Below, in pieces: positions 1 to 47,801 of a stretch of 47,801 nt of DNA. The number at the start of each line of letters is the position of its first letter. The stretch's first letter is position 1. The translations under genes were made by a program, and so were the position numbers. The DNA comes from Megasphaera sp. (lineage in GTDB: Bacteria; Bacillota; Negativicutes; Veillonellales; Megasphaeraceae): NCBI GenBank assembly GCA_022486585.1, contig JAKVKI010000017.1, forward strand, positions 1-47,801, read 5' to 3'. The notes under the pieces are model-generated. The model did not search any database. It was not told where the DNA came from and saw nothing but the letters and a program-made list of their open reading frames with translations.

Positions 1-163
1 GTTCAACCAATCGATTCAGTAAATCGAATTTTTCGTATTCCGGATGTTTTTCTACAACCGGTTCCAACGAAGTCAATACTTCTTCGACGGTCTGAACGAA
101 TTCTGGTTCATTTGCATGTTTCGTTTTTACGTTTTCAATTACAGATGCAAGATACGTATTCAT
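1..163 (-). CDS. gdhA: NADP-type glutamate dehydrogenase, N-terminal fragment
   Basis: Only the first 54 codons are inside the window; the gene runs off the left edge. The translation begins MNTYLASVIENVK and continues with a helical segment typical of the N-terminus of hexameric NADP-dependent glutamate dehydrogenase, which interconverts glutamate with 2-oxoglutarate and ammonia. The ATG at 163 is preceded by a GAGGTGA ribosome binding site. It lies just downstream, on the same strand, of the GABA fermentation genes. There it could recycle the glutamate made by GABA transaminase back to 2-oxoglutarate; this link is inferred. The catalytic domains are not visible, so the identification rests on the N-terminal match alone. 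Confidence 0.8.
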   Translation of the reverse strand, partial: MNTYLASVIENVKTKHANEPEFVQTVEEVLTSLEPVVEKHPEYEKFDLLNRLVE

Positions 164-203
164 TTCCAATCACCTCATACTTCATTAATTTTTGTCAATA
201 TAA

Positions 204-245
204 ATCCACTGCAAACATCATGTTGCCATACTGTCTGCAGTGGAT
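204..245. repeat. Inverted repeat between 4hbD and gdhA
   Basis: Perfect 10-base arms (ATCCACTGCA and its complement) are separated by 22 bases. On the minus strand the second arm is followed by only a short T-rich run, so this is not a convincing intrinsic terminator. It could be a weak attenuator or an operator upstream of gdhA. No other signal is clear in this gap. Confidence 0.4.
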
Positions 246-295
246 ACGTCACAAATCTAATATGTACTCATATCCAACGCTATCGTCTTCATATA

Positions 296-1408
296 TTAAT
301 ACAATGATTTGTAAACTGCCAACACTTTATCATAATCCATTTGAATAAAGCTGTGTTTCAATAAACGCTGCTGGTTTTCAATGACAGATGCCGCAAATTC
401 TGGCAACTGTGCTTCTGTTACACCATATTCATGAAGAGCTTTTTTCGGCAAGATAGTATCCAGCAAGCATTCTAATTCAACATATACATCTTTGATGTCA
501 CAGCCGAGGATATCAGCCAAGAATGCATTCATCGTTGCTATTTCACCGTCAGTTTTATATTTCATGTAGCAGTTCATAACCCCAGTAAACATGGCATAAT
601 TCGATTCACCATGCGGTACATGGAATTCAGAACCAAGGGGATAACTCATCGCATGAACGGCTGCACAACCAGGGATACTAAAAGCAATACCTGCCCAGTT
701 CGCTGCTAAAAGGAAATCTTTCATCAGCGGAATACGTCCTTCCGGCCCATTGTCACGGATTTTCTTATACCCTTCCAGGATCAACTTGATAGCATTGTAG
801 CTGAATACTCGGAAGGTAGCACTGGAATCTGGCGATAAGGCTGATTCCACTGCATGCACTAACGCATCGATAGAGCTGGTAGCAAACACCTTGAAGGGCA
901 ATGTCTTCAAAAGGTCGGTAATGAGAACTGCCTTATCACCATACATGGTATCGTAGGCAATACCTTTTTTCGTATGACGGCTAATAAGGGCAAATACAGC
1001 AACATTCGTCACTTCACTGCCGGTACCACACGTCGTCGGTACGAGAATCAATTCTTTATCTTTTACCGGTTCGATTTTACCATCAAAGAGATCCAAAATC
1101 GGATGGCATTGTTTTAATGAAAATACCTTGCTTAAATCAAGAATAGTACCGCCGCCGACAGCAATAATACGTTTGTATCCTTTAGGCAAATCGTTGTAAA
1201 TAGCTTCTGCCATTTCGTCGGACGGTTCTCCTAATCCATATTTTTCCTGAAAAATGACCGTGCATTTGAGATCTAAGGCTTTGAAATTAGGCTCATAGAT
1301 ATATTCGTTGGTAATCATGACATCGCCTTCGCCGATGTTCAGTTCTTTTACGAAGTCTCTGCACGTTTCATAGGAGTACAGCGTCGGTTTCAACTGTAAT
1401 TCGATCAT
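296..1408 (-). CDS. 4hbD: 4-hydroxybutyrate dehydrogenase (iron-type alcohol dehydrogenase)
   Basis: 370 residues, the usual size of clostridial 4-hydroxybutyrate dehydrogenase. It reduces succinate semialdehyde to 4-hydroxybutyrate with NADH. Visible iron-ADH features are the nucleotide-binding GGGTILDLSKV segment, TTCGTGSEVTN, and the metal-binding region HAMSYPLGSEFHVPHGES. An in-frame ATG lies 13 codons upstream, but the ATG at 1408 matches the family start and has AAAGGAG 12 bases before it. This is the last gene of the abfD-abfT-MFS-gabT-4hbD operon and performs the second step of GABA breakdown. Family and context agree, so I am confident in the role; the cofactor is assumed from the family. 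Confidence 0.9.
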   Translation of the reverse strand: MIELQLKPTLYSYETCRDFVKELNIGEGDVMITNEYIYEPNFKALDLKCTVIFQEKYGLGEPSDEMAEAIYNDLPKGYKRIIAVGGGTILDLSKVFSLKQCHPILDLFDGKIEPVKDKELILVPTTCGTGSEVTNVAVFALISRHTKKGIAYDTMYGDKAVLITDLLKTLPFKVFATSSIDALVHAVESALSPDSSATFRVFSYNAIKLILEGYKKIRDNGPEGRIPLMKDFLLAANWAGIAFSIPGCAAVHAMSYPLGSEFHVPHGESNYAMFTGVMNCYMKYKTDGEIATMNAFLADILGCDIKDVYVELECLLDTILPKKALHEYGVTEAQLPEFAASVIENQQRLLKHSFIQMDYDKVLAVYKSLY

Positions 1409-1500
1409 AATCGCTAACAGCTCCTTTTCAATCATCAATAGTAACAAGCTTTCGCTTATTACAACAGAATCGAAATAACGTAACCGTGTTTCAAATGCTA

Positions 1501-2865
1501 TTATTTAGCAGTTAATCTCTTAAGGCCATCTTCAAAGAGCTGTAAGCCTGCATCAAGCTGTTCATCTGTCATGACCAAGGGGCCTAAGAAACGGATAACC
1601 TGACCATGCGTTCCTGCGCTTTCAACGAGAAGGCCGTGCTGTGCCAAATCTTCAACCAGTTTCTTTACCAATTCCCCATTCGGGTTTTTGGTTTTCTGAT
1701 CTGTAACGAATTCTACGCCAACCATGCCGCCTAAGCCGCGAACATCGCCGATTACATCGTATTTACTCATCCAGCTCTTAAAGGTATCCGTATATTTTTT
1801 ACCAATGTCCAATGAACGCTGGCACAAATTATCCCGATCAATCACTTTGAGGACCTGCAGCGCTGCAGCACATGCTAATGCATTGCCGCCGAAGGTACCA
1901 CCGATTGTGCCGCCAGGAACCTGGTCAAAAATTTCTTTACGTGCCGATACGCCGCTAAGAGGAACGCCGCCAGCAATAGATTTAGCCATGGAAATAATAT
2001 CGGGCTGTACGCCTGCTTCTTTCCAATATTCAGAAGCAAAGAGACGGCCTGTTCTGCCAAATCCGGACTGTACTTCGTCGACAATCATAAGAATGCCGTG
2101 AGCATCACAAATTTCGCGAACTTTCTTGACCCATTCAATAGGAGCCGGGATGAAACCACCTTCGCCCTGTAACGGTTCGAGAACAACTGCTGCAACATAT
2201 TCAGCCGGTGATGCTTCTTCAAATACATCATTCAAGCTGTCTACACAATACTGAATATATTCTTCTTCAGACATTTCAGCAGGACGGCGATAGCAGTACG
2301 GATATTTTGCACGATATATGCCATCAGGGAATGGTCCCATACCAACAGCATATGCTTTTTTAGAAGTCATCGCCATCGTCAAAGTAGTACGGCCATGGAA
2401 TGCGCCGGAGAAAACAATGATGTTCGGACGTTTTGTAAATGCTTTAGCAATCTTAACAGCATTTTCATCAGCTTCAGCACCGCTATTAGTAAACATGGTC
2501 TGTTTCTGTTCTCCGCGAACAGGTACACGTTTATTTAATTCAGCAGCCAATTGTACATATCCCGGATGCGTAACGACATTGAACATGCCATGAATATGCT
2601 TAGCCGCCTGAGCCTGTACTGCTTCCACTACTTCCGGGAGACAATGGCCAACATTCAATACGCCAACGCCGCCTATCCAATCGAGGAAAATATTTCCATC
2701 AACGTCTTGAATCATAGCCCCTTCTGCTTTATCCATAACGACGGGATATCCGCAATGAATAGCAGCTGGTGTATTGATTTCACGCTGTTTAACAATATCA
2801 GCAGCTTTCGGACCCGGCAAAGAATTAGTAACGATTTTCGGTAATGCTGTTCTTAATGTAGACAT
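1501..2865 (-). CDS. gabT: 4-aminobutyrate aminotransferase
   Basis: 454 residues, class III PLP-dependent transaminase. It moves the amino group of 4-aminobutyrate to 2-oxoglutarate, giving succinate semialdehyde and glutamate. Key features are the TNSGAEADENAVKIA region near residue 127, FHGRT near 156, the cofactor-contacting Asp263 in IVDEVQSGFGRTG, and the Schiff-base Lys295 in SMAKSIAGGVPLSG. The ATG at 2865 has AGAAGGATG upstream. It sits between the MFS transporter and 4hbD in a one-strand operon whose other enzymes handle the downstream 4-hydroxybutyrate steps, which strongly favours GABA over other omega-amino acids as substrate. Some family members also use 5-aminovalerate, which cannot be excluded. 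Confidence 0.9.
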   Translation of the reverse strand: MSTLRTALPKIVTNSLPGPKAADIVKQREINTPAAIHCGYPVVMDKAEGAMIQDVDGNIFLDWIGGVGVLNVGHCLPEVVEAVQAQAAKHIHGMFNVVTHPGYVQLAAELNKRVPVRGEQKQTMFTNSGAEADENAVKIAKAFTKRPNIIVFSGAFHGRTTLTMAMTSKKAYAVGMGPFPDGIYRAKYPYCYRRPAEMSEEEYIQYCVDSLNDVFEEASPAEYVAAVVLEPLQGEGGFIPAPIEWVKKVREICDAHGILMIVDEVQSGFGRTGRLFASEYWKEAGVQPDIISMAKSIAGGVPLSGVSARKEIFDQVPGGTIGGTFGGNALACAAALQVLKVIDRDNLCQRSLDIGKKYTDTFKSWMSKYDVIGDVRGLGGMVGVEFVTDQKTKNPNGELVKKLVEDLAQHGLLVESAGTHGQVIRFLGPLVMTDEQLDAGLQLFEDGLKRLTAK

Positions 2866-2933
2866 GGATTCATCCTTCTCTCTGTAAAATAATGAAAACG
2901 AAACGAAATGCTCTTATAAATAGCGACCATACG

Positions 2934-4337
2934 TTAGTCGATATCATCTTTCAATACGGCTTCTCCACAAACTTCGTTCTTTCTTTCCAAACTTTCTGCC
3001 AACTTTGCTCCCGTTCCGATTGGTGCTGCACCACTCGTTTCTGCCAGGTTCAGCCCCCGTGTTTCAGGTGCCAGGAATATGCAGATGATCAGGCCGAAGA
3101 TCAAGACCCCGCCCATAGCCAGCATCGTCATTTGGATACCATAAGCTTCCAGGAAAGATGGCAATGCAAACGTTCCTAAAATAGGTCCCATACGACTGAT
3201 CATGGTCGATACACCAACACCGACGGCACGAATTTCTGTCGGGAATAATTCATTCGGATATACCCAGTCCAAAACGTTAGGAGGACCCGATGAAATTGCA
3301 TACACAGTGAAACATACGACAATCACCCAAAACGGCGGTTCCGGTATGAGCCCGAGAACGAATAAACCTGCTGCCATGCCGACAAAGCTGCATATAATGA
3401 GCGGCCGCCGATTAAATTTCTCAATGATGATAGCTCCGAAAACGACCCCGACGACAAAGATCAATCCGACAATACTATCGCCTAATAAAAGGTCCCGGCC
3501 TTCACTCAGTTTGATAGCCTTTAACATGGACGGGCCAAAAATATAAATAGCAAACATGGGCAAAACCTGTGTAGCCCAGAAAAGACCTGCAAAAATAACC
3601 CGTTTCAAATAATATGGTTTGAACAATTCACTAACAGATGCATTTTGGACAGCCTTTTCTTCAAACATACTGACATCTGCAGACGGACCATATACATTTC
3701 TAACAATGACCGCCGCTTCTTCGACTCGATTCTTATTCATGAGCCAGCGCGGTGATTCCGGATAGTTCCGTCTTGCCCAAGCCAGCCAAAGCGAAATAAT
3801 AGCCGGGATACCTAGAATAATCTGCCAGTTATATACAGAATCATATACAAGATAGCCGACAACTTCGCCCAAGGTCATCCCAGAAATCCACATGATCATC
3901 ATAATACCAATATTCGTACCACGGCGATGGGCCGGAGAATATTCCGATAAATATGAAGTCGCACTAGTATAGTCCGCACCAATGACCAGACCAAATAAAA
4001 ATCGTATAACGAACAATGCGGTCGTACTTTGGACAAAACATATAGCAATAGATAAAATAGCAAAGGCTAGCGGAATGATAATAAAGGGCTTTTTCCGTCC
4101 TACGGCATCTGATACATTGCCGAATATAGGACCGCCTACGAGAATCCCCATGAGTGCGCCGGCTCCAATTGCACCAGTCCACCAATTATCCAAATGGAGT
4201 AATGGTCCTAACGCAATTAAAGCAGGGCCAATAGAGGCTAAAATATACCCATCGATCAAAGAGCTTAAACCACAATATACGGTTAGTTTATTTATAAATT
4301 TATTAAAATCTGCTTGTTGTCCTGACGAATACACCAA
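2934..4337 (-). CDS. MFS transporter, sugar-porter-like; candidate GABA or 4-hydroxybutyrate carrier
   Basis: 467 residues with about twelve hydrophobic segments in two halves. Sugar/metabolite-porter MFS motifs are visible: a GxxxDxxGRKK-type loop (GNVSDAVGRKKP) after helix 2, a second polar loop after helix 6 (PESPRWLMNKNR), and ELFPTEIRAVGVG near residue 365. The start is TTG at 4337 or the adjacent GTG at 4334, both behind AGGGGCAGG. Its place inside the GABA catabolic operon suggests it imports GABA or moves a pathway acid; that is inferred. Known bacterial GABA importers are mostly APC-family, so the family itself does not fix the substrate. Confidence 0.8.
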   Translation of the reverse strand: MVYSSGQQADFNKFINKLTVYCGLSSLIDGYILASIGPALIALGPLLHLDNWWTGAIGAGALMGILVGGPIFGNVSDAVGRKKPFIIIPLAFAILSIAICFVQSTTALFVIRFLFGLVIGADYTSATSYLSEYSPAHRRGTNIGIMMIMWISGMTLGEVVGYLVYDSVYNWQIILGIPAIISLWLAWARRNYPESPRWLMNKNRVEEAAVIVRNVYGPSADVSMFEEKAVQNASVSELFKPYYLKRVIFAGLFWATQVLPMFAIYIFGPSMLKAIKLSEGRDLLLGDSIVGLIFVVGVVFGAIIIEKFNRRPLIICSFVGMAAGLFVLGLIPEPPFWVIVVCFTVYAISSGPPNVLDWVYPNELFPTEIRAVGVGVSTMISRMGPILGTFALPSFLEAYGIQMTMLAMGGVLIFGLIICIFLAPETRGLNLAETSGAAPIGTGAKLAESLERKNEVCGEAVLKDDID

Positions 4338-4370
4338 TTGAACCTGCCCCTTTCCTGTGCGGTCCCGCTT

Positions 4371-5672
4371 CTAAAATTTACAATGGAAGCGTTTTTCAAA
4401 TTCAGCAATCAAAGCTGGACGAAAATCAGGATGGGCAATGTTGATCAGAGCGGCAGCCCGCTGTCTCAGCGTTTTTGCTTTCAGAGATGCAATGCCATAT
4501 TCAGTAACAATATAGTCTACATCATTACGAGATGTCGTAATAGCAGCTCCTTCATCAAGAAGCGGCACGATTTTGGAGATTTTTCCCTTACCCGTTGTCG
4601 CGGACATGGCAATAATAGCTTTCCCGCCCTTCGCCCGCGAAGCACCACGGACAAAATCCACCTGACCGCCGACGCCACTGAACTGGCGGTTACCTATCAT
4701 TTCAGCATTGACCTGACCCATGAGGTCGACTTGCATAGCCGAATTAATGGAAATAATATTATCGATTTTAGCAACGACAAAGGGATCATTCGTATAATCT
4801 ACAGGCTTCATTTCTACATCGGGATTATTATTGACGAAATCATATAATTTTTTAGTTCCCATTAAGAAACATGAAACAAATTTACCAGTATCAATGGTCT
4901 TCTTCTTATTGGTCACAACACCTTTATTCGCCAAGTCGACAACGCCATCAGAAAACATTTCCGAGTGGATGCCCAAATCTTTTTTATCCCCAAGGAAGGA
5001 TAACACTGCATCCGGAATCGCACCGATACCTAATTGCAACGTATCACCATCATGAATCAATGAAGCGACGTAGCCGCCAATTTTCTTTTCAAGATCGCCG
5101 ATTTTCGGTGGCTGCAATTCAATCAACGGTTCATCTTTTTCTACGATATAATCAATATCGTCAAGATGGATACTGTTCCCATAGGTACGCGGCATGTTTT
5201 TATTGATTTGAGCGATGACAAGTTTGGCTGCCGATGCAGCAGGCTGGGTATAGTCAACAGAAATACCAAAGGAACAATTACCTTGTTCATCTGGTTCACT
5301 CAGTTGAAGAAATACTACATCTACTGGAAGAAGGCCTTCCCGGAAAAACTTAGGCGCTTCATGGAAGAAGCACGGTGTATAATCAGCTCTGCCTTCTTCT
5401 ACTGCTTTACGGGTAGAACCGCCGACGAACAATGCATTGTGACGGAAATGTTTTTCCATCCCTGGCTGGCAATAGGGTGCTGTCCCCATGGCCACCATGT
5501 GCATGATCGTGACCTGTTCCAGCCGGTCAGCCTGATTGACCAATTCAGTCGTCAGGCATTGGGATTCACCGCACGCATGCGTGAATACGATATTGTCTCC
5601 GGATTTCACATGTTGGACTGCTTCTTCTACCGAAACGATTTTATGAGCATATTCTTTTTTCCAATCTTTCAA
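4371..5672 (-). CDS. abfT: 4-hydroxybutyrate CoA-transferase
   Basis: 433 residues, acetyl-CoA hydrolase/transferase family. It transfers CoA from acetyl-CoA (or butyryl-CoA) to 4-hydroxybutyrate. The predicted catalytic glutamate is Glu238 in GIHSEMFSDG, the same position as in the characterised Clostridium aminobutyricum enzyme. The C-terminal part carries GGQVDFVRGA and the VTEYGIASLKAKTLRQRA segment typical of the family. The start is TTG at 5672 with AGTAGGTG upstream. It lies directly after abfD, separated by a stem-loop, and supplies AbfD with its substrate. The Cat1/Cat2 family also includes succinyl- and propionyl-CoA transferases, but the neighbours make 4-hydroxybutyrate the best call. 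Confidence 0.92.
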   Translation of the reverse strand: MKDWKKEYAHKIVSVEEAVQHVKSGDNIVFTHACGESQCLTTELVNQADRLEQVTIMHMVAMGTAPYCQPGMEKHFRHNALFVGGSTRKAVEEGRADYTPCFFHEAPKFFREGLLPVDVVFLQLSEPDEQGNCSFGISVDYTQPAASAAKLVIAQINKNMPRTYGNSIHLDDIDYIVEKDEPLIELQPPKIGDLEKKIGGYVASLIHDGDTLQLGIGAIPDAVLSFLGDKKDLGIHSEMFSDGVVDLANKGVVTNKKKTIDTGKFVSCFLMGTKKLYDFVNNNPDVEMKPVDYTNDPFVVAKIDNIISINSAMQVDLMGQVNAEMIGNRQFSGVGGQVDFVRGASRAKGGKAIIAMSATTGKGKISKIVPLLDEGAAITTSRNDVDYIVTEYGIASLKAKTLRQRAAALINIAHPDFRPALIAEFEKRFHCKF

Positions 5673-5704
5673 CTAAGACACCTACTTTCTATAGGAGCCA
5701 CCTT

Positions 5705-5740
5705 TTGTTTCAGGCCTAAAGGAGTAAAGGCCTGAAACAA
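5705..5740 (-). other. Intercistronic stem-loop between abfD and abfT
   Basis: Perfect 13-base arms (TTGTTTCAGGCCT and complement) enclose a 10-base loop. There is no T-run after it on the minus strand, so it is probably not a full terminator. In the transcript the loop shows a CUCCUUU sequence, complementary to a Shine-Dalgarno core. It may stabilise the abfD message or tune the abfD to abfT ratio. Confidence 0.6.
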
Positions 5741-5788
5741 GAATGACTCGTGTGGTACTGCAGTGTAAGCAGACTAGTTACAATGTGA

Positions 5789-7240
5789 TTATTCTTCAAT
5801 ATGAGCAATCGCTTTGGCAAGTTTCTTTTTCATGCCCAAGTTGCCCTGGCGAGAAATCATGATGCGCTGTGCCTGCGGCGAGCCAGCACCATGCATGGAT
5901 TCTGTACGATACCCAACAGCAGCCGTGCCGAGGCTAAGGTTTTCAATGAGGCGTAAGATTTTGAGGCGGTTTTCTGTAGAAACGACACCAACGCCACGAA
6001 GATATTTATCAACATAAGGTCCCAATTTCGGATCCTTGAGGTCTTTTTCAGACGGTGCTGTTACCATGAGACCGCCGGCAATATCTTCAGCGAGACGAAC
6101 GATTTCGTAGGGGAAACGAGTAACATTCTGTTTGCAGACATTAGCCAGCAACAAGTTGATGATGAAGTTTCCTGATTCAGTTTGTGTGCCTAAGGCAGAG
6201 CAAGCGATGCCGCAAGCAAAAAGGGTTTCATTGAGATGCTGCATTTCGATGATTTTATCTTTAACGTGGGAAGCTTTCGGGCAGCCATTATAATCAGCAG
6301 CTACAGCAGCAGCACCGATAAGTACGTCACCTACGCCAACTTTACAACCACCATAGGACTGACGATGATAGCCGGCAAAGCGTTCTACTAAGGAACCAGC
6401 AAATTCATATTCGCCATCCATGAAGATGCGGTCGTTCGGAATGAATACGTTATCAAAAATGACCAGCGCTTCAGTACCGCCGAAGGTCGGGTTGCCTGTA
6501 TCCATCGGAGCGCCTTCCATCTTACGCGTATCGCAAGACTGACGGCCGACGATCATGAAGATACCTTTAGCATCAGTCGGGCAGGCAAAGGAAACAGCAT
6601 AATCTTTATCATCTTCACCCATAGAAATCGTCGGCATAACGATAACTTCATGGGAGTTGATGAAGCCAGTCTGATGCGCTTTGGCACCACGAACAACAAT
6701 ACCATCTGCACGACGTTCTACAACATGAAGATACAAATCCGGATCCTGTTGAGCATGTGGTGCCAGGCCGCGGTCACCTTTAGGGTCTGTCATAGCTCCA
6801 TCAACAGTAAGATCTCGTTCTTGAACATATTTCAAGAAATTCATGAAATTTTCATGATAATGCGTGCCGTATTTTTTATCTGTATCATATGTTACGGAAA
6901 ATTCAGCATTAAAGGAGTCCATGCCTACGCAGCGCTGGAAACATGCCGCTGTTTTCTGTCCGCAGAGACGTTGCATTTTTACTTTGTTCATCAGATCCTG
7001 TGTGCTCTGATGAATATGTGTAAAACGGTTAATCCGTTCACCTGTATACGGCGATACAACGGTCATCAAATCCTGATATTCCGGCATTTGTGCCAAATCA
7101 TAGGTCATTTTTACAGAATTCATAGACGGCCGAAGAATCGGGTCTTCAGCAGGACATTCGATTTTTTTACCGAACATATACACCTGCAAATTCATTTTTT
7201 TCATGCTTTCAACGTACTGTTCACCTGTCATTAATGCCAT
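5789..7240 (-). CDS. abfD: 4-hydroxybutyryl-CoA dehydratase / vinylacetyl-CoA isomerase
   Basis: 483 residues, close to the known clostridial enzyme along its length. It is a [4Fe-4S] and FAD enzyme that dehydrates 4-hydroxybutyryl-CoA to crotonyl-CoA by a ketyl-radical mechanism. The cluster ligands are all present: Cys100 and Cys104 in AACFQRCVG, and the His and Cys of GYHRQSYGGCKVG with the same H-x6-C spacing as the characterised protein. The motif MTDPKGDRGLAP, also strongly conserved, is intact. The ATG at 7240 has AAAGGATTG upstream. It is the first gene of the GABA operon, about 70 bases from the predicted start of a sigma-54 promoter. Product and pathway are near certain. Confidence 0.97.
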   Translation of the reverse strand: MALMTGEQYVESMKKMNLQVYMFGKKIECPAEDPILRPSMNSVKMTYDLAQMPEYQDLMTVVSPYTGERINRFTHIHQSTQDLMNKVKMQRLCGQKTAACFQRCVGMDSFNAEFSVTYDTDKKYGTHYHENFMNFLKYVQERDLTVDGAMTDPKGDRGLAPHAQQDPDLYLHVVERRADGIVVRGAKAHQTGFINSHEVIVMPTISMGEDDKDYAVSFACPTDAKGIFMIVGRQSCDTRKMEGAPMDTGNPTFGGTEALVIFDNVFIPNDRIFMDGEYEFAGSLVERFAGYHRQSYGGCKVGVGDVLIGAAAVAADYNGCPKASHVKDKIIEMQHLNETLFACGIACSALGTQTESGNFIINLLLANVCKQNVTRFPYEIVRLAEDIAGGLMVTAPSEKDLKDPKLGPYVDKYLRGVGVVSTENRLKILRLIENLSLGTAAVGYRTESMHGAGSPQAQRIMISRQGNLGMKKKLAKAIAHIEE

Positions 7241-7323
7241 AATTAATCAATCCTTTCTACTAAAGAAGCTGTAAGTTATACTGTACTATTTCACACATTT
7301 GTTGTTGCTTGACTGAATATACA

Positions 7324-7339
7324 GCAAAATTTGTGCCAA
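7324..7339 (-). promoter_or_regulatory. Sigma-54 (-24/-12) promoter of the GABA operon
   Basis: On the minus strand the sequence reads TTGGCAC-A-N4-TTGC, matching the consensus TTGGCACR-N4-TTGCW with exact GG-to-GC spacing. Transcription would start near 7312, about 70 bases before the abfD start codon. The window also encodes RpoN and a sigma-54 activator, which supports the call. Confidence 0.88.
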
Positions 7340-7350
7340 GTTCTTGCCAT

Positions 7351-7373
7351 TTCACATAAAAATTTTATGTGAA
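7351..7373. promoter_or_regulatory. 23-base palindrome next to the abfD promoter
   Basis: Perfect 11-base arms (TTCACATAAAA and complement) flank one central base. The centre lies about 50 bases upstream of the predicted abfD transcription start, immediately beyond the -24 element. It differs from the TGTTGCA sites, so it is probably a site for a second regulator. Which protein binds it is unknown. Confidence 0.6.
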
Positions 7374-7477
7374 TACTATTTTTCATGGCAGGTATCAGAT
7401 TTCTTCATCATTAAATTTTTTATTATATTTTTTCTCCTGCCTTTTCTACGATTTTCTCTGCCACGTATTTTTTCCTG

Positions 7478-7484
7478 TGTTGCA
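7478..7484 (+). promoter_or_regulatory. TGTTGCA half-site
   Basis: A single TGTTGCA, the half-site of the two palindromes downstream, 29 bases before the first of them. It may be a weak activator contact. Confidence 0.35.
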
Positions 7485-7512
7485 TAAATGAAACGAAAAA
7501 ACGTTTAACTTT

Positions 7513-7530
7513 TGTTGCATTATTGCAACA
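7513..7530. promoter_or_regulatory. Predicted enhancer site 1 (TGTTGCA palindrome)
   Basis: TGTTGCA and TGCAACA separated by four bases. It lies about 180 bases from each sigma-54 promoter, a normal distance for an upstream activating sequence. The probable ligand is the PAS-AAA+ activator encoded at 14685-16124; that assignment is inferred. Confidence 0.72.
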
Positions 7531-7547
7531 TCAGCGTATGATTCTAT

Positions 7548-7570
7548 ATTTGCAACAATGTGTTGCAAAT
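7548..7570. promoter_or_regulatory. Predicted enhancer site 2 (ATTTGCAACA palindrome)
   Basis: Perfect 10-base arms ATTTGCAACA and TGTTGCAAAT are separated by three bases. The core is the same as in site 1, in inverted order, with centres about 38 bases apart. Paired sites of this kind are typical for oligomeric sigma-54 activators. Confidence 0.72.
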
Positions 7571-7603
7571 GGCTACATATCATTCATCATTTTTTTATGC
7601 TTT

Positions 7604-7610
7604 TGTTGCA
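7604..7610 (+). promoter_or_regulatory. TGTTGCA half-site
   Basis: A further TGTTGCA, 33 bases beyond site 2 and about 90 bases before the plus-strand promoter. No matching inverted copy is next to it. Confidence 0.35.
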
Positions 7611-7700
7611 GATATTAAACACAATGATTTACGGCACTTCGCGTCATTGTCGCCTGTACTTAAAAATAGCAGCTTGCTTTTATTTATATATCTGCAATAG

Positions 7701-7717
7701 TTGGCACGTTTTTTGCT
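7701..7717 (+). promoter_or_regulatory. Sigma-54 (-24/-12) promoter of the LuxC/LuxE-type operon
   Basis: TTGGCACG-N4-TTGCT, an exact match to the sigma-54 consensus with correct spacing. Transcription should start near 7728, about 38 bases before the TTG start of the first gene. The short gaps and overlaps downstream suggest the transcript runs to at least 16124. Confidence 0.92.
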
Positions 7718-7765
7718 TATATTATTTTAAACTGATATTTTACAACATATGAAGGAGTGACTTAA

Positions 7766-8065
7766 TTGGATACATTAATGATAAAAAAAATCGAAGCCGT
7801 CTTAAATGAGGATGTCCGACCATCCCTGGCACAGCATCACGGTAATGTCGTCCTTGTCGATTATGCAGATCAAGTTCTTCGCATCCGCCTGACCGGCACC
7901 TGCAGTGGCTGTCCGTCAGCACAAGTAACGACAGAGAGCCTCATTACAGCCAAACTACAGGAAAAGCTTCCGCAAATACAAGATGTCATCTTGCTGACCG
8001 GTGTCAGCGATGATCTCATCGCCCAAGCGAAAGCTATCCTCCATTCCCATCACGCACCGGAGTAG
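7766..8065 (+). CDS. NifU-like C-terminal domain protein
   Basis: 99 residues, about one NifU C-terminal (Nfu) domain. The domain's CxxC is at Cys46 and Cys49 in TGTCSGCPSA. Nfu proteins hold and deliver iron-sulfur clusters. The start is TTG at 7766 with AAGGAG eight bases upstream; the later ATG at 7778 has no suitable site. It is the first gene after the plus-strand sigma-54 promoter and ends five bases before the next gene. Why an Nfu protein leads this operon is unclear. It might serve the Cys-rich protein that follows or the [4Fe-4S] AbfD made from the divergent promoter; both are inferences. Confidence 0.85.
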   Translation: MDTLMIKKIEAVLNEDVRPSLAQHHGNVVLVDYADQVLRIRLTGTCSGCPSAQVTTESLITAKLQEKLPQIQDVILLTGVSDDLIAQAKAILHSHHAPE

Positions 8066-8069
8066 TCCT

Positions 8070-8774
8070 ATGAATATCGGCATTAAATATTGCGGCGGGT
8101 GTAATCCCCGCTATGATCGCACCCGTGAAGTACAACGATTCATAACGTGCTTCCCCCAACACACCTTTACATATACACCGGAACAAACTGTATGTGATGT
8201 ATGCCTTCTGGTCTGTGGCTGCCAAACGGCTTGCGCTGAAAGCTCCGGTCTCGCCGTAAAAGAGATCAAAACCCTTTGCAGTCCCCGAGACTTCACGAAC
8301 TGTGCCGCCTGGCTGCAAAACCAGACCAGCGCTGCCACTGCTCCTTTGAAAAAGGCACTCCGCATCGGCGATACGGCTTCTATGACAAAAACGTTTTCAA
8401 CTGCTGACATTGCCGATTTTGCCCGCCTTACTGGTGATTATGGAAAATTACATACTGATGCCGTCTTTGCGACTGCTCACGGCTTTGGCAGGACCGTTGT
8501 CCACGGCGTGCTGACCGGCAGCTTGATTTCATCAGTCATGGGCATGACACTTCCCGGTGATGGTACTATTTTGATGGATGAAAACCTGAAATTTTTGCTC
8601 CCCGTATATGCTGGAGACAGTATTACAGCTACAGTCACCTTGAAACACATTACCGAACGAAAACGATGGTATATTGGCGAACTATACGGAGTCTGCCATA
8701 ACCAAAACAACGACATGGTCGTCGAAGGCACGTGTCGTCAATTACTTACAAAAGATTTATTTACTATTATGTAA
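8070..8774 (+). CDS. Cys-rich domain fused to MaoC-like hydratase
   Basis: 234 residues with two parts. Residues 1-90 hold ten cysteines, including KYCGGCNPRYDR near the start and CDVCLLVCGCQTACA at 42-56, which could bind a metal or cluster. Residues 100-230 are a MaoC/(R)-specific enoyl hydratase hot-dog domain, with the catalytic pair Asp123 and His128 in TGDYGKLHTD and a downstream VVHGVLTGSLISS. The usual Asn-Pro between Asp and His is replaced, so substrate or activity may differ. The ATG at 8070 has GGAG seven bases before it; the longer reading frame from 8001 only overlaps the preceding gene. The role of the N-terminal part is unknown to me. Confidence 0.8.
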   Translation: MNIGIKYCGGCNPRYDRTREVQRFITCFPQHTFTYTPEQTVCDVCLLVCGCQTACAESSGLAVKEIKTLCSPRDFTNCAAWLQNQTSAATAPLKKALRIGDTASMTKTFSTADIADFARLTGDYGKLHTDAVFATAHGFGRTVVHGVLTGSLISSVMGMTLPGDGTILMDENLKFLLPVYAGDSITATVTLKHITERKRWYIGELYGVCHNQNNDMVVEGTCRQLLTKDLFTIM

Positions 8775-8807
8775 TTTTGTTGCTATAGAAAGGATATGTA
8801 TTATATT

Positions 8808-9044
8808 ATGACTAATTTAGAAAAATATAACAATGCTATGATCACAAATTTTAAAGTAACAGCCGCTGAACTTCCAGGATTAAAATATCGTTCTATTAAA
8901 TTATGGGATTCCATGGGCCATATGACCTTAATGGAAGATTTAGAAGACATGTTCGACATTTCAATTGATACACCTGATGTATTATCATTTAGTTCCTACG
9001 AAAAAGGTCTGGATATTCTCCGCAAGTACGGCGTAGATTTATAA
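8808..9044 (+). CDS. Acyl carrier protein
   Basis: 78 residues with the acyl carrier fold pattern: LWDSMGHMTLMEDLEDMF, where Ser35 in the DSM motif is the predicted phosphopantetheine attachment site, followed by an acidic helix 2. It would carry an acyl group as a thioester between the ligase, hydratase and reductase encoded beside it. The start is placed at the ATG at 8808; an in-frame ATG at 8796 sits only one or two bases after AAAGGA and is less likely, although the spacing to 8808 is long. It differs from the housekeeping AcpP motif (GADSLDTVEL), so it is probably a dedicated carrier. Confidence 0.82.
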   Translation: MTNLEKYNNAMITNFKVTAAELPGLKYRSIKLWDSMGHMTLMEDLEDMFDISIDTPDVLSFSSYEKGLDILRKYGVDL

Positions 9045-9046
9045 GC

Positions 9047-9709
9047 ATGTCTTATATTCCCGTCTGCTTGACAGACCCCCTCACGCAGAGTAATTGTTAT
9101 ATCATTACATCAGGCCGTCATGCCCTGCTCATTGATCCGAACGACGGCCCAATGCTCTCTTCGTATATAGAAGAACATGATTTGCAGCCAGAAACGGTTC
9201 TCCTTACACATGAACATTGTGACCACATTGCTGGTCTCAATCTGCTGCGCCGTTCGTATCCCCTGCAAGTCATTGCAAGCCGCCCTTGCAGTGACGGCTT
9301 GCAATCTGCAAAACGCAACATGTCGCGTATCATGGAAACGTATCTGTACTTCAAAAGTAACGGCACCCTTCGTGTATCCTACCCCAGATTCGTCTGTAAA
9401 GCTGCCGACCTCACTTTTGAGGAAACGTTCTGTTATGATTGGTACGGTTTTCATTTCACACTTATCGCAGCACCGGGGCACACGCCGGGAAGCACTTGCA
9501 TTATTTTAGACAGAGATATTCTTTTTTCTGGTGATTATTTTATTCCCGGTGAAGAAGTCGTTACGCGCCTGCCCGGCAGCGATGATACAGCCTATGAAAG
9601 CACAGGGAAAGCGATTTTACGCACGCTGCCAGTTCCTATATGGACCTATCCTGGTCACGGTGCTCCCTTTATGTTGACAGAGGATGTGAAACACAAGTAT
9701 GGATTATAG
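9047..9709 (+). CDS. Metallo-beta-lactamase-fold hydrolase
   Basis: 220 residues, complete MBL fold. The metal ligands are His55, His57, Asp59 and His60 in THEHCDH, His145 in APGHTPGST, Asp163 in FSGDYF and His204 in YPGHGAP, as in glyoxalase II-type hydrolases. Acting on a thioester, it could release acyl groups from the carrier protein, as MBL-fold thioesterases do in some polyketide pathways; this is inferred from context. The ATG at 9047 follows the ACP stop by two bases with no clear ribosome binding site, implying translational coupling. Its end overlaps the next gene by 11 bases. Confidence 0.85.
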   Translation: MSYIPVCLTDPLTQSNCYIITSGRHALLIDPNDGPMLSSYIEEHDLQPETVLLTHEHCDHIAGLNLLRRSYPLQVIASRPCSDGLQSAKRNMSRIMETYLYFKSNGTLRVSYPRFVCKAADLTFEETFCYDWYGFHFTLIAAPGHTPGSTCIILDRDILFSGDYFIPGEEVVTRLPGSDDTAYESTGKAILRTLPVPIWTYPGHGAPFMLTEDVKHKYGL

Positions 9710-10769
9710 CCAGTATTTCTCCGCTTCCCCCTATGGCTGGACACAAGCTGAAAAGGAACAAACATATATTTCCTGCCTCAACGAATTGACTGCCTATCAT
9801 CACGAACACTGTGCACCTTATGGCAAGGCACTAGACGCCTGGGGGTATGCTGCTGCAACTGCAACGGAATTATCCCAAATCCCGATGATTCCAATTACAC
9901 TTTTCAAACAGCTGGATTTAACAAGCATTCCTCAGCAAAATATTTTTAAAATCATCACCTCCTCCGGAACCTCTGGCCAGGCTGTTTCCCATATCTATCT
10001 CGATGCGGCAACAGCACAAAACCAGCAGCTGGCTCTATATGCCATATGGAAGGATTTCTTTGGTCCCCGCCGCCTGCCAATGCTGATCATCGACTCACCG
10101 GCAGTATTTCATGACCGGGCACAATTCAATGCCCGCGGTGCTGCCATCCTTGGCTTTTCCTTGTTTGCTAAGCGAAAATATTATGCCTTAACAGACGACA
10201 TGGAGCTCAACATTTCTGCCTTGGATACAGTGGCCGCACTGGCAGCTAAAGGGCCTGTCATCATTTTCGGCTTCACCTTTATGATTTGGAAGTATTTCTG
10301 CCAGGCCTTAGCTCAACAGGGAACCTCTTTTGATTTTTCAACGGCCTTGGTCCTTCATGGCGGCGGCTGGAAAAAGTTACAAAACCAGGCTGTTTCCCCG
10401 GCTGCCTTCAATACCCGCCTGCAGGAACAATTCCATATTTCCCATGTGCATAATTATTATGGTATGGCTGAACAAACTGGCTGCATCTACATGGAATGTG
10501 AATATGGTCATCTCCATGCCAGCATCTTCTCTGATATCCTCATCCGGGACCCTGCTGATTTTTCCTGCTGTCCCATCGGTACGTCTGGTATCATCCAGGT
10601 AATGTCCCCTATTGCTGCATCCTATCCGGGACATTCGATTTTGACAGAAGATATGGGGACACTCCTGGGGACCGATGACTGTCCTTGCGGCCGCAAGGGC
10701 CGCTATTTCCGTATAGACGGTCGGATTCCTAAAGCTGAAATAAGGGGGTGCAGTGATACCCATGAATGA
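9699..10769 (+). CDS. LuxE-like acyl-protein synthetase
   Basis: 356 residues, LuxE/PaaK-related adenylate-forming family. The nucleotide loop SSGTSGQAVSH is near residue 90. The C-terminus has CPCGRKGRYFRIDGR followed by AEIRGCSDT, where Cys351 corresponds to the cysteine that takes up the acyl group in luminescence LuxE. In luminous bacteria LuxE activates a fatty acid and hands it to LuxC for reduction to aldehyde. It is encoded directly before the LuxC-like reductase and overlaps it, as expected for partners. No luxAB luciferase is present, so the aldehyde must serve something else. Confidence 0.88.
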   Translation: MDYSQYFSASPYGWTQAEKEQTYISCLNELTAYHHEHCAPYGKALDAWGYAAATATELSQIPMIPITLFKQLDLTSIPQQNIFKIITSSGTSGQAVSHIYLDAATAQNQQLALYAIWKDFFGPRRLPMLIIDSPAVFHDRAQFNARGAAILGFSLFAKRKYYALTDDMELNISALDTVAALAAKGPVIIFGFTFMIWKYFCQALAQQGTSFDFSTALVLHGGGWKKLQNQAVSPAAFNTRLQEQFHISHVHNYYGMAEQTGCIYMECEYGHLHASIFSDILIRDPADFSCCPIGTSGIIQVMSPIAASYPGHSILTEDMGTLLGTDDCPCGRKGRYFRIDGRIPKAEIRGCSDTHE

Positions 10770-11949
10770 ATCGTACACACTATTAGCCGGCACCATGCCT
10801 GATTCCATCCACAGGCTGCCACCTTTTTCGCCTGTAGTCATGTCCTTTTTGCAGCGTCTGTCCCAAGAATTACTGCATGACCCCATTACAGTACAAGACC
10901 CTTCTTGGGCAACATTTGGATTTTGGCTGCGACAAAAACAGCTGGCACGACTGAAACAAACCGTTTCTTTTTTAGATTCTCGCTTGGGGCGCGGTCTCGT
11001 GTTCCATATCACGCCGACAAATATGCCCATTATGTTTGCCTACAGCCTGGCTATTTCTCTGCTTGCCGGTAACAGCAACCTCGTACGCCTGTCACCACGC
11101 ATCACAGCAGCGACAGCCCCACTATGCAATCTCATTGATTCTATTTGGAAACAACCTGCCTTTACCCAGCTATATGAAACGAATGCCCTCATAACCTATG
11201 ATGCGATGCAGAAGGAGCTGACCGATACGTATACCGCTCGTTGTGACGGCCGCATTATTTGGGGCGGAAATCGATCCATTCAGGCAATCCGGCAATCACC
11301 GCTGCCACCGCAAGCAGTGGAGCTCGTCTTTGCTGACCGCTATTCCCTTGCTGTGTTTGACAGTGCTGCCATTATCTCCTGTTCCGATCATGATATACAA
11401 CAATGGGCCCACCGTTTTTATAATGACACCTATGAAGCTGACCAAAATGCCTGTTCCAGTCCAAAACTCATTGTTTGGCTCACGGCTTCCGCCAAGGACT
11501 ATGCCGCTGCCCAAACACGCTGGTGGCATGCCGTAGCCGCAGAAAGCCGTGCCTATGATTTACAGCCCATTAAAGTAAGCGAAAAATATGGCAATGCCTG
11601 GTATTGGGCTATGACCTGCCCGGAACTGCAATCCATCAGTCCTATAACAAATTCTCTTTATATCTATCATCTATCGTCCCTGCCTGACGACATAACGACG
11701 CTATCTGGTAAATTCGGTCAGTTCTTTCAAATTGCTATGCCGTCTTTACCCTCCCTATTGCCGTATATAACCAAAAAAGTCCAAACTATCTCTACCCTCG
11801 GCATATCCGCGGATACCTTACGTTCACAGCTTATCGCCTATGGTGCCGCTGGCGCAGACCGCATCGTCCCCGTAGGGCAGGCACTCCATATGGATGTCAT
11901 CTGGGATGGTACCCATATGATTGAATCGTTATCTCGCATAATCCGTTAG
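10762..11949 (+). CDS. LuxC-like acyl reductase
   Basis: 395 residues, LuxC family (aldehyde-dehydrogenase-like fold). The active-site cysteine is in DQNACSSPKLIVW, and the nucleotide-binding loop region HITPTNMPIMFAYSLAISLLAGNSNLVRLS (near residue 90) is intact. It should reduce an enzyme- or carrier-bound acyl group to an aldehyde using NADPH. The start is placed at the ATG at 10762, inside the end of the LuxE-like gene; a GTG at 10753 is also possible. The chain length or nature of the acyl group cannot be told from the sequence. Confidence 0.88.
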   Translation: MNESYTLLAGTMPDSIHRLPPFSPVVMSFLQRLSQELLHDPITVQDPSWATFGFWLRQKQLARLKQTVSFLDSRLGRGLVFHITPTNMPIMFAYSLAISLLAGNSNLVRLSPRITAATAPLCNLIDSIWKQPAFTQLYETNALITYDAMQKELTDTYTARCDGRIIWGGNRSIQAIRQSPLPPQAVELVFADRYSLAVFDSAAIISCSDHDIQQWAHRFYNDTYEADQNACSSPKLIVWLTASAKDYAAAQTRWWHAVAAESRAYDLQPIKVSEKYGNAWYWAMTCPELQSISPITNSLYIYHLSSLPDDITTLSGKFGQFFQIAMPSLPSLLPYITKKVQTISTLGISADTLRSQLIAYGAAGADRIVPVGQALHMDVIWDGTHMIESLSRIIR

Positions 11950-11960
11950 GAGGTCTTATC

Positions 11961-13370
11961 GTGAATTTTTTTGATAAGAATCGCAACTATGAAGACCACC
12001 CCTTATTCATAACATCGCACGGCCATCGCCTCTCTTATGGTGACTGGTACCGCCACAGCGACGCACTGCATTCACTCATAGCCCCTCGTTCTCTGGCAGC
12101 CATTCTGTGCAGCAATACCATCGGCTCAGCCGTATCTTATTTATGCTGCCTGCAAAACCACATCGTGCCCATCCTCATCGACAATCAGCTGGATGAAGAC
12201 CTGAAGCAACGACTGCTGCACCTCTATAAGCCCAATTATATCATTGCGCCATCTGGTAAAAACAACGCCCATCCTGTAGTATATGATATAGAAGACTATG
12301 GTGTATATCCCTATTCAAACCAGCATCATGAACTTTATTCCGAGCTGGCGTTGCTATTGACTACCTCAGGCAGTACGGGCAGTCCCAAATTAGTTCGACA
12401 AAGCTATGCTAATCTTCAGGCCAACGCCGCTTCTATCGCTCAGTATTTGCAATTGACAGCAACGCACCGGCCTGTTTCCTCACTGCCCATGCATTATACC
12501 TTTGGCCTGTCCGTTATAAACAGCCATGTTCTCTGCGGTGCTGCAGAATATCTTACAGACGACACGGTCTTCGACCCGTCCTTTTGGGATTTCTGCAAAC
12601 ATGAACACATAACCTCTATTGCCGGCGTCCCCTTTACGTATGAATGTCTGAAACGGCTTCGCTTCACGACGATGGACCTGCCAGACCTGACCTTGATGCT
12701 TCAAGCTGGCGGGAAATTATCCAAACCCTTACAAAAAGAATATGGTGAATATGCCCAAAAAACAGGCAAAAAATTTATTGTTATGTACGGCCAGACAGAA
12801 GCAACAGCTCGCATGTCGTATTTGCCTGCTGCGGACTGTCTGCGGAAAATCGACAGTATCGGTATCGCTATTCCCGGTGGTACGTTCCATATCATAGAGA
12901 CCGATGGCAGTGAAATCCATACAGCCAATACGATTGGTGAACTCTGCTATGAAGGTCCTAACGTTACATTAGGCTATGCCACCCATCCAGACGACCTGTC
13001 GCTCGGTGACACCCGGCATGGCCGTCTCATGACCGGCGATATGGCTTACTATGACGAAGATGGTTTCTATTATATTACTGGCCGTAAAAAACGTTTCATT
13101 AAAGTCATGGGAAAACGCCTGAACATGGATGAAATAGAACAATTGCTGAAAAATAACGACAGTACCTATGATTTTGCCTGTGTCGGCCTTGATGATGCCG
13201 TGTGGATATTCACGACAGCACCTTGCACGAAATTTGCTGCCATAGAAGACTTCCTTACGAAAAAAATCAGCCTGCATCCCTCCTGTCTCACGCTCCGCAG
13301 CATAGATTCCATTCCCAAGAACACGTCTGGTAAAACTCAATATCCTGCCTTACAGTCACTGGTAAACTAG
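11961..13370 (+). CDS. AMP-forming acyl ligase (ANL superfamily)
   Basis: 469 residues with all the main adenylation motifs: TTSGSTGSPK near residue 135, YGQTEATARMSY near 275, TGDMAYYDEDGFYYITGRKKR near 355, and the C-terminal NTSGKTQY lysine loop near 460. It adenylates a carboxylic acid and passes it to a thiol, here plausibly the carrier protein encoded upstream. The GTG at 11961 has TTAGGAGG seven bases before it. It is short for an acyl-CoA synthetase and resembles free-standing adenylation domains. The substrate cannot be predicted by eye. Confidence 0.87.
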   Translation: MNFFDKNRNYEDHPLFITSHGHRLSYGDWYRHSDALHSLIAPRSLAAILCSNTIGSAVSYLCCLQNHIVPILIDNQLDEDLKQRLLHLYKPNYIIAPSGKNNAHPVVYDIEDYGVYPYSNQHHELYSELALLLTTSGSTGSPKLVRQSYANLQANAASIAQYLQLTATHRPVSSLPMHYTFGLSVINSHVLCGAAEYLTDDTVFDPSFWDFCKHEHITSIAGVPFTYECLKRLRFTTMDLPDLTLMLQAGGKLSKPLQKEYGEYAQKTGKKFIVMYGQTEATARMSYLPAADCLRKIDSIGIAIPGGTFHIIETDGSEIHTANTIGELCYEGPNVTLGYATHPDDLSLGDTRHGRLMTGDMAYYDEDGFYYITGRKKRFIKVMGKRLNMDEIEQLLKNNDSTYDFACVGLDDAVWIFTTAPCTKFAAIEDFLTKKISLHPSCLTLRSIDSIPKNTSGKTQYPALQSLVN

Positions 13371-13381
13371 GTGGTATACAG

Positions 13382-14653
13382 ATGAATATGAAACCTGAAT
13401 TAACACAGGACCAACAACAGCACATGTCAGCTGCACAAATTCAATCTCTCCATATCCTGGCTATGCCAGCCGATGCATTGCAGGAATTATTGCAGAAAGA
13501 ATCCGAAGAAAATCCCTTCATGGAATATCAGCCTTCCTCCTCTGCTGGCGGTGCGGAAGAATATTTGAATTTTGTCGCCGCACCAGAAAAGGATACTGTC
13601 AAAAATTTTATTTTAGAACAATTGAACCCGCAGCAATTTTCAAAACCCCATTGGGCCTTACTGTCTTATTTGGCAGCTTGTGTCGACGACAGCGGCTTTC
13701 TCACCATAACAGAACAAGACCTGACAGCAAAATTTCCATTGCCGCCAGGTCTGTTCGCATCGTGCTTGCAGACCTTACAAGGGCTTCATCCTGTTGGTAT
13801 TTGTGCCTATGATATACGAGAATGTCTAAAATTACAGCTCCAGCATAACCATAAACTTTCACCACTGCTGACGACGCTTATTGATGACCATTTATCGGAT
13901 ATTGCTGCTAATAACCTGAACTCACTATGCCACCTGCTGCACTCGTCAAAAGCTGAGATCATGACCGCTATCAACATGATCAAAAAGCTGAATCCCTCCC
14001 CGTTAAAAGGTCTTTTTGAAAAAACAGATACGTATGTCGTACCTGACGTCATTATTCGTCTCACTCCTGAAGGCCATGAAACGATTCTAAACGATTCATG
14101 GGTCGCCTCATATTCCCTTAGCGATTACTACATCAACATGATGCAAACTGCAACGGATCCAGATGTAAAATCATATTTCCAGCAAAAATACAACCGCGCA
14201 TATATGCTGATCCATAACATCGAACAGCGCCGTAAAACACTGATCACCTTGACAAATGCTATATGGAACTGGCAATATACATATATACAGCAACACCATG
14301 TCACCCGTCCTATGACCTTGAAAAACATTGCCGACCTGACAGGCCTGCATATATCAACGATCAGCCGTTCTACAAAGGACAAATATGTACAGACACCGTG
14401 GAGTACTGTATCCTTCAAATCGTTATTTCAGAGTCCGCTGCTTCAAAAAGGAAAAGAAGGACTTTGCAAAAACAGCATCAAGAAAGCGCTCCGCACCCTT
14501 ATCGATACTGAGCGTCCTGACGCGCCGTATAGTGATCTGCAACTTGTAGAGCTCTTGCAAAGCCGCCATGCCATGACCGTATCCCGCCGGGCCATCCAAA
14601 AATACCGGAATGCCCTGTGCATTCCCAATTCCTATGAGCGAAAGCATTCATGA
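13382..14653 (+). CDS. rpoN: RNA polymerase sigma-54 factor
   Basis: 423 residues. It has the Gln/Leu-rich activator-interacting region at the start (LTQDQQQHMSAAQIQSLHIL), a core-binding middle, and a C-terminal RpoN box at about residues 401-410 in the form SRRAIQKYRN (consensus ARRTVAKYRE). Sigma-54 recognises -24/-12 promoters such as the two at 7324 and 7701. The gene starts 11 bases after the AMP ligase and lies before its likely activator, so it is probably co-transcribed from the 7701 promoter and feeds back on itself. Whether it is the only rpoN of the genome cannot be seen. Confidence 0.93.
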   Translation: MNMKPELTQDQQQHMSAAQIQSLHILAMPADALQELLQKESEENPFMEYQPSSSAGGAEEYLNFVAAPEKDTVKNFILEQLNPQQFSKPHWALLSYLAACVDDSGFLTITEQDLTAKFPLPPGLFASCLQTLQGLHPVGICAYDIRECLKLQLQHNHKLSPLLTTLIDDHLSDIAANNLNSLCHLLHSSKAEIMTAINMIKKLNPSPLKGLFEKTDTYVVPDVIIRLTPEGHETILNDSWVASYSLSDYYINMMQTATDPDVKSYFQQKYNRAYMLIHNIEQRRKTLITLTNAIWNWQYTYIQQHHVTRPMTLKNIADLTGLHISTISRSTKDKYVQTPWSTVSFKSLFQSPLLQKGKEGLCKNSIKKALRTLIDTERPDAPYSDLQLVELLQSRHAMTVSRRAIQKYRNALCIPNSYERKHS

Positions 14654-14684
14654 ACACTGTTAACAGAAAGGACGTACACATACC

Positions 14685-16124
14685 ATGACATATCGACAAA
14701 TCTTTTCTACTGTCAGAGAAGCTGCAGAACGCTTGGGCGCCATTATTGAACACTCCTTTGATGGTATCTATATTACAGATAGTCATGCTAATACTATACT
14801 CATCAATCATGCCTATGAAGACATTACGGGGCTGCGCAAAAAGGACGTCATCGGTAAAAACATGTCCTCACTGGTCCAAAATAAAATCATTTCCACATCT
14901 GGCTCCTTGCGGGTCATCCAAACAAAAAAGCCAGTCACCTTGCAGCAACAGTTCAAAACCGGTAAAGAAGCGCTTATTACGAGCTCTCCTATTTTTGATG
15001 AAGAAGGACGACTGGTCATGGTCGTTACTAATGTCCGTGACTTAACCGAAATATACAGCCTAAAAGAAGCCATTCAGAAAAAAGATGATGACCTCGAACG
15101 ATTCCGCCTGAAATTAGAACACCTGAGTGCCCCCTTGAACGAAGAAGAAATCATTTTCAATGACGATACATCGCTAGGCGCCCTTCTCCTGGCTAATCGA
15201 GTGGCGCCTATGGATACGACAGTACTGCTCCTCGGGGAGACCGGTGTCGGTAAAGAAGTGATGGCCCGCTATATTTATCAGCACAGTCTTCGTTCTAAAA
15301 ACAGTTTCATCAAAGTAAACTGTGGTGCTATTCCGGAAAGCCTTATTGAAAGCGAATTATTCGGTTATGAAAGCGGCGCCTTCACCGGTGCCAGTCGTTC
15401 CGGTAAGATTGGCTTGTTCGAATTAGCAAATAAGGGTACGTTATTTCTCGATGAAATAGGTGAATTGCCCAAAGATATGCAGGTCAAACTTCTTCGAGCC
15501 CTGCAAGAACAAGAAATCATGCGTGTTGGCGGAACAAAACCTATTAAAATTGATATCCGCATTATTGCAGCTACGAATCGCTCGCTAAAAGACATGGTCA
15601 AGAGCGGGCAATTCCGAGAAGATTTGTACTATCGCCTTACGGTCTTCCCTGTATCCATCCCGCCATTACGTTCTCGCAAAAAAGACATTACGCCACTGGC
15701 TATTTCATTCCTGACCAAGCTGAATCAAAAATATAACTTCAATAAATATTTCACCGATATTTCCATTCAGCTGCTGAACGAATACAAATGGCCCGGCAAT
15801 ATCCGTGAGCTGAAAAACATCGTAGAACGCGCTATCATTATCAGCTCTGGCAATGAAATCACACCAGAAGATCTGCACTTATTCCAACAAACCAAACCCA
15901 TTATCATCGTAAAAGAAAAACCTGAAGAACCACGCCCGGTTCCTGCTATACCTGCAGAATTGCCTGATGACCTCAATCAGGCCCTGGCGTCTATTGAATA
16001 TGATTACCTCGTCCGTGCCTACAACCAATACGGCAATGTCCGCGATGCCGCCCAAGCCATCGGTATTACTGCATCGACGTTCGTACGGAAACGAAAAAAA
16101 TATGAAGACACGAAGAGAAATTGA
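14685..16124 (+). CDS. PAS-AAA+ sigma-54-dependent activator
   Basis: 479 residues in three parts. A PAS domain occupies about 15-125; the AAA+ domain about 155-390 has Walker A GETGVGKE (184-191), the sigma-54 contact loop GAFTGA (231-236) and Walker B TLFLDEIGEL; a TyrR-type helix-turn-helix lies at about 440-479 (VRDAAQAIGITASTFVRKRKK). There is no receiver domain, so it probably senses a small molecule through PAS. It follows rpoN by 31 bases. It is the natural candidate to bind the TGTTGCA palindromes at 7513-7570 and drive both the GABA operon and its own; that target is inferred from position. Confidence 0.93.
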   Translation: MTYRQIFSTVREAAERLGAIIEHSFDGIYITDSHANTILINHAYEDITGLRKKDVIGKNMSSLVQNKIISTSGSLRVIQTKKPVTLQQQFKTGKEALITSSPIFDEEGRLVMVVTNVRDLTEIYSLKEAIQKKDDDLERFRLKLEHLSAPLNEEEIIFNDDTSLGALLLANRVAPMDTTVLLLGETGVGKEVMARYIYQHSLRSKNSFIKVNCGAIPESLIESELFGYESGAFTGASRSGKIGLFELANKGTLFLDEIGELPKDMQVKLLRALQEQEIMRVGGTKPIKIDIRIIAATNRSLKDMVKSGQFREDLYYRLTVFPVSIPPLRSRKKDITPLAISFLTKLNQKYNFNKYFTDISIQLLNEYKWPGNIRELKNIVERAIIISSGNEITPEDLHLFQQTKPIIIVKEKPEEPRPVPAIPAELPDDLNQALASIEYDYLVRAYNQYGNVRDAAQAIGITASTFVRKRKKYEDTKRN

Positions 16125-16149
16125 CATATGTCATTTACAATCGTATAAT
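16121..16149 (+). promoter_or_regulatory. Consensus sigma-70 promoter for DUF134-mrp
   Basis: TTGACA at 16121-16126 and TATAAT at 16144-16149 with a 17-base spacer, a perfect consensus. The -35 box overlaps the stop codon of the activator gene. The predicted start is near 16156, leaving a leader of about 23 bases. Confidence 0.9.
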
Positions 16150-16178
16150 AAAAGAGACTGCTAAAGGAGGTGTTTTCC

Positions 16179-16544
16179 ATGGCTAGACCACAACGGTGCC
16201 GCCGCGTTTGCGCCCTTCCTAAATCGGGAGTATTTGCGCCATCCGGATGTTCTGCTGATACGGAAATAGTAACAATGAGCGTCGACGAATATGAAGTCAT
16301 CCGCCTTATTGACTGGGTCGGTCTGACACAAGAACAATGTGCTGCTCAGATCCACGTATCACGTACGACTGTAACCGGCATCTATGATACGGCCCGGCAC
16401 AAACTGGCCGATGCCCTTGTTCATGGAAAACGCTTGCTCATCGAAGGCGGCCCTATCCAAGTTTGTGAACATGCCGGCACGTGCAGCCATCCATGCTGCC
16501 AAACCGGAAATGCAACTATAAAGGAGAATGATATCCATGAGTGA
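16179..16544 (+). CDS. DUF134 family predicted DNA-binding protein
   Basis: 121 residues. It begins MARPQRCRRVC and contains the family core TMSVDEYEVIRLIDWVGLTQEQCA, followed by a helix-turn-helix-like segment (VSRTTVTGIYDTARHKLADAL), similar to a sigma-70 region 4 HTH. The C-terminus is Cys/His-rich (CEHAGTCSHPCC) and could bind metal. The ATG at 16179 has AAAGGAGG eight bases upstream; the GTG at 16170 is part of that site. It overlaps the following mrp gene by 8 bases. DUF134 genes often neighbour Mrp-type ATPases in anaerobes, but their function is not established. Confidence 0.85.
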   Translation: MARPQRCRRVCALPKSGVFAPSGCSADTEIVTMSVDEYEVIRLIDWVGLTQEQCAAQIHVSRTTVTGIYDTARHKLADALVHGKRLLIEGGPIQVCEHAGTCSHPCCQTGNATIKENDIHE

Positions 16545-17382
16545 ACCTGAAAATTGTACCCACGACTGTTCTAGCTGCGGCAGCAGCTGCTCCAGCCGTA
16601 CCCAGCCCCAAAGCCTCCAAGAAGCACCCCATGAAGGTACCCATGTCAAACACGTCATTGCTATTGTCAGTGGCAAAGGCGGCGTTGGCAAATCTCTTGT
16701 TACGTCTTTGATGGCTGTACAGATGCAACGCCGCGGTTTCAAGACAGCTGTTCTTGACGCCGATATTACAGGTCCGTCCATCCCGAAAGTTTTCGGTATT
16801 ACTGATCATGCCACAGGCGACCAAAATGGCATCAATCCCGTTGATACGAACACGGGCATTAAGGTCATGTCCATGAATCTGCTTCTGGAAGATCCAGGAG
16901 CTCCGGTCGTATGGCGCGGCCCGGTCATTGCCGGGGCTGTCAAACAGTTCTGGACAGATGTACTTTGGGGCGACATTGATTACATGTTCGTTGACATGCC
17001 TCCAGGAACAGGCGACGTACCTCTGACGGTATTCCAATCCTTGCCGGTAGATGGCATCCTCATCGTTACATCACCACAGGAATTAGTTTCCATGATCGTC
17101 GAAAAAGCCTATAATATGTCAGAAATGCTGAGCATACCGGTCCTTGGCCTTGTAGAAAACATGAGCTATTTCGAATGTCCTCATTGCCATGAAAAAGTAG
17201 AAATTTTCGGCAAGAGCCATGTCGAAGAATCGGCTGCTAAATTTGAAATCCCTCATACCGCTAAACTGCCTATCGATCCAAAATTCGCAGAACTCTGCGA
17301 TAAGGGCGCAATCGAAACGTACCAGTCGGACAATCTCAGCAATACTGCCGAATATCTGGAAAGTATTTTTAACCAAAAATAA
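16537..17382 (+). CDS. mrp: Mrp/Nbp35-type iron-sulfur carrier ATPase
   Basis: 281 residues, P-loop NTPase of the Mrp/ApbC/Nbp35 family. The deviant Walker A SGKGGVGKS is at 45-53, DADITGPSIPK follows, and a CPHCHEK motif provides the CxxC that bridges a [4Fe-4S] cluster in the dimer. The N-terminus adds a Cys-rich tail (CTHDCSSCGSSC) like eukaryotic Nbp35. Such proteins assemble and pass on iron-sulfur clusters. The ATG at 16537 has AAGGAG ten bases before it; the ATG at 16528 is too close to that site. It is coupled to the DUF134 gene and followed by a strong terminator. Confidence 0.92.
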   Translation: MSEPENCTHDCSSCGSSCSSRTQPQSLQEAPHEGTHVKHVIAIVSGKGGVGKSLVTSLMAVQMQRRGFKTAVLDADITGPSIPKVFGITDHATGDQNGINPVDTNTGIKVMSMNLLLEDPGAPVVWRGPVIAGAVKQFWTDVLWGDIDYMFVDMPPGTGDVPLTVFQSLPVDGILIVTSPQELVSMIVEKAYNMSEMLSIPVLGLVENMSYFECPHCHEKVEIFGKSHVEESAAKFEIPHTAKLPIDPKFAELCDKGAIETYQSDNLSNTAEYLESIFNQK

Positions 17383-17390
17383 TACGGATG

Positions 17391-17446
17391 ACAAAAAGAA
17401 CTGCCATTCTGATACTACTGATCAGAATAGCAGTTCTTTATTTTTG
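17391..17446. terminator. Bidirectional terminator between mrp and nagZ
   Basis: A hairpin at 17397-17437 has 17-base arms with a single mismatch (AGAACTGC / GCAGTTCT outer, ATTCTGAT / ATCAGAAT inner). It is flanked by an A-rich run on the left and a T-rich run on the right, so it can end transcripts of both convergent operons. Confidence 0.88.
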
Positions 17447-17447
17447 T

Positions 17448-18590
17448 TTATTTATCCTGCTGCAGAGCTAGTTTGACCCGCACGATATGGAGGACTTTTT
17501 CATCAACCATTCGTTTGAAATCAGGGTCACTCGTATAGGCTTTCAGTAGTCCTGTATAGGTTTCCTGTTCATGACCATAATCATGACATACCAGCACCAT
17601 ATCAGCGCCGGCTTTGATAGCCATGACACCCATATCTGCAAAAGCATAATGCTTGGCCATCGCTCCCATTTCCATATCATCAGATACGATCAGGCCGTCG
17701 TAATGAAGCTGGTTCCGCAACAGATCCGTCATGATCGGTTGCGATACACAGGCCGGAAGCGCAGCATCCAAGGCCGGGAATGTAACGTTGGATACCATGA
17801 TGAACATCGTATCCTTTGGCACGGTCTTGATAAGGTTGGCAAAGGGCTTGAGATCTTGATCCATGAGCTCTTCTTTATCTGCTTTGACGCTGTCGCCATC
17901 TATATGAGGATCTGTTTTTACCTTGCCGATCCCTGGGAAATGCTTCAGCGAACACCAAATACCTGCCTGACTATAGCCGCTGCAGGCCGCTTGTGCAAAA
18001 GCTGTCACCACTGCCGGATCGATACTATACGACCGTTCAGCCGGCGAGCCTAGATCGACGACAGGCGCAAAATTCACGTTAATTCCCATGTTCTTTAACT
18101 GGGTTCCTGTCGTAACAGCCCATTTCTTAGCCGCCGCAGGATCCCCGCCCTGACCGATAGCGGCTTCACTAGGCACTGCCGGGAAGGCACTTCGCATCCG
18201 CAGCACCTTGCCGCCTTCCTGATCCAGCGCAATGAATGGCATGACACCACTTTGCTTTTCTATTTGTTGTCGTATTTTTCCAGTCAGCCGTTTTACTTGT
18301 TCCGGTGATTCCATATTCCGGTCAAAGAGGATGACATTGCCCAAATGGAACTGACTCAGCTGCCATGATGCGTCTTGATCCAAAGACGGTGTCAAAATGC
18401 CAACCATGAGCAGCTGTCCTACTTTATCTTCAGCAGACATCGTATCCACTATATGCTGCGCCTTATCTTCTGTTTTTATCGGCACCACGGGATTCTTGCT
18501 ATCTCCGGACTTTCCCGTAAAGTAACAGACTGCAATACCGCATAGGATAAGGACAGCTGCTATTATAAAAAACTTACTTGTTTTCTTCAT
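17448..18590 (-). CDS. nagZ: Beta-N-acetylhexosaminidase, GH3 (NagZ type)
   Basis: 380 residues with an N-terminal signal/anchor helix (FFIIAAVLILCGIAVCYF) and a GH3 domain. Signature features are MPFIALDQEGGKVLR, KHFPGIG followed by DPHIDGDS, which carries the catalytic histidine of NagZ, and VSDDMEMGAM with the nucleophile aspartate. It removes N-acetylglucosamine from muropeptides or chitin oligomers. The anchor suggests it acts outside the membrane, unlike the cytosolic NagZ of enterobacteria. The start is placed at the ATG at 18590; the GTG at 18605 is part of the AGGTG site. It overlaps nagA by 17 bases, so the two form one amino-sugar recovery operon. Confidence 0.9.
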   Translation of the reverse strand: MKKTSKFFIIAAVLILCGIAVCYFTGKSGDSKNPVVPIKTEDKAQHIVDTMSAEDKVGQLLMVGILTPSLDQDASWQLSQFHLGNVILFDRNMESPEQVKRLTGKIRQQIEKQSGVMPFIALDQEGGKVLRMRSAFPAVPSEAAIGQGGDPAAAKKWAVTTGTQLKNMGINVNFAPVVDLGSPAERSYSIDPAVVTAFAQAACSGYSQAGIWCSLKHFPGIGKVKTDPHIDGDSVKADKEELMDQDLKPFANLIKTVPKDTMFIMVSNVTFPALDAALPACVSQPIMTDLLRNQLHYDGLIVSDDMEMGAMAKHYAFADMGVMAIKAGADMVLVCHDYGHEQETYTGLLKAYTSDPDFKRMVDEKVLHIVRVKLALQQDK

Positions 18591-19734
18591 TGTATGCGAG
18601 TTCACCTGCGATTACCGTTTGTTTGACATGGAAATCTTCACTGTCCAGTACAACGAAATCAGCTTGTTTGCCTTCCTCCAGTGAGCCAATCCGATCATAT
18701 ACGCCTAAGTCTTTCGCCGGGTTAACGGTCGCCATGGCAATGACTTCCGGCAAAGAAGCCCCGCTATTGATCAGGAAGTTCAACACAGCTTCATTCATAG
18801 GTATGACACTAGCTGCCAGTGTACCATCTGCTAAACGGGCTTCTCCATTCTTGACAAAAACTGTATGCCCCCCTAGTTCTGACTCCCCATCACCTTGAAG
18901 ACAGGCTCGCAACGAATCGGTTACCAAAATAATACCTGCACTGCCTTTCATTTGATACGCCAGCTTCTGCGCCGCCGGATGAACATGAAGGTTATCACAA
19001 ATGAGTTCGCAATGAATAGCATCCTGAAGAAGTGCCGCCCCGACGAGACCCGGCTTCCGATGATGAAATGGCGTCATGCCATTGAATAAATGTGTCGCAT
19101 GGTATATACCACCTGCTGCCATAGTATGGATGACGTCTTCATAGGTTGCCGCACTATGTCCGAATGATACGATAATGCCATGGGCAGCGCAGTCATTAAG
19201 AAAAGTCTTATTCTTCAACGTTTCTGGTGCTATGGTGATGATTTTAATGATATCGGCATAGGGTTCCAACCAGGAGAAGTCTGGCGGCATAATGTGTTTC
19301 CCTTCTTGTGAACCTTTATAGGCTTCACTAATAAACGGCCCTTCCATATGAGCACCCAATATTTGCGCTCCCGCATTGCTTTTAGCTTTGCGGATCCGTT
19401 CCAAAGCCCGTTCAATACGACCCCTGTCGTAAGTCATCGTCGTCGGCACAAAAGAAGTAACCCCTGTTGCCGGTAACGCTTTCTGCATGACAGCCAGCGC
19501 TGTATCCTCTTCATCCATCGTATCTGCACCGGCACAACCATGAATATGTTCATTAATGAAACCAGGCACGACAAAACCATTTTTTGCATCAATAATTTCT
19601 GTACACATACCAGCACGAAACTGTTTGCGTGGCACGATTTTCCAAATATCTTTTCCTTCATACATCAGCACGTGGCCATTCAATATTTCATCGCCTCGCA
19701 CGATCAATCCTCTCAACACTGCTTTCACGATCAT
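18574..19734 (-). CDS. nagA: N-acetylglucosamine-6-phosphate deacetylase
   Basis: 386 residues, amidohydrolase fold. It shows EHIHG (His63, His65), the metal-binding Glu131 in HMEGPF, FGHSAATYE, HATHLFNGM and the catalytic aspartate in LVTDSL. It converts N-acetylglucosamine 6-phosphate to glucosamine 6-phosphate and acetate in the cytosol. TTAGGAGG lies just before the start. It is upstream of and overlaps nagZ, which fits a pathway salvaging cell-wall or chitin amino sugars; nagB is not in the window. Confidence 0.95.
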   Translation of the reverse strand: MIVKAVLRGLIVRGDEILNGHVLMYEGKDIWKIVPRKQFRAGMCTEIIDAKNGFVVPGFINEHIHGCAGADTMDEEDTALAVMQKALPATGVTSFVPTTMTYDRGRIERALERIRKAKSNAGAQILGAHMEGPFISEAYKGSQEGKHIMPPDFSWLEPYADIIKIITIAPETLKNKTFLNDCAAHGIIVSFGHSAATYEDVIHTMAAGGIYHATHLFNGMTPFHHRKPGLVGAALLQDAIHCELICDNLHVHPAAQKLAYQMKGSAGIILVTDSLRACLQGDGESELGGHTVFVKNGEARLADGTLAASVIPMNEAVLNFLINSGASLPEVIAMATVNPAKDLGVYDRIGSLEEGKQADFVVLDSEDFHVKQTVIAGELAYNEENK

Positions 19735-20232
19735 TTCCTCCTAACGAATAGAATATATATGCTTACTCAGTATATCACACTCATCTCTTTTTTCGTAGCA
19801 TCCTGTTAGTAGCATCATACTGACTAAGACTGTGCATAACTTTCTGAATCAGGTCCTGTTTTCATCGTATAAAAGGCTTAAAAATGGGCTTTGTGACAGT
19901 TTTCCCAATGTCCGTTTTCTCTGTGCATATCTCCAGAAATGAAATTGTCCACATTTTATAACCATGTATGCACATCTGGTTTACTATTTTTCATCCGCTA
20001 AACAATGGCTCAACCAAGCCATTATTATCGATATTTTTCTAAATACGCACACTTGTTTTATAAAGTTATCCACATTTTATGATTTATTTTCAAAAAGTAT
20101 GCACTGCCATCAACAGCATACTATAGGGCATTGCAACAAAATATCCACATTCCGTACACCCCAGGGGGTACAAAATGTGGATACTTTGTGGATATGGGTT
20201 CTAACCAGCCCCCATACATACAGCCATACAGC
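19735..20232. repeat. Non-coding gap with DnaA-box-like repeats
   Basis: No gene is supported in this 498-base AT-rich gap. Five copies of a TATCCACA-type nonamer occur at 19945-19953, 20066-20074 (perfect TTATCCACA), 20141-20149, 20176-20184 and 20187-20195, the last two inverted. Copies one and two share a longer TCCACATTTTAT. An inverted repeat AATGGCT/AGCCATT lies at 20004-20023. Copies three and four form the arms of a 42-base imperfect palindrome. The cluster resembles DnaA binding sites, but there is no dnaA or dnaN nearby. Confidence 0.55.
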
Positions 20233-20526
20233 TCACATCAACTCAATAGGACGGCTCCAATCGATATGGATACCCATCGATAACCAAACATATCCTAAAG
20301 ACAACTTCAAGGCTTCCAAGCTGGACGCCGGAATCACATTTACTGTTTCATAGAGGGATAAATCCGTATACCGATGCAAAGACTGCACCGTTGTCAAATA
20401 TTCATACAACTTAGCATCAAGAACATCATCATTCAATCGGACATTTACTTGCTTCGTATCCGTATCGTAGGAAATATACCCATTGTTATTATCGCCCGTA
20501 TGGGCTGCCACCTTGAAAAGTGCCAT
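20233..20526 (-). CDS. Small conserved-looking protein of unknown function
   Basis: 97 residues, acidic-neutral, soluble, no membrane segment. I do not recognise the family. The ATG at 20526 has AAAAGGAGTG seven bases upstream; the longer frame to 20583 runs into dinB. It starts 40 bases after the dinB stop on the same strand, so it is probably co-transcribed with dinB. The sequence includes HTGDNNNGYISYD near the start and a helical second half ending WSRPIELM. A role in DNA damage response is conceivable only by association. Confidence 0.65.
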   Translation of the reverse strand: MALFKVAAHTGDNNNGYISYDTDTKQVNVRLNDDVLDAKLYEYLTTVQSLHRYTDLSLYETVNVIPASSLEALKLSLGYVWLSMGIHIDWSRPIELM

Positions 20527-20566
20527 GTCTTTCACTCCTTTTATATAAATTAGGAAGTTACCTTCC

Positions 20567-21742
20567 TCATTTCTTCTGTTCATGGGACATTTCCCATAAA
20601 AAGCCCTTCATAATGGCCTTACGACCAAATCGCTGCTGTAATTTATCTATCGCTTCTGTTACTTTAGCCTTCGTCTCTTCATCATCAGAAAACAAGTCAC
20701 CCTGCACATGATACGTCTGCAACTGGCTCACTGTTAATCCTAAGAGCCGGATAGGCTCATGACTTCCCCGTTTATGATACAACCGCTTGGCTGCGAAATA
20801 CAGCTGATCCTCAGCGCACGTCCCCAAGCCTTCCCAAGTCAGAGAACGAGTAACGGTTTGAAAGGATGCGAACCGCACTTTTAGCGTTACATTGCGTCCC
20901 ATCAAATGGTTTTGCCGCAATCGCCAAGATACTTCATTAGCCAGGAGCCGAAGTTGTTCATCTGCTTCCTCCTCCGTTGTCAGATCATGTTCATATGTAT
21001 GTTCATTGCCAACAGACTGCGGCCGGCGGCTCACTTCTAACGGACGATTATCATGCCCCAGGGACAGATTGTAAATGCGGCGTGCCTGGTTCCCTACAAC
21101 AGGGATGAGCGCATCAGGACCAGCAGCAGCAATATCGCCGATAGTCTTGAACCCGGCCCGGTGCAAGGCCTGCTCCGTCACTTTGCCTACGCCCCAAAGA
21201 CGACTGACCGGAAGCGGTGCCAGCATGGCTTGTTCCGTTCCATAAGGAATCCACACTAATCCGTCTGGCTTACGCAAATCGGAAGCCAATTTTGCCAGAA
21301 ACTTATTCGGCCCAATGCCAGCTGAAGCCACCAACCCCGTTATCCGATGAATATCAGTCTTTACGGCTTTAGCAATATCAGTAATACAATCATAATGGAG
21401 TTCCATACCTGATATATCAAGAAATGCTTCATCTAAAGCTAACGGTTCAATAAAAGGAGAATACCGTGACAAAATGAGACGAATCTGATGGGAAACACGC
21501 CGATAATGAGCCATACGTACCGGTAAAAAAACACCATTCGGACAGAGCCGATGGGCCTGACGCATACTCATAGCTGAACAAACGCCAAATTTCCTCGCTT
21601 CATACGATGCCGTCGCGACAACGCCCCGATCCACCAGTCCGCCGACAATGACGGGCATTCCCTTCAGTGCCGGATTGTCTCGCTGTTCGACAGATGCATA
21701 AAAAGCATCCATATCGACGTGCATGATCCAGCGTACAGCCAT
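20567..21742 (-). CDS. dinB: DNA polymerase IV (Y family)
   Basis: 391 residues, full-length Y-family polymerase. Catalytic motifs are HVDMDAFYASVE at the start and LALDEAFLDISG near residue 103; the thumb helix-hairpin-helix segment (LWGVGKVTEQALHRAGFKTIGDIAA) and little finger follow. Near the end, VQGDLFSDD is a typical sliding-clamp binding motif. The enzyme copies past damaged bases and is error-prone. The ATG at 21742 has GGAGGGGAA upstream. It is divergent from the LysR-type gene. Confidence 0.95.
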   Translation of the reverse strand: MAVRWIMHVDMDAFYASVEQRDNPALKGMPVIVGGLVDRGVVATASYEARKFGVCSAMSMRQAHRLCPNGVFLPVRMAHYRRVSHQIRLILSRYSPFIEPLALDEAFLDISGMELHYDCITDIAKAVKTDIHRITGLVASAGIGPNKFLAKLASDLRKPDGLVWIPYGTEQAMLAPLPVSRLWGVGKVTEQALHRAGFKTIGDIAAAGPDALIPVVGNQARRIYNLSLGHDNRPLEVSRRPQSVGNEHTYEHDLTTEEEADEQLRLLANEVSWRLRQNHLMGRNVTLKVRFASFQTVTRSLTWEGLGTCAEDQLYFAAKRLYHKRGSHEPIRLLGLTVSQLQTYHVQGDLFSDDEETKAKVTEAIDKLQQRFGRKAIMKGFLWEMSHEQKK

Positions 21743-21773
21743 GGCGTTTCCCCTCCTCTCTCAACATATATCT

Positions 21774-21793
21774 ATTATACAACTTTTCTTGTA
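21774..21793 (-). promoter_or_regulatory. dinB -10 box with overlapping inverted repeat
   Basis: On the minus strand TATAAT (21774-21779) lies about 30 bases before the dinB start codon; the -35 region is weak. An inverted repeat TACAA-N6-TTGTA at 21778-21793 overlaps the -10 box and could be an operator. It is not a canonical LexA box. Confidence 0.4.
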
Positions 21794-21893
21794 TGGAAAT
21801 ATAGAGGCATTGCCCTGCGGCATAGGAAATTTTATATTCTATTCTATAACGAAATATGATAATATAAAGATATTAAAAGAGGTGACACTACCT

Positions 21894-22847
21894 ATGGATC
21901 TATTTCAATTAACATATTTCATCGAAGTCGCCCATAAAAAGAGCTTCACTAAGGCGTCCAAATCATTGCACATCAGCCAGCCTTCTATTAGCAAGGGCAT
22001 CAAGGCCATGGAAGAACATTGGAATATCCAGTTATTCGATCGTAAAGGTAAAAACGTTGAGCTTACAGAAACCGGCGCCTATTTACTCCCTAAAATCGAA
22101 GAGCTCATGAAAGGGTTCACACAGCTGAATGAAGAAATGGAATCAACGACACTGCTTAATGCCGGGAAACTGGCCATTGGTGTCCCGCCAATGATCGGCT
22201 CCTCCTTTATTTCCCCATTCATCCGCCAATTCATCACGTCTTATCCCAGTATCGAGCTGGAAATGACCGAAGTAGGCTCTCAAGAAATCATTTCAGCCAT
22301 AGATGACGGCCTCATCCAAGCTGGCTTTGTCGCTCTTCCTATTGACACAGATATGCCGTACGATTTCTTCATTTTCAATGAAGAGCCCCTGGATGTCGTC
22401 GTCTGGTCCAATCATCCCTTAGCCAGACAACAACGACTTACTTTAGAGCAAATCAAAAACGAGCCTCTCGTATCCTATCCTACGTCCTTTTCACTGACGC
22501 CATATATTCGTTCCTTTTACCAGGAAATCATGGCTCATCCGAAAATCGTTTGCCGCAGCAGCAACTGGGACTTCCTTGTTGAAATGGTACGCAGCCAACT
22601 GGGCATTGCCCTCTTGCCACAGAGTATTTGCAAGCGTATGCCGTCTGATGTCATACACATACCTTTAGTAGAACCACGTATTTCCTGGACATTGGCTATC
22701 ATTTGGAAAAGCCGGGGATTTTTATCTCATCCAGCCCGCACGTGGGTCCAAGCCTTCAAAGATTATTTCCAGCACAATTTATCCCAAGGAAGTAATCACC
22801 GTAATATCGATGCCATCACCATGGATGACACCATCAATCCAGTATAG
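21894..22847 (+). CDS. LysR family transcriptional regulator
   Basis: 317 residues. The winged helix-turn-helix is at about 1-60 (MDLFQLTYFIEVAHKKSF, then ASKSLHISQPSISKGIKAMEE), followed by a substrate-binding fold at 90-300. The ATG at 21894 has AGAGGTGA upstream; the in-frame extension back to 21723 crosses the dinB start and has no site. It resembles the CidR/CynR-like branch in the effector domain, but the effector is not predictable. It is followed after 16 bases by a gene of unknown function and then a GntR regulator, which makes an unusual regulator-rich operon. Confidence 0.9.
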   Translation: MDLFQLTYFIEVAHKKSFTKASKSLHISQPSISKGIKAMEEHWNIQLFDRKGKNVELTETGAYLLPKIEELMKGFTQLNEEMESTTLLNAGKLAIGVPPMIGSSFISPFIRQFITSYPSIELEMTEVGSQEIISAIDDGLIQAGFVALPIDTDMPYDFFIFNEEPLDVVVWSNHPLARQQRLTLEQIKNEPLVSYPTSFSLTPYIRSFYQEIMAHPKIVCRSSNWDFLVEMVRSQLGIALLPQSICKRMPSDVIHIPLVEPRISWTLAIIWKSRGFLSHPARTWVQAFKDYFQHNLSQGSNHRNIDAITMDDTINPV

Positions 22848-22863
22848 AGGAGTTCTTTGCATA

Positions 22864-23643
22864 ATGAAAGAATATATATTATCTGCCAGGGACAAGGCAG
22901 AAATATTTGCGCATCAACAAGATAACGGTATTTTTAGCGCCTTAGCCGTCGAAACGGCTGGGCTGAACTACTTGGACCGGCTGAACCGGAAGCGGCTGGA
23001 TCGGACGGTATCACCAGCAGCCCGCACAACAGCCTTGCATGAAACCGTTGCGTTAGAACAGAAATTATATCAGTATGTGCAAGACCAGACCCCGCTCAGT
23101 TATTTTGATATCGACTTCCGCAAACAGACGCAAGAGTATATCCGTATGCGATTGATCTTCTTAAAAGCCGTATCGTTCACATTCAAGCGACACCGTCTGC
23201 AGTTTCTCTTAGAATTGCTTCAGCTCTACACGGAAGATCCTTGCAATATTCTGCCAGAAAAACACGTTATGATAAAGAAGTTAGAACATATCTTACTTTA
23301 TGATTATTTACTCTTGGATATGGGCCGGAAAAACACCGAAGATATTGGTCGTGAAGCCGTATCCAATGGATACCATGAATGTGATTATACGTTAGAAATA
23401 GAAGAAGTCTGGAAACAACCCATGCAAGCCGTACCACGCACGAATTTCCGTTATGTCGTCACCAGCCTTCCCTACAGTAACGCTGCTGCTGCCATTGTAT
23501 CCTACATGAAAAACCACTTGCAAGACATGGTCCCTTCCCTTTGGGTCGTTGACGCTGCTGAAATATGGACACAATGCCTGCAACATAAACTAACCGTAAC
23601 AGCAACGGATATTGCCGCTATACAAGAAACGTATATACTGTAA
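22864..23643 (+). CDS. Protein of unknown function between LysR and GntR genes
   Basis: 259 residues, soluble, mostly helical and charged, no signal peptide. I do not recognise a family. Notable stretches are SARDKAEIFAHQQDNGIFSALAVE near the start and LKAVSFTFKRHRLQFLLELL near residue 110. The ATG at 22864 has GAGGAG 11 bases upstream; the frame back to 22810 overlaps the LysR gene. It is 16 bases after LysR and 18 bases before GntR, so it is probably co-transcribed with both. Confidence 0.7.
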   Translation: MKEYILSARDKAEIFAHQQDNGIFSALAVETAGLNYLDRLNRKRLDRTVSPAARTTALHETVALEQKLYQYVQDQTPLSYFDIDFRKQTQEYIRMRLIFLKAVSFTFKRHRLQFLLELLQLYTEDPCNILPEKHVMIKKLEHILLYDYLLLDMGRKNTEDIGREAVSNGYHECDYTLEIEEVWKQPMQAVPRTNFRYVVTSLPYSNAAAAIVSYMKNHLQDMVPSLWVVDAAEIWTQCLQHKLTVTATDIAAIQETYIL

Positions 23644-23661
23644 TCGCAAGGAGATGAGGGC

Positions 23662-24273
23662 ATGGAATCGCTAACAAAAAAGACCTTAAAAGACAAAGTC
23701 TATGACCACTTGTTTTCCGATATCATCAATGGTGTCTATCCTGCCGATGCAACGTTATCTGAGAAGCTTCTCATGGAGAAATACAGCGTAAGCCGTGCTC
23801 CTATCCGAGAGGCGTTACAACAACTTACGATTCAAAATTTTCTACGCAGTATTCCCCGCCAAGGCTATAAAATCATTCAGCCAGACGACAAGGTCATGTC
23901 CCAACTGGAAGCCTATCGTGCGCTTCTGGAGCCGGCATTTTTACGTCAATACGGAGGGCGTATCACCCGTACTGTCATAGATGAACTGCGGACAAGTTAT
24001 ATCGCTGCAAACGAGTTGCCTCCCAATGCATACCGGGAACGGTGGCAATACAATTGCCGTTTCCATCTGAACCTGTTCGCCGTCAGTAAAAACAGGTATG
24101 CCTATGAATCGTTAAAAAATGCGTTATACGTACAAACCATTTTTTACGTCCGGACGCGTTTTTCCAGCTCAGCCAGTCTTCATGCTGCCATTATCGATTA
24201 TTTAGAAAACGACAATATAGACATGGCCGCAAAAATATTAGAAGCAGACATTGCCCAATTACAGGCACCTTAA
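23662..24273 (+). CDS. GntR family transcriptional regulator
   Basis: 203 residues. The N-terminal winged HTH has the typical EKLLMEKYSVSRAPIREALQQL, and the helical C-terminal part resembles a short FCD ligand domain with candidate metal ligands in CRFHLNLF. FadR-type GntR proteins respond to small acids or sugars. An AAGGAGATG site precedes the start. It is the last gene of the LysR - unknown - GntR group, closed by a terminator. Confidence 0.88.
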   Translation: MESLTKKTLKDKVYDHLFSDIINGVYPADATLSEKLLMEKYSVSRAPIREALQQLTIQNFLRSIPRQGYKIIQPDDKVMSQLEAYRALLEPAFLRQYGGRITRTVIDELRTSYIAANELPPNAYRERWQYNCRFHLNLFAVSKNRYAYESLKNALYVQTIFYVRTRFSSSASLHAAIIDYLENDNIDMAAKILEADIAQLQAP

Positions 24274-24297
24274 TTATACCGCTTATCCAGTATGGAT

Positions 24298-24340
24298 AAA
24301 AAAAGCAGGTTTGGCATAGACACGCCAAACCTGCTTTTTA
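24298..24340. terminator. Bidirectional terminator after the GntR gene
   Basis: Perfect arms AAAAAGCAGGTTTGGC and its complement surround an 8-base loop, with an A-run on the left and a T-run on the right. It serves the GntR operon (plus) and the UPF0597 gene (minus). Confidence 0.92.
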
Positions 24341-24347
24341 AGTTACC

Positions 24348-25613
24348 TTATTTACCTAGCATGATATTTAGGATCTCAATATCTGTACTGGCCATTCCTT
24401 TTTTACCGACACGGCCATAATTACGAACGGTCTGATCGGCATCTGTATCTACGAGTCCTTCACCAAAGGGGAATACGCGGCCCTGGCGAGCCATTTCATA
24501 TCCTAAAATACCTGCATCGACAGCACTGGAAATCTTAGCCGCGCAGGAGGCTTTTGCACCATCACAGACAATGCCGCCTACATCTCCTAAGGCGTTGATC
24601 ATCGTACGTTTGATCGTATCCAAATCAGCATCATTAAGATAGGCTATACCGCACCCAGCCGCTGCACCGGCTGAAACAGCACCGCAATACGCCGATAGAT
24701 TCCCTACATAGTATTTCTGGTACAAAGCCAGCAAATCTGTCAATGCCAGCGCCCGATACAATTTTTCTTCCGTAACACCTAAGTGTTTGGCATAGACTAC
24801 TAACGGCATCGTACAAGTAATCCCCTGATTACCGCTTCCAGACGTAATGACGACCGGCAGCGAACAACCATTCATGCGGGCATCTGAACCAGCAGCAGCT
24901 GCTGCCCGCGCTTCCATCCGGATGTCACCGCCGCCCATCGCCGCTAAGGTCTTGCCGACACAGGCACCCCAGTCATGCACCAGCCCTTCATGAGAAATGG
25001 CTGAATTATAGTTCAACTGATTGCGCAGCACCGGTTTAATCGCATCTAAGTTTACCGTATTGGCAAAGGTATAAATATCTTCAAAATTAAGTTTGCTCTT
25101 ATCGCCTTTACGGCTCATAGCCACATCTGGCTGCGTAAATAGTACTTCACCATTTTTTTCGATAAGTGATACATGATCGTGATTGGTACGGATCTCAACG
25201 ACAGCCGTATCTGTATCATTGGCTACTTCTGCCCGGACGTAAAGATTTTCAACGCCTTCAGCTAATTCACACTGACAGAACCCGGCATCGACTAATTCCC
25301 GTGTCTTAGCAATCGCATCTTCTCCGGCACCGGCAATGACTTCCAATCCTTTGGACGCATCACCGCCGACGACTCCCAAAATAGCCGCCGGAGCGATTCC
25401 CTTTTGACCGCCTGAATTCGGTACGACAACACCTTTCACATTTTTCACAATGTTACCACTGCAACGACATACCATATGTACGGGCATGGCTCCCAGTACT
25501 TCTCTTGCTTTTGCTGCGGCCAGTGCCACGGCAATCGGTTCCGTACAGCCCATAGCCGGAATCAATTCCTCTTGCATGATGGAAAGATAATTTTCATATT
25601 GTCTTGTATCCAT
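24348..25613 (-). CDS. UPF0597 family, probable L-cysteine desulfidase
   Basis: 421 residues, UPF0597 (YhaM/CyuA) family, related to the alpha chain of iron-sulfur serine dehydratase. It probably breaks L-cysteine into pyruvate, ammonia and hydrogen sulfide. Conserved cysteines for a [4Fe-4S] cluster are visible in AMGCTEPIAVA near the start, ARMNGCSLPVV, and KASCAAKIS; the TSGSGNQGITCT motif is intact. The start is placed at the ATG at 25613 with AAGGAG ten bases upstream, rather than the ATG at 25622, which abuts that site. It is a single-gene unit. A closely related substrate such as L-serine is possible. Confidence 0.85.
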   Translation of the reverse strand: MDTRQYENYLSIMQEELIPAMGCTEPIAVALAAAKAREVLGAMPVHMVCRCSGNIVKNVKGVVVPNSGGQKGIAPAAILGVVGGDASKGLEVIAGAGEDAIAKTRELVDAGFCQCELAEGVENLYVRAEVANDTDTAVVEIRTNHDHVSLIEKNGEVLFTQPDVAMSRKGDKSKLNFEDIYTFANTVNLDAIKPVLRNQLNYNSAISHEGLVHDWGACVGKTLAAMGGGDIRMEARAAAAAGSDARMNGCSLPVVITSGSGNQGITCTMPLVVYAKHLGVTEEKLYRALALTDLLALYQKYYVGNLSAYCGAVSAGAAAGCGIAYLNDADLDTIKRTMINALGDVGGIVCDGAKASCAAKISSAVDAGILGYEMARQGRVFPFGEGLVDTDADQTVRNYGRVGKKGMASTDIEILNIMLGK

Positions 25614-25972
25614 TTTTATCATGCTCCTTTACATTTTGCATCTATCCGTTATATTTATTTTATATTTTTTCTCTTTATTTACATTGTAATCATATCACAA
25701 TTCTCATCTATTTTCAATATATGATAGGAACCATCCGTATATGCCACGTATTTTCCTTATATTTTCCTGGTTTATCCACATTATTTGATTTATAAACTGT
25801 ATCTATCGTAAGTTAATCATATCAGCAGGGATCACAATGATACCTGCCTATGCTGCCATATTTGTTATTATTTTCTTCTTGTAACAGCAGGTCGGCTGTG
25901 GTACTATATAGTTTAGCACAATGGCGTGTTTTTGCCATTCTGCTTAGGCCATTACATAAGGAGGGACCCATT
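25614..25972. promoter_or_regulatory. Divergent control region, UPF0597 gene and membrane operon
   Basis: A 359-base AT-rich gap with no supported gene. A plus-strand promoter (TTGTAA, 17-base spacer, TACTAT) lies at 25879-25907. A near-palindrome GCAGGGATC-N5-GATACCTGC at 25825-25847 (one mismatch) just upstream could be its operator. A perfect TTATCCACA occurs at 25772-25780. The minus-strand promoter is not clear. Confidence 0.5.
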
Positions 25973-26263
25973 TTGACTGTATCTACAGATATTCAGCATC
26001 TCCGCCATATATATCTTTTTTTGTATACCATGGGCGGCGTCTGTTCGCTCCTATCCGTAGGCCTGTTAGGCTGGATTGCCTTTTGCATTGCAATGGAAAT
26101 GGAACCACTGGCTTCTATCGCATTCTTGCCAAACATGCCTGCGCCCTTCGTATTTATTCTCTTATTAGCCATCATGATCATCAGCATTGCTGCTTGGCAA
26201 ACAGGAGCAAAATACCATACACAGTATGAGCAGGCACGTCAACGCAATTCCATAGAAAGGTGA
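25973..26263 (+). CDS. Small two-helix membrane protein
   Basis: 96 residues with two hydrophobic segments (about 17-40 and 60-80) joined by a short loop, and a polar C-terminal tail. I recognise no family. The start is TTG at 25973 with AAGGAGGGA eight bases before it; the upstream extension to 25850 lies across the promoter. It is 4 bases before the DUF1700-like gene and likely works with it in the envelope. Confidence 0.7.
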   Translation: MTVSTDIQHLRHIYLFLYTMGGVCSLLSVGLLGWIAFCIAMEMEPLASIAFLPNMPAPFVFILLLAIMIISIAAWQTGAKYHTQYEQARQRNSIER

Positions 26264-26267
26264 TTCG

Positions 26268-27053
26268 ATGAGAAAAACTGAATTCATGGACCTATTGAAA
26301 TATTATTTTCGAAAAAGCGATAAAGGAGACCTGAAAGGAATCCTTGAAGATTGTGAAGAGCAATTTCGCCTGGGTTCCAAGGAAGGCAAGTCAGAAGAAG
26401 AAATATGTTGTAAACTTGGCCATCCAAAAAATATTTATCGCTATTATATTGGCCAGCCTGTTATCCCTGAAGACAATCCCCGCATGCCTGGTGCCGGATA
26501 CGGAAACTTTGAAGATTTCGGACCTGGCCAGACACAACAAAACAATCTCCCTTACGATTGGGACAAAAGTCCGGAACGACAGCAACGTCATGCCGAAAGT
26601 GAATCCTATTACCGCCAGCCGCCAGCCTGCGATAACTATGGCCGGGCACCGTACGATGACGGCTATGGCCGTCGACCTCGGCAACAACCGCTTCATTACG
26701 AAGAAGATACTAAAACAGGTCAGGACTTTGACTGGGGCAATGATGACAGCGTATCAAACGCATCTAAAGCTGTTGCCAGGCCATTTTTAGACATTCTCGG
26801 TACACTGTTCAGTATCTTGAGCAGTTTTCTTTATTTAGCTTTGACGCTTGTAGTCATCGCTGCTATTGGGATTTCCTTTATTCCGCCCAATCTGTTCACA
26901 GATTTATTGCCGTTGCCAACGATTTCTATGACAACGCGAATTTTCGCAGTCCTGGCAGTATTATTCGCAGCCATGACAGCGACGTATGCCAGTCAGGCTT
27001 GTCATGCTTCTGCCCACAGTGCTCCTGCACGAACGACAAGGAGGGGTGCCTAA
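26268..27053 (+). CDS. DUF1700-like membrane protein
   Basis: 261 residues. The first 60 residues (MRKTEFMDLLKYYFRK, DCEEQFRLGSKEGKSEEEICCKLGHPKNI) match the helical DUF1700/HAAS domain pattern seen in membrane proteins often encoded with PadR regulators. A Pro/Tyr/Asp/Gln-rich linker at 70-155 follows, then two hydrophobic segments at about 180-210 and 220-245. The stop overlaps the next start (TAATG). No PadR gene is here. The function is unknown; an envelope role is likely. Confidence 0.7.
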   Translation: MRKTEFMDLLKYYFRKSDKGDLKGILEDCEEQFRLGSKEGKSEEEICCKLGHPKNIYRYYIGQPVIPEDNPRMPGAGYGNFEDFGPGQTQQNNLPYDWDKSPERQQRHAESESYYRQPPACDNYGRAPYDDGYGRRPRQQPLHYEEDTKTGQDFDWGNDDSVSNASKAVARPFLDILGTLFSILSSFLYLALTLVVIAAIGISFIPPNLFTDLLPLPTISMTTRIFAVLAVLFAAMTATYASQACHASAHSAPARTTRRGA

Positions 27054-27514
27054 TGACAAAGGTCGTCATTTGTCTCGTCCTGACATGTGTTTTCTCATTC
27101 TTGAGCCTTAATTCATTTATGAGCAATGATTACGTGCCGTTAAAACAGTGGATGACATATTATACAGAATATAAAGCCCTTACCAATGCCTTAAGCAAAG
27201 GAAATGAAAGCAAAGAAGAAATCCTGGCTAAACTGAAACGGATGTATCCAGAAAAAGCTGACCAAATCGAAGCTCAATTTAAAGCCAAATACGGTACATT
27301 AAAAGACTCAGCAAAAGATGCCGAATCGTCCGTAGAATCACGATTCAGTGACTCCGCCACATCAAACCAGCGCAGTACGACTAATCGCAGTACCGATACA
27401 GTCCGTCAAGACACTGGCAAATCCGCATCAACTGAACGTAAAAATACGACGGATTCCAATCGTTCCAATGACAGAAATACCAGTAAAGCCACTACGAATA
27501 CAACACAGCGCTAG
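27053..27514 (+). CDS. Exported or anchored Ser/Thr/Asn-rich protein
   Basis: 153 residues. An N-terminal hydrophobic helix (VVICLVLTCVFSFLSL) acts as a signal or anchor, followed by a charged helical region (about 30-90) and a low-complexity tail rich in Ser, Thr, Asn, Arg and Asp (100-153). The ATG at 27053 overlaps the stop of the DUF1700-like gene and has AAGGAGGGG upstream. It is the last gene of a three-gene membrane operon. No family is recognised. Confidence 0.7.
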   Translation: MTKVVICLVLTCVFSFLSLNSFMSNDYVPLKQWMTYYTEYKALTNALSKGNESKEEILAKLKRMYPEKADQIEAQFKAKYGTLKDSAKDAESSVESRFSDSATSNQRSTTNRSTDTVRQDTGKSASTERKNTTDSNRSNDRNTSKATTNTTQR

Positions 27515-27527
27515 CATAGCCTATCCG

Positions 27528-27566
27528 AAACCAGGTTTTGTCCCCCGACATGCCTGGTTTTATTTA
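27528..27566 (+). terminator. Terminator of the membrane operon
   Basis: AAACCAGG and CCTGGTTT arms with a 17-base loop, followed by a T-rich TTTTATTTAT. It is a moderately convincing intrinsic terminator. Confidence 0.6.
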
Positions 27567-27698
27567 TACCTGTATAATGCATGTGTCCCACCCATTATTA
27601 AATAACATTAGATATTCTCCACATATCGTCTTCGTATTGTAAATAAATGTAATGTTTCCCTTAATATTATTAATAATAAAAGTTATTTAAAAATTTTA

Positions 27699-27717
27699 TT
27701 AAAAAATAATCATTATC
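27699..27717. promoter_or_regulatory. Fur/PerR-like box upstream of rubrerythrin
   Basis: 14 of 19 positions match the Fur consensus; the right half ATAATCATTATC is exact. It ends just before the -35 box of the rubrerythrin promoter. In AT-rich DNA such a match can arise by chance, so this is tentative. Confidence 0.4.
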
Positions 27718-27719
27718 TA

Positions 27720-27748
27720 TTGATTTTAAAAAGAGAATGTAATATAAT
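27720..27748 (+). promoter_or_regulatory. Rubrerythrin promoter
   Basis: TTGATT, a 17-base spacer and TATAAT. The predicted start is near 27755, giving a leader of about 95 bases that contains the inverted repeat AGAGG/CCTCT at 27760-27779. Confidence 0.7.
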
Positions 27749-27849
27749 ATAACCATCGAGAGGAACAAGAGAGCCTCTGATAAAAAAATACATCAACTCT
27801 TTATTGGCATTTACTATGTACCGTCATTTAGATTAGGGAGGAATTACAT

Positions 27850-28389
27850 ATGGAATTAAAAGGTAGCAAGACCGAAAAAAACTTACAGGCTGCATTTGCT
27901 GGTGAATCTCAGGCAACAAACAAATACGCATATTATGCTAGTGTCGCTAAAAAAGCTGGGTATGAACAAATCAAAGCTTTCTTTGAAGAAACATCCGGTA
28001 ACGAACGTGAACATGCTAAAATTTGGTTCAAATGTCTCCACAATAATGAAATGCCGAAAGATATTGACGCATTGAAAGATGCTGCTGCCGGCGAACATTA
28101 CGAATGGACAGAAATGTATCCGACCTTCGCTAAAGAAGCTCGTGAAGAAGGATTTACCCGTATTGCTGGTCTTTTTGAACAAGTAGCTGCCATCGAAAAA
28201 CATCATGAAGAACGTTACTTAGCACTCTTAGCTAACATCGAAAATGGTGTTGTCTTCAAAAAACCGGAAAAGAAAACATGGGTTTGCCGCAACTGTGGCT
28301 TCATCGTTGAAGCTGAAGAAGCTCCTAAAGTTTGCCCGGTTTGTGCTCATCCGCAAGCTTTCTTCGAACTCCGTAAGATCAACTACTAA
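27850..28389 (+). CDS. rbr: Rubrerythrin
   Basis: 179 residues. The ferritin-like di-iron domain covers about 1-140, with iron-binding Glu/His in [19 protein letters not shown] and [12 protein letters not shown]-terminal rubredoxin-like domain follows, with CRNCG and CPVCAHP. It reduces hydrogen peroxide in the cytosol of anaerobes. TTAGGGAGGAA precedes the ATG at 27850. It is a single-gene unit between its own promoter and a strong terminator. A Fur/PerR-like sequence upstream agrees with the common peroxide control of this gene. Confidence 0.96.
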
Positions 28390-28420
28390 TAGCATCTCCT
28401 TTCCATACACACATATAAAT

Positions 28421-28466
28421 CTAATAAGAAAAACCTCTTCACATTGTGAAGAGGTTTTCTTATTAG
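28421..28466. terminator. Bidirectional terminator between rbr and the response regulator
   Basis: Long nearly perfect arms (about 21 pairs, one bulge) with AACCTCTTCACA and its complement at the top, flanked by A and T runs on both sides. It serves the convergent rbr and response-regulator genes. Confidence 0.92.
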
Positions 28467-28472
28467 GTTCTT

Positions 28473-29183
28473 TTATTCTTCATCAGCACGGAAACGATAG
28501 CCATTTCCCCATACTGTCTCTATTGCCGTAAATTCTGGTTCTACTTCATTGAGTTTATCTCGTAAACGGTTGACATGGACTGTAACCGTTGCCATTTCCC
28601 CCAAGGCATCGAGATGCCAAATCATTTCAAAAAGATATTTCTTTGAAAAGACCTGATTAGGATGACTAGCCAAAAACAGCAGCAGTTTAAACTCCTTGCC
28701 AGTCAGTACGATTTCTTTTTTACCTCTGAATACTTGATGCCGTTTAATAAAAATCCGTAAATCCCCACTTTCGATATCCGGTGTCTTACCATCAGCATCC
28801 TGTGGCCGTTCCCCTAACAACCGCTGATGAATCGCCAAGTGGGCTTTCAATCGAGCCGTCATTTCTGACGGATTAAACGGTTTGACAATATAATCATCTG
28901 CCCCCATACCCAGACCTTTTAACTTATCTTCATCACTGGTCTTAGCCGTAATGAAAAGTATAGGTATGTTGCTGAGCTCCCTGATTTTCTGGCAAACAGA
29001 AAATCCATCCACATCAGGCAGGCCAATATCCAGCAAGACGGCATCTATATTCCCCTTATCAAAGATTTTCAACCCGTCTTTACCCGTGGCAGCTACAATA
29101 ACATCGAACCCATTCGCTTCTAAAAAATCGCGTTCCAAAGCAGCTATCATATTGTCATTTTCAATTGTCAGTACGCGTGTCAT
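28473..29183 (-). CDS. OmpR/PhoB-type response regulator, orphan
   Basis: 236 residues. The receiver domain is at about 1-120 with Asp52 as phosphate acceptor (AVLLDIGLPDVDG), an acidic pair near residue 8-10, and the conserved Lys in IVKPFNP. The winged-helix DNA-binding domain is at about 140-232 (VLTGKEFKLLLFLASHPNQVFSK, then the VTVHVNRLRDKL recognition region). No histidine kinase is adjacent. The next gene upstream is a DD-carboxypeptidase on the same strand, 37 bases away, so a cell-wall link is possible. Confidence 0.93.
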   Translation of the reverse strand: MTRVLTIENDNMIAALERDFLEANGFDVIVAATGKDGLKIFDKGNIDAVLLDIGLPDVDGFSVCQKIRELSNIPILFITAKTSDEDKLKGLGMGADDYIVKPFNPSEMTARLKAHLAIHQRLLGERPQDADGKTPDIESGDLRIFIKRHQVFRGKKEIVLTGKEFKLLLFLASHPNQVFSKKYLFEMIWHLDALGEMATVTVHVNRLRDKLNEVEPEFTAIETVWGNGYRFRADEE

Positions 29184-29220
29184 CTGTGTTCCCCCCTCTT
29201 AATAGTATATAATGAACCGC

Positions 29221-30066
29221 TTATTCCCCCATCTGTATACGCCGGAATCCATAATCAAGGATAGCCGGTGCGTCTTCCCAGCGGTCATCATCATTAAATA
29301 GTGCTACAACCAAGGTATGTCCATTACGAGTTGCTGAAGCAACTAAGCAAACGCCAGCAGCATTCGTAAATCCGGTCTTAACGCCATTCGCACCAGCATA
29401 GCCACTGGTAAGGAAGTGATTTGTCGTCGTTACGTATTTTGGCGTACGGCCATCTAAATATTTCACATTATACGACTTCATGCCGACAATACTGCGAAAT
29501 TCCGGATAATTTTTCATGCCATAGGCCGCCATGCGTGCCATATCTACTGCCGTCGTGTGATGATGCGCTGCTGTCAATCCATTCGGATTGACGAAATGAG
29601 AATGAGTTGCGCCCATCTTCACCGCTTCATTATTCATCATCGCAGCGTACCCGGAAACAGAACCACCCAGCGTTTCTGCTACTGCTACAGCAGCATCATT
29701 GCCAGACACGACCATCATGCCTTTTAAGGCTTCGCGAATACTGATTTTATCGCTCGGCGCAATGCCTAATGATGACGGCTCTGTATTAGCAGCATTCCAA
29801 GAAATTTGAAGCGGCTGATCTAATTTATCTTTTCCCTGATCCAGTGCTGTCAACAACGTCACAATTTTAGTAGTACTGGCCGGATGGACCCATTTCGTCG
29901 GATTGACTTGATATAATATCTTTCCTGTATCTGCATCTATCATACATGCCGCTTCAGCTGCCGTACTTGGCGTTTGTGCCTCAACAGCAGAAACCGCCAT
30001 GACCATGACAGCAAAAAACATGGTAAGCACACGTTTGGAAACATCGTATTTTCGTTGTAAAAACAT
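29221..30066 (-). CDS. D-alanyl-D-alanine carboxypeptidase (S11, DacF type)
   Basis: 281 residues with an N-terminal signal peptide (about 12-30, ending AVEA). The penicillin-binding motifs are Ser64-TTK67 (HPASTTKIV), Ser121-Gly-Asn (VVSGNDAAV) and KTG in ANGVKTGFT near residue 230. It trims the last D-Ala from peptidoglycan stem peptides outside the membrane. It lacks the C-terminal PBP5 beta domain and membrane anchor, so it is a short, probably soluble or loosely bound form. AGGAGCG precedes the ATG at 30066. Confidence 0.93.
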   Translation of the reverse strand: MFLQRKYDVSKRVLTMFFAVMVMAVSAVEAQTPSTAAEAACMIDADTGKILYQVNPTKWVHPASTTKIVTLLTALDQGKDKLDQPLQISWNAANTEPSSLGIAPSDKISIREALKGMMVVSGNDAAVAVAETLGGSVSGYAAMMNNEAVKMGATHSHFVNPNGLTAAHHHTTAVDMARMAAYGMKNYPEFRSIVGMKSYNVKYLDGRTPKYVTTTNHFLTSGYAGANGVKTGFTNAAGVCLVASATRNGHTLVVALFNDDDRWEDAPAILDYGFRRIQMGE

Positions 30067-30237
30067 AATTACGCTCCTTCATAAACTTTGGTTCTATTTA
30101 ATTACTATAATACGTTTATTATATTTTTTATTATTTAACCTGTCAATTGCTTTGCCGGCAGGTTATTATTTATAATTGGCAAGTTTTATCGTATCAAAAT
30201 AAATTTTAATGCTTATTTCCCAATTATTTCATCTATT

Positions 30238-30267
30238 TTGCGATATGTTGCGATATAATGATATAAT
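30238..30267 (+). promoter_or_regulatory. Promoter of the tetrapyrrole operon
   Basis: TTGCGA, an 18-base spacer and TATAAT. A second overlapping TTGCGATATAAT makes a short direct repeat (TTGCGATAT twice, ten bases apart), which might also be a regulator site. Confidence 0.5.
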
Positions 30268-30316
30268 AATAAGGTATTATATTGTAAAATATTTTTTTGC
30301 AAAGGAACTCGTAATT

Positions 30317-30964
30317 ATGTATCCAATCAATCTGACAATAGAGCATAAACCGTGTCTAATCATCGGTGGCGGGCCTGTGGCCGCTAAAAAAGCGGACAGT
30401 CTCCTTACGGCTGGTGCCGATGTTACTATTATTTCACCTGTTTTATGCCAAGAACTGGAAACACTGCACCAACAAAAACCTTTTTGTTGGCAATCCCGCT
30501 TGTATCAAACCGGTGACGAAGCAGGATATTTTCTTGTTATCTGCGCCTGCGGGGATGAATCAGTCAATCAAGCTGTATGGGCAGCAGCGTCTGCTAACAA
30601 CCAGCTTCTCAATGTATGCGATGAACCTGATTTATGTAACTTTACAGCCCCTTCAGTATTACACCGCGGTGATCTACAGATCAGTATTGCTACAAACGGA
30701 AAATCCCCAGCTTTGTCACGCTGGCTTTGTCAGCGCCTGAGCGAAGAAATAAGTCCGGCTTATGGTCCATGGCTGGAAGCCTTGGGCCGCATTCGAAAAG
30801 AAGCAAAAAAACAACTGCCGACCAGCCTGGATCGTCAAAATTTTTGGCGCACTGTCTTGACAGCTGATCTCATCACCCTGGCTATTTCAGGTAATTTAGA
30901 ACAGGCCGAAGAATTACTGAAACAACAATTACAGCAATTCGCCAGCACGTACTTGCCCCGATAA
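30317..30964 (+). CDS. Precorrin-2 dehydrogenase / sirohydrochlorin ferrochelatase
   Basis: 215 residues, CysG N-terminal/Met8-like family. The NAD-binding start CLIIGGGPVAAKKADSLLTAGADVT is followed by NVCDEPDLCNFTAPSVLHRGDLQISIATNGKSPALS, the family's central motif, and a helical C-terminus. It oxidises precorrin-2 to sirohydrochlorin and may insert iron. The ATG at 30317 has AAAGGA ten bases upstream; the frame back to 30209 crosses the promoter. It is the first gene of a four-gene operon for sirohaem or cobalamin precursors. Confidence 0.9.
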   Translation: MYPINLTIEHKPCLIIGGGPVAAKKADSLLTAGADVTIISPVLCQELETLHQQKPFCWQSRLYQTGDEAGYFLVICACGDESVNQAVWAAASANNQLLNVCDEPDLCNFTAPSVLHRGDLQISIATNGKSPALSRWLCQRLSEEISPAYGPWLEALGRIRKEAKKQLPTSLDRQNFWRTVLTADLITLAISGNLEQAEELLKQQLQQFASTYLPR

Positions 30965-30978
30965 AGGAGATCCACGCT

Positions 30979-31926
30979 TTGCAAACACATATCCGTATTG
31001 GTACCCGTAAAAGTTCTCTTGCTATGTGGCAAGCTGAATATATTGCAAATCAGTTGCGCTGCCACTCCCCGTCCTGTACAGTAGAACTCATTCCCATCCT
31101 GACCAAGGGAGACCGATTGCTACATGAACCGCTAGCTCGCATTGGCGGTAAGGGCCTGTTTATTAAGGAATTAGAAAACGCCATGATTGACGGCCGCATC
31201 GATGCTGCTGTCCACAGCCTCAAGGATGTGCCTGCCCTGCTACCGCCGGAACTGGTCATTACTGCCATTACAACACGGGCTGATTGTCACGATGCCTTCG
31301 TATCAAATCGCTATGCTTCCCTTGATGACCTGCCGTCAGGTGCCATTGTCGGCACCTCCAGTCTGCGCCGGCAAGCACAGTTGCTGCATTACCGGCCAGA
31401 TCTGGCGATCCACACCTTACGAGGTAATGTCAATACACGACTGCACAAACTTGACAACAACGAATACGATGCCATCATTCTAGCCCAGGCGGGATTACTT
31501 CGTCTGGGGCTGTCAGCACGCATCACCCAGACCCTTCCAGACAGTATTATGCTGCCCGCCTGTGGCCAGGGAGCACTCGCTGTAGAATGTCGCAAAGAAG
31601 ATTACGCACTACGGCAGCTCTTAAGCTGCGTAAATAATGAAGACATGACCACTATTGCCACTGCTGAACGGAGCTTTTCTGCCTGTATTGGCGGCTCCTG
31701 CCAAGTACCTGCCGGCGCCTGTGGTATCCTTGACGGCGATACTCTCACGGTGACGGCCCTGATTGCCTCCCCTGACGGGCGCCGCTTATACCGTCGTTCT
31801 CTTTCTGGATCACGTACAGAAGCTGCGATCCTTGGTAATACACTAGGTAACGCTTTGCTCACAGACGGCGGCGCTGCCATTTTACAAGAAATGGGCATTT
31901 CCCCATCTCCAAAGGAGACTATATGA
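30979..31926 (+). CDS. hemC: Porphobilinogen deaminase
   Basis: 315 residues. It polymerises four porphobilinogens to hydroxymethylbilane. Visible features are IGTRKSSLAMWQA at the start, HSLKDVP with catalytic Asp83, GTSSLRRQAQL, RGNVNTRL and Cys241 in GGSCQVPAGA, which holds the dipyrromethane cofactor. The start is TTG at 30979 with AAAGGAG nine bases before it. It overlaps cobA-hemD by four bases (ATGA). Confidence 0.96.
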   Translation: MQTHIRIGTRKSSLAMWQAEYIANQLRCHSPSCTVELIPILTKGDRLLHEPLARIGGKGLFIKELENAMIDGRIDAAVHSLKDVPALLPPELVITAITTRADCHDAFVSNRYASLDDLPSGAIVGTSSLRRQAQLLHYRPDLAIHTLRGNVNTRLHKLDNNEYDAIILAQAGLLRLGLSARITQTLPDSIMLPACGQGALAVECRKEDYALRQLLSCVNNEDMTTIATAERSFSACIGGSCQVPAGACGILDGDTLTVTALIASPDGRRLYRRSLSGSRTEAAILGNTLGNALLTDGGAAILQEMGISPSPKETI

Positions 31927-33449
31927 CTGGAATCGTTTATCTCGTCGGTGCCGGTCCCGGCGATTACCGCTTATTGACCTTACGCGGCAAAGAAGTATTG
32001 GAACAAGCTGACGTCGTCGTATACGACCATTTAGCTGATGATAGATTACTCGCCTTTGCGCCTGATTCAGCTTCCTTTATATACGTCGGCAAAACCGCCA
32101 GCCATCATACGTATGCGCAAGAAGATATCAATACGATTCTCATCAACAAAGCTGCTGCCGGGAATACGGTCGTCCGTCTCAAAGGCGGCGACCCTTTTGT
32201 CTTTGGCCGTGGCGGTGAAGAAATTCGTGCTTTAGCCGCTCAAGACATCCCTTTTGAAGTCGTCCCCGGTATCACATCAGCCATTGCCGCGCCGGCGTAT
32301 GCCGGCATCCCTGTGACAGACCGCACAGCGGCCTCGTCCTTTGCTGTTATTACGGGACATGAAAATCCTTCCAAAAAATCCTCGGCAATTCACTGGGACA
32401 CCTTAGCAACCGCTGTCGATACACTTGTTTTTCTCATGGGAATCCATAATCTGCCGTTCATTACGGAACAATTAATCGCCCACGGCCGCGCCGGCAATAC
32501 GCCGGCAGCACTCATTCGCTGGGGTACAAAAACAGAGCAGAAAACTGTCGTGACGACAGTCGCCAATGCCGCAGCTGATGCCCGCCGTTATAGCATTACT
32601 CCGCCAGCAGTCTTCATCGTCGGTGAAGTCGTCGCCCTGCGAAAACAGCAACGCTGGTTCGATATAAAGCCACTTTTTAATCAGACCATCCTCATTACAC
32701 GGACCCGGTCGCAAGCCTCCGTACTGACTAACTGCCTGGAAAACCTGGGAGCCCATTGCATCGAAGTCCCAACGATCCGTATCGCTAATGCCAGCGATGA
32801 TTACCGGCATCTGGACAAGGCCATCCAGTCTATTGCTGAATATGACTGGATCGTTTTCACCAGCGTCAATGGTGTCCATGCTTTTTTCTGCCGTCTAGCC
32901 CTGCAGCATAAAGACAGTCGTGCTTTAGGCCACGCCTCCATTGCCGTCATTGGAACCGCTACGGCTGCCGCATTGACCCGTTATGGCATTACCGCCGATA
33001 TCATCCCCGAACGGTATGACGCAGAAAACTTAGCAGCAGCCTTGCTGCCTCACATCCAAAAGGGCACAACGATTCTCTTGCCCCGAGCGAAGGAAAGCCG
33101 TGACCTTCTTCCTGACGCACTGAGACAACGACAGGCTATCGTCCATACCTGTGAAGCCTACGAGACGATCCCTGCTTTAGAAAATAGAGCCACCCTGATT
33201 GCACACCTGCAACAGCGTCAGGTTTCTCTCATTACATTTACAAGTTCTTCTACAGTAATCAATTTCATGACTTTATTAGGACCTCGAAAAGAGCTCCTGC
33301 AAGGTATCACGTTTGCCTGTATCGGTCCGATTACAGCCCGTACCGCTGAAAGTTACGGACTTTCGCCCTGTATAACAGCTGACGTATATACCATCCCTGG
33401 TTTAGTTGAAAAAATAAAAGATTGGAGTATCCATCATGACTTACCCTAA
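31923..33449 (+). CDS. cobA-hemD: Fused uroporphyrinogen-III methyltransferase / synthase
   Basis: 508 residues with two enzymes. Residues 1-240 are the SAM-dependent methyltransferase CobA/SUMT (YLVGAGPGDYRLLTLRG, VVRLKGGDPFVFGRGGEE, VVPGITSAIAAPAYAGIP). Residues 255-505 are the HemD uroporphyrinogen-III synthase domain (TRTRSQASVL, DWIVFTSVNGVHAFF, FTSSSTVINF). Together they close hydroxymethylbilane to uroporphyrinogen III and methylate it to precorrin-2. This fusion is common in Clostridia and Negativicutes. It overlaps hemB by 14 bases. Confidence 0.95.
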   Translation: MTGIVYLVGAGPGDYRLLTLRGKEVLEQADVVVYDHLADDRLLAFAPDSASFIYVGKTASHHTYAQEDINTILINKAAAGNTVVRLKGGDPFVFGRGGEEIRALAAQDIPFEVVPGITSAIAAPAYAGIPVTDRTAASSFAVITGHENPSKKSSAIHWDTLATAVDTLVFLMGIHNLPFITEQLIAHGRAGNTPAALIRWGTKTEQKTVVTTVANAAADARRYSITPPAVFIVGEVVALRKQQRWFDIKPLFNQTILITRTRSQASVLTNCLENLGAHCIEVPTIRIANASDDYRHLDKAIQSIAEYDWIVFTSVNGVHAFFCRLALQHKDSRALGHASIAVIGTATAAALTRYGITADIIPERYDAENLAAALLPHIQKGTTILLPRAKESRDLLPDALRQRQAIVHTCEAYETIPALENRATLIAHLQQRQVSLITFTSSSTVINFMTLLGPRKELLQGITFACIGPITARTAESYGLSPCITADVYTIPGLVEKIKDWSIHHDLP

Positions 33450-34413
33450 CAGTCTCCGTCCCCGCCGTCTGCGCCTCACAGCGCCTATTCGCAATATGGT
33501 GCGGGAAACAACCTTATCGGTCAACGATTTTATTTATCCGCTGTTCGTCGTCAGTGGTACCAACGTCAAAGAAGAAATCCCCAGCATGCCTGGTTGTTAT
33601 CACTTGTCAGTAGATAATGCTGTCGAGCTGGCCCGGGAAATCTACGCTCTGGGTATACCTGCCATCGAAATATTCGGCCTTCCTGAATATAAGACAGAAG
33701 ACGGTGCCAGTGCCTGGGATATGACAAGTCCAGTACAGCGCGCTATGACGGCTATCAAAAAAGTTCTCCCCGATTTGGTCATCGTCGGCGACGTCTGTCT
33801 GTGCCAATACACCACACACGGTCACTGTGGTCATCTTCAAGGACATTACGTCGACAATGACGCTACCGTAACCTTACTGACGAAAATCGCCGTCAGTCAA
33901 GCTGCCTGCGGCGCTGATATTATCGCCCCATCGGATATGATGGACGGCCGCGTTGCAGCTATCCGTGCTGCGCTGGACCATGAGGGTTTCATCAACACCT
34001 CCATTCTATCGTATGCTGCCAAGTTCGCCTCGGCCTTCTATGGTCCCTTCCGTGATGCCGCTGATTCAGCACCCCAATTCGGTGACCGCCGCCAATACCA
34101 AATGGATCCGGCCAACGGCCGTGAAGCCCTGAAGGAAATCGATTTGGATATTCAAGAAGGCGCCGATATGATTATCATCAAACCGGCCATGACCTATCTT
34201 GACCTCGTCGCCAAAGCCCGTCAGCGCATTGACGTACCCATTGCCGTCTATAATGTCAGTGGTGAATATGCCATGGTTAAAGCGGCTGCCCAAAACGGCT
34301 GGATCGATGAAAAACGCATTGTTCTCGAATCACTCACATCAATGAAACGAGCAGGCGCCGACTTGATCATCACCTATCATGCCCTTGATGCCGCTCGTTG
34401 GCTGAAACAGTAG
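33436..34413 (+). CDS. hemB: Delta-aminolevulinic acid dehydratase
   Basis: 325 residues. It condenses two 5-aminolevulinates to porphobilinogen. The zinc-site cysteines Cys121, Cys123 and Cys131 are in DVCLCQYTTHGHCGH, and the two active-site lysines are Lys196 (YAAKFASAFYGPFR) and Lys249 (IIIKPAMTYLD). It is the last gene of the operon; hemA and hemL are not beside it, so aminolevulinate must come from genes elsewhere. Confidence 0.97.
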   Translation: MTYPNSLRPRRLRLTAPIRNMVRETTLSVNDFIYPLFVVSGTNVKEEIPSMPGCYHLSVDNAVELAREIYALGIPAIEIFGLPEYKTEDGASAWDMTSPVQRAMTAIKKVLPDLVIVGDVCLCQYTTHGHCGHLQGHYVDNDATVTLLTKIAVSQAACGADIIAPSDMMDGRVAAIRAALDHEGFINTSILSYAAKFASAFYGPFRDAADSAPQFGDRRQYQMDPANGREALKEIDLDIQEGADMIIIKPAMTYLDLVAKARQRIDVPIAVYNVSGEYAMVKAAAQNGWIDEKRIVLESLTSMKRAGADLIITYHALDAARWLKQ

Positions 34414-34509
34414 TATAGATTCTGCTTGCAACACATTTACCTTCTGCTTCAAGTAGTATATACTAAAGATATCCATTTTATGTGGTATACTTTTTTAGGA
34501 GGATATGAC

Positions 34510-35067
34510 ATGAGTAAAGTAAGCATATTTATGGCTGACGGTATGGAAGAAGTCGAATGTCTGACTGTTGTCGATATATTACGTCGCGGCGGTGTTGACG
34601 TTCAAACTATTTCTGTTGGCGAAAAAAAGAAAGTACGAAGCTCCCATAACATAAAGATCACAGCGGACACGACAATCAAAGATGCCTGCTGTGACGACAG
34701 CGATATGATCGTGCTGCCTGGCGGCGTCCCCGGTGTCGATAACTTGTTAGCCTGCAAAAAATTAACAAAGATAATAAAACAGCACTACGAAAATAACAAA
34801 CGACTGGCTGCCATCTGTGCCGGTCCCAGCGTCTTAGGTCAGCTTGGCCTGCTGGCAGGAAAACACATTACCTGCTATCCTGGCTGGGAAACAAAATGTA
34901 TTGGTGCCGAATATACAGGTGCCGGTGTCATTACTGACGGCATGATAACTACAGGTCGCGGCTTAGGTTTTGCTATCGACTTCGCCTTGGAACTGTTGCG
35001 CATTTTAGAAGGACCGATCATGTCTGATAATGTAAAAGCAGCCATCCAGCATCCTGCAACAATTTAA
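34510..35067 (+). CDS. DJ-1/PfpI family protein
   Basis: 185 residues. The nucleophile-elbow cysteine is Cys103 in AAICAGPSVLG, with the supporting glutamate in GMEEVECLTVVDILRR near residue 14. YajL/DJ-1-type proteins are linked to oxidative stress and to deglycation or hydration of reactive carbonyls; which applies here is not known. The ATG at 34510 has TTAGGAGGA nine bases upstream; the frame back to 34426 lacks a site. It stands about 100 bases after hemB and probably has its own promoter. Confidence 0.9.
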   Translation: MSKVSIFMADGMEEVECLTVVDILRRGGVDVQTISVGEKKKVRSSHNIKITADTTIKDACCDDSDMIVLPGGVPGVDNLLACKKLTKIIKQHYENNKRLAAICAGPSVLGQLGLLAGKHITCYPGWETKCIGAEYTGAGVITDGMITTGRGLGFAIDFALELLRILEGPIMSDNVKAAIQHPATI

Positions 35068-35095
35068 TCATAATGAAAATATGCTGTATAATGTA

Positions 35096-35145
35096 ACAGC
35101 CATCGCACAGAGACCTGTCTCTATGCGATGGCTGTTTGCTTTTCC
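35096..35145 (+). terminator. Terminator after the DJ-1 gene
   Basis: Perfect 12-base arms ACAGCCATCGCA and complement around a 16-base loop (itself with AGAGAC/GTCTCT), followed by TTGCTTTT. Confidence 0.85.
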
Positions 35146-35167
35146 CCTGTCCGCTGTGACAGACACC

Positions 35168-35704
35168 TCAATAACTAGCTGGTGTCATCGTCCAAATAGA
35201 AACAGCGGTACTATTTCCAATATTGACATATCGATGGGGTATGGTACTATCCAAATAAATACTGTCGCCTTCTTGAAGGATATATTCTGTAGAACCATAT
35301 TTTATTTTCATGGTACCCTGCAGTACATACCCGCATTCTTCACCTTCGTGGACCATGAGCGTATCATGGCTGCATTCACCAGGCTCTATCTTCACCAGTA
35401 ACACTTCCATATTGCGATTCAACGGACTTAACAGTTCATACGTAACATTAGAATTAGGGAGAATGAGTTTTCTTCGTTCGCCGCTCTTGATAATTGCTTT
35501 TTTGTCTTCAAAATTACAGAAGAAGTAATTAATATGCACGCCTAACGCTTTGGCTACGCTCCACAACGTATCGACAGACGGCGTAGTCAGATCCCGCTCC
35601 ACTTGACTGATCAAACCAGCACTGAGTCCTGCCTCTTTAGCCAGGCCTTGTATGCTCATTCCCTTTTGCTTTCGCAGTTCTCTGATTTGTTGTCCTAATT
35701 TCAT
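35168..35704 (-). CDS. XRE-type regulator with C-terminal cupin
   Basis: 178 residues. The helix-turn-helix is at about 5-60 (QQIRELRKQKGMSIQGLAKEAGLS and GLISQVERD), and the cupin barrel at 100-175 (VHEGEECGYVLQGT, LQEGDSIYLDSTIPHRYVN) would sense a small ligand. Proteins of this layout (SutR/PuuR-like) often control amino acid or polyamine use. It lies 22 bases after the dipeptidase gene on the same strand, so it probably regulates that operon. Confidence 0.92.
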   Translation of the reverse strand: MKLGQQIRELRKQKGMSIQGLAKEAGLSAGLISQVERDLTTPSVDTLWSVAKALGVHINYFFCNFEDKKAIIKSGERRKLILPNSNVTYELLSPLNRNMEVLLVKIEPGECSHDTLMVHEGEECGYVLQGTMKIKYGSTEYILQEGDSIYLDSTIPHRYVNIGNSTAVSIWTMTPASY

Positions 35705-35726
35705 AGCCTGTACCTCTCAGTTACTC

Positions 35727-36698
35727 TTAATGGAGAACAGCTGCTAATACTCGTAATATATTTTTGTAGGCAATTTTCTCCACATCTTCATTCGTATAGC
35801 CCCGCTGTTGTAAAATCCGCAGGAATGCCGGTACCTCTGCAGCCGTTGCAAGGCCCCTCGTCGGTTCGACTGGTTCCGAATAAAACGTCAATGCATCTGG
35901 AGCCAAATAATCACAAAAATCAAATCCACAAGCAACGCAGTCTATACCAGCCTTCTGAACAATGTAATCTACATGGTCAGCAAGCTTTTCCGCACTGGGA
36001 TTTTCTTTGGCGATAAATTCAGGCCAGGCATTCATGCCTATGACACCACCTCGTTTGGCAAGTGCTTGAATCTGTTCATCTTTCAAACTCCGCACACTGG
36101 CACAAAGCGCATATGCATCGGAATGGGACGCAATAAAAGGTTTTTCTGTGTGGTTATAAATATCCCAAAAGGTCCGTTCATTAGCATGGGATACATCGAC
36201 GACCATCCCCAGTGTTTCCATGCGCTGCACAGCCTGTATCCCCAAGGGAGTCAGGCCTTGCGTCGTATTGGGACCGCAAGCTCCGCTGGCAAATTCATTT
36301 TCTTCATTCCAAGTCAGCATCGCATGCCGAATGCCCAGCTGGTATAAGACATCCAAGAAATTGACTTGCCCTTGCAAACCGCTTAACCCTTCCATACCAA
36401 GAAGTATGGCTAATTTATGTTCCTTCCATAGCTTCTTGAAATCCTCAGCTCTATAGGCTACGCCAACGTACTCATGCGCCTCCCGCAGCTCTTCACAGAC
36501 AGCCCCCATGATTTGCATCATACGCCGTGTCGGTGTCGCCGTATAAGGCGGATCGATCCAGATACAACATATCATCGCTTGAATGTCGCCTTGTTCCAAT
36601 TGGTTTTTATGATACGTTTCAATAATATGATTTTCCCCGGCCATCCTCCGTTGCGTTACATCGGCAAACATATCAGAATGGCAATCAAATGTCTTCAT
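35727..36698 (-). CDS. Membrane dipeptidase (peptidase M19)
   Basis: 323 residues. The family's metal and active-site residues are visible: His6 and Asp8 in FDCHSDMFADV, Glu in LLGMEGLSGL, VVDVSHANERTFWDI and FIASHSDAYALC. M19 enzymes cleave dipeptides, including some with a D-residue. There is no signal peptide, so it works in the cytosol despite the family name. The ATG at 36698 follows AGGTGGAA; the ATG at 36713 is part of that site. It is 44 bases after the DUF819 transporter-like gene. Confidence 0.92.
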   Translation of the reverse strand: MKTFDCHSDMFADVTQRRMAGENHIIETYHKNQLEQGDIQAMICCIWIDPPYTATPTRRMMQIMGAVCEELREAHEYVGVAYRAEDFKKLWKEHKLAILLGMEGLSGLQGQVNFLDVLYQLGIRHAMLTWNEENEFASGACGPNTTQGLTPLGIQAVQRMETLGMVVDVSHANERTFWDIYNHTEKPFIASHSDAYALCASVRSLKDEQIQALAKRGGVIGMNAWPEFIAKENPSAEKLADHVDYIVQKAGIDCVACGFDFCDYLAPDALTFYSEPVEPTRGLATAAEVPAFLRILQQRGYTNEDVEKIAYKNILRVLAAVLH

Positions 36699-36742
36699 AC
36701 CGTTCCACCTCATTTATCAATCCACTTCTCACAAGAATACCT

Positions 36743-37954
36743 TTAGGCACCTAAGAGACTGCCGACGATAATACCTAAATACGTACCAATGACATACCCA
36801 AAGGTACCGACAAGCATTGCCGGGCCTACCAATTTATTCCAGCCTTGGGAAATGGCCATGCCAGCTGCCGTCGTAGGACCACCGATATTCGCATTAGAAG
36901 CAATGATAATATCCTCTAAATTGAAATGGAACAATTTGCCCCCAAGGAGACAGAAAAACATGTTTACGACAACCATGATGAGACAAAAGACAAGCAGTAA
37001 CGGTGCATTCATCAGAATATCCATAATGGATGCAGGAACACCGATGACAAAGAAAAACATATAAATGAAAAAGGTACCGATTTCCTGCGCTCCATTCATA
37101 GCAGACGCCTGCTTTTCACAGAATGTAGCAAAAATCATAGAAATGAGAGTAATCCAAACATATTGACTGCCCAAAAAAGTATTGCCCATCTTCATAAACC
37201 AATTATCAACAGGAATGACACCGCCTAAGGCACCGCCGATGATTTTAGAGATCGTGACCACTGCTACAGCATACATAAGATTCATAGCAATATCTTTCAG
37301 GGAAATATTTTTCCGCCCCCAATAGGAAGCTGCCAAGGTCTTGCTTTCATCAGAAACACCATTCTTTTCGACATCGTCAATCAACGGGTGCGTATACATT
37401 TTCCGGAAGAAAGCATTGCCAGCAATACCTAACAAGATCAAGAAATAAATTGCCATGTTCAGATTATCTGCAACAGTAGCTGAGGAAACTAGCGTTCCGC
37501 TTACTTTAAACGCATCGGCTAAGGCTGTAAAGTTAACGCCGCCGCCAATATAGGACCCTGTCATCATCGCGGCTACCTTCGGTAAGCCATTAACAGCTGA
37601 CCCCAATACCATCGTTCCTAAAACCGCACCACATACCGTACCGACAGCTCCGATAAGAAAGATAAATAACAGGCGTCCTGTTTCCCGCCAAATTTTATTC
37701 ATATTTGCCTGCAATAATAAGAGCGGAATAGCAATTGGCACAGCATATCCCCAGATAATATCATCATATAATGGTGCATGCGACGGTATAACATTCGTAT
37801 TGACTAAAACGAGTGCAAAAATCAACGCAATAATAGCACCAGACAGCTTAGATGCCCAGGCATATTTCTGCTCCAAATAAATCGATGCCGCAACAGCGAC
37901 AAGCATAATAGTCATTAACATCCATGTGTTTTCAGGACTCACGAGTGAATACAT
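36743..37954 (-). CDS. DUF819 family membrane protein
   Basis: 403 residues with about ten to eleven hydrophobic segments. DUF819 (YjcL-like) features include the paired glycine-rich elements TGSYIGGGVNFTALADAF and SNANIGGPTTAAGMA, which look like half-sites of an inverted-repeat transporter. Its substrate is not established. The start is the ATG at 37954 behind AAGGGGG; the upstream frame to 38047 is AT-rich leader. Being upstream of an M19 dipeptidase, it may import a dipeptide; that is inferred. Confidence 0.88.
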   Translation of the reverse strand: MYSLVSPENTWMLMTIMLVAVAASIYLEQKYAWASKLSGAIIALIFALVLVNTNVIPSHAPLYDDIIWGYAVPIAIPLLLLQANMNKIWRETGRLLFIFLIGAVGTVCGAVLGTMVLGSAVNGLPKVAAMMTGSYIGGGVNFTALADAFKVSGTLVSSATVADNLNMAIYFLILLGIAGNAFFRKMYTHPLIDDVEKNGVSDESKTLAASYWGRKNISLKDIAMNLMYAVAVVTISKIIGGALGGVIPVDNWFMKMGNTFLGSQYVWITLISMIFATFCEKQASAMNGAQEIGTFFIYMFFFVIGVPASIMDILMNAPLLLVFCLIMVVVNMFFCLLGGKLFHFNLEDIIIASNANIGGPTTAAGMAISQGWNKLVGPAMLVGTFGYVIGTYLGIIVGSLLGA

Positions 37955-38134
37955 AACATAACCCCCTTCATAGAACAATTCAATAAATAGAATGATCACT
38001 ACAATGTCAACCATCTTGATATGTATATTATATTGAAATTTTAACAATAATTCAATAGTTTTATTTAAAATATTTAATATTTTTATTCTATATTTTGTTT
38101 ATTTTTTACGTTATGCCTGTGTTTTCTTATATTG

Positions 38135-38158
38135 ATAAATTCATTATAATGAATTTAT
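38135..38158. promoter_or_regulatory. Perfect 24-base palindrome
   Basis: Arms ATAAATTCATTA and its exact complement meet without a spacer. It lies about 180 bases upstream of the DUF819 start codon. It is a plausible operator, perhaps for a dimeric regulator; the XRE-cupin protein of the same operon is a candidate. Confidence 0.5.
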
Positions 38159-38241
38159 ATCTTTACTCAGATACGGATGTTAGGAAAACTTCGACAAAGT
38201 CATCTGCACCGCAATGGAAGCTTGAACCAGGCAGTGGTGCA

Positions 38242-38287
38242 AAAAATGGTCACGCAAGAGCTTCGTTGCTCTTGCGTGACCATTTTT
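38242..38287 (-). terminator. Terminator of the sensor operon
   Basis: Perfect 20-base arms (AAAAATGGTCACGCAAGAGC and complement) around a 6-base loop. On the minus strand it ends in a T-run, 26 bases after the response-regulator stop. Confidence 0.92.
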
Positions 38288-38313
38288 CGTTATTGCTGTT
38301 TATATTGTAAATA

Positions 38314-38949
38314 TCATTGCAACAAATGGTGCTGCAATGCATAGTCTACCAGTTCAGCGTTTGTTGTGCAGTCCAGCTTTTTCATCAGTCTTGTTTTGTA
38401 GGTTGACACGGTTTTTATGGACAGATTAAGTTTTTCCGCAATGATAGTCTGAGAATATCCATGGACGATATATTCCAAGACCTGATATTCTCTGGATGAC
38501 AATTCTTCTGTCGTCCGTTGGGGTTCCAGAACACTATCTAAGAGCCCTGTCGTCTCCCGTTCTCCTAAATAGCGCCGTCCTGATGCAACCGTATGCAAGG
38601 CCTGGAACAATTCCGTATCCAGTGTATCCTTGCACAAAAAGCCATCAGCACCTTGCTGCATCGCTTCTTTGACGTATTGCTGTTCACTGTACATAGTCAG
38701 CACTAAGACCTTGACTGGATACCGACGTTTGCGAATCTCCTGCAAGCAAACAAGTCCGCTCATTCCTGGCATAGATAGATCCAACAGGATTACATCAACC
38801 GTCATCTTTTCTAACAGTTGCAATACTTCCCTGCCATCCGACGCTTCAGCAACAACACGAAAATCGTCCTGTGTCGATAACAGCAATTTAAGACCAGTCC
38901 GTAAAATACGATGATCATCAGCTAATAATATTTCAATGGGTTGTTTCAT
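38314..38949 (-). CDS. NarL/LuxR-type response regulator
   Basis: 211 residues. The receiver domain has acidic DDH at 11-13 and phosphate acceptor Asp57 (VILLDLSMPG). The LuxR-type HTH is at about 145-205 (LSSREYQVLEYIVHGYSQTIIAEKLNLSIKTVSTYKTRLMKKL). It overlaps the kinase gene by 17 bases and is clearly its partner. It probably turns on the adjacent OPA antiporter, by analogy to UhpA and PgtA. Confidence 0.95.
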   Translation of the reverse strand: MKQPIEILLADDHRILRTGLKLLLSTQDDFRVVAEASDGREVLQLLEKMTVDVILLDLSMPGMSGLVCLQEIRKRRYPVKVLVLTMYSEQQYVKEAMQQGADGFLCKDTLDTELFQALHTVASGRRYLGERETTGLLDSVLEPQRTTEELSSREYQVLEYIVHGYSQTIIAEKLNLSIKTVSTYKTRLMKKLDCTTNAELVDYALQHHLLQ

Positions 38950-40366
38950 GATTCATAGCTCCTTCCGAACCAGCTTCCATCGGCAATGTAATCGTCAAGG
39001 TCGTACCCATTCCATCTTTACTGGTAATATGGAATGTGCCATTTAATAACCCTGCCCGTTCACGCATACTCACTAAGCCGAAGTGATTATCCAGACGGGC
39101 TTTTTCAGCAGTGTCTGCCGTAAAGCCAATACCATTATCCGCTACAGACAATATCAGCTGACCCTCTACGGCATACAGGGTAATCGCTGCACTCGTAGCA
39201 CTGGCATGCCGAACGATATTAGTCAGGCTCTCTTGCATCATGCGATAACACAATAACGACGCCGGGCGAGATAATCCGGAGAAATCACCATCACTGGTAA
39301 ACGTGACGTGTATGTCCGGCTGGGCCCGCCGGAAAGAATCCAAGTATTTCTCCATCGCCACGACGAGTCCCAAATCATCGAGAAGCGGCGGATGAAGGTT
39401 GACTGCCAAGTGGCGCAACCCTTCCAGCGTATCTTTCGTCAAATCCCGAACATCGCTAATAAAGCCTTTCACTGTCACATCCTCGGTCCTGTCCATGATA
39501 ATCCGTAAATAGGTCAGGATAGACACCATGGATTGACTCGTTTCATCGTGAAGTTCCCTGGAAATACGTCGTCGTTCGTCTTCTCTGGCTGTAAACAATT
39601 GGCTGATAAGTTGCAGCCGCATTTGTTCTTTAGCCTGTAGTTCCTGGACGAGATGCGAATTTTCTTCATTTTTCCGATGGAGACTAACGGTCATATGATT
39701 AAACGCCCGGGCCAGATGTCCTATATCATCACTCGTTTCTACAGGCAGTTTAGTATCAAAGTTCCCCTTCCCGATTTGCCGCACTGCCCGGGCCATATCC
39801 CGGACAGGTCCGAGAAAGTTGTTGGCATATCGCGTTGCCAGTGCAGCGGCAGCAATACAAATACAAAAAATAAAGGCTATCATTTCCACAAATCGACGTG
39901 TCATGACTTGCATCATTGTCTTTTCAGTCAGGCCAATACGAAAATATCCGACTAGTCCATCATCAATCGGGCAGGTGATTTCCCGAATATAGCCCTCGTT
40001 ACTAGTATAGGTAATAGTACCGGCATCTGTCGGGCGCACAGCAGGCAGTCCTTGCGGCAACCCGGATGTAAACGTACTGGCAAAGACTTTGCCATCAGGA
40101 CGTATTACGAGAATATAGCGGATATAATCGTTATGGCCCTGCGTATACATGATTTGTTCCGTCACAGCAAAACGATCATCGAGAAGGATACTGCTGCTCA
40201 CAGGCTTGCTAATGGAATTTGCGATTTCCCTGCCAGACGCATCCAAATCACCTTCCATTGCCGTACTCGTCGTATAAATAAGGAGAAGGCTGATCAAAAG
40301 GCCACAAATAAATACCGTCCCGACAATGAGTATGTTGAATTTAACATATAAGCTAATGTTCCTCAT
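38933..40366 (-). CDS. Membrane histidine kinase, HisKA_3 type
   Basis: 477 residues. TM1 lies at about 10-32, an extracytoplasmic sensor at about 35-155, TM2 at about 157-180, and HAMP at about 182-235. HisKA_3 follows with His273 in RISRELHDETSQ, then the HATPase domain with SVADNGIGF and GMGTTLTI. This is the NarX/DegS-like class that pairs with LuxR-type regulators. The ATG at 40366 has GGGAGAC upstream; the longer frame to 40462 lies inside the lipoprotein gene. It overlaps that gene by 14 bases and probably receives its signal from the lipoprotein. Confidence 0.93.
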   Translation of the reverse strand: MRNISLYVKFNILIVGTVFICGLLISLLLIYTTSTAMEGDLDASGREIANSISKPVSSSILLDDRFAVTEQIMYTQGHNDYIRYILVIRPDGKVFASTFTSGLPQGLPAVRPTDAGTITYTSNEGYIREITCPIDDGLVGYFRIGLTEKTMMQVMTRRFVEMIAFIFCICIAAAALATRYANNFLGPVRDMARAVRQIGKGNFDTKLPVETSDDIGHLARAFNHMTVSLHRKNEENSHLVQELQAKEQMRLQLISQLFTAREDERRRISRELHDETSQSMVSILTYLRIIMDRTEDVTVKGFISDVRDLTKDTLEGLRHLAVNLHPPLLDDLGLVVAMEKYLDSFRRAQPDIHVTFTSDGDFSGLSRPASLLCYRMMQESLTNIVRHASATSAAITLYAVEGQLILSVADNGIGFTADTAEKARLDNHFGLVSMRERAGLLNGTFHITSKDGMGTTLTITLPMEAGSEGAMNHETTH

Positions 40367-41306
40367 AATAGTCTCCCACGATGTGACTGATTTGTCCGTA
40401 CGTAGCACGTAACGCCGCATATGCATTAGGATCAGGTGGTACGAATTTATCAATGACGGCATTTTTCAGTGCCGTTTCTAACGAGGGAACGCTGTCCATA
40501 CGATAGAAGATACGGCGCAGTTCTTCTTTTTCTGATTCGGCCATGTTACTCCGTAAGACTACCGGCCCCGTCGGCGCCTCTGGCAACACTGTCAAAATAC
40601 GTACTTGCTGGCCCAATTGAGGATTGGTCTGCATAATATAGTCATAGATTTGGCTGTCGATACTGGCTGCATCAGCCAAATGATTCGCTACAGCCCATAT
40701 AGATTTATCGTGGCTGTAGGTATAGAAATATCGTTTGAAATAATATTCTGGTGTCGTCCCTTCATCATGCAACAAAAAATCAATGGCCAATCGGCCAGAA
40801 TAGCTCAGCGGATCTGTAAATGCAAAGACGTGGCCCTGCAAATCATTAAAAGAAGAAACTTCGCTATCTGCCGCTACGATGACATAGGTCCTGTACTTCG
40901 TCGTTCCATTCGTCTGCACCATAGCCAGCAAATCAACAGGCATCTTGCCATGATAGGCCGAATAAGCCCCTGTGGAAAAGAAAGCCACATCAGCATCGCC
41001 ATTGGTCATAAGAGAATTCAGCTCTTCATACGTACGGCGCTGCAGCAGTACGACAGGCCGGTTAAGTTGCTGTGATATATAATTGACCAGGATTTGATAC
41101 GACTGGCGTGTTTCTTTTGGTGACATGACCGACGCAAACGCAATGCGCAACGGCTCTCCGCCACTCTCTTCTACAGCTGTTTGAGGCTCTTGTGCCTTAG
41201 TAAAATCAATGTTCCCCTGCGGCCGGTCACAGCCGCTGCAAATCAGTATAAGACAGGTCATGCACAAGACCAGTACAGACAGTACCATAAATCGGTAATG
41301 GCGCAT
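40353..41306 (-). CDS. PhnD-like periplasmic-type binding lipoprotein, sensory
   Basis: 317 residues. A lipoprotein signal ends at the lipobox LICSGC (Cys26). The rest is a PhnD/phosphonate-binding-like fold (LRIAFASVMSPKETRQSYQILVNYIS, ADVAFFSTGAYSAY, GHVFAFTDPLSYSGRLAIDFLL). No ABC permease or ATPase is nearby; instead the gene overlaps a histidine kinase. It therefore most likely serves as the ligand receptor of the kinase. AAAGGAGG precedes the ATG at 41306. Confidence 0.9.
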   Translation of the reverse strand: MRHYRFMVLSVLVLCMTCLILICSGCDRPQGNIDFTKAQEPQTAVEESGGEPLRIAFASVMSPKETRQSYQILVNYISQQLNRPVVLLQRRTYEELNSLMTNGDADVAFFSTGAYSAYHGKMPVDLLAMVQTNGTTKYRTYVIVAADSEVSSFNDLQGHVFAFTDPLSYSGRLAIDFLLHDEGTTPEYYFKRYFYTYSHDKSIWAVANHLADAASIDSQIYDYIMQTNPQLGQQVRILTVLPEAPTGPVVLRSNMAESEKEELRRIFYRMDSVPSLETALKNAVIDKFVPPDPNAYAALRATYGQISHIVGDYYEEH

Positions 41307-41368
41307 TAGGTCCTCCTTTACAGAAAACTAAGAAATATCCCTTCTATCATATCATACATCAGGAAACA

Positions 41369-41396
41369 GAAAAACGCCCGACACAAAGGCCGGGCG
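41369..41396 (-). terminator. Terminator of the OPA antiporter gene
   Basis: CGCCCG and CGGGCG arms with a 10-base loop, followed on the minus strand by a T-run. It separates the antiporter gene from the sensor operon that follows. Confidence 0.88.
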
Positions 41397-41437
41397 CTTC
41401 CTGGAAAATATATGTGTGTAAATAAGAGGAACACTGA

Positions 41438-42787
41438 TTAATCTTCTTGCGGTTTTGCATTCCATACGAGGAGTGCCAACAACGTAGAAGCAATAGCTGC
41501 ACCGACCCAGAATTCTGTTGCGATACCAAAATCATATACTTTGACACCTTCAACAACCGTTACGGTCATTAATTTCCCTGTAACGAATTCCTGAATGGCC
41601 GCACCAGCATAACTAAGCAAGCCAATCATGCCCATAGCAGCACCAGTAACGCGTTTTGGTACAATATCAACAGCCATGAGGCCGCCCATATAGCAAACCA
41701 AAGCGCCCATGGTAAATCCATAGAAAGTCATGCATAAGAGATCCAGCGTAAATGACTGCGGTGCCCAAACGAAGCCGGCAATAGAAGCAGAATACAATAG
41801 GCCATAAATAAGTGCTGGCTTATTGCGTTTATGATTGAAGAACTTATCGGAAATAACACCGCACAACAACGCACCGAAGATACCTGCCACCTGCATGTAC
41901 GCCATGACACCGGCAGCACCCATGATGTCGTATCCTTTTTGCGACGTCAAATAGACAACGCCCCAGCTTTCAACAGCATATCGGGCAATATAAACACATA
42001 AGGAGGATAATCCGAGGATCCACACGGCAGGGTTCTTAACGACAGCATTCCACTGCATTGCGCTAACGGATTTCTTCTTTTCTGCATCGATCTGTTCTTG
42101 CGTTTTTTCACCGTAGTAGACCGCTCCATTAGGCAAGCCCTGCGTTTCCGGCCGGTCACTCATGCCAAAATAGATGAAAGCCGTCCCAATGAGAGAAATA
42201 ATACCGGCAGCGATAAAGCCCATAGACCAGTTATACGCAGATACAATAGCAGCAATGGCAAAGTATGCAAAAGATGATCCTAAATTATGACTAGTAAACC
42301 ATACGCCATACAATGTACCGCGCTGCTTATTGCTGAACCATTGATTCAGGGCTACAATAGATGGACCAGCACCATACGATTGGAACCAGCCATTGAGACC
42401 CCAAAGCACTGCCAAGGGAACAAAGGAATTCACCAGGCCCATACCAACCATTGTCAGTGAAGATATGAACAAACCGAAAGAAAAGAATCGTTTATTATTC
42501 ATTCGGTCGGCAAGGAAACTATTGGTAAACTTCCCAAGACCATAGGTAATAAAGAAAACGGAACCAATAATACCAACTTCTGTCGGCGTAACGATGCCAG
42601 AAGCTAACAACGGCTTCTTGATAACAGAGTAACTTTGGCGGATAATGTAATAAAAAGCGTAACCGATCGTAATCGATGCAAATACACGCCACCGCATGGC
42701 GTTGAATTTCTTTTTGACAGCTTCGGCATCCTTAATGGGTGCAGCGTCCGGACCGGTTCTAAAAAAATTATAGATTGCTTGTAACAT
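41438..42787 (-). CDS. OPA-family organophosphate:phosphate antiporter
   Basis: 449 residues with about twelve membrane segments. It matches the GlpT/UhpT/PgtP family: YAFYYIIRQSYSVIKKPLL in helix 1 with the conserved arginine, GLGKFTNSFLADRMNNKR, and GLNGWFQSYGAGPSIVALNQWF. These carriers exchange phosphate for glycerol 3-phosphate, hexose phosphates or phosphoglycerate/PEP. The neighbouring binding lipoprotein, kinase and regulator favour a Pgt- or Uhp-like control, but the substrate is open. AAGGAGTTCC precedes the ATG at 42787. Confidence 0.92.
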   Translation of the reverse strand: MLQAIYNFFRTGPDAAPIKDAEAVKKKFNAMRWRVFASITIGYAFYYIIRQSYSVIKKPLLASGIVTPTEVGIIGSVFFITYGLGKFTNSFLADRMNNKRFFSFGLFISSLTMVGMGLVNSFVPLAVLWGLNGWFQSYGAGPSIVALNQWFSNKQRGTLYGVWFTSHNLGSSFAYFAIAAIVSAYNWSMGFIAAGIISLIGTAFIYFGMSDRPETQGLPNGAVYYGEKTQEQIDAEKKKSVSAMQWNAVVKNPAVWILGLSSLCVYIARYAVESWGVVYLTSQKGYDIMGAAGVMAYMQVAGIFGALLCGVISDKFFNHKRNKPALIYGLLYSASIAGFVWAPQSFTLDLLCMTFYGFTMGALVCYMGGLMAVDIVPKRVTGAAMGMIGLLSYAGAAIQEFVTGKLMTVTVVEGVKVYDFGIATEFWVGAAIASTLLALLVWNAKPQED

Positions 42788-42922
42788 ATGAAGGAACTCC
42801 TTTCTGTTTCCCGTACTTTTGTTACATTTATTATAAACATTTTTTCAATCAACCGGTAGCAGAAAAATTCTGATTTACTTGTAGGATTTTTTCTGACACA
42901 TTTCTGCCTGGAGGTAATACCT

Positions 42923-43819
42923 ATGATTTATGTAACAGGTGATATACACGATGAAATCCAGCGGTTCCAACAATTAGCTGCTATGAAATTAGCTATACAT
43001 GCAAATGACTATATGATTATTTGTGGCGATTTTGGCCTGATATGGCATAATCCTCCGTCAGCAATAGAAACAAAAAAGCTTGATTGGCTGGCTTCTCAAC
43101 CATATACCTTCCTTTTTGTTGACGGCAACCACGAAAACTTTAGTCTCTTGCGCCAATTTCCCATAAAAAAATGGAACGGCGGCTCTGTTCAGCCTATCCG
43201 TCCCAATGTACTCCACCTCATGCGAGGCGAACTCTATACGATTGAAAATCACACTTTTTTTACGTTCGGTGGTGCTGCCAGCACTGATAAAATCCATCGC
43301 ATCCCTTACGTCTCGTGGTGGCCCGACGAAAATCCGACAACGACTGAAATCACTCGGGCCATTGCTCACTTAGATACCCTCCAATGGCAGGTCGATTATG
43401 TCGTTACTCACACAGCACCACAACACTGGAAAACGACCAAACTAGGACGCCTGGACTGGGATGTATGTCCTACAGCCCTGTTCCTTGAGGATATCGAAAA
43501 AAGACTGACCTACCGCAACTGGTTCTTCGGTCATATGCATCGAGATGACCACGGGCCACATAGTAAAGACCAGTGGCTGTATGAAGACATCGTCCATTTA
43601 GACGGCACTACAGCCGGCCGCCTGCCCTTGGATCTCATTGAATCACAACTTCCTGTCCCGCTGCAGGAAGCCCTCCGCCGCTATCATCACTGCCCTATAA
43701 CGACTCCTGACAATGCAGCAAACCGCAAACAGCTCCGCCGCATCATTATCGAACACAGAAAAGAGGGCACCATCAATGATGAAACAGCAGGACGGTTAGT
43801 AGAGGAGTATTGTTACTGA
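42923..43819 (+). CDS. Metallophosphoesterase
   Basis: 298 residues. All five calcineurin-type metal motifs are present in order: VTGDIHD (near 6), CGDFG (near 36), DGNHENF (near 69), VVTHTAPQ (near 157) and FGHMHRD (near 200). A C-terminal region of about 80 residues (from LPLDLIESQLP) is outside the core and unfamiliar. GGAGGTAA precedes the ATG. It is divergent from the antiporter gene by 135 bases. The substrate cannot be predicted. Confidence 0.92.
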   Translation: MIYVTGDIHDEIQRFQQLAAMKLAIHANDYMIICGDFGLIWHNPPSAIETKKLDWLASQPYTFLFVDGNHENFSLLRQFPIKKWNGGSVQPIRPNVLHLMRGELYTIENHTFFTFGGAASTDKIHRIPYVSWWPDENPTTTEITRAIAHLDTLQWQVDYVVTHTAPQHWKTTKLGRLDWDVCPTALFLEDIEKRLTYRNWFFGHMHRDDHGPHSKDQWLYEDIVHLDGTTAGRLPLDLIESQLPVPLQEALRRYHHCPITTPDNAANRKQLRRIIIEHRKEGTINDETAGRLVEEYCY

Positions 43820-43846
43820 TACCCCTTCATTATCGCTGACGTCGTG

Positions 43847-44650
43847 TTATTTTTCTGGCTCAATAGCAGCATGAAAGATTTCTTTACCCAGTTGCTGTAC
43901 CCAGAACCCGATGAGCTGATTATAGGCATTGCTATTTTGTTCTCCGCCTGCAGCTGCCTTCAAGATATACTCCATGAGATTCGCTGCCCAGGCATACCCA
44001 AAACGGTTGAACTTCCCCTTCCCGTTCATATCCGGCAACCGCTGCAGGACAGGCATGAAAATATCTGTCGTCACTTCTATGATTTTAGGCGTAATCGGAT
44101 AGGTATAGCCTGAACCCTTTTTATCCTTACGCAAAAAGACAAGGGCCAGCTCCGTTACAGTCCGTTTTTCATCAGCATAGTCAACATGATAAGCATCCAG
44201 TGGCAACAGCTTCTTGTCTTCCTCTTTGATAAGGCGGTACGCTCCATACTTAATGATCTCATAGAGTCTGTCATCGACGCCGCTTTCCATTTCAATGATT
44301 TTTTCCCGCCATTCGCCCCAGGTCAAGGCTGCCCGGCAGGTATAGTCTGCAAATGAATCAGCTCCCAAGAAAGCACAGACATCAGCAGCTGTAACTGTTG
44401 CCTTGGGATCCGGAATATGCCATACCATCCACTTGTTCTTTTTATCGATATACAGACAAGGACTTTCGATATGGACCTGACTATGGCAGTGCGGACATTC
44501 ATAAAAAAACAGGGTCTGATCTGTAAGGACACGCTGTCGCAACGCCGGATCAGCATTACCGTCAATACAATCCCACGTTGGGAAGGTCCCGCCTCCTTTA
44601 CAGGCTGGACAAGTTAATTCTATCGTGATTTCATGCGTGCGTGAATCCAT
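43847..44650 (-). CDS. CpXC-domain protein
   Basis: 267 residues. The N-terminal CpXC-type region has two CxxC zinc-ribbon-like pairs: CPACKGGG near residue 14 and CPHCHS near 55, separated by a strand-rich segment. The remaining 190 residues are mixed helix and strand without a motif I know. The ATG at 44650 has AAAGGAATG upstream. It follows the macrodomain gene by 16 bases, so the two are co-transcribed. The function of CpXC proteins is not established. Confidence 0.8.
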   Translation of the reverse strand: MDSRTHEITIELTCPACKGGGTFPTWDCIDGNADPALRQRVLTDQTLFFYECPHCHSQVHIESPCLYIDKKNKWMVWHIPDPKATVTAADVCAFLGADSFADYTCRAALTWGEWREKIIEMESGVDDRLYEIIKYGAYRLIKEEDKKLLPLDAYHVDYADEKRTVTELALVFLRKDKKGSGYTYPITPKIIEVTTDIFMPVLQRLPDMNGKGKFNRFGYAWAANLMEYILKAAAGGEQNSNAYNQLIGFWVQQLGKEIFHAAIEPEK

Positions 44651-44666
44651 TATGTCATTCCTTTCC

Positions 44667-45440
44667 TTATTCCTCAGGCTGCAAGAGCTCTTCCGTCTCA
44701 TCCAAGGCTGACGCCTCGTATGTCTTCATCACGATACCAGCAGCTTGTTCGATATCAATGATACTGCGAGGCTGGCTCATATCCAGGAACGGCCGTAAAG
44801 TCCGTTTCATATTGCATACTTTTTCAGCCAATACAATCGGATCTGGCGCGTCATCATCTATATGCAGCATGACTAAAGCAATCATCGCTTCTTCTACCAT
44901 CGGTGCCAGTTCTTGTTTATCAGCTTCATTCAAATGTTGCAGCCAAAAGAATACGGCTGCCTTGGTATAGGCTGCCTGCACAGATTCGTTTTGGCACACC
45001 ATATCAATGCGATCCAGATGTATCCCACTGTTCATAATGACTGGTATTGCAACAGCCGCCGCTTTCTGCAACGGATACCCTTTATCTTCTGTCGCAATGG
45101 AAGTAAACGCAATATGATGGAGCTTCTTTTCTTCGGCCAATTTTAGACTTTTCTGATAACACGATGCAAGCTCTCGTTCTTCATTCTTTTTACCACCAAT
45201 CCAAATAGGACCGACTGCATGTATAACATATTTAGCTGGTAATTTATAGCCAAAAGTCATTTTCGCTTCACCTGTTGGGCAGCCTTTCAAGGCACGGCAT
45301 GCTGCCGTTAACGAAATACCGCCAGTACGATGAATCCGATTATCCAATCCGCTCATACCCAAGAGGGTCGTATTTGCTGAGTTGACGATGGCATCAGCCT
45401 TCCAAGCCGTTATATCTCCTACTAAGACACGAAATTGCAT
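44667..45440 (-). CDS. Macrodomain protein, ADP-ribose-binding
   Basis: 257 residues. The macrodomain is at about 1-165: GDITAWKADAIVNSANTTLLG with Asn20 and Asn23, Asp33 and His37 in GLDNRIHRTGG, VIHAVGPIW, and IAFTSIATEDKGYP. The usual glycine run of MacroD-type hydrolases (GGGGVD) reads GMSGLD here. Residues 166-257 form an extra acidic helical region not in the core family. Macrodomains bind or remove ADP-ribose. AAAGGATG precedes the ATG at 45440. Confidence 0.88.
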   Translation of the reverse strand: MQFRVLVGDITAWKADAIVNSANTTLLGMSGLDNRIHRTGGISLTAACRALKGCPTGEAKMTFGYKLPAKYVIHAVGPIWIGGKKNEERELASCYQKSLKLAEEKKLHHIAFTSIATEDKGYPLQKAAAVAIPVIMNSGIHLDRIDMVCQNESVQAAYTKAAVFFWLQHLNEADKQELAPMVEEAMIALVMLHIDDDAPDPIVLAEKVCNMKRTLRPFLDMSQPRSIIDIEQAAGIVMKTYEASALDETEELLQPEE

Positions 45441-45505
45441 AAAATCACATCCTTTATCTATCTATGCATAAACACTTTAGTTCTTATATTATACCATACA
45501 CGCCA

Positions 45506-46444
45506 TTACTTCACGAAGGTGCTGATCGCTCTTTTCAAATTTTCTACGGCTTCCATATCATTTTCACGAATGGCATCGACAATGCAGTGGTCAATATGAT
45601 TGCGTAAAATGACTTTGCTCACACTGACAAGCGCTGAATCAACAGCTGACAGTTGGATCAGCACCTCGCTGCAGTCGCGATCTTCCTGGACCATACGCTT
45701 GATGGCCTCTAAGTGACCACTAATACGCGCCAGGCGATTCTGAATCATTTTCTGCTGTGCCGGATCATGATGGTGAAGCTGTCTTGCCGCATATTCACCA
45801 GCCGTACCAGGCCGTGCAAATCCATCATCCGGATACTGTTCATACGGCAGGGACTGGGCTTTGACGACTTTGACGAAATAGTATTCTTCCGTATCCATCG
45901 CCATGACAACGGTGAAGCCGGCTCCGATCAAGGCTGTCTCCAATATGTCGACAGCCGGCAGACCCGGCTCTGTACTGGCATCTCCATGGATGGCATTGAC
46001 AGCACAACGGGGCATATCATGCATAATAATCAGCATACCGCCAGGCCGCAATGCCGTATATACACGTTTTATGAATTCATGGAACTGGCTGGCAATGTGC
46101 GGATAGAAATTAAGAGCGACAATACCATCATACTGCCCCGGTGCTAACGAACAGTTCAGTATATTCGCTTCCGTAAATATGACATTATGTATATGACCAA
46201 ATTTTTCTTTTGCCTTATGGAGCATCTTTTTTGAATAATCGAGTTCTTCCACTTGGCCGGTCTCGCCTACGGCCTGGCACAAATAAGGAATCAGCACACC
46301 AGTACCACAACCGGCGTCCATGATAGAGCTGCCCTGCGGAATATGGGCCAATTGCATCAAAAACTGTAACTGCTGACTATTTTCCTTGCGATCCCGATCC
46401 CATGTTCCGGCATAATTTTCAAAAAATATATGATCTTTATCCAC
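45506..46444 (-). CDS. SAM methyltransferase fused to CsoR/FrmR-type metal sensor
   Basis: 312 residues with two distinct parts. Residues 5-195 are a class I methyltransferase with SAM motif I SIMDAGCGTGVLI (40-52), an acidic loop (VEELDYSKKML) and LRPGGMLIIMHD. Residues 227-312 are a complete CsoR/RcnR/FrmR domain (IQNRLARISGHLEAIKRMVQ) with ligand residues Cys258, His283 and Cys287 at the exact C-x24-H-x3-C spacing of copper sensors. The start is GTG at 46444 after GAGGTGA. No frameshift or stop separates the parts, so the fusion looks genuine. It may sense a metal or sulfur species and methylate in response; that is speculation. Confidence 0.9.
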   Translation of the reverse strand: MDKDHIFFENYAGTWDRDRKENSQQLQFLMQLAHIPQGSSIMDAGCGTGVLIPYLCQAVGETGQVEELDYSKKMLHKAKEKFGHIHNVIFTEANILNCSLAPGQYDGIVALNFYPHIASQFHEFIKRVYTALRPGGMLIIMHDMPRCAVNAIHGDASTEPGLPAVDILETALIGAGFTVVMAMDTEEYYFVKVVKAQSLPYEQYPDDGFARPGTAGEYAARQLHHHDPAQQKMIQNRLARISGHLEAIKRMVQEDRDCSEVLIQLSAVDSALVSVSKVILRNHIDHCIVDAIRENDMEAVENLKRAISTFVK

Positions 46445-46480
46445 CTATGTATCACCTCTCACAACCCCTGCTTTCTTCCC

Positions 46481-46509
46481 ATTGTATACTAGGCACGGCA
46501 GATACGCAA
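46481..46509 (-). promoter_or_regulatory. Promoter of the methyltransferase-sensor gene
   Basis: On the minus strand TTGCGT, a 17-base spacer and TACAAT. The predicted start lies about 30 bases before the GTG codon. No CsoR-type operator is obvious. Confidence 0.5.
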
Positions 46510-46560
46510 CATAAAGCCCAGTACAATAGGTCACTGTTCAAGATGCCCTACAGGAATCGT

Positions 46561-46589
46561 TTGACATTTCCCGCATAAATAGATATTAT
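46561..46589 (+). promoter_or_regulatory. Promoter of the aminotransferase gene
   Basis: TTGACA, a 17-base spacer and TATTAT, close to sigma-70 consensus. The predicted start is near 46596, about 43 bases before the ATG. Confidence 0.7.
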
Positions 46590-46638
46590 TTGTACTATAT
46601 ACTAACTATGAGGGGTCCATATAGAGGAGGATATTAAC

Positions 46639-47801
46639 ATGAAAGAATTATCAAGGAAAATGCCCTTATTTACGGAATCTGTCATCCGTCATATGACACG
46701 CATCGCTGATGATTGCGGTGCTATCAATTTGTCGCAGGGATTTCCTGATTTCAACCCGCCAAAAGCAATCTTAGACCGGCTGGCACAGGTCAGTTATGAA
46801 GGTCCGCACCAATATTCCGTTACCTGGGGCGCCCAGAATTTCCGTGAAGCTATTGCGGCGAACCGTTCCAAACAACTCGGCATTCCCATTGACCCGCAAA
46901 AAAACATCGTTGTTACCTGCGGCAGTACTGAAGCGATGATGGCTACTGTCATGGCCGTCGTCAATCCCGGCGAAAAAGTCATCGTCTTCTCGCCATTTTA
47001 TGAAAATTATAGTGCCGATACGATTCTTTCTGGTGCCGAACCGATCTATGTGCCCTTATATCAGCCTGATTTCCATTTCAATCCAGATGAATTAGAAGCA
47101 GCTTTTAAACAAGATCCAAAAGCCATCATTCTGTGCAATCCCTCGAATCCCTGCGGCAAAGTATTCACGCGCAGCGAGCTCGAATTCATTGCTGCCTTGG
47201 CAAAAAAATATGATACATATGTCATTACTGACGAAGTATATGAATACATTATTTACAAACCGAATGTTCACACGTACTTCGCCTCTCTGCCTGGTATGTT
47301 TGAACGAACCATTACATGCAATTCCTTATCTAAGACGTATTCCATTACCGGTTGGCGTCTGGGGTACGTCCTGGCTCCGCCACATATCATTGACTGCGTG
47401 AAAAAGGTACATGATTTTCTTACTGTCGGTGCTGCCAGTCCGTTGCAGGAAGCTGCCATTGAAGGTCTCCATTTCCCGCAGCAATATTACGATGAACTTC
47501 AACAGCTCTACACAGAAAAGCGGAATCTCTTCTGCGACGGCTTGGAACGACTCGGACTCCGTCACAACCGGCCGCAAGGCGCTTACTATGTATTAGTTGA
47601 TATTGCAGAGTTCGGCTATGACGACGACACGACATTCTGTGAAGATATGACGCGTAAGGTCGGCGTCGCTGCTGTCCCTGGCTCTTCTTTCTTCCGTGAA
47701 CCGGTCAACAATCTCATCCGTCTTCATTTTGCCCAAAGTAATGATACACTAAACGAAGTATTGAACCGCCTGGAAAGCATCAAAAAGATCTTAAAAAAAT
47801 A
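46639..47801 (+). CDS. Class I/II PLP-dependent aminotransferase
   Basis: 387 codons are visible; the last two bases (TA) are probably the start of the stop codon, so the protein is essentially complete. Fold type I aminotransferase: INLSQGFPDF near residue 30, NPSNPCGKVF near 175, DEVYEYIIY near 203, the Schiff-base lysine in NSLSKTYSITGWRLGY near 238, and an arginine in NNLIRLHFA near 361. It belongs to the aspartate/aromatic/methionine group; the exact substrate is not resolved. GAGGAGG precedes the ATG at 46639. It is divergent from the methyltransferase-sensor gene. Confidence 0.9.
   Translation, partial: MKELSRKMPLFTESVIRHMTRIADDCGAINLSQGFPDFNPPKAILDRLAQVSYEGPHQYSVTWGAQNFREAIAANRSKQLGIPIDPQKNIVVTCGSTEAMMATVMAVVNPGEKVIVFSPFYENYSADTILSGAEPIYVPLYQPDFHFNPDELEAAFKQDPKAIILCNPSNPCGKVFTRSELEFIAALAKKYDTYVITDEVYEYIIYKPNVHTYFASLPGMFERTITCNSLSKTYSITGWRLGYVLAPPHIIDCVKKVHDFLTVGAASPLQEAAIEGLHFPQQYYDELQQLYTEKRNLFCDGLERLGLRHNRPQGAYYVLVDIAEFGYDDDTTFCEDMTRKVGVAAVPGSSFFREPVNNLIRLHFAQSNDTLNEVLNRLESIKKILKK

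Follow-up and report, generated by a model that had tools for sequence, protein, structure and literature searches.

We investigated a 47,801-nucleotide stretch of DNA (hereafter, the window) from a Megasphaera genome that is 83% complete. An ORF check of the window found the seven ORFs listed in a first-pass annotation all present, intact, in place, and on the + strand. They encode an Nfu-type Fe-S protein with a NifU C-terminal domain (7766..8065; PF01106, 80.9 bits), a Cys-rich domain (KYCGGC...CGC...C) fused to a MaoC-like domain (8070..8774; PF01575, 56.2 bits, and alignment; ATG 8070 was taken as the start, the mechanical ORF opening at GTG 8001), a dedicated acyl carrier protein (ACP; 8796..9044, or from ATG 8808), a GloB-like MBL-fold hydrolase (9047..9709; PF00753, 72 bits, and nearest solved structures), a LuxE-type acyl-protein synthetase (9699..10769; PF04443, 169 bits, and alignment to PDB 7xc6_E), a LuxC-type acyl reductase (10753..11949; PF05893, 107 bits), and an AMP-forming acyl ligase (11961..13370; PF00501, 137 bits); each of these Pfam scores is over its cut-off. 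The genes are tightly packed, with −17 to +21 bases between neighbors. The operon does not end with the seven genes, as had been described, and continues to position 16124: 11 bases after the ligase follows rpoN (sigma-54; 13382..14653, + strand; TIGR02395, 312.6 bits, above cut-off), and 31 bases after rpoN a PrdR-like PAS sigma-54 activator (14685..16124, + strand; PF00158, 233 bits; NF041552, 410 bits, under the cut-off of 795).

Back to back with this operon lies a GABA/4-hydroxybutyrate operon on the − strand, which the first-pass overview had overlooked together with rpoN, the activator, and the sigma-54 sites. It encodes the 4-hydroxybutyryl-CoA dehydratase AbfD (5789..7240; 785 bits to PDB 1u8v), a 4-hydroxybutyrate CoA-transferase type protein (4371..5672; 546 bits to PDB 3eh7), an MFS transporter (2934..4337; PF00083, 195 bits), a 4-aminobutyrate aminotransferase-like protein (1501..2865; TIGR00700, 473.6 bits, under the cut-off of 506.65), and an iron alcohol dehydrogenase (Fe-ADH), probably a 4-hydroxybutyrate dehydrogenase (296..1447; 477 bits to PDB 30sm ‘Cvir-Hbd2’), for which a search of NCBIfam gave no model over cut-off. 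Between the operons, a predicted sigma-54 promoter faces each way: TGGCACGTTTTTTGCT (7702..7717, +; 12/12 consensus matches) upstream of the reductase operon and TGGCACAAATTTTGCT (7323..7338, −; 11/12) upstream of the AbfD operon. Between the promoters is a palindrome, TGTTGCA-N4-TGCAACA (7513..7530), a likely activator site.

We compared 13 such intergenic regions, which include near relatives (L054 and L058; L012, L015, and L133) and omit L051, where AbfD is some 6 kb away from Nfu. Sigma-54 sites faced both ways in 9 of the 13 (p = 0 to 0.0033; 300 simple letter shuffles). Palindrome-type sites (≥10 of 12 letters) occurred in all 13, a count that is partly circular because some of those regions had served to define the pattern by eye. 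A less circular test, a scan of nine whole genomes, found the exact pattern in three, at five places, each at this locus; the other six had no exact match. These motifs suggest that the two operons are probably switched on together, with the operon’s own activator as the likely candidate for the regulator binding the palindrome.

Alignments showed that the catalytic residues of the enzymes, previously noted in this sequence alone, are kept across relatives. Among the matches listed, the SSGT motif and Cys351 of LuxE occurred in 87 of 87 rows, Cys234 of LuxC in 80 of 80, Lys458 of the ligase in 79 of 80, and the WDSxGHM serine of the ACP in 69 of 69. The LuxC model has an aldehyde dehydrogenase fold, with 7xc6_A as its best structural match (TM 0.70), and in L065 LuxE and LuxC are fused in one 759-residue chain. 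The ACP scored 20.5 bits in Pfam, below its cut-off of 32; AlphaFold models it (mean pLDDT 95.6) as a four-helix protein of ACP fold in which helix II begins at the serine, and the model resembles solved ACPs at a TM of about 0.7–0.85 (best E 0.0023, with no match in the structure search at 0.001 or better). An ORF scan found the ACP in L010, L011, and L012; it is uncalled in the linked loci L051 and L058. No phosphopantetheinyl transferase (PF01648) was found in the 83%-complete Megasphaera genome. This gap may reflect genome incompleteness; PF01648 is present in 14 of 17 genomes of the family and in 11 of the 11 good ones. The MBL enzyme is a candidate thioesterase.

The gene set, for which the first-pass annotation had proposed a search of related genomes, is kept together in them: the arrangement occurs in other Megasphaera, in one genome of another Negativicutes family, and in Lachnospiraceae. 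All 10 Negativicutes genomes carrying this LuxE type (scores of at least 642 bits, the next being 531) have AbfD at 88–100% identity. At a threshold of E 0.001, which admits distant homologs, AbfD was matched in 1 of the 33 Negativicutes genomes with other LuxE types and in 42 of the 337 without LuxE. In L053, AbfD, Nfu, the Cys-rich gene, GldA, the CoA-transferase, and the reductase genes all run in one direction, and in L060 and L061 an Fe-ADH gene lies immediately downstream of the ligase. AbfD is absent from the stretch examined in L060, L061, and L095, the last of which, unlike the other two, ends at a contig end.

A tree of 87 LuxE rows, among the matches listed, placed the linked type on one branch (100/99; bootstrap unsettled) against surface-glycan types. 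This branch holds all 25 rows labeled by AbfD or Cys-rich context and two loci on contigs too short for context; since AbfD or Cys-rich genes define that label, what is independent in this result is its agreement with the tree. Loci were drawn from the best 80 matches of a contig scan. L048, L049, and L050, which share their genomes with L010, L014, and L017, were left out before the tree and counts; L133 lacks LuxE, L013 and L072 were counted on neither side, and LuxE frames longer than 500 residues (seven loci) were trimmed to 370. In the stretches examined and among the matches listed, AbfD occurred in 22 of 25 loci on the linked side and in 0 of 60 on the other, where Nfu, CoA-transferase, and Cys-rich genes were not found either. 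Cassettes of other types with this core also carry an SDR and often a split transketolase, a member of an aldehyde-using family. Profile searches supported the neighbor names (transketolase halves, SDR, NeuB, DegT, crotonase, acyl-CoA dehydrogenase, EtfB-like protein, 3-hydroxybutyryl-CoA dehydrogenase, PFOR, and HpaI/GarL-like aldolase). We rejected a glycan cassette identity for the Megasphaera locus on tree and gene context: its LuxE lies outside the glycan group, and no transketolase, SDR, or NeuB neighbors it.

The first-pass proposal of one seven-gene pathway holds for an acid-activating, carrier-bearing, probably aldehyde-forming set; it does not hold for all seven genes, as Nfu and the Cys-rich protein also accompany AbfD in genomes without LuxE. 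Both lie beside AbfD in two genomes with no LuxE match (L130 in G001 and L131 in G009) and beside a second AbfD copy in G011 (L132), which carries the lux module elsewhere; in G015, a Cys-rich gene lies beside a 56% AbfD homolog (L134). Because they occur with AbfD in genomes without this LuxE, we take the reductase proper to be the ACP, MBL enzyme, LuxE, LuxC, and ligase, whereas the Nfu and Cys-rich proteins probably act in the service of AbfD, an Fe-S enzyme. Another G015 locus (L129), with Nfu and a Cys-rich/MaoC fusion and no AbfD or lux genes within the 19.9 kb examined, fits neither the AbfD-linked nor the lux-linked pattern. By alignment, M. hutchinsoni has a degenerate MaoC half, and no MaoC domain was detected in L053, L060, and L061.

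Our leading interpretation, held tentatively and at slightly below even chance, is that the set forms a split, carrier-dependent, ATP-driven carboxylic acid reductase supplying an aldehyde to the 4-hydroxybutyrate branch, with both operons activated together. The ligase would adenylate a short acid and put the acyl group on the ACP; the group would move to the LuxE cysteine, directly or through release and re-activation, and LuxC would reduce it with NAD(P)H to a free aldehyde, while the MBL enzyme, where present, may act as a proof-reading or releasing thioesterase. An Fe-ADH encoded by the partner operon, of adh or GldA type, would then convert the aldehyde to a hydroxy acid. From this acid, the CoA-transferase and AbfD would produce crotonyl-CoA, leading on to butyrate or acetyl-CoA; the reductase operon’s own sigma-54 and activator would turn on both operons. 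The direction, the substrate, the loading of the ACP by the ligase, and the roles of the MBL and MaoC proteins are parts of this scheme that we infer. Succinate is the likeliest acid, with succinate semialdehyde as product, though this part taken by itself is on balance doubtful. We consider it more doubtful still that anaerobes of two or more classes, Negativicutes and the one that includes Lachnospiraceae, bring succinate into the 4-hydroxybutyrate route through a Lux-type reductase of separate subunits that depends on a carrier protein, without CoA or SucD and as a single unit under sigma-54 control; no description of such a Lux-type entry step was found in the literature searched.

For the reductase reading we counted the linkage to AbfD, the split in the tree, the shared control, the gene order of L053, the Fe-ADH of L060 and L061, and the fusion in L065, along with the transketolase pairing in other cassettes and the module-bearing genomes with only distant SucD-like and aminotransferase matches. 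The latter are G002, G006, G007, and G013 (99% complete), which carry the module and AbfD and have SucD-like matches of up to 26% and aminotransferase matches of up to 38%. Counted against it were the cost of converting ATP to AMP in a fermentation, the unaccounted-for MaoC, the possible import of 4-hydroxybutyrate instead, and the three loci without AbfD in the stretch examined (L060, L061, and L095). Additionally, some loci have a second aldehyde source, as a CoA-acylating aldehyde dehydrogenase, SucD-like by place and below every NCBIfam cut-off, occurs in 8 of the 25 linked loci (stretch examined; among the matches listed) and a GABA aminotransferase lies in the window. Within the family, SucD-like matches above 40% identity were confined to G010 (51%) and G015 (48%), and the Megasphaera genome of the window, at 83% completeness, had no match to the probe (L118:635-1993, itself SucD by place only). 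We therefore dropped as untenable the idea that every locus relies on LuxC alone for succinate semialdehyde, since some loci or genomes hold a SucD-like enzyme or a GABA aminotransferase.

The same SucD-like enzymes, already in 8 of 25 linked loci among the matches listed, fit an alternative that we consider unlikely, in which the same reductase takes an acid that the branch itself yields (4-hydroxybutyrate, crotonate, butyrate, or caproate) and serves as a reductive outlet to alcohol. The Fe-ADH right after the ligase in L060 and L061, where no AbfD lies in the stretch examined, would suit such an outlet, and a 2019 table enters a Clostridium set under butyrate/butanol synthesis (PMC6615313); however, the dehydrogenases near the module are of the 4-hydroxybutyrate (Cvir-Hbd2-like) or glycerol dehydrogenase type. 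Quite improbable is a module running in reverse, from succinate semialdehyde to acyl-ACP, with ATP formed via the ligase or LuxE to balance GABA fermentation: such ligases can in principle run either way and an aminotransferase-like gene lies in the facing operon, but LuxC and LuxE are known as reductases, the thioester would be lost to the thioesterase that the operon encodes, and a GABA aminotransferase adjoins the module in 1 of 25 linked loci among the matches listed.

We also regard as improbable that the product is a lipid aldehyde (such as one for plasmalogens), a signal, or a surface glycan part, although surface-glycan-like cassettes hold the same core (see also PMC7874193). The LuxE of this set and the glycan types stand on opposite sides of the 100/99 branch (bootstrap unsettled), and in the stretches examined no AbfD, Nfu, CoA-transferase, or Cys-rich gene occurs in the 60 other loci among the matches listed. 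The plasmalogen idea of the first-pass annotation is disfavored, as every one of the 17 family genomes, whether or not it has lux genes, encodes a DUF2229 protein (1433–1463 residues, one frame of 780) that by its size and domain is a candidate for the plasmalogen synthase PlsA. Its statement that no luciferase is present extends to the family: PF00296 was found in none of the 17 genomes, including the 83%-complete genome of the window, and luminescence was rejected. Finally, the idea that the module merely helps AbfD (assembly, repair, or detoxification) and supplies no substrate is very improbable despite the Nfu and Cys-rich genes following AbfD and the tight AbfD linkage of this LuxE type, because 42 of the 53 AbfD-matching Negativicutes genomes have no LuxE match and AbfD relatives thus need no module.

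If the reductase reading is true, Lux-type reductases would gain a second setting, in central metabolism, with a testable substrate class (C4 acids), and in Megasphaera and Lachnospiraceae the formation of butyrate would gain a link to an orphan carrier–ligase–reductase set. The locus is also carried by M. hutchinsoni, which inhabits the vagina. 4-Hydroxybutyrate (GHB) is itself reported as a bacterial vaginosis biomarker (PMC4585667).

With the LuxC/LuxE reductase of luminous bacteria (PDB 7xc6), the Megasphaera set shares the LuxE adenylating motif and C-terminal acyl cysteine and the LuxC fold and cysteine, whereas it has its own ACP and ligase, a fermentation context, and no luciferase in the family; the luminous operon contains LuxD, in whose place an MBL enzyme stands here. 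Carboxylic acid reductase (CAR), arranged as A-PCP-R, follows the same scheme of adenylation, carrier, and NAD(P)H reduction, but the single-chain layout (A, carrier, reductase) is absent from the window, where the proteins are separate ORFs and the reductase is modeled with an aldehyde dehydrogenase fold rather than as an SDR. The pathway from 4-aminobutyrate or succinate to butyrate shares AbfD, the CoA-transferase, and likely the dehydrogenase (by similarity to Cvir-Hbd2 only); in C. kluyveri, it uses SucD, whereas the 83%-complete Megasphaera genome has no SucD-like match and may use the Lux-type module instead or additionally. In Aeromonas flagellar glycosylation islands (ACP, 3-oxoacyl-ACP reductase, AMP synthetase, luxE, luxC), the ACP, ligase, LuxE, and LuxC core is shared, and the context is a surface glycan (PMC7874193). 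Comparable cassettes with an SDR and often a split transketolase lie across the LuxE branch, the Aeromonas proteins themselves being outside the tree. One row of Table 1 on the Clostridium XanR regulon lists abfD-nifU-hyp-ach and acp-caiC-luxEC under a sigma-54 activator (PMC6615313). The first-pass statement that no pathway with this set had been described thus needs qualifying; this 2019 entry is a single table row that leaves the MBL enzyme and rpoN unnamed and gives the function only as butyrate/butanol synthesis. The gene set and sigma-54 sites are common to that row and the Megasphaera locus, and, if the reductase reading is true, this unexplained entry becomes testable in function.

We found that the window carries seven tightly packed ORFs just as the first-pass annotation had described: an Nfu gene, a Cys-rich/MaoC gene, and then the reductase module of ACP, MBL, LuxE, LuxC, and AMP ligase genes. 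This observation is confirmed and extends beyond the seven genes, as rpoN follows directly after a gap of 11 bases and a PAS-type sigma-54 activator after a further 31 bases; the best-fitting model for the activator was PrdR, at a score under that model's cut-off. The host genome, which we assign to Megasphaera (class Negativicutes) from its nearest named loci (those of Megasphaera cerevisiae, M. hutchinsoni, and a Megasphaera MAG), comprises 1.9 Mb in 47 contigs and is 83% complete. Two genes 3' of the activator (16170–17382), one for a DUF134 protein and the other for an Mrp-like P-loop protein, occupy this place in M. cerevisiae too; the pair probably falls outside the unit because it is absent after the activator in some relatives. 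Farther along the window (30209–34413) is an apparent tetrapyrrole run of siroheme-synthase-like, HemC, CobA/HemD-like, and HemB-like genes, named by eye from translations.

A facing operon on the minus strand is headed by 4-hydroxybutyryl-CoA dehydratase (AbfD; 785 bits against 1u8v), whose gene lies 525 bases away from that of Nfu; the residues that we take to be its Fe-S ligands fall inside identical stretches of the 1u8v alignment. Behind AbfD come a CoA-transferase of the 4-hydroxybutyrate type, an MFS transporter, a GABA aminotransferase-like enzyme, and an Fe-ADH closely similar to the solved enzyme Cvir-Hbd2.

The two operons recur together. LuxC relatives were present in 9 of 60 relatives, the window's own genome included (8/15 in the genus and 1/2 in the sister genus), and the module was divergent from AbfD in the window and in all seven other loci readable on both sides; genome G003 has the same layout spread over two contigs, and G336, from another family of Negativicutes, has it too. 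LuxE scores across 380 Negativicutes genomes fell into two groups, one of 10 genomes with at least 642 bits and one of 33 genomes with at most 531 bits. AbfD was found in all 10 of the former (88–100% identity), in one of the latter, and in 42 of the 337 genomes without LuxE, distant homologs being counted in the last two figures.

A scan of genome contigs with the LuxE alignment extended the comparison beyond the class; the best 80 loci were used, so that all counts refer to the matches listed, and loci were annotated by BLAST against the window proteins and a few others, with three duplicates removed before counting. A check of the probes and names strengthened the calls of transketolase and of a LuxE–LuxC fusion, weakened the name SucD, and left our probability estimates unchanged. 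The loci listed formed two sets by their neighbors: AbfD, CoA-transferase, Nfu, or Cys-rich genes in one versus SDR, split transketolase, NeuB, or DegT genes in the other. Among the matches listed, hosts of the AbfD-type set were Lachnospiraceae (including Lacrimispora), Oscillospiraceae, a Clostridium, and two MAGs titled Paenibacillaceae. In 25 listed loci (hereafter linked loci), LuxE had AbfD or the Cys-rich gene nearby; 22 of these had AbfD itself, and a search of the whole fetched stretch of the 60 other listed loci found no AbfD, Nfu, CoA-transferase, or Cys-rich gene. Because the label itself uses AbfD and the Cys-rich gene, independent evidence for the split comes from the LuxE tree, in which a branch with 100/99 support, from a bootstrap that had not yet converged, gathers to one side all 25 linked loci together with L013 and L072, whose contigs are too short for context. 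In locus L065, LuxE and LuxC form one 759-residue chain (10001–12277; PF04443 and PF05893), and downstream of it lie genes for a crotonase, a 3-hydroxybutyryl-CoA dehydrogenase, and a thiolase-like protein. LuxE frames were 770–805 residues long in six loci of the non-AbfD set (L083, L087, L104, L109, L110, and L126). L119 (5769–12290) and 23 other listed loci combine ACP–ligase–LuxE–LuxC with SDR and split transketolase in surface-glycan-like clusters; these transketolase cassettes are perhaps an unrecognized route from a LuxC aldehyde to a branched or chain-extended sugar.

Control also appears to be shared. Sigma-54 sites preceded the AbfD side in all 13 short intergenic regions and the module side in nine of them, including three Lachnospiraceae loci; in L012, L133, L015, and L016, a site was found on the AbfD side only. 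The palindrome TGTTNCA-N4-TGNAACA, matched at 10 or more of 12 letters, occurred in 13/13 intergenic regions (expected 0.01–0.08 per region). Its exact form was found at five places in three of nine genomes, every one at the module/AbfD locus and two inside the Cys-rich gene (G002 and G016), and the reversed control pattern had no occurrence in the nine genomes. We infer that the operon's own activator binds this palindrome.

The first-pass interpretation, in which all seven genes could serve one acyl-reducing pathway, was partly right. In our reading, Nfu and the Cys-rich protein are helpers of AbfD, and the reductase consists of ACP, MBL, LuxE, LuxC, and ligase, because AbfD loci without adjacent lux genes exist and the MaoC half is degenerate or undetected elsewhere. 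Nfu, the Cys-rich domain, and GldA accompany AbfD in L130 (7897–11750) and L131 (306–11359), from two genomes without a LuxE match (G001 and G009), and a second AbfD copy in L132 (7404–15883), the lux module lying elsewhere in that genome (G011); in L134, the Cys-rich gene lies beside an AbfD homolog of 56%. The operon of M. hutchinsoni (L017) keeps the Cys-rich domain with a degenerate MaoC half that has lost the D/H motif (12681–13382), and no rpoN was found in it; the MaoC half was not detected in L053, L060, and L061. A counter-case is L129, where Nfu and the Cys-rich/MaoC fusion (10727–11758) occur with AbfD and lux genes absent from the 19.9 kb fetched from G015. MBL is not essential, since it was found in 16 of the 25 linked loci and not in L065 or eight Lacrimispora-type linked loci. 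L131 also encodes PFOR (TIGR02176), an HpaI/GarL-like aldolase, and, by eye, an acyl-CoA dehydrogenase-like protein, which suggests a different entry into the AbfD branch; the surroundings of L132 looked similar by eye. In L012 (15979–18075), two further genes follow the CoA-transferase, as they do in several Megasphaera loci, and both are well conserved: one encodes a permease-like protein, whose weak match to Xan_ur_permease stays under the cut-off, and the other a protein of 204 residues with no match in Pfam.

The active-site residues previously claimed for the module hold up in alignment: ligase Lys458 (79/80 rows), ACP Ser39 (69/69), LuxE Cys351 (87/87), and LuxC Cys234 (80/80), with the MBL HxHxDH residues in 22/23. 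The best solved match of the LuxC model was P. phosphoreum LuxC, followed by aldehyde dehydrogenases. These intact residues and the model match support a module predicted to activate an acid and reduce its thioester to an aldehyde. Judging from the linkage and the dehydrogenases present, this aldehyde would feed the 4-hydroxybutyrate branch. Four near-complete genomes (G002, G006, G007, and G013) have the module and AbfD with only distant SucD-like and GABA aminotransferase matches. However, a SucD-like CoA-acylating aldehyde dehydrogenase in 8 of the 25 linked fetched loci and the window's own GABA aminotransferase count against such feeding (G010 has a further SucD-like match, of 51%, elsewhere in its genome), and energetics speak against a purely catabolic use of the module. 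We therefore regard succinate as the leading, though less than even, candidate for its substrate.

In a search of open-access journal papers, none joined "4-hydroxybutyryl-CoA dehydratase" with "LuxC", and the only biological paper found naming both "abfD" and "luxE" was PMC6615313, the two further matches being chemistry papers by title. Its Table 1 gives a XanR regulon in Clostridium of abfD-nifU-hyp-ach-golB and acp-caiC-luxEC, labeled butyrate/butanol synthesis; in the available text, XanR, luxEC, caiC, nifU, and golB occur in that table row and one motif-group sentence only. PMC12316311 mentions sigma-54 regulation, in Clostridia, of the COG to which AbfD belongs. As far as the accessible parts of PMC7874193 and PMC4875605 describe them, flagellar glycosylation systems have the same gene core as the module, but in another setting.
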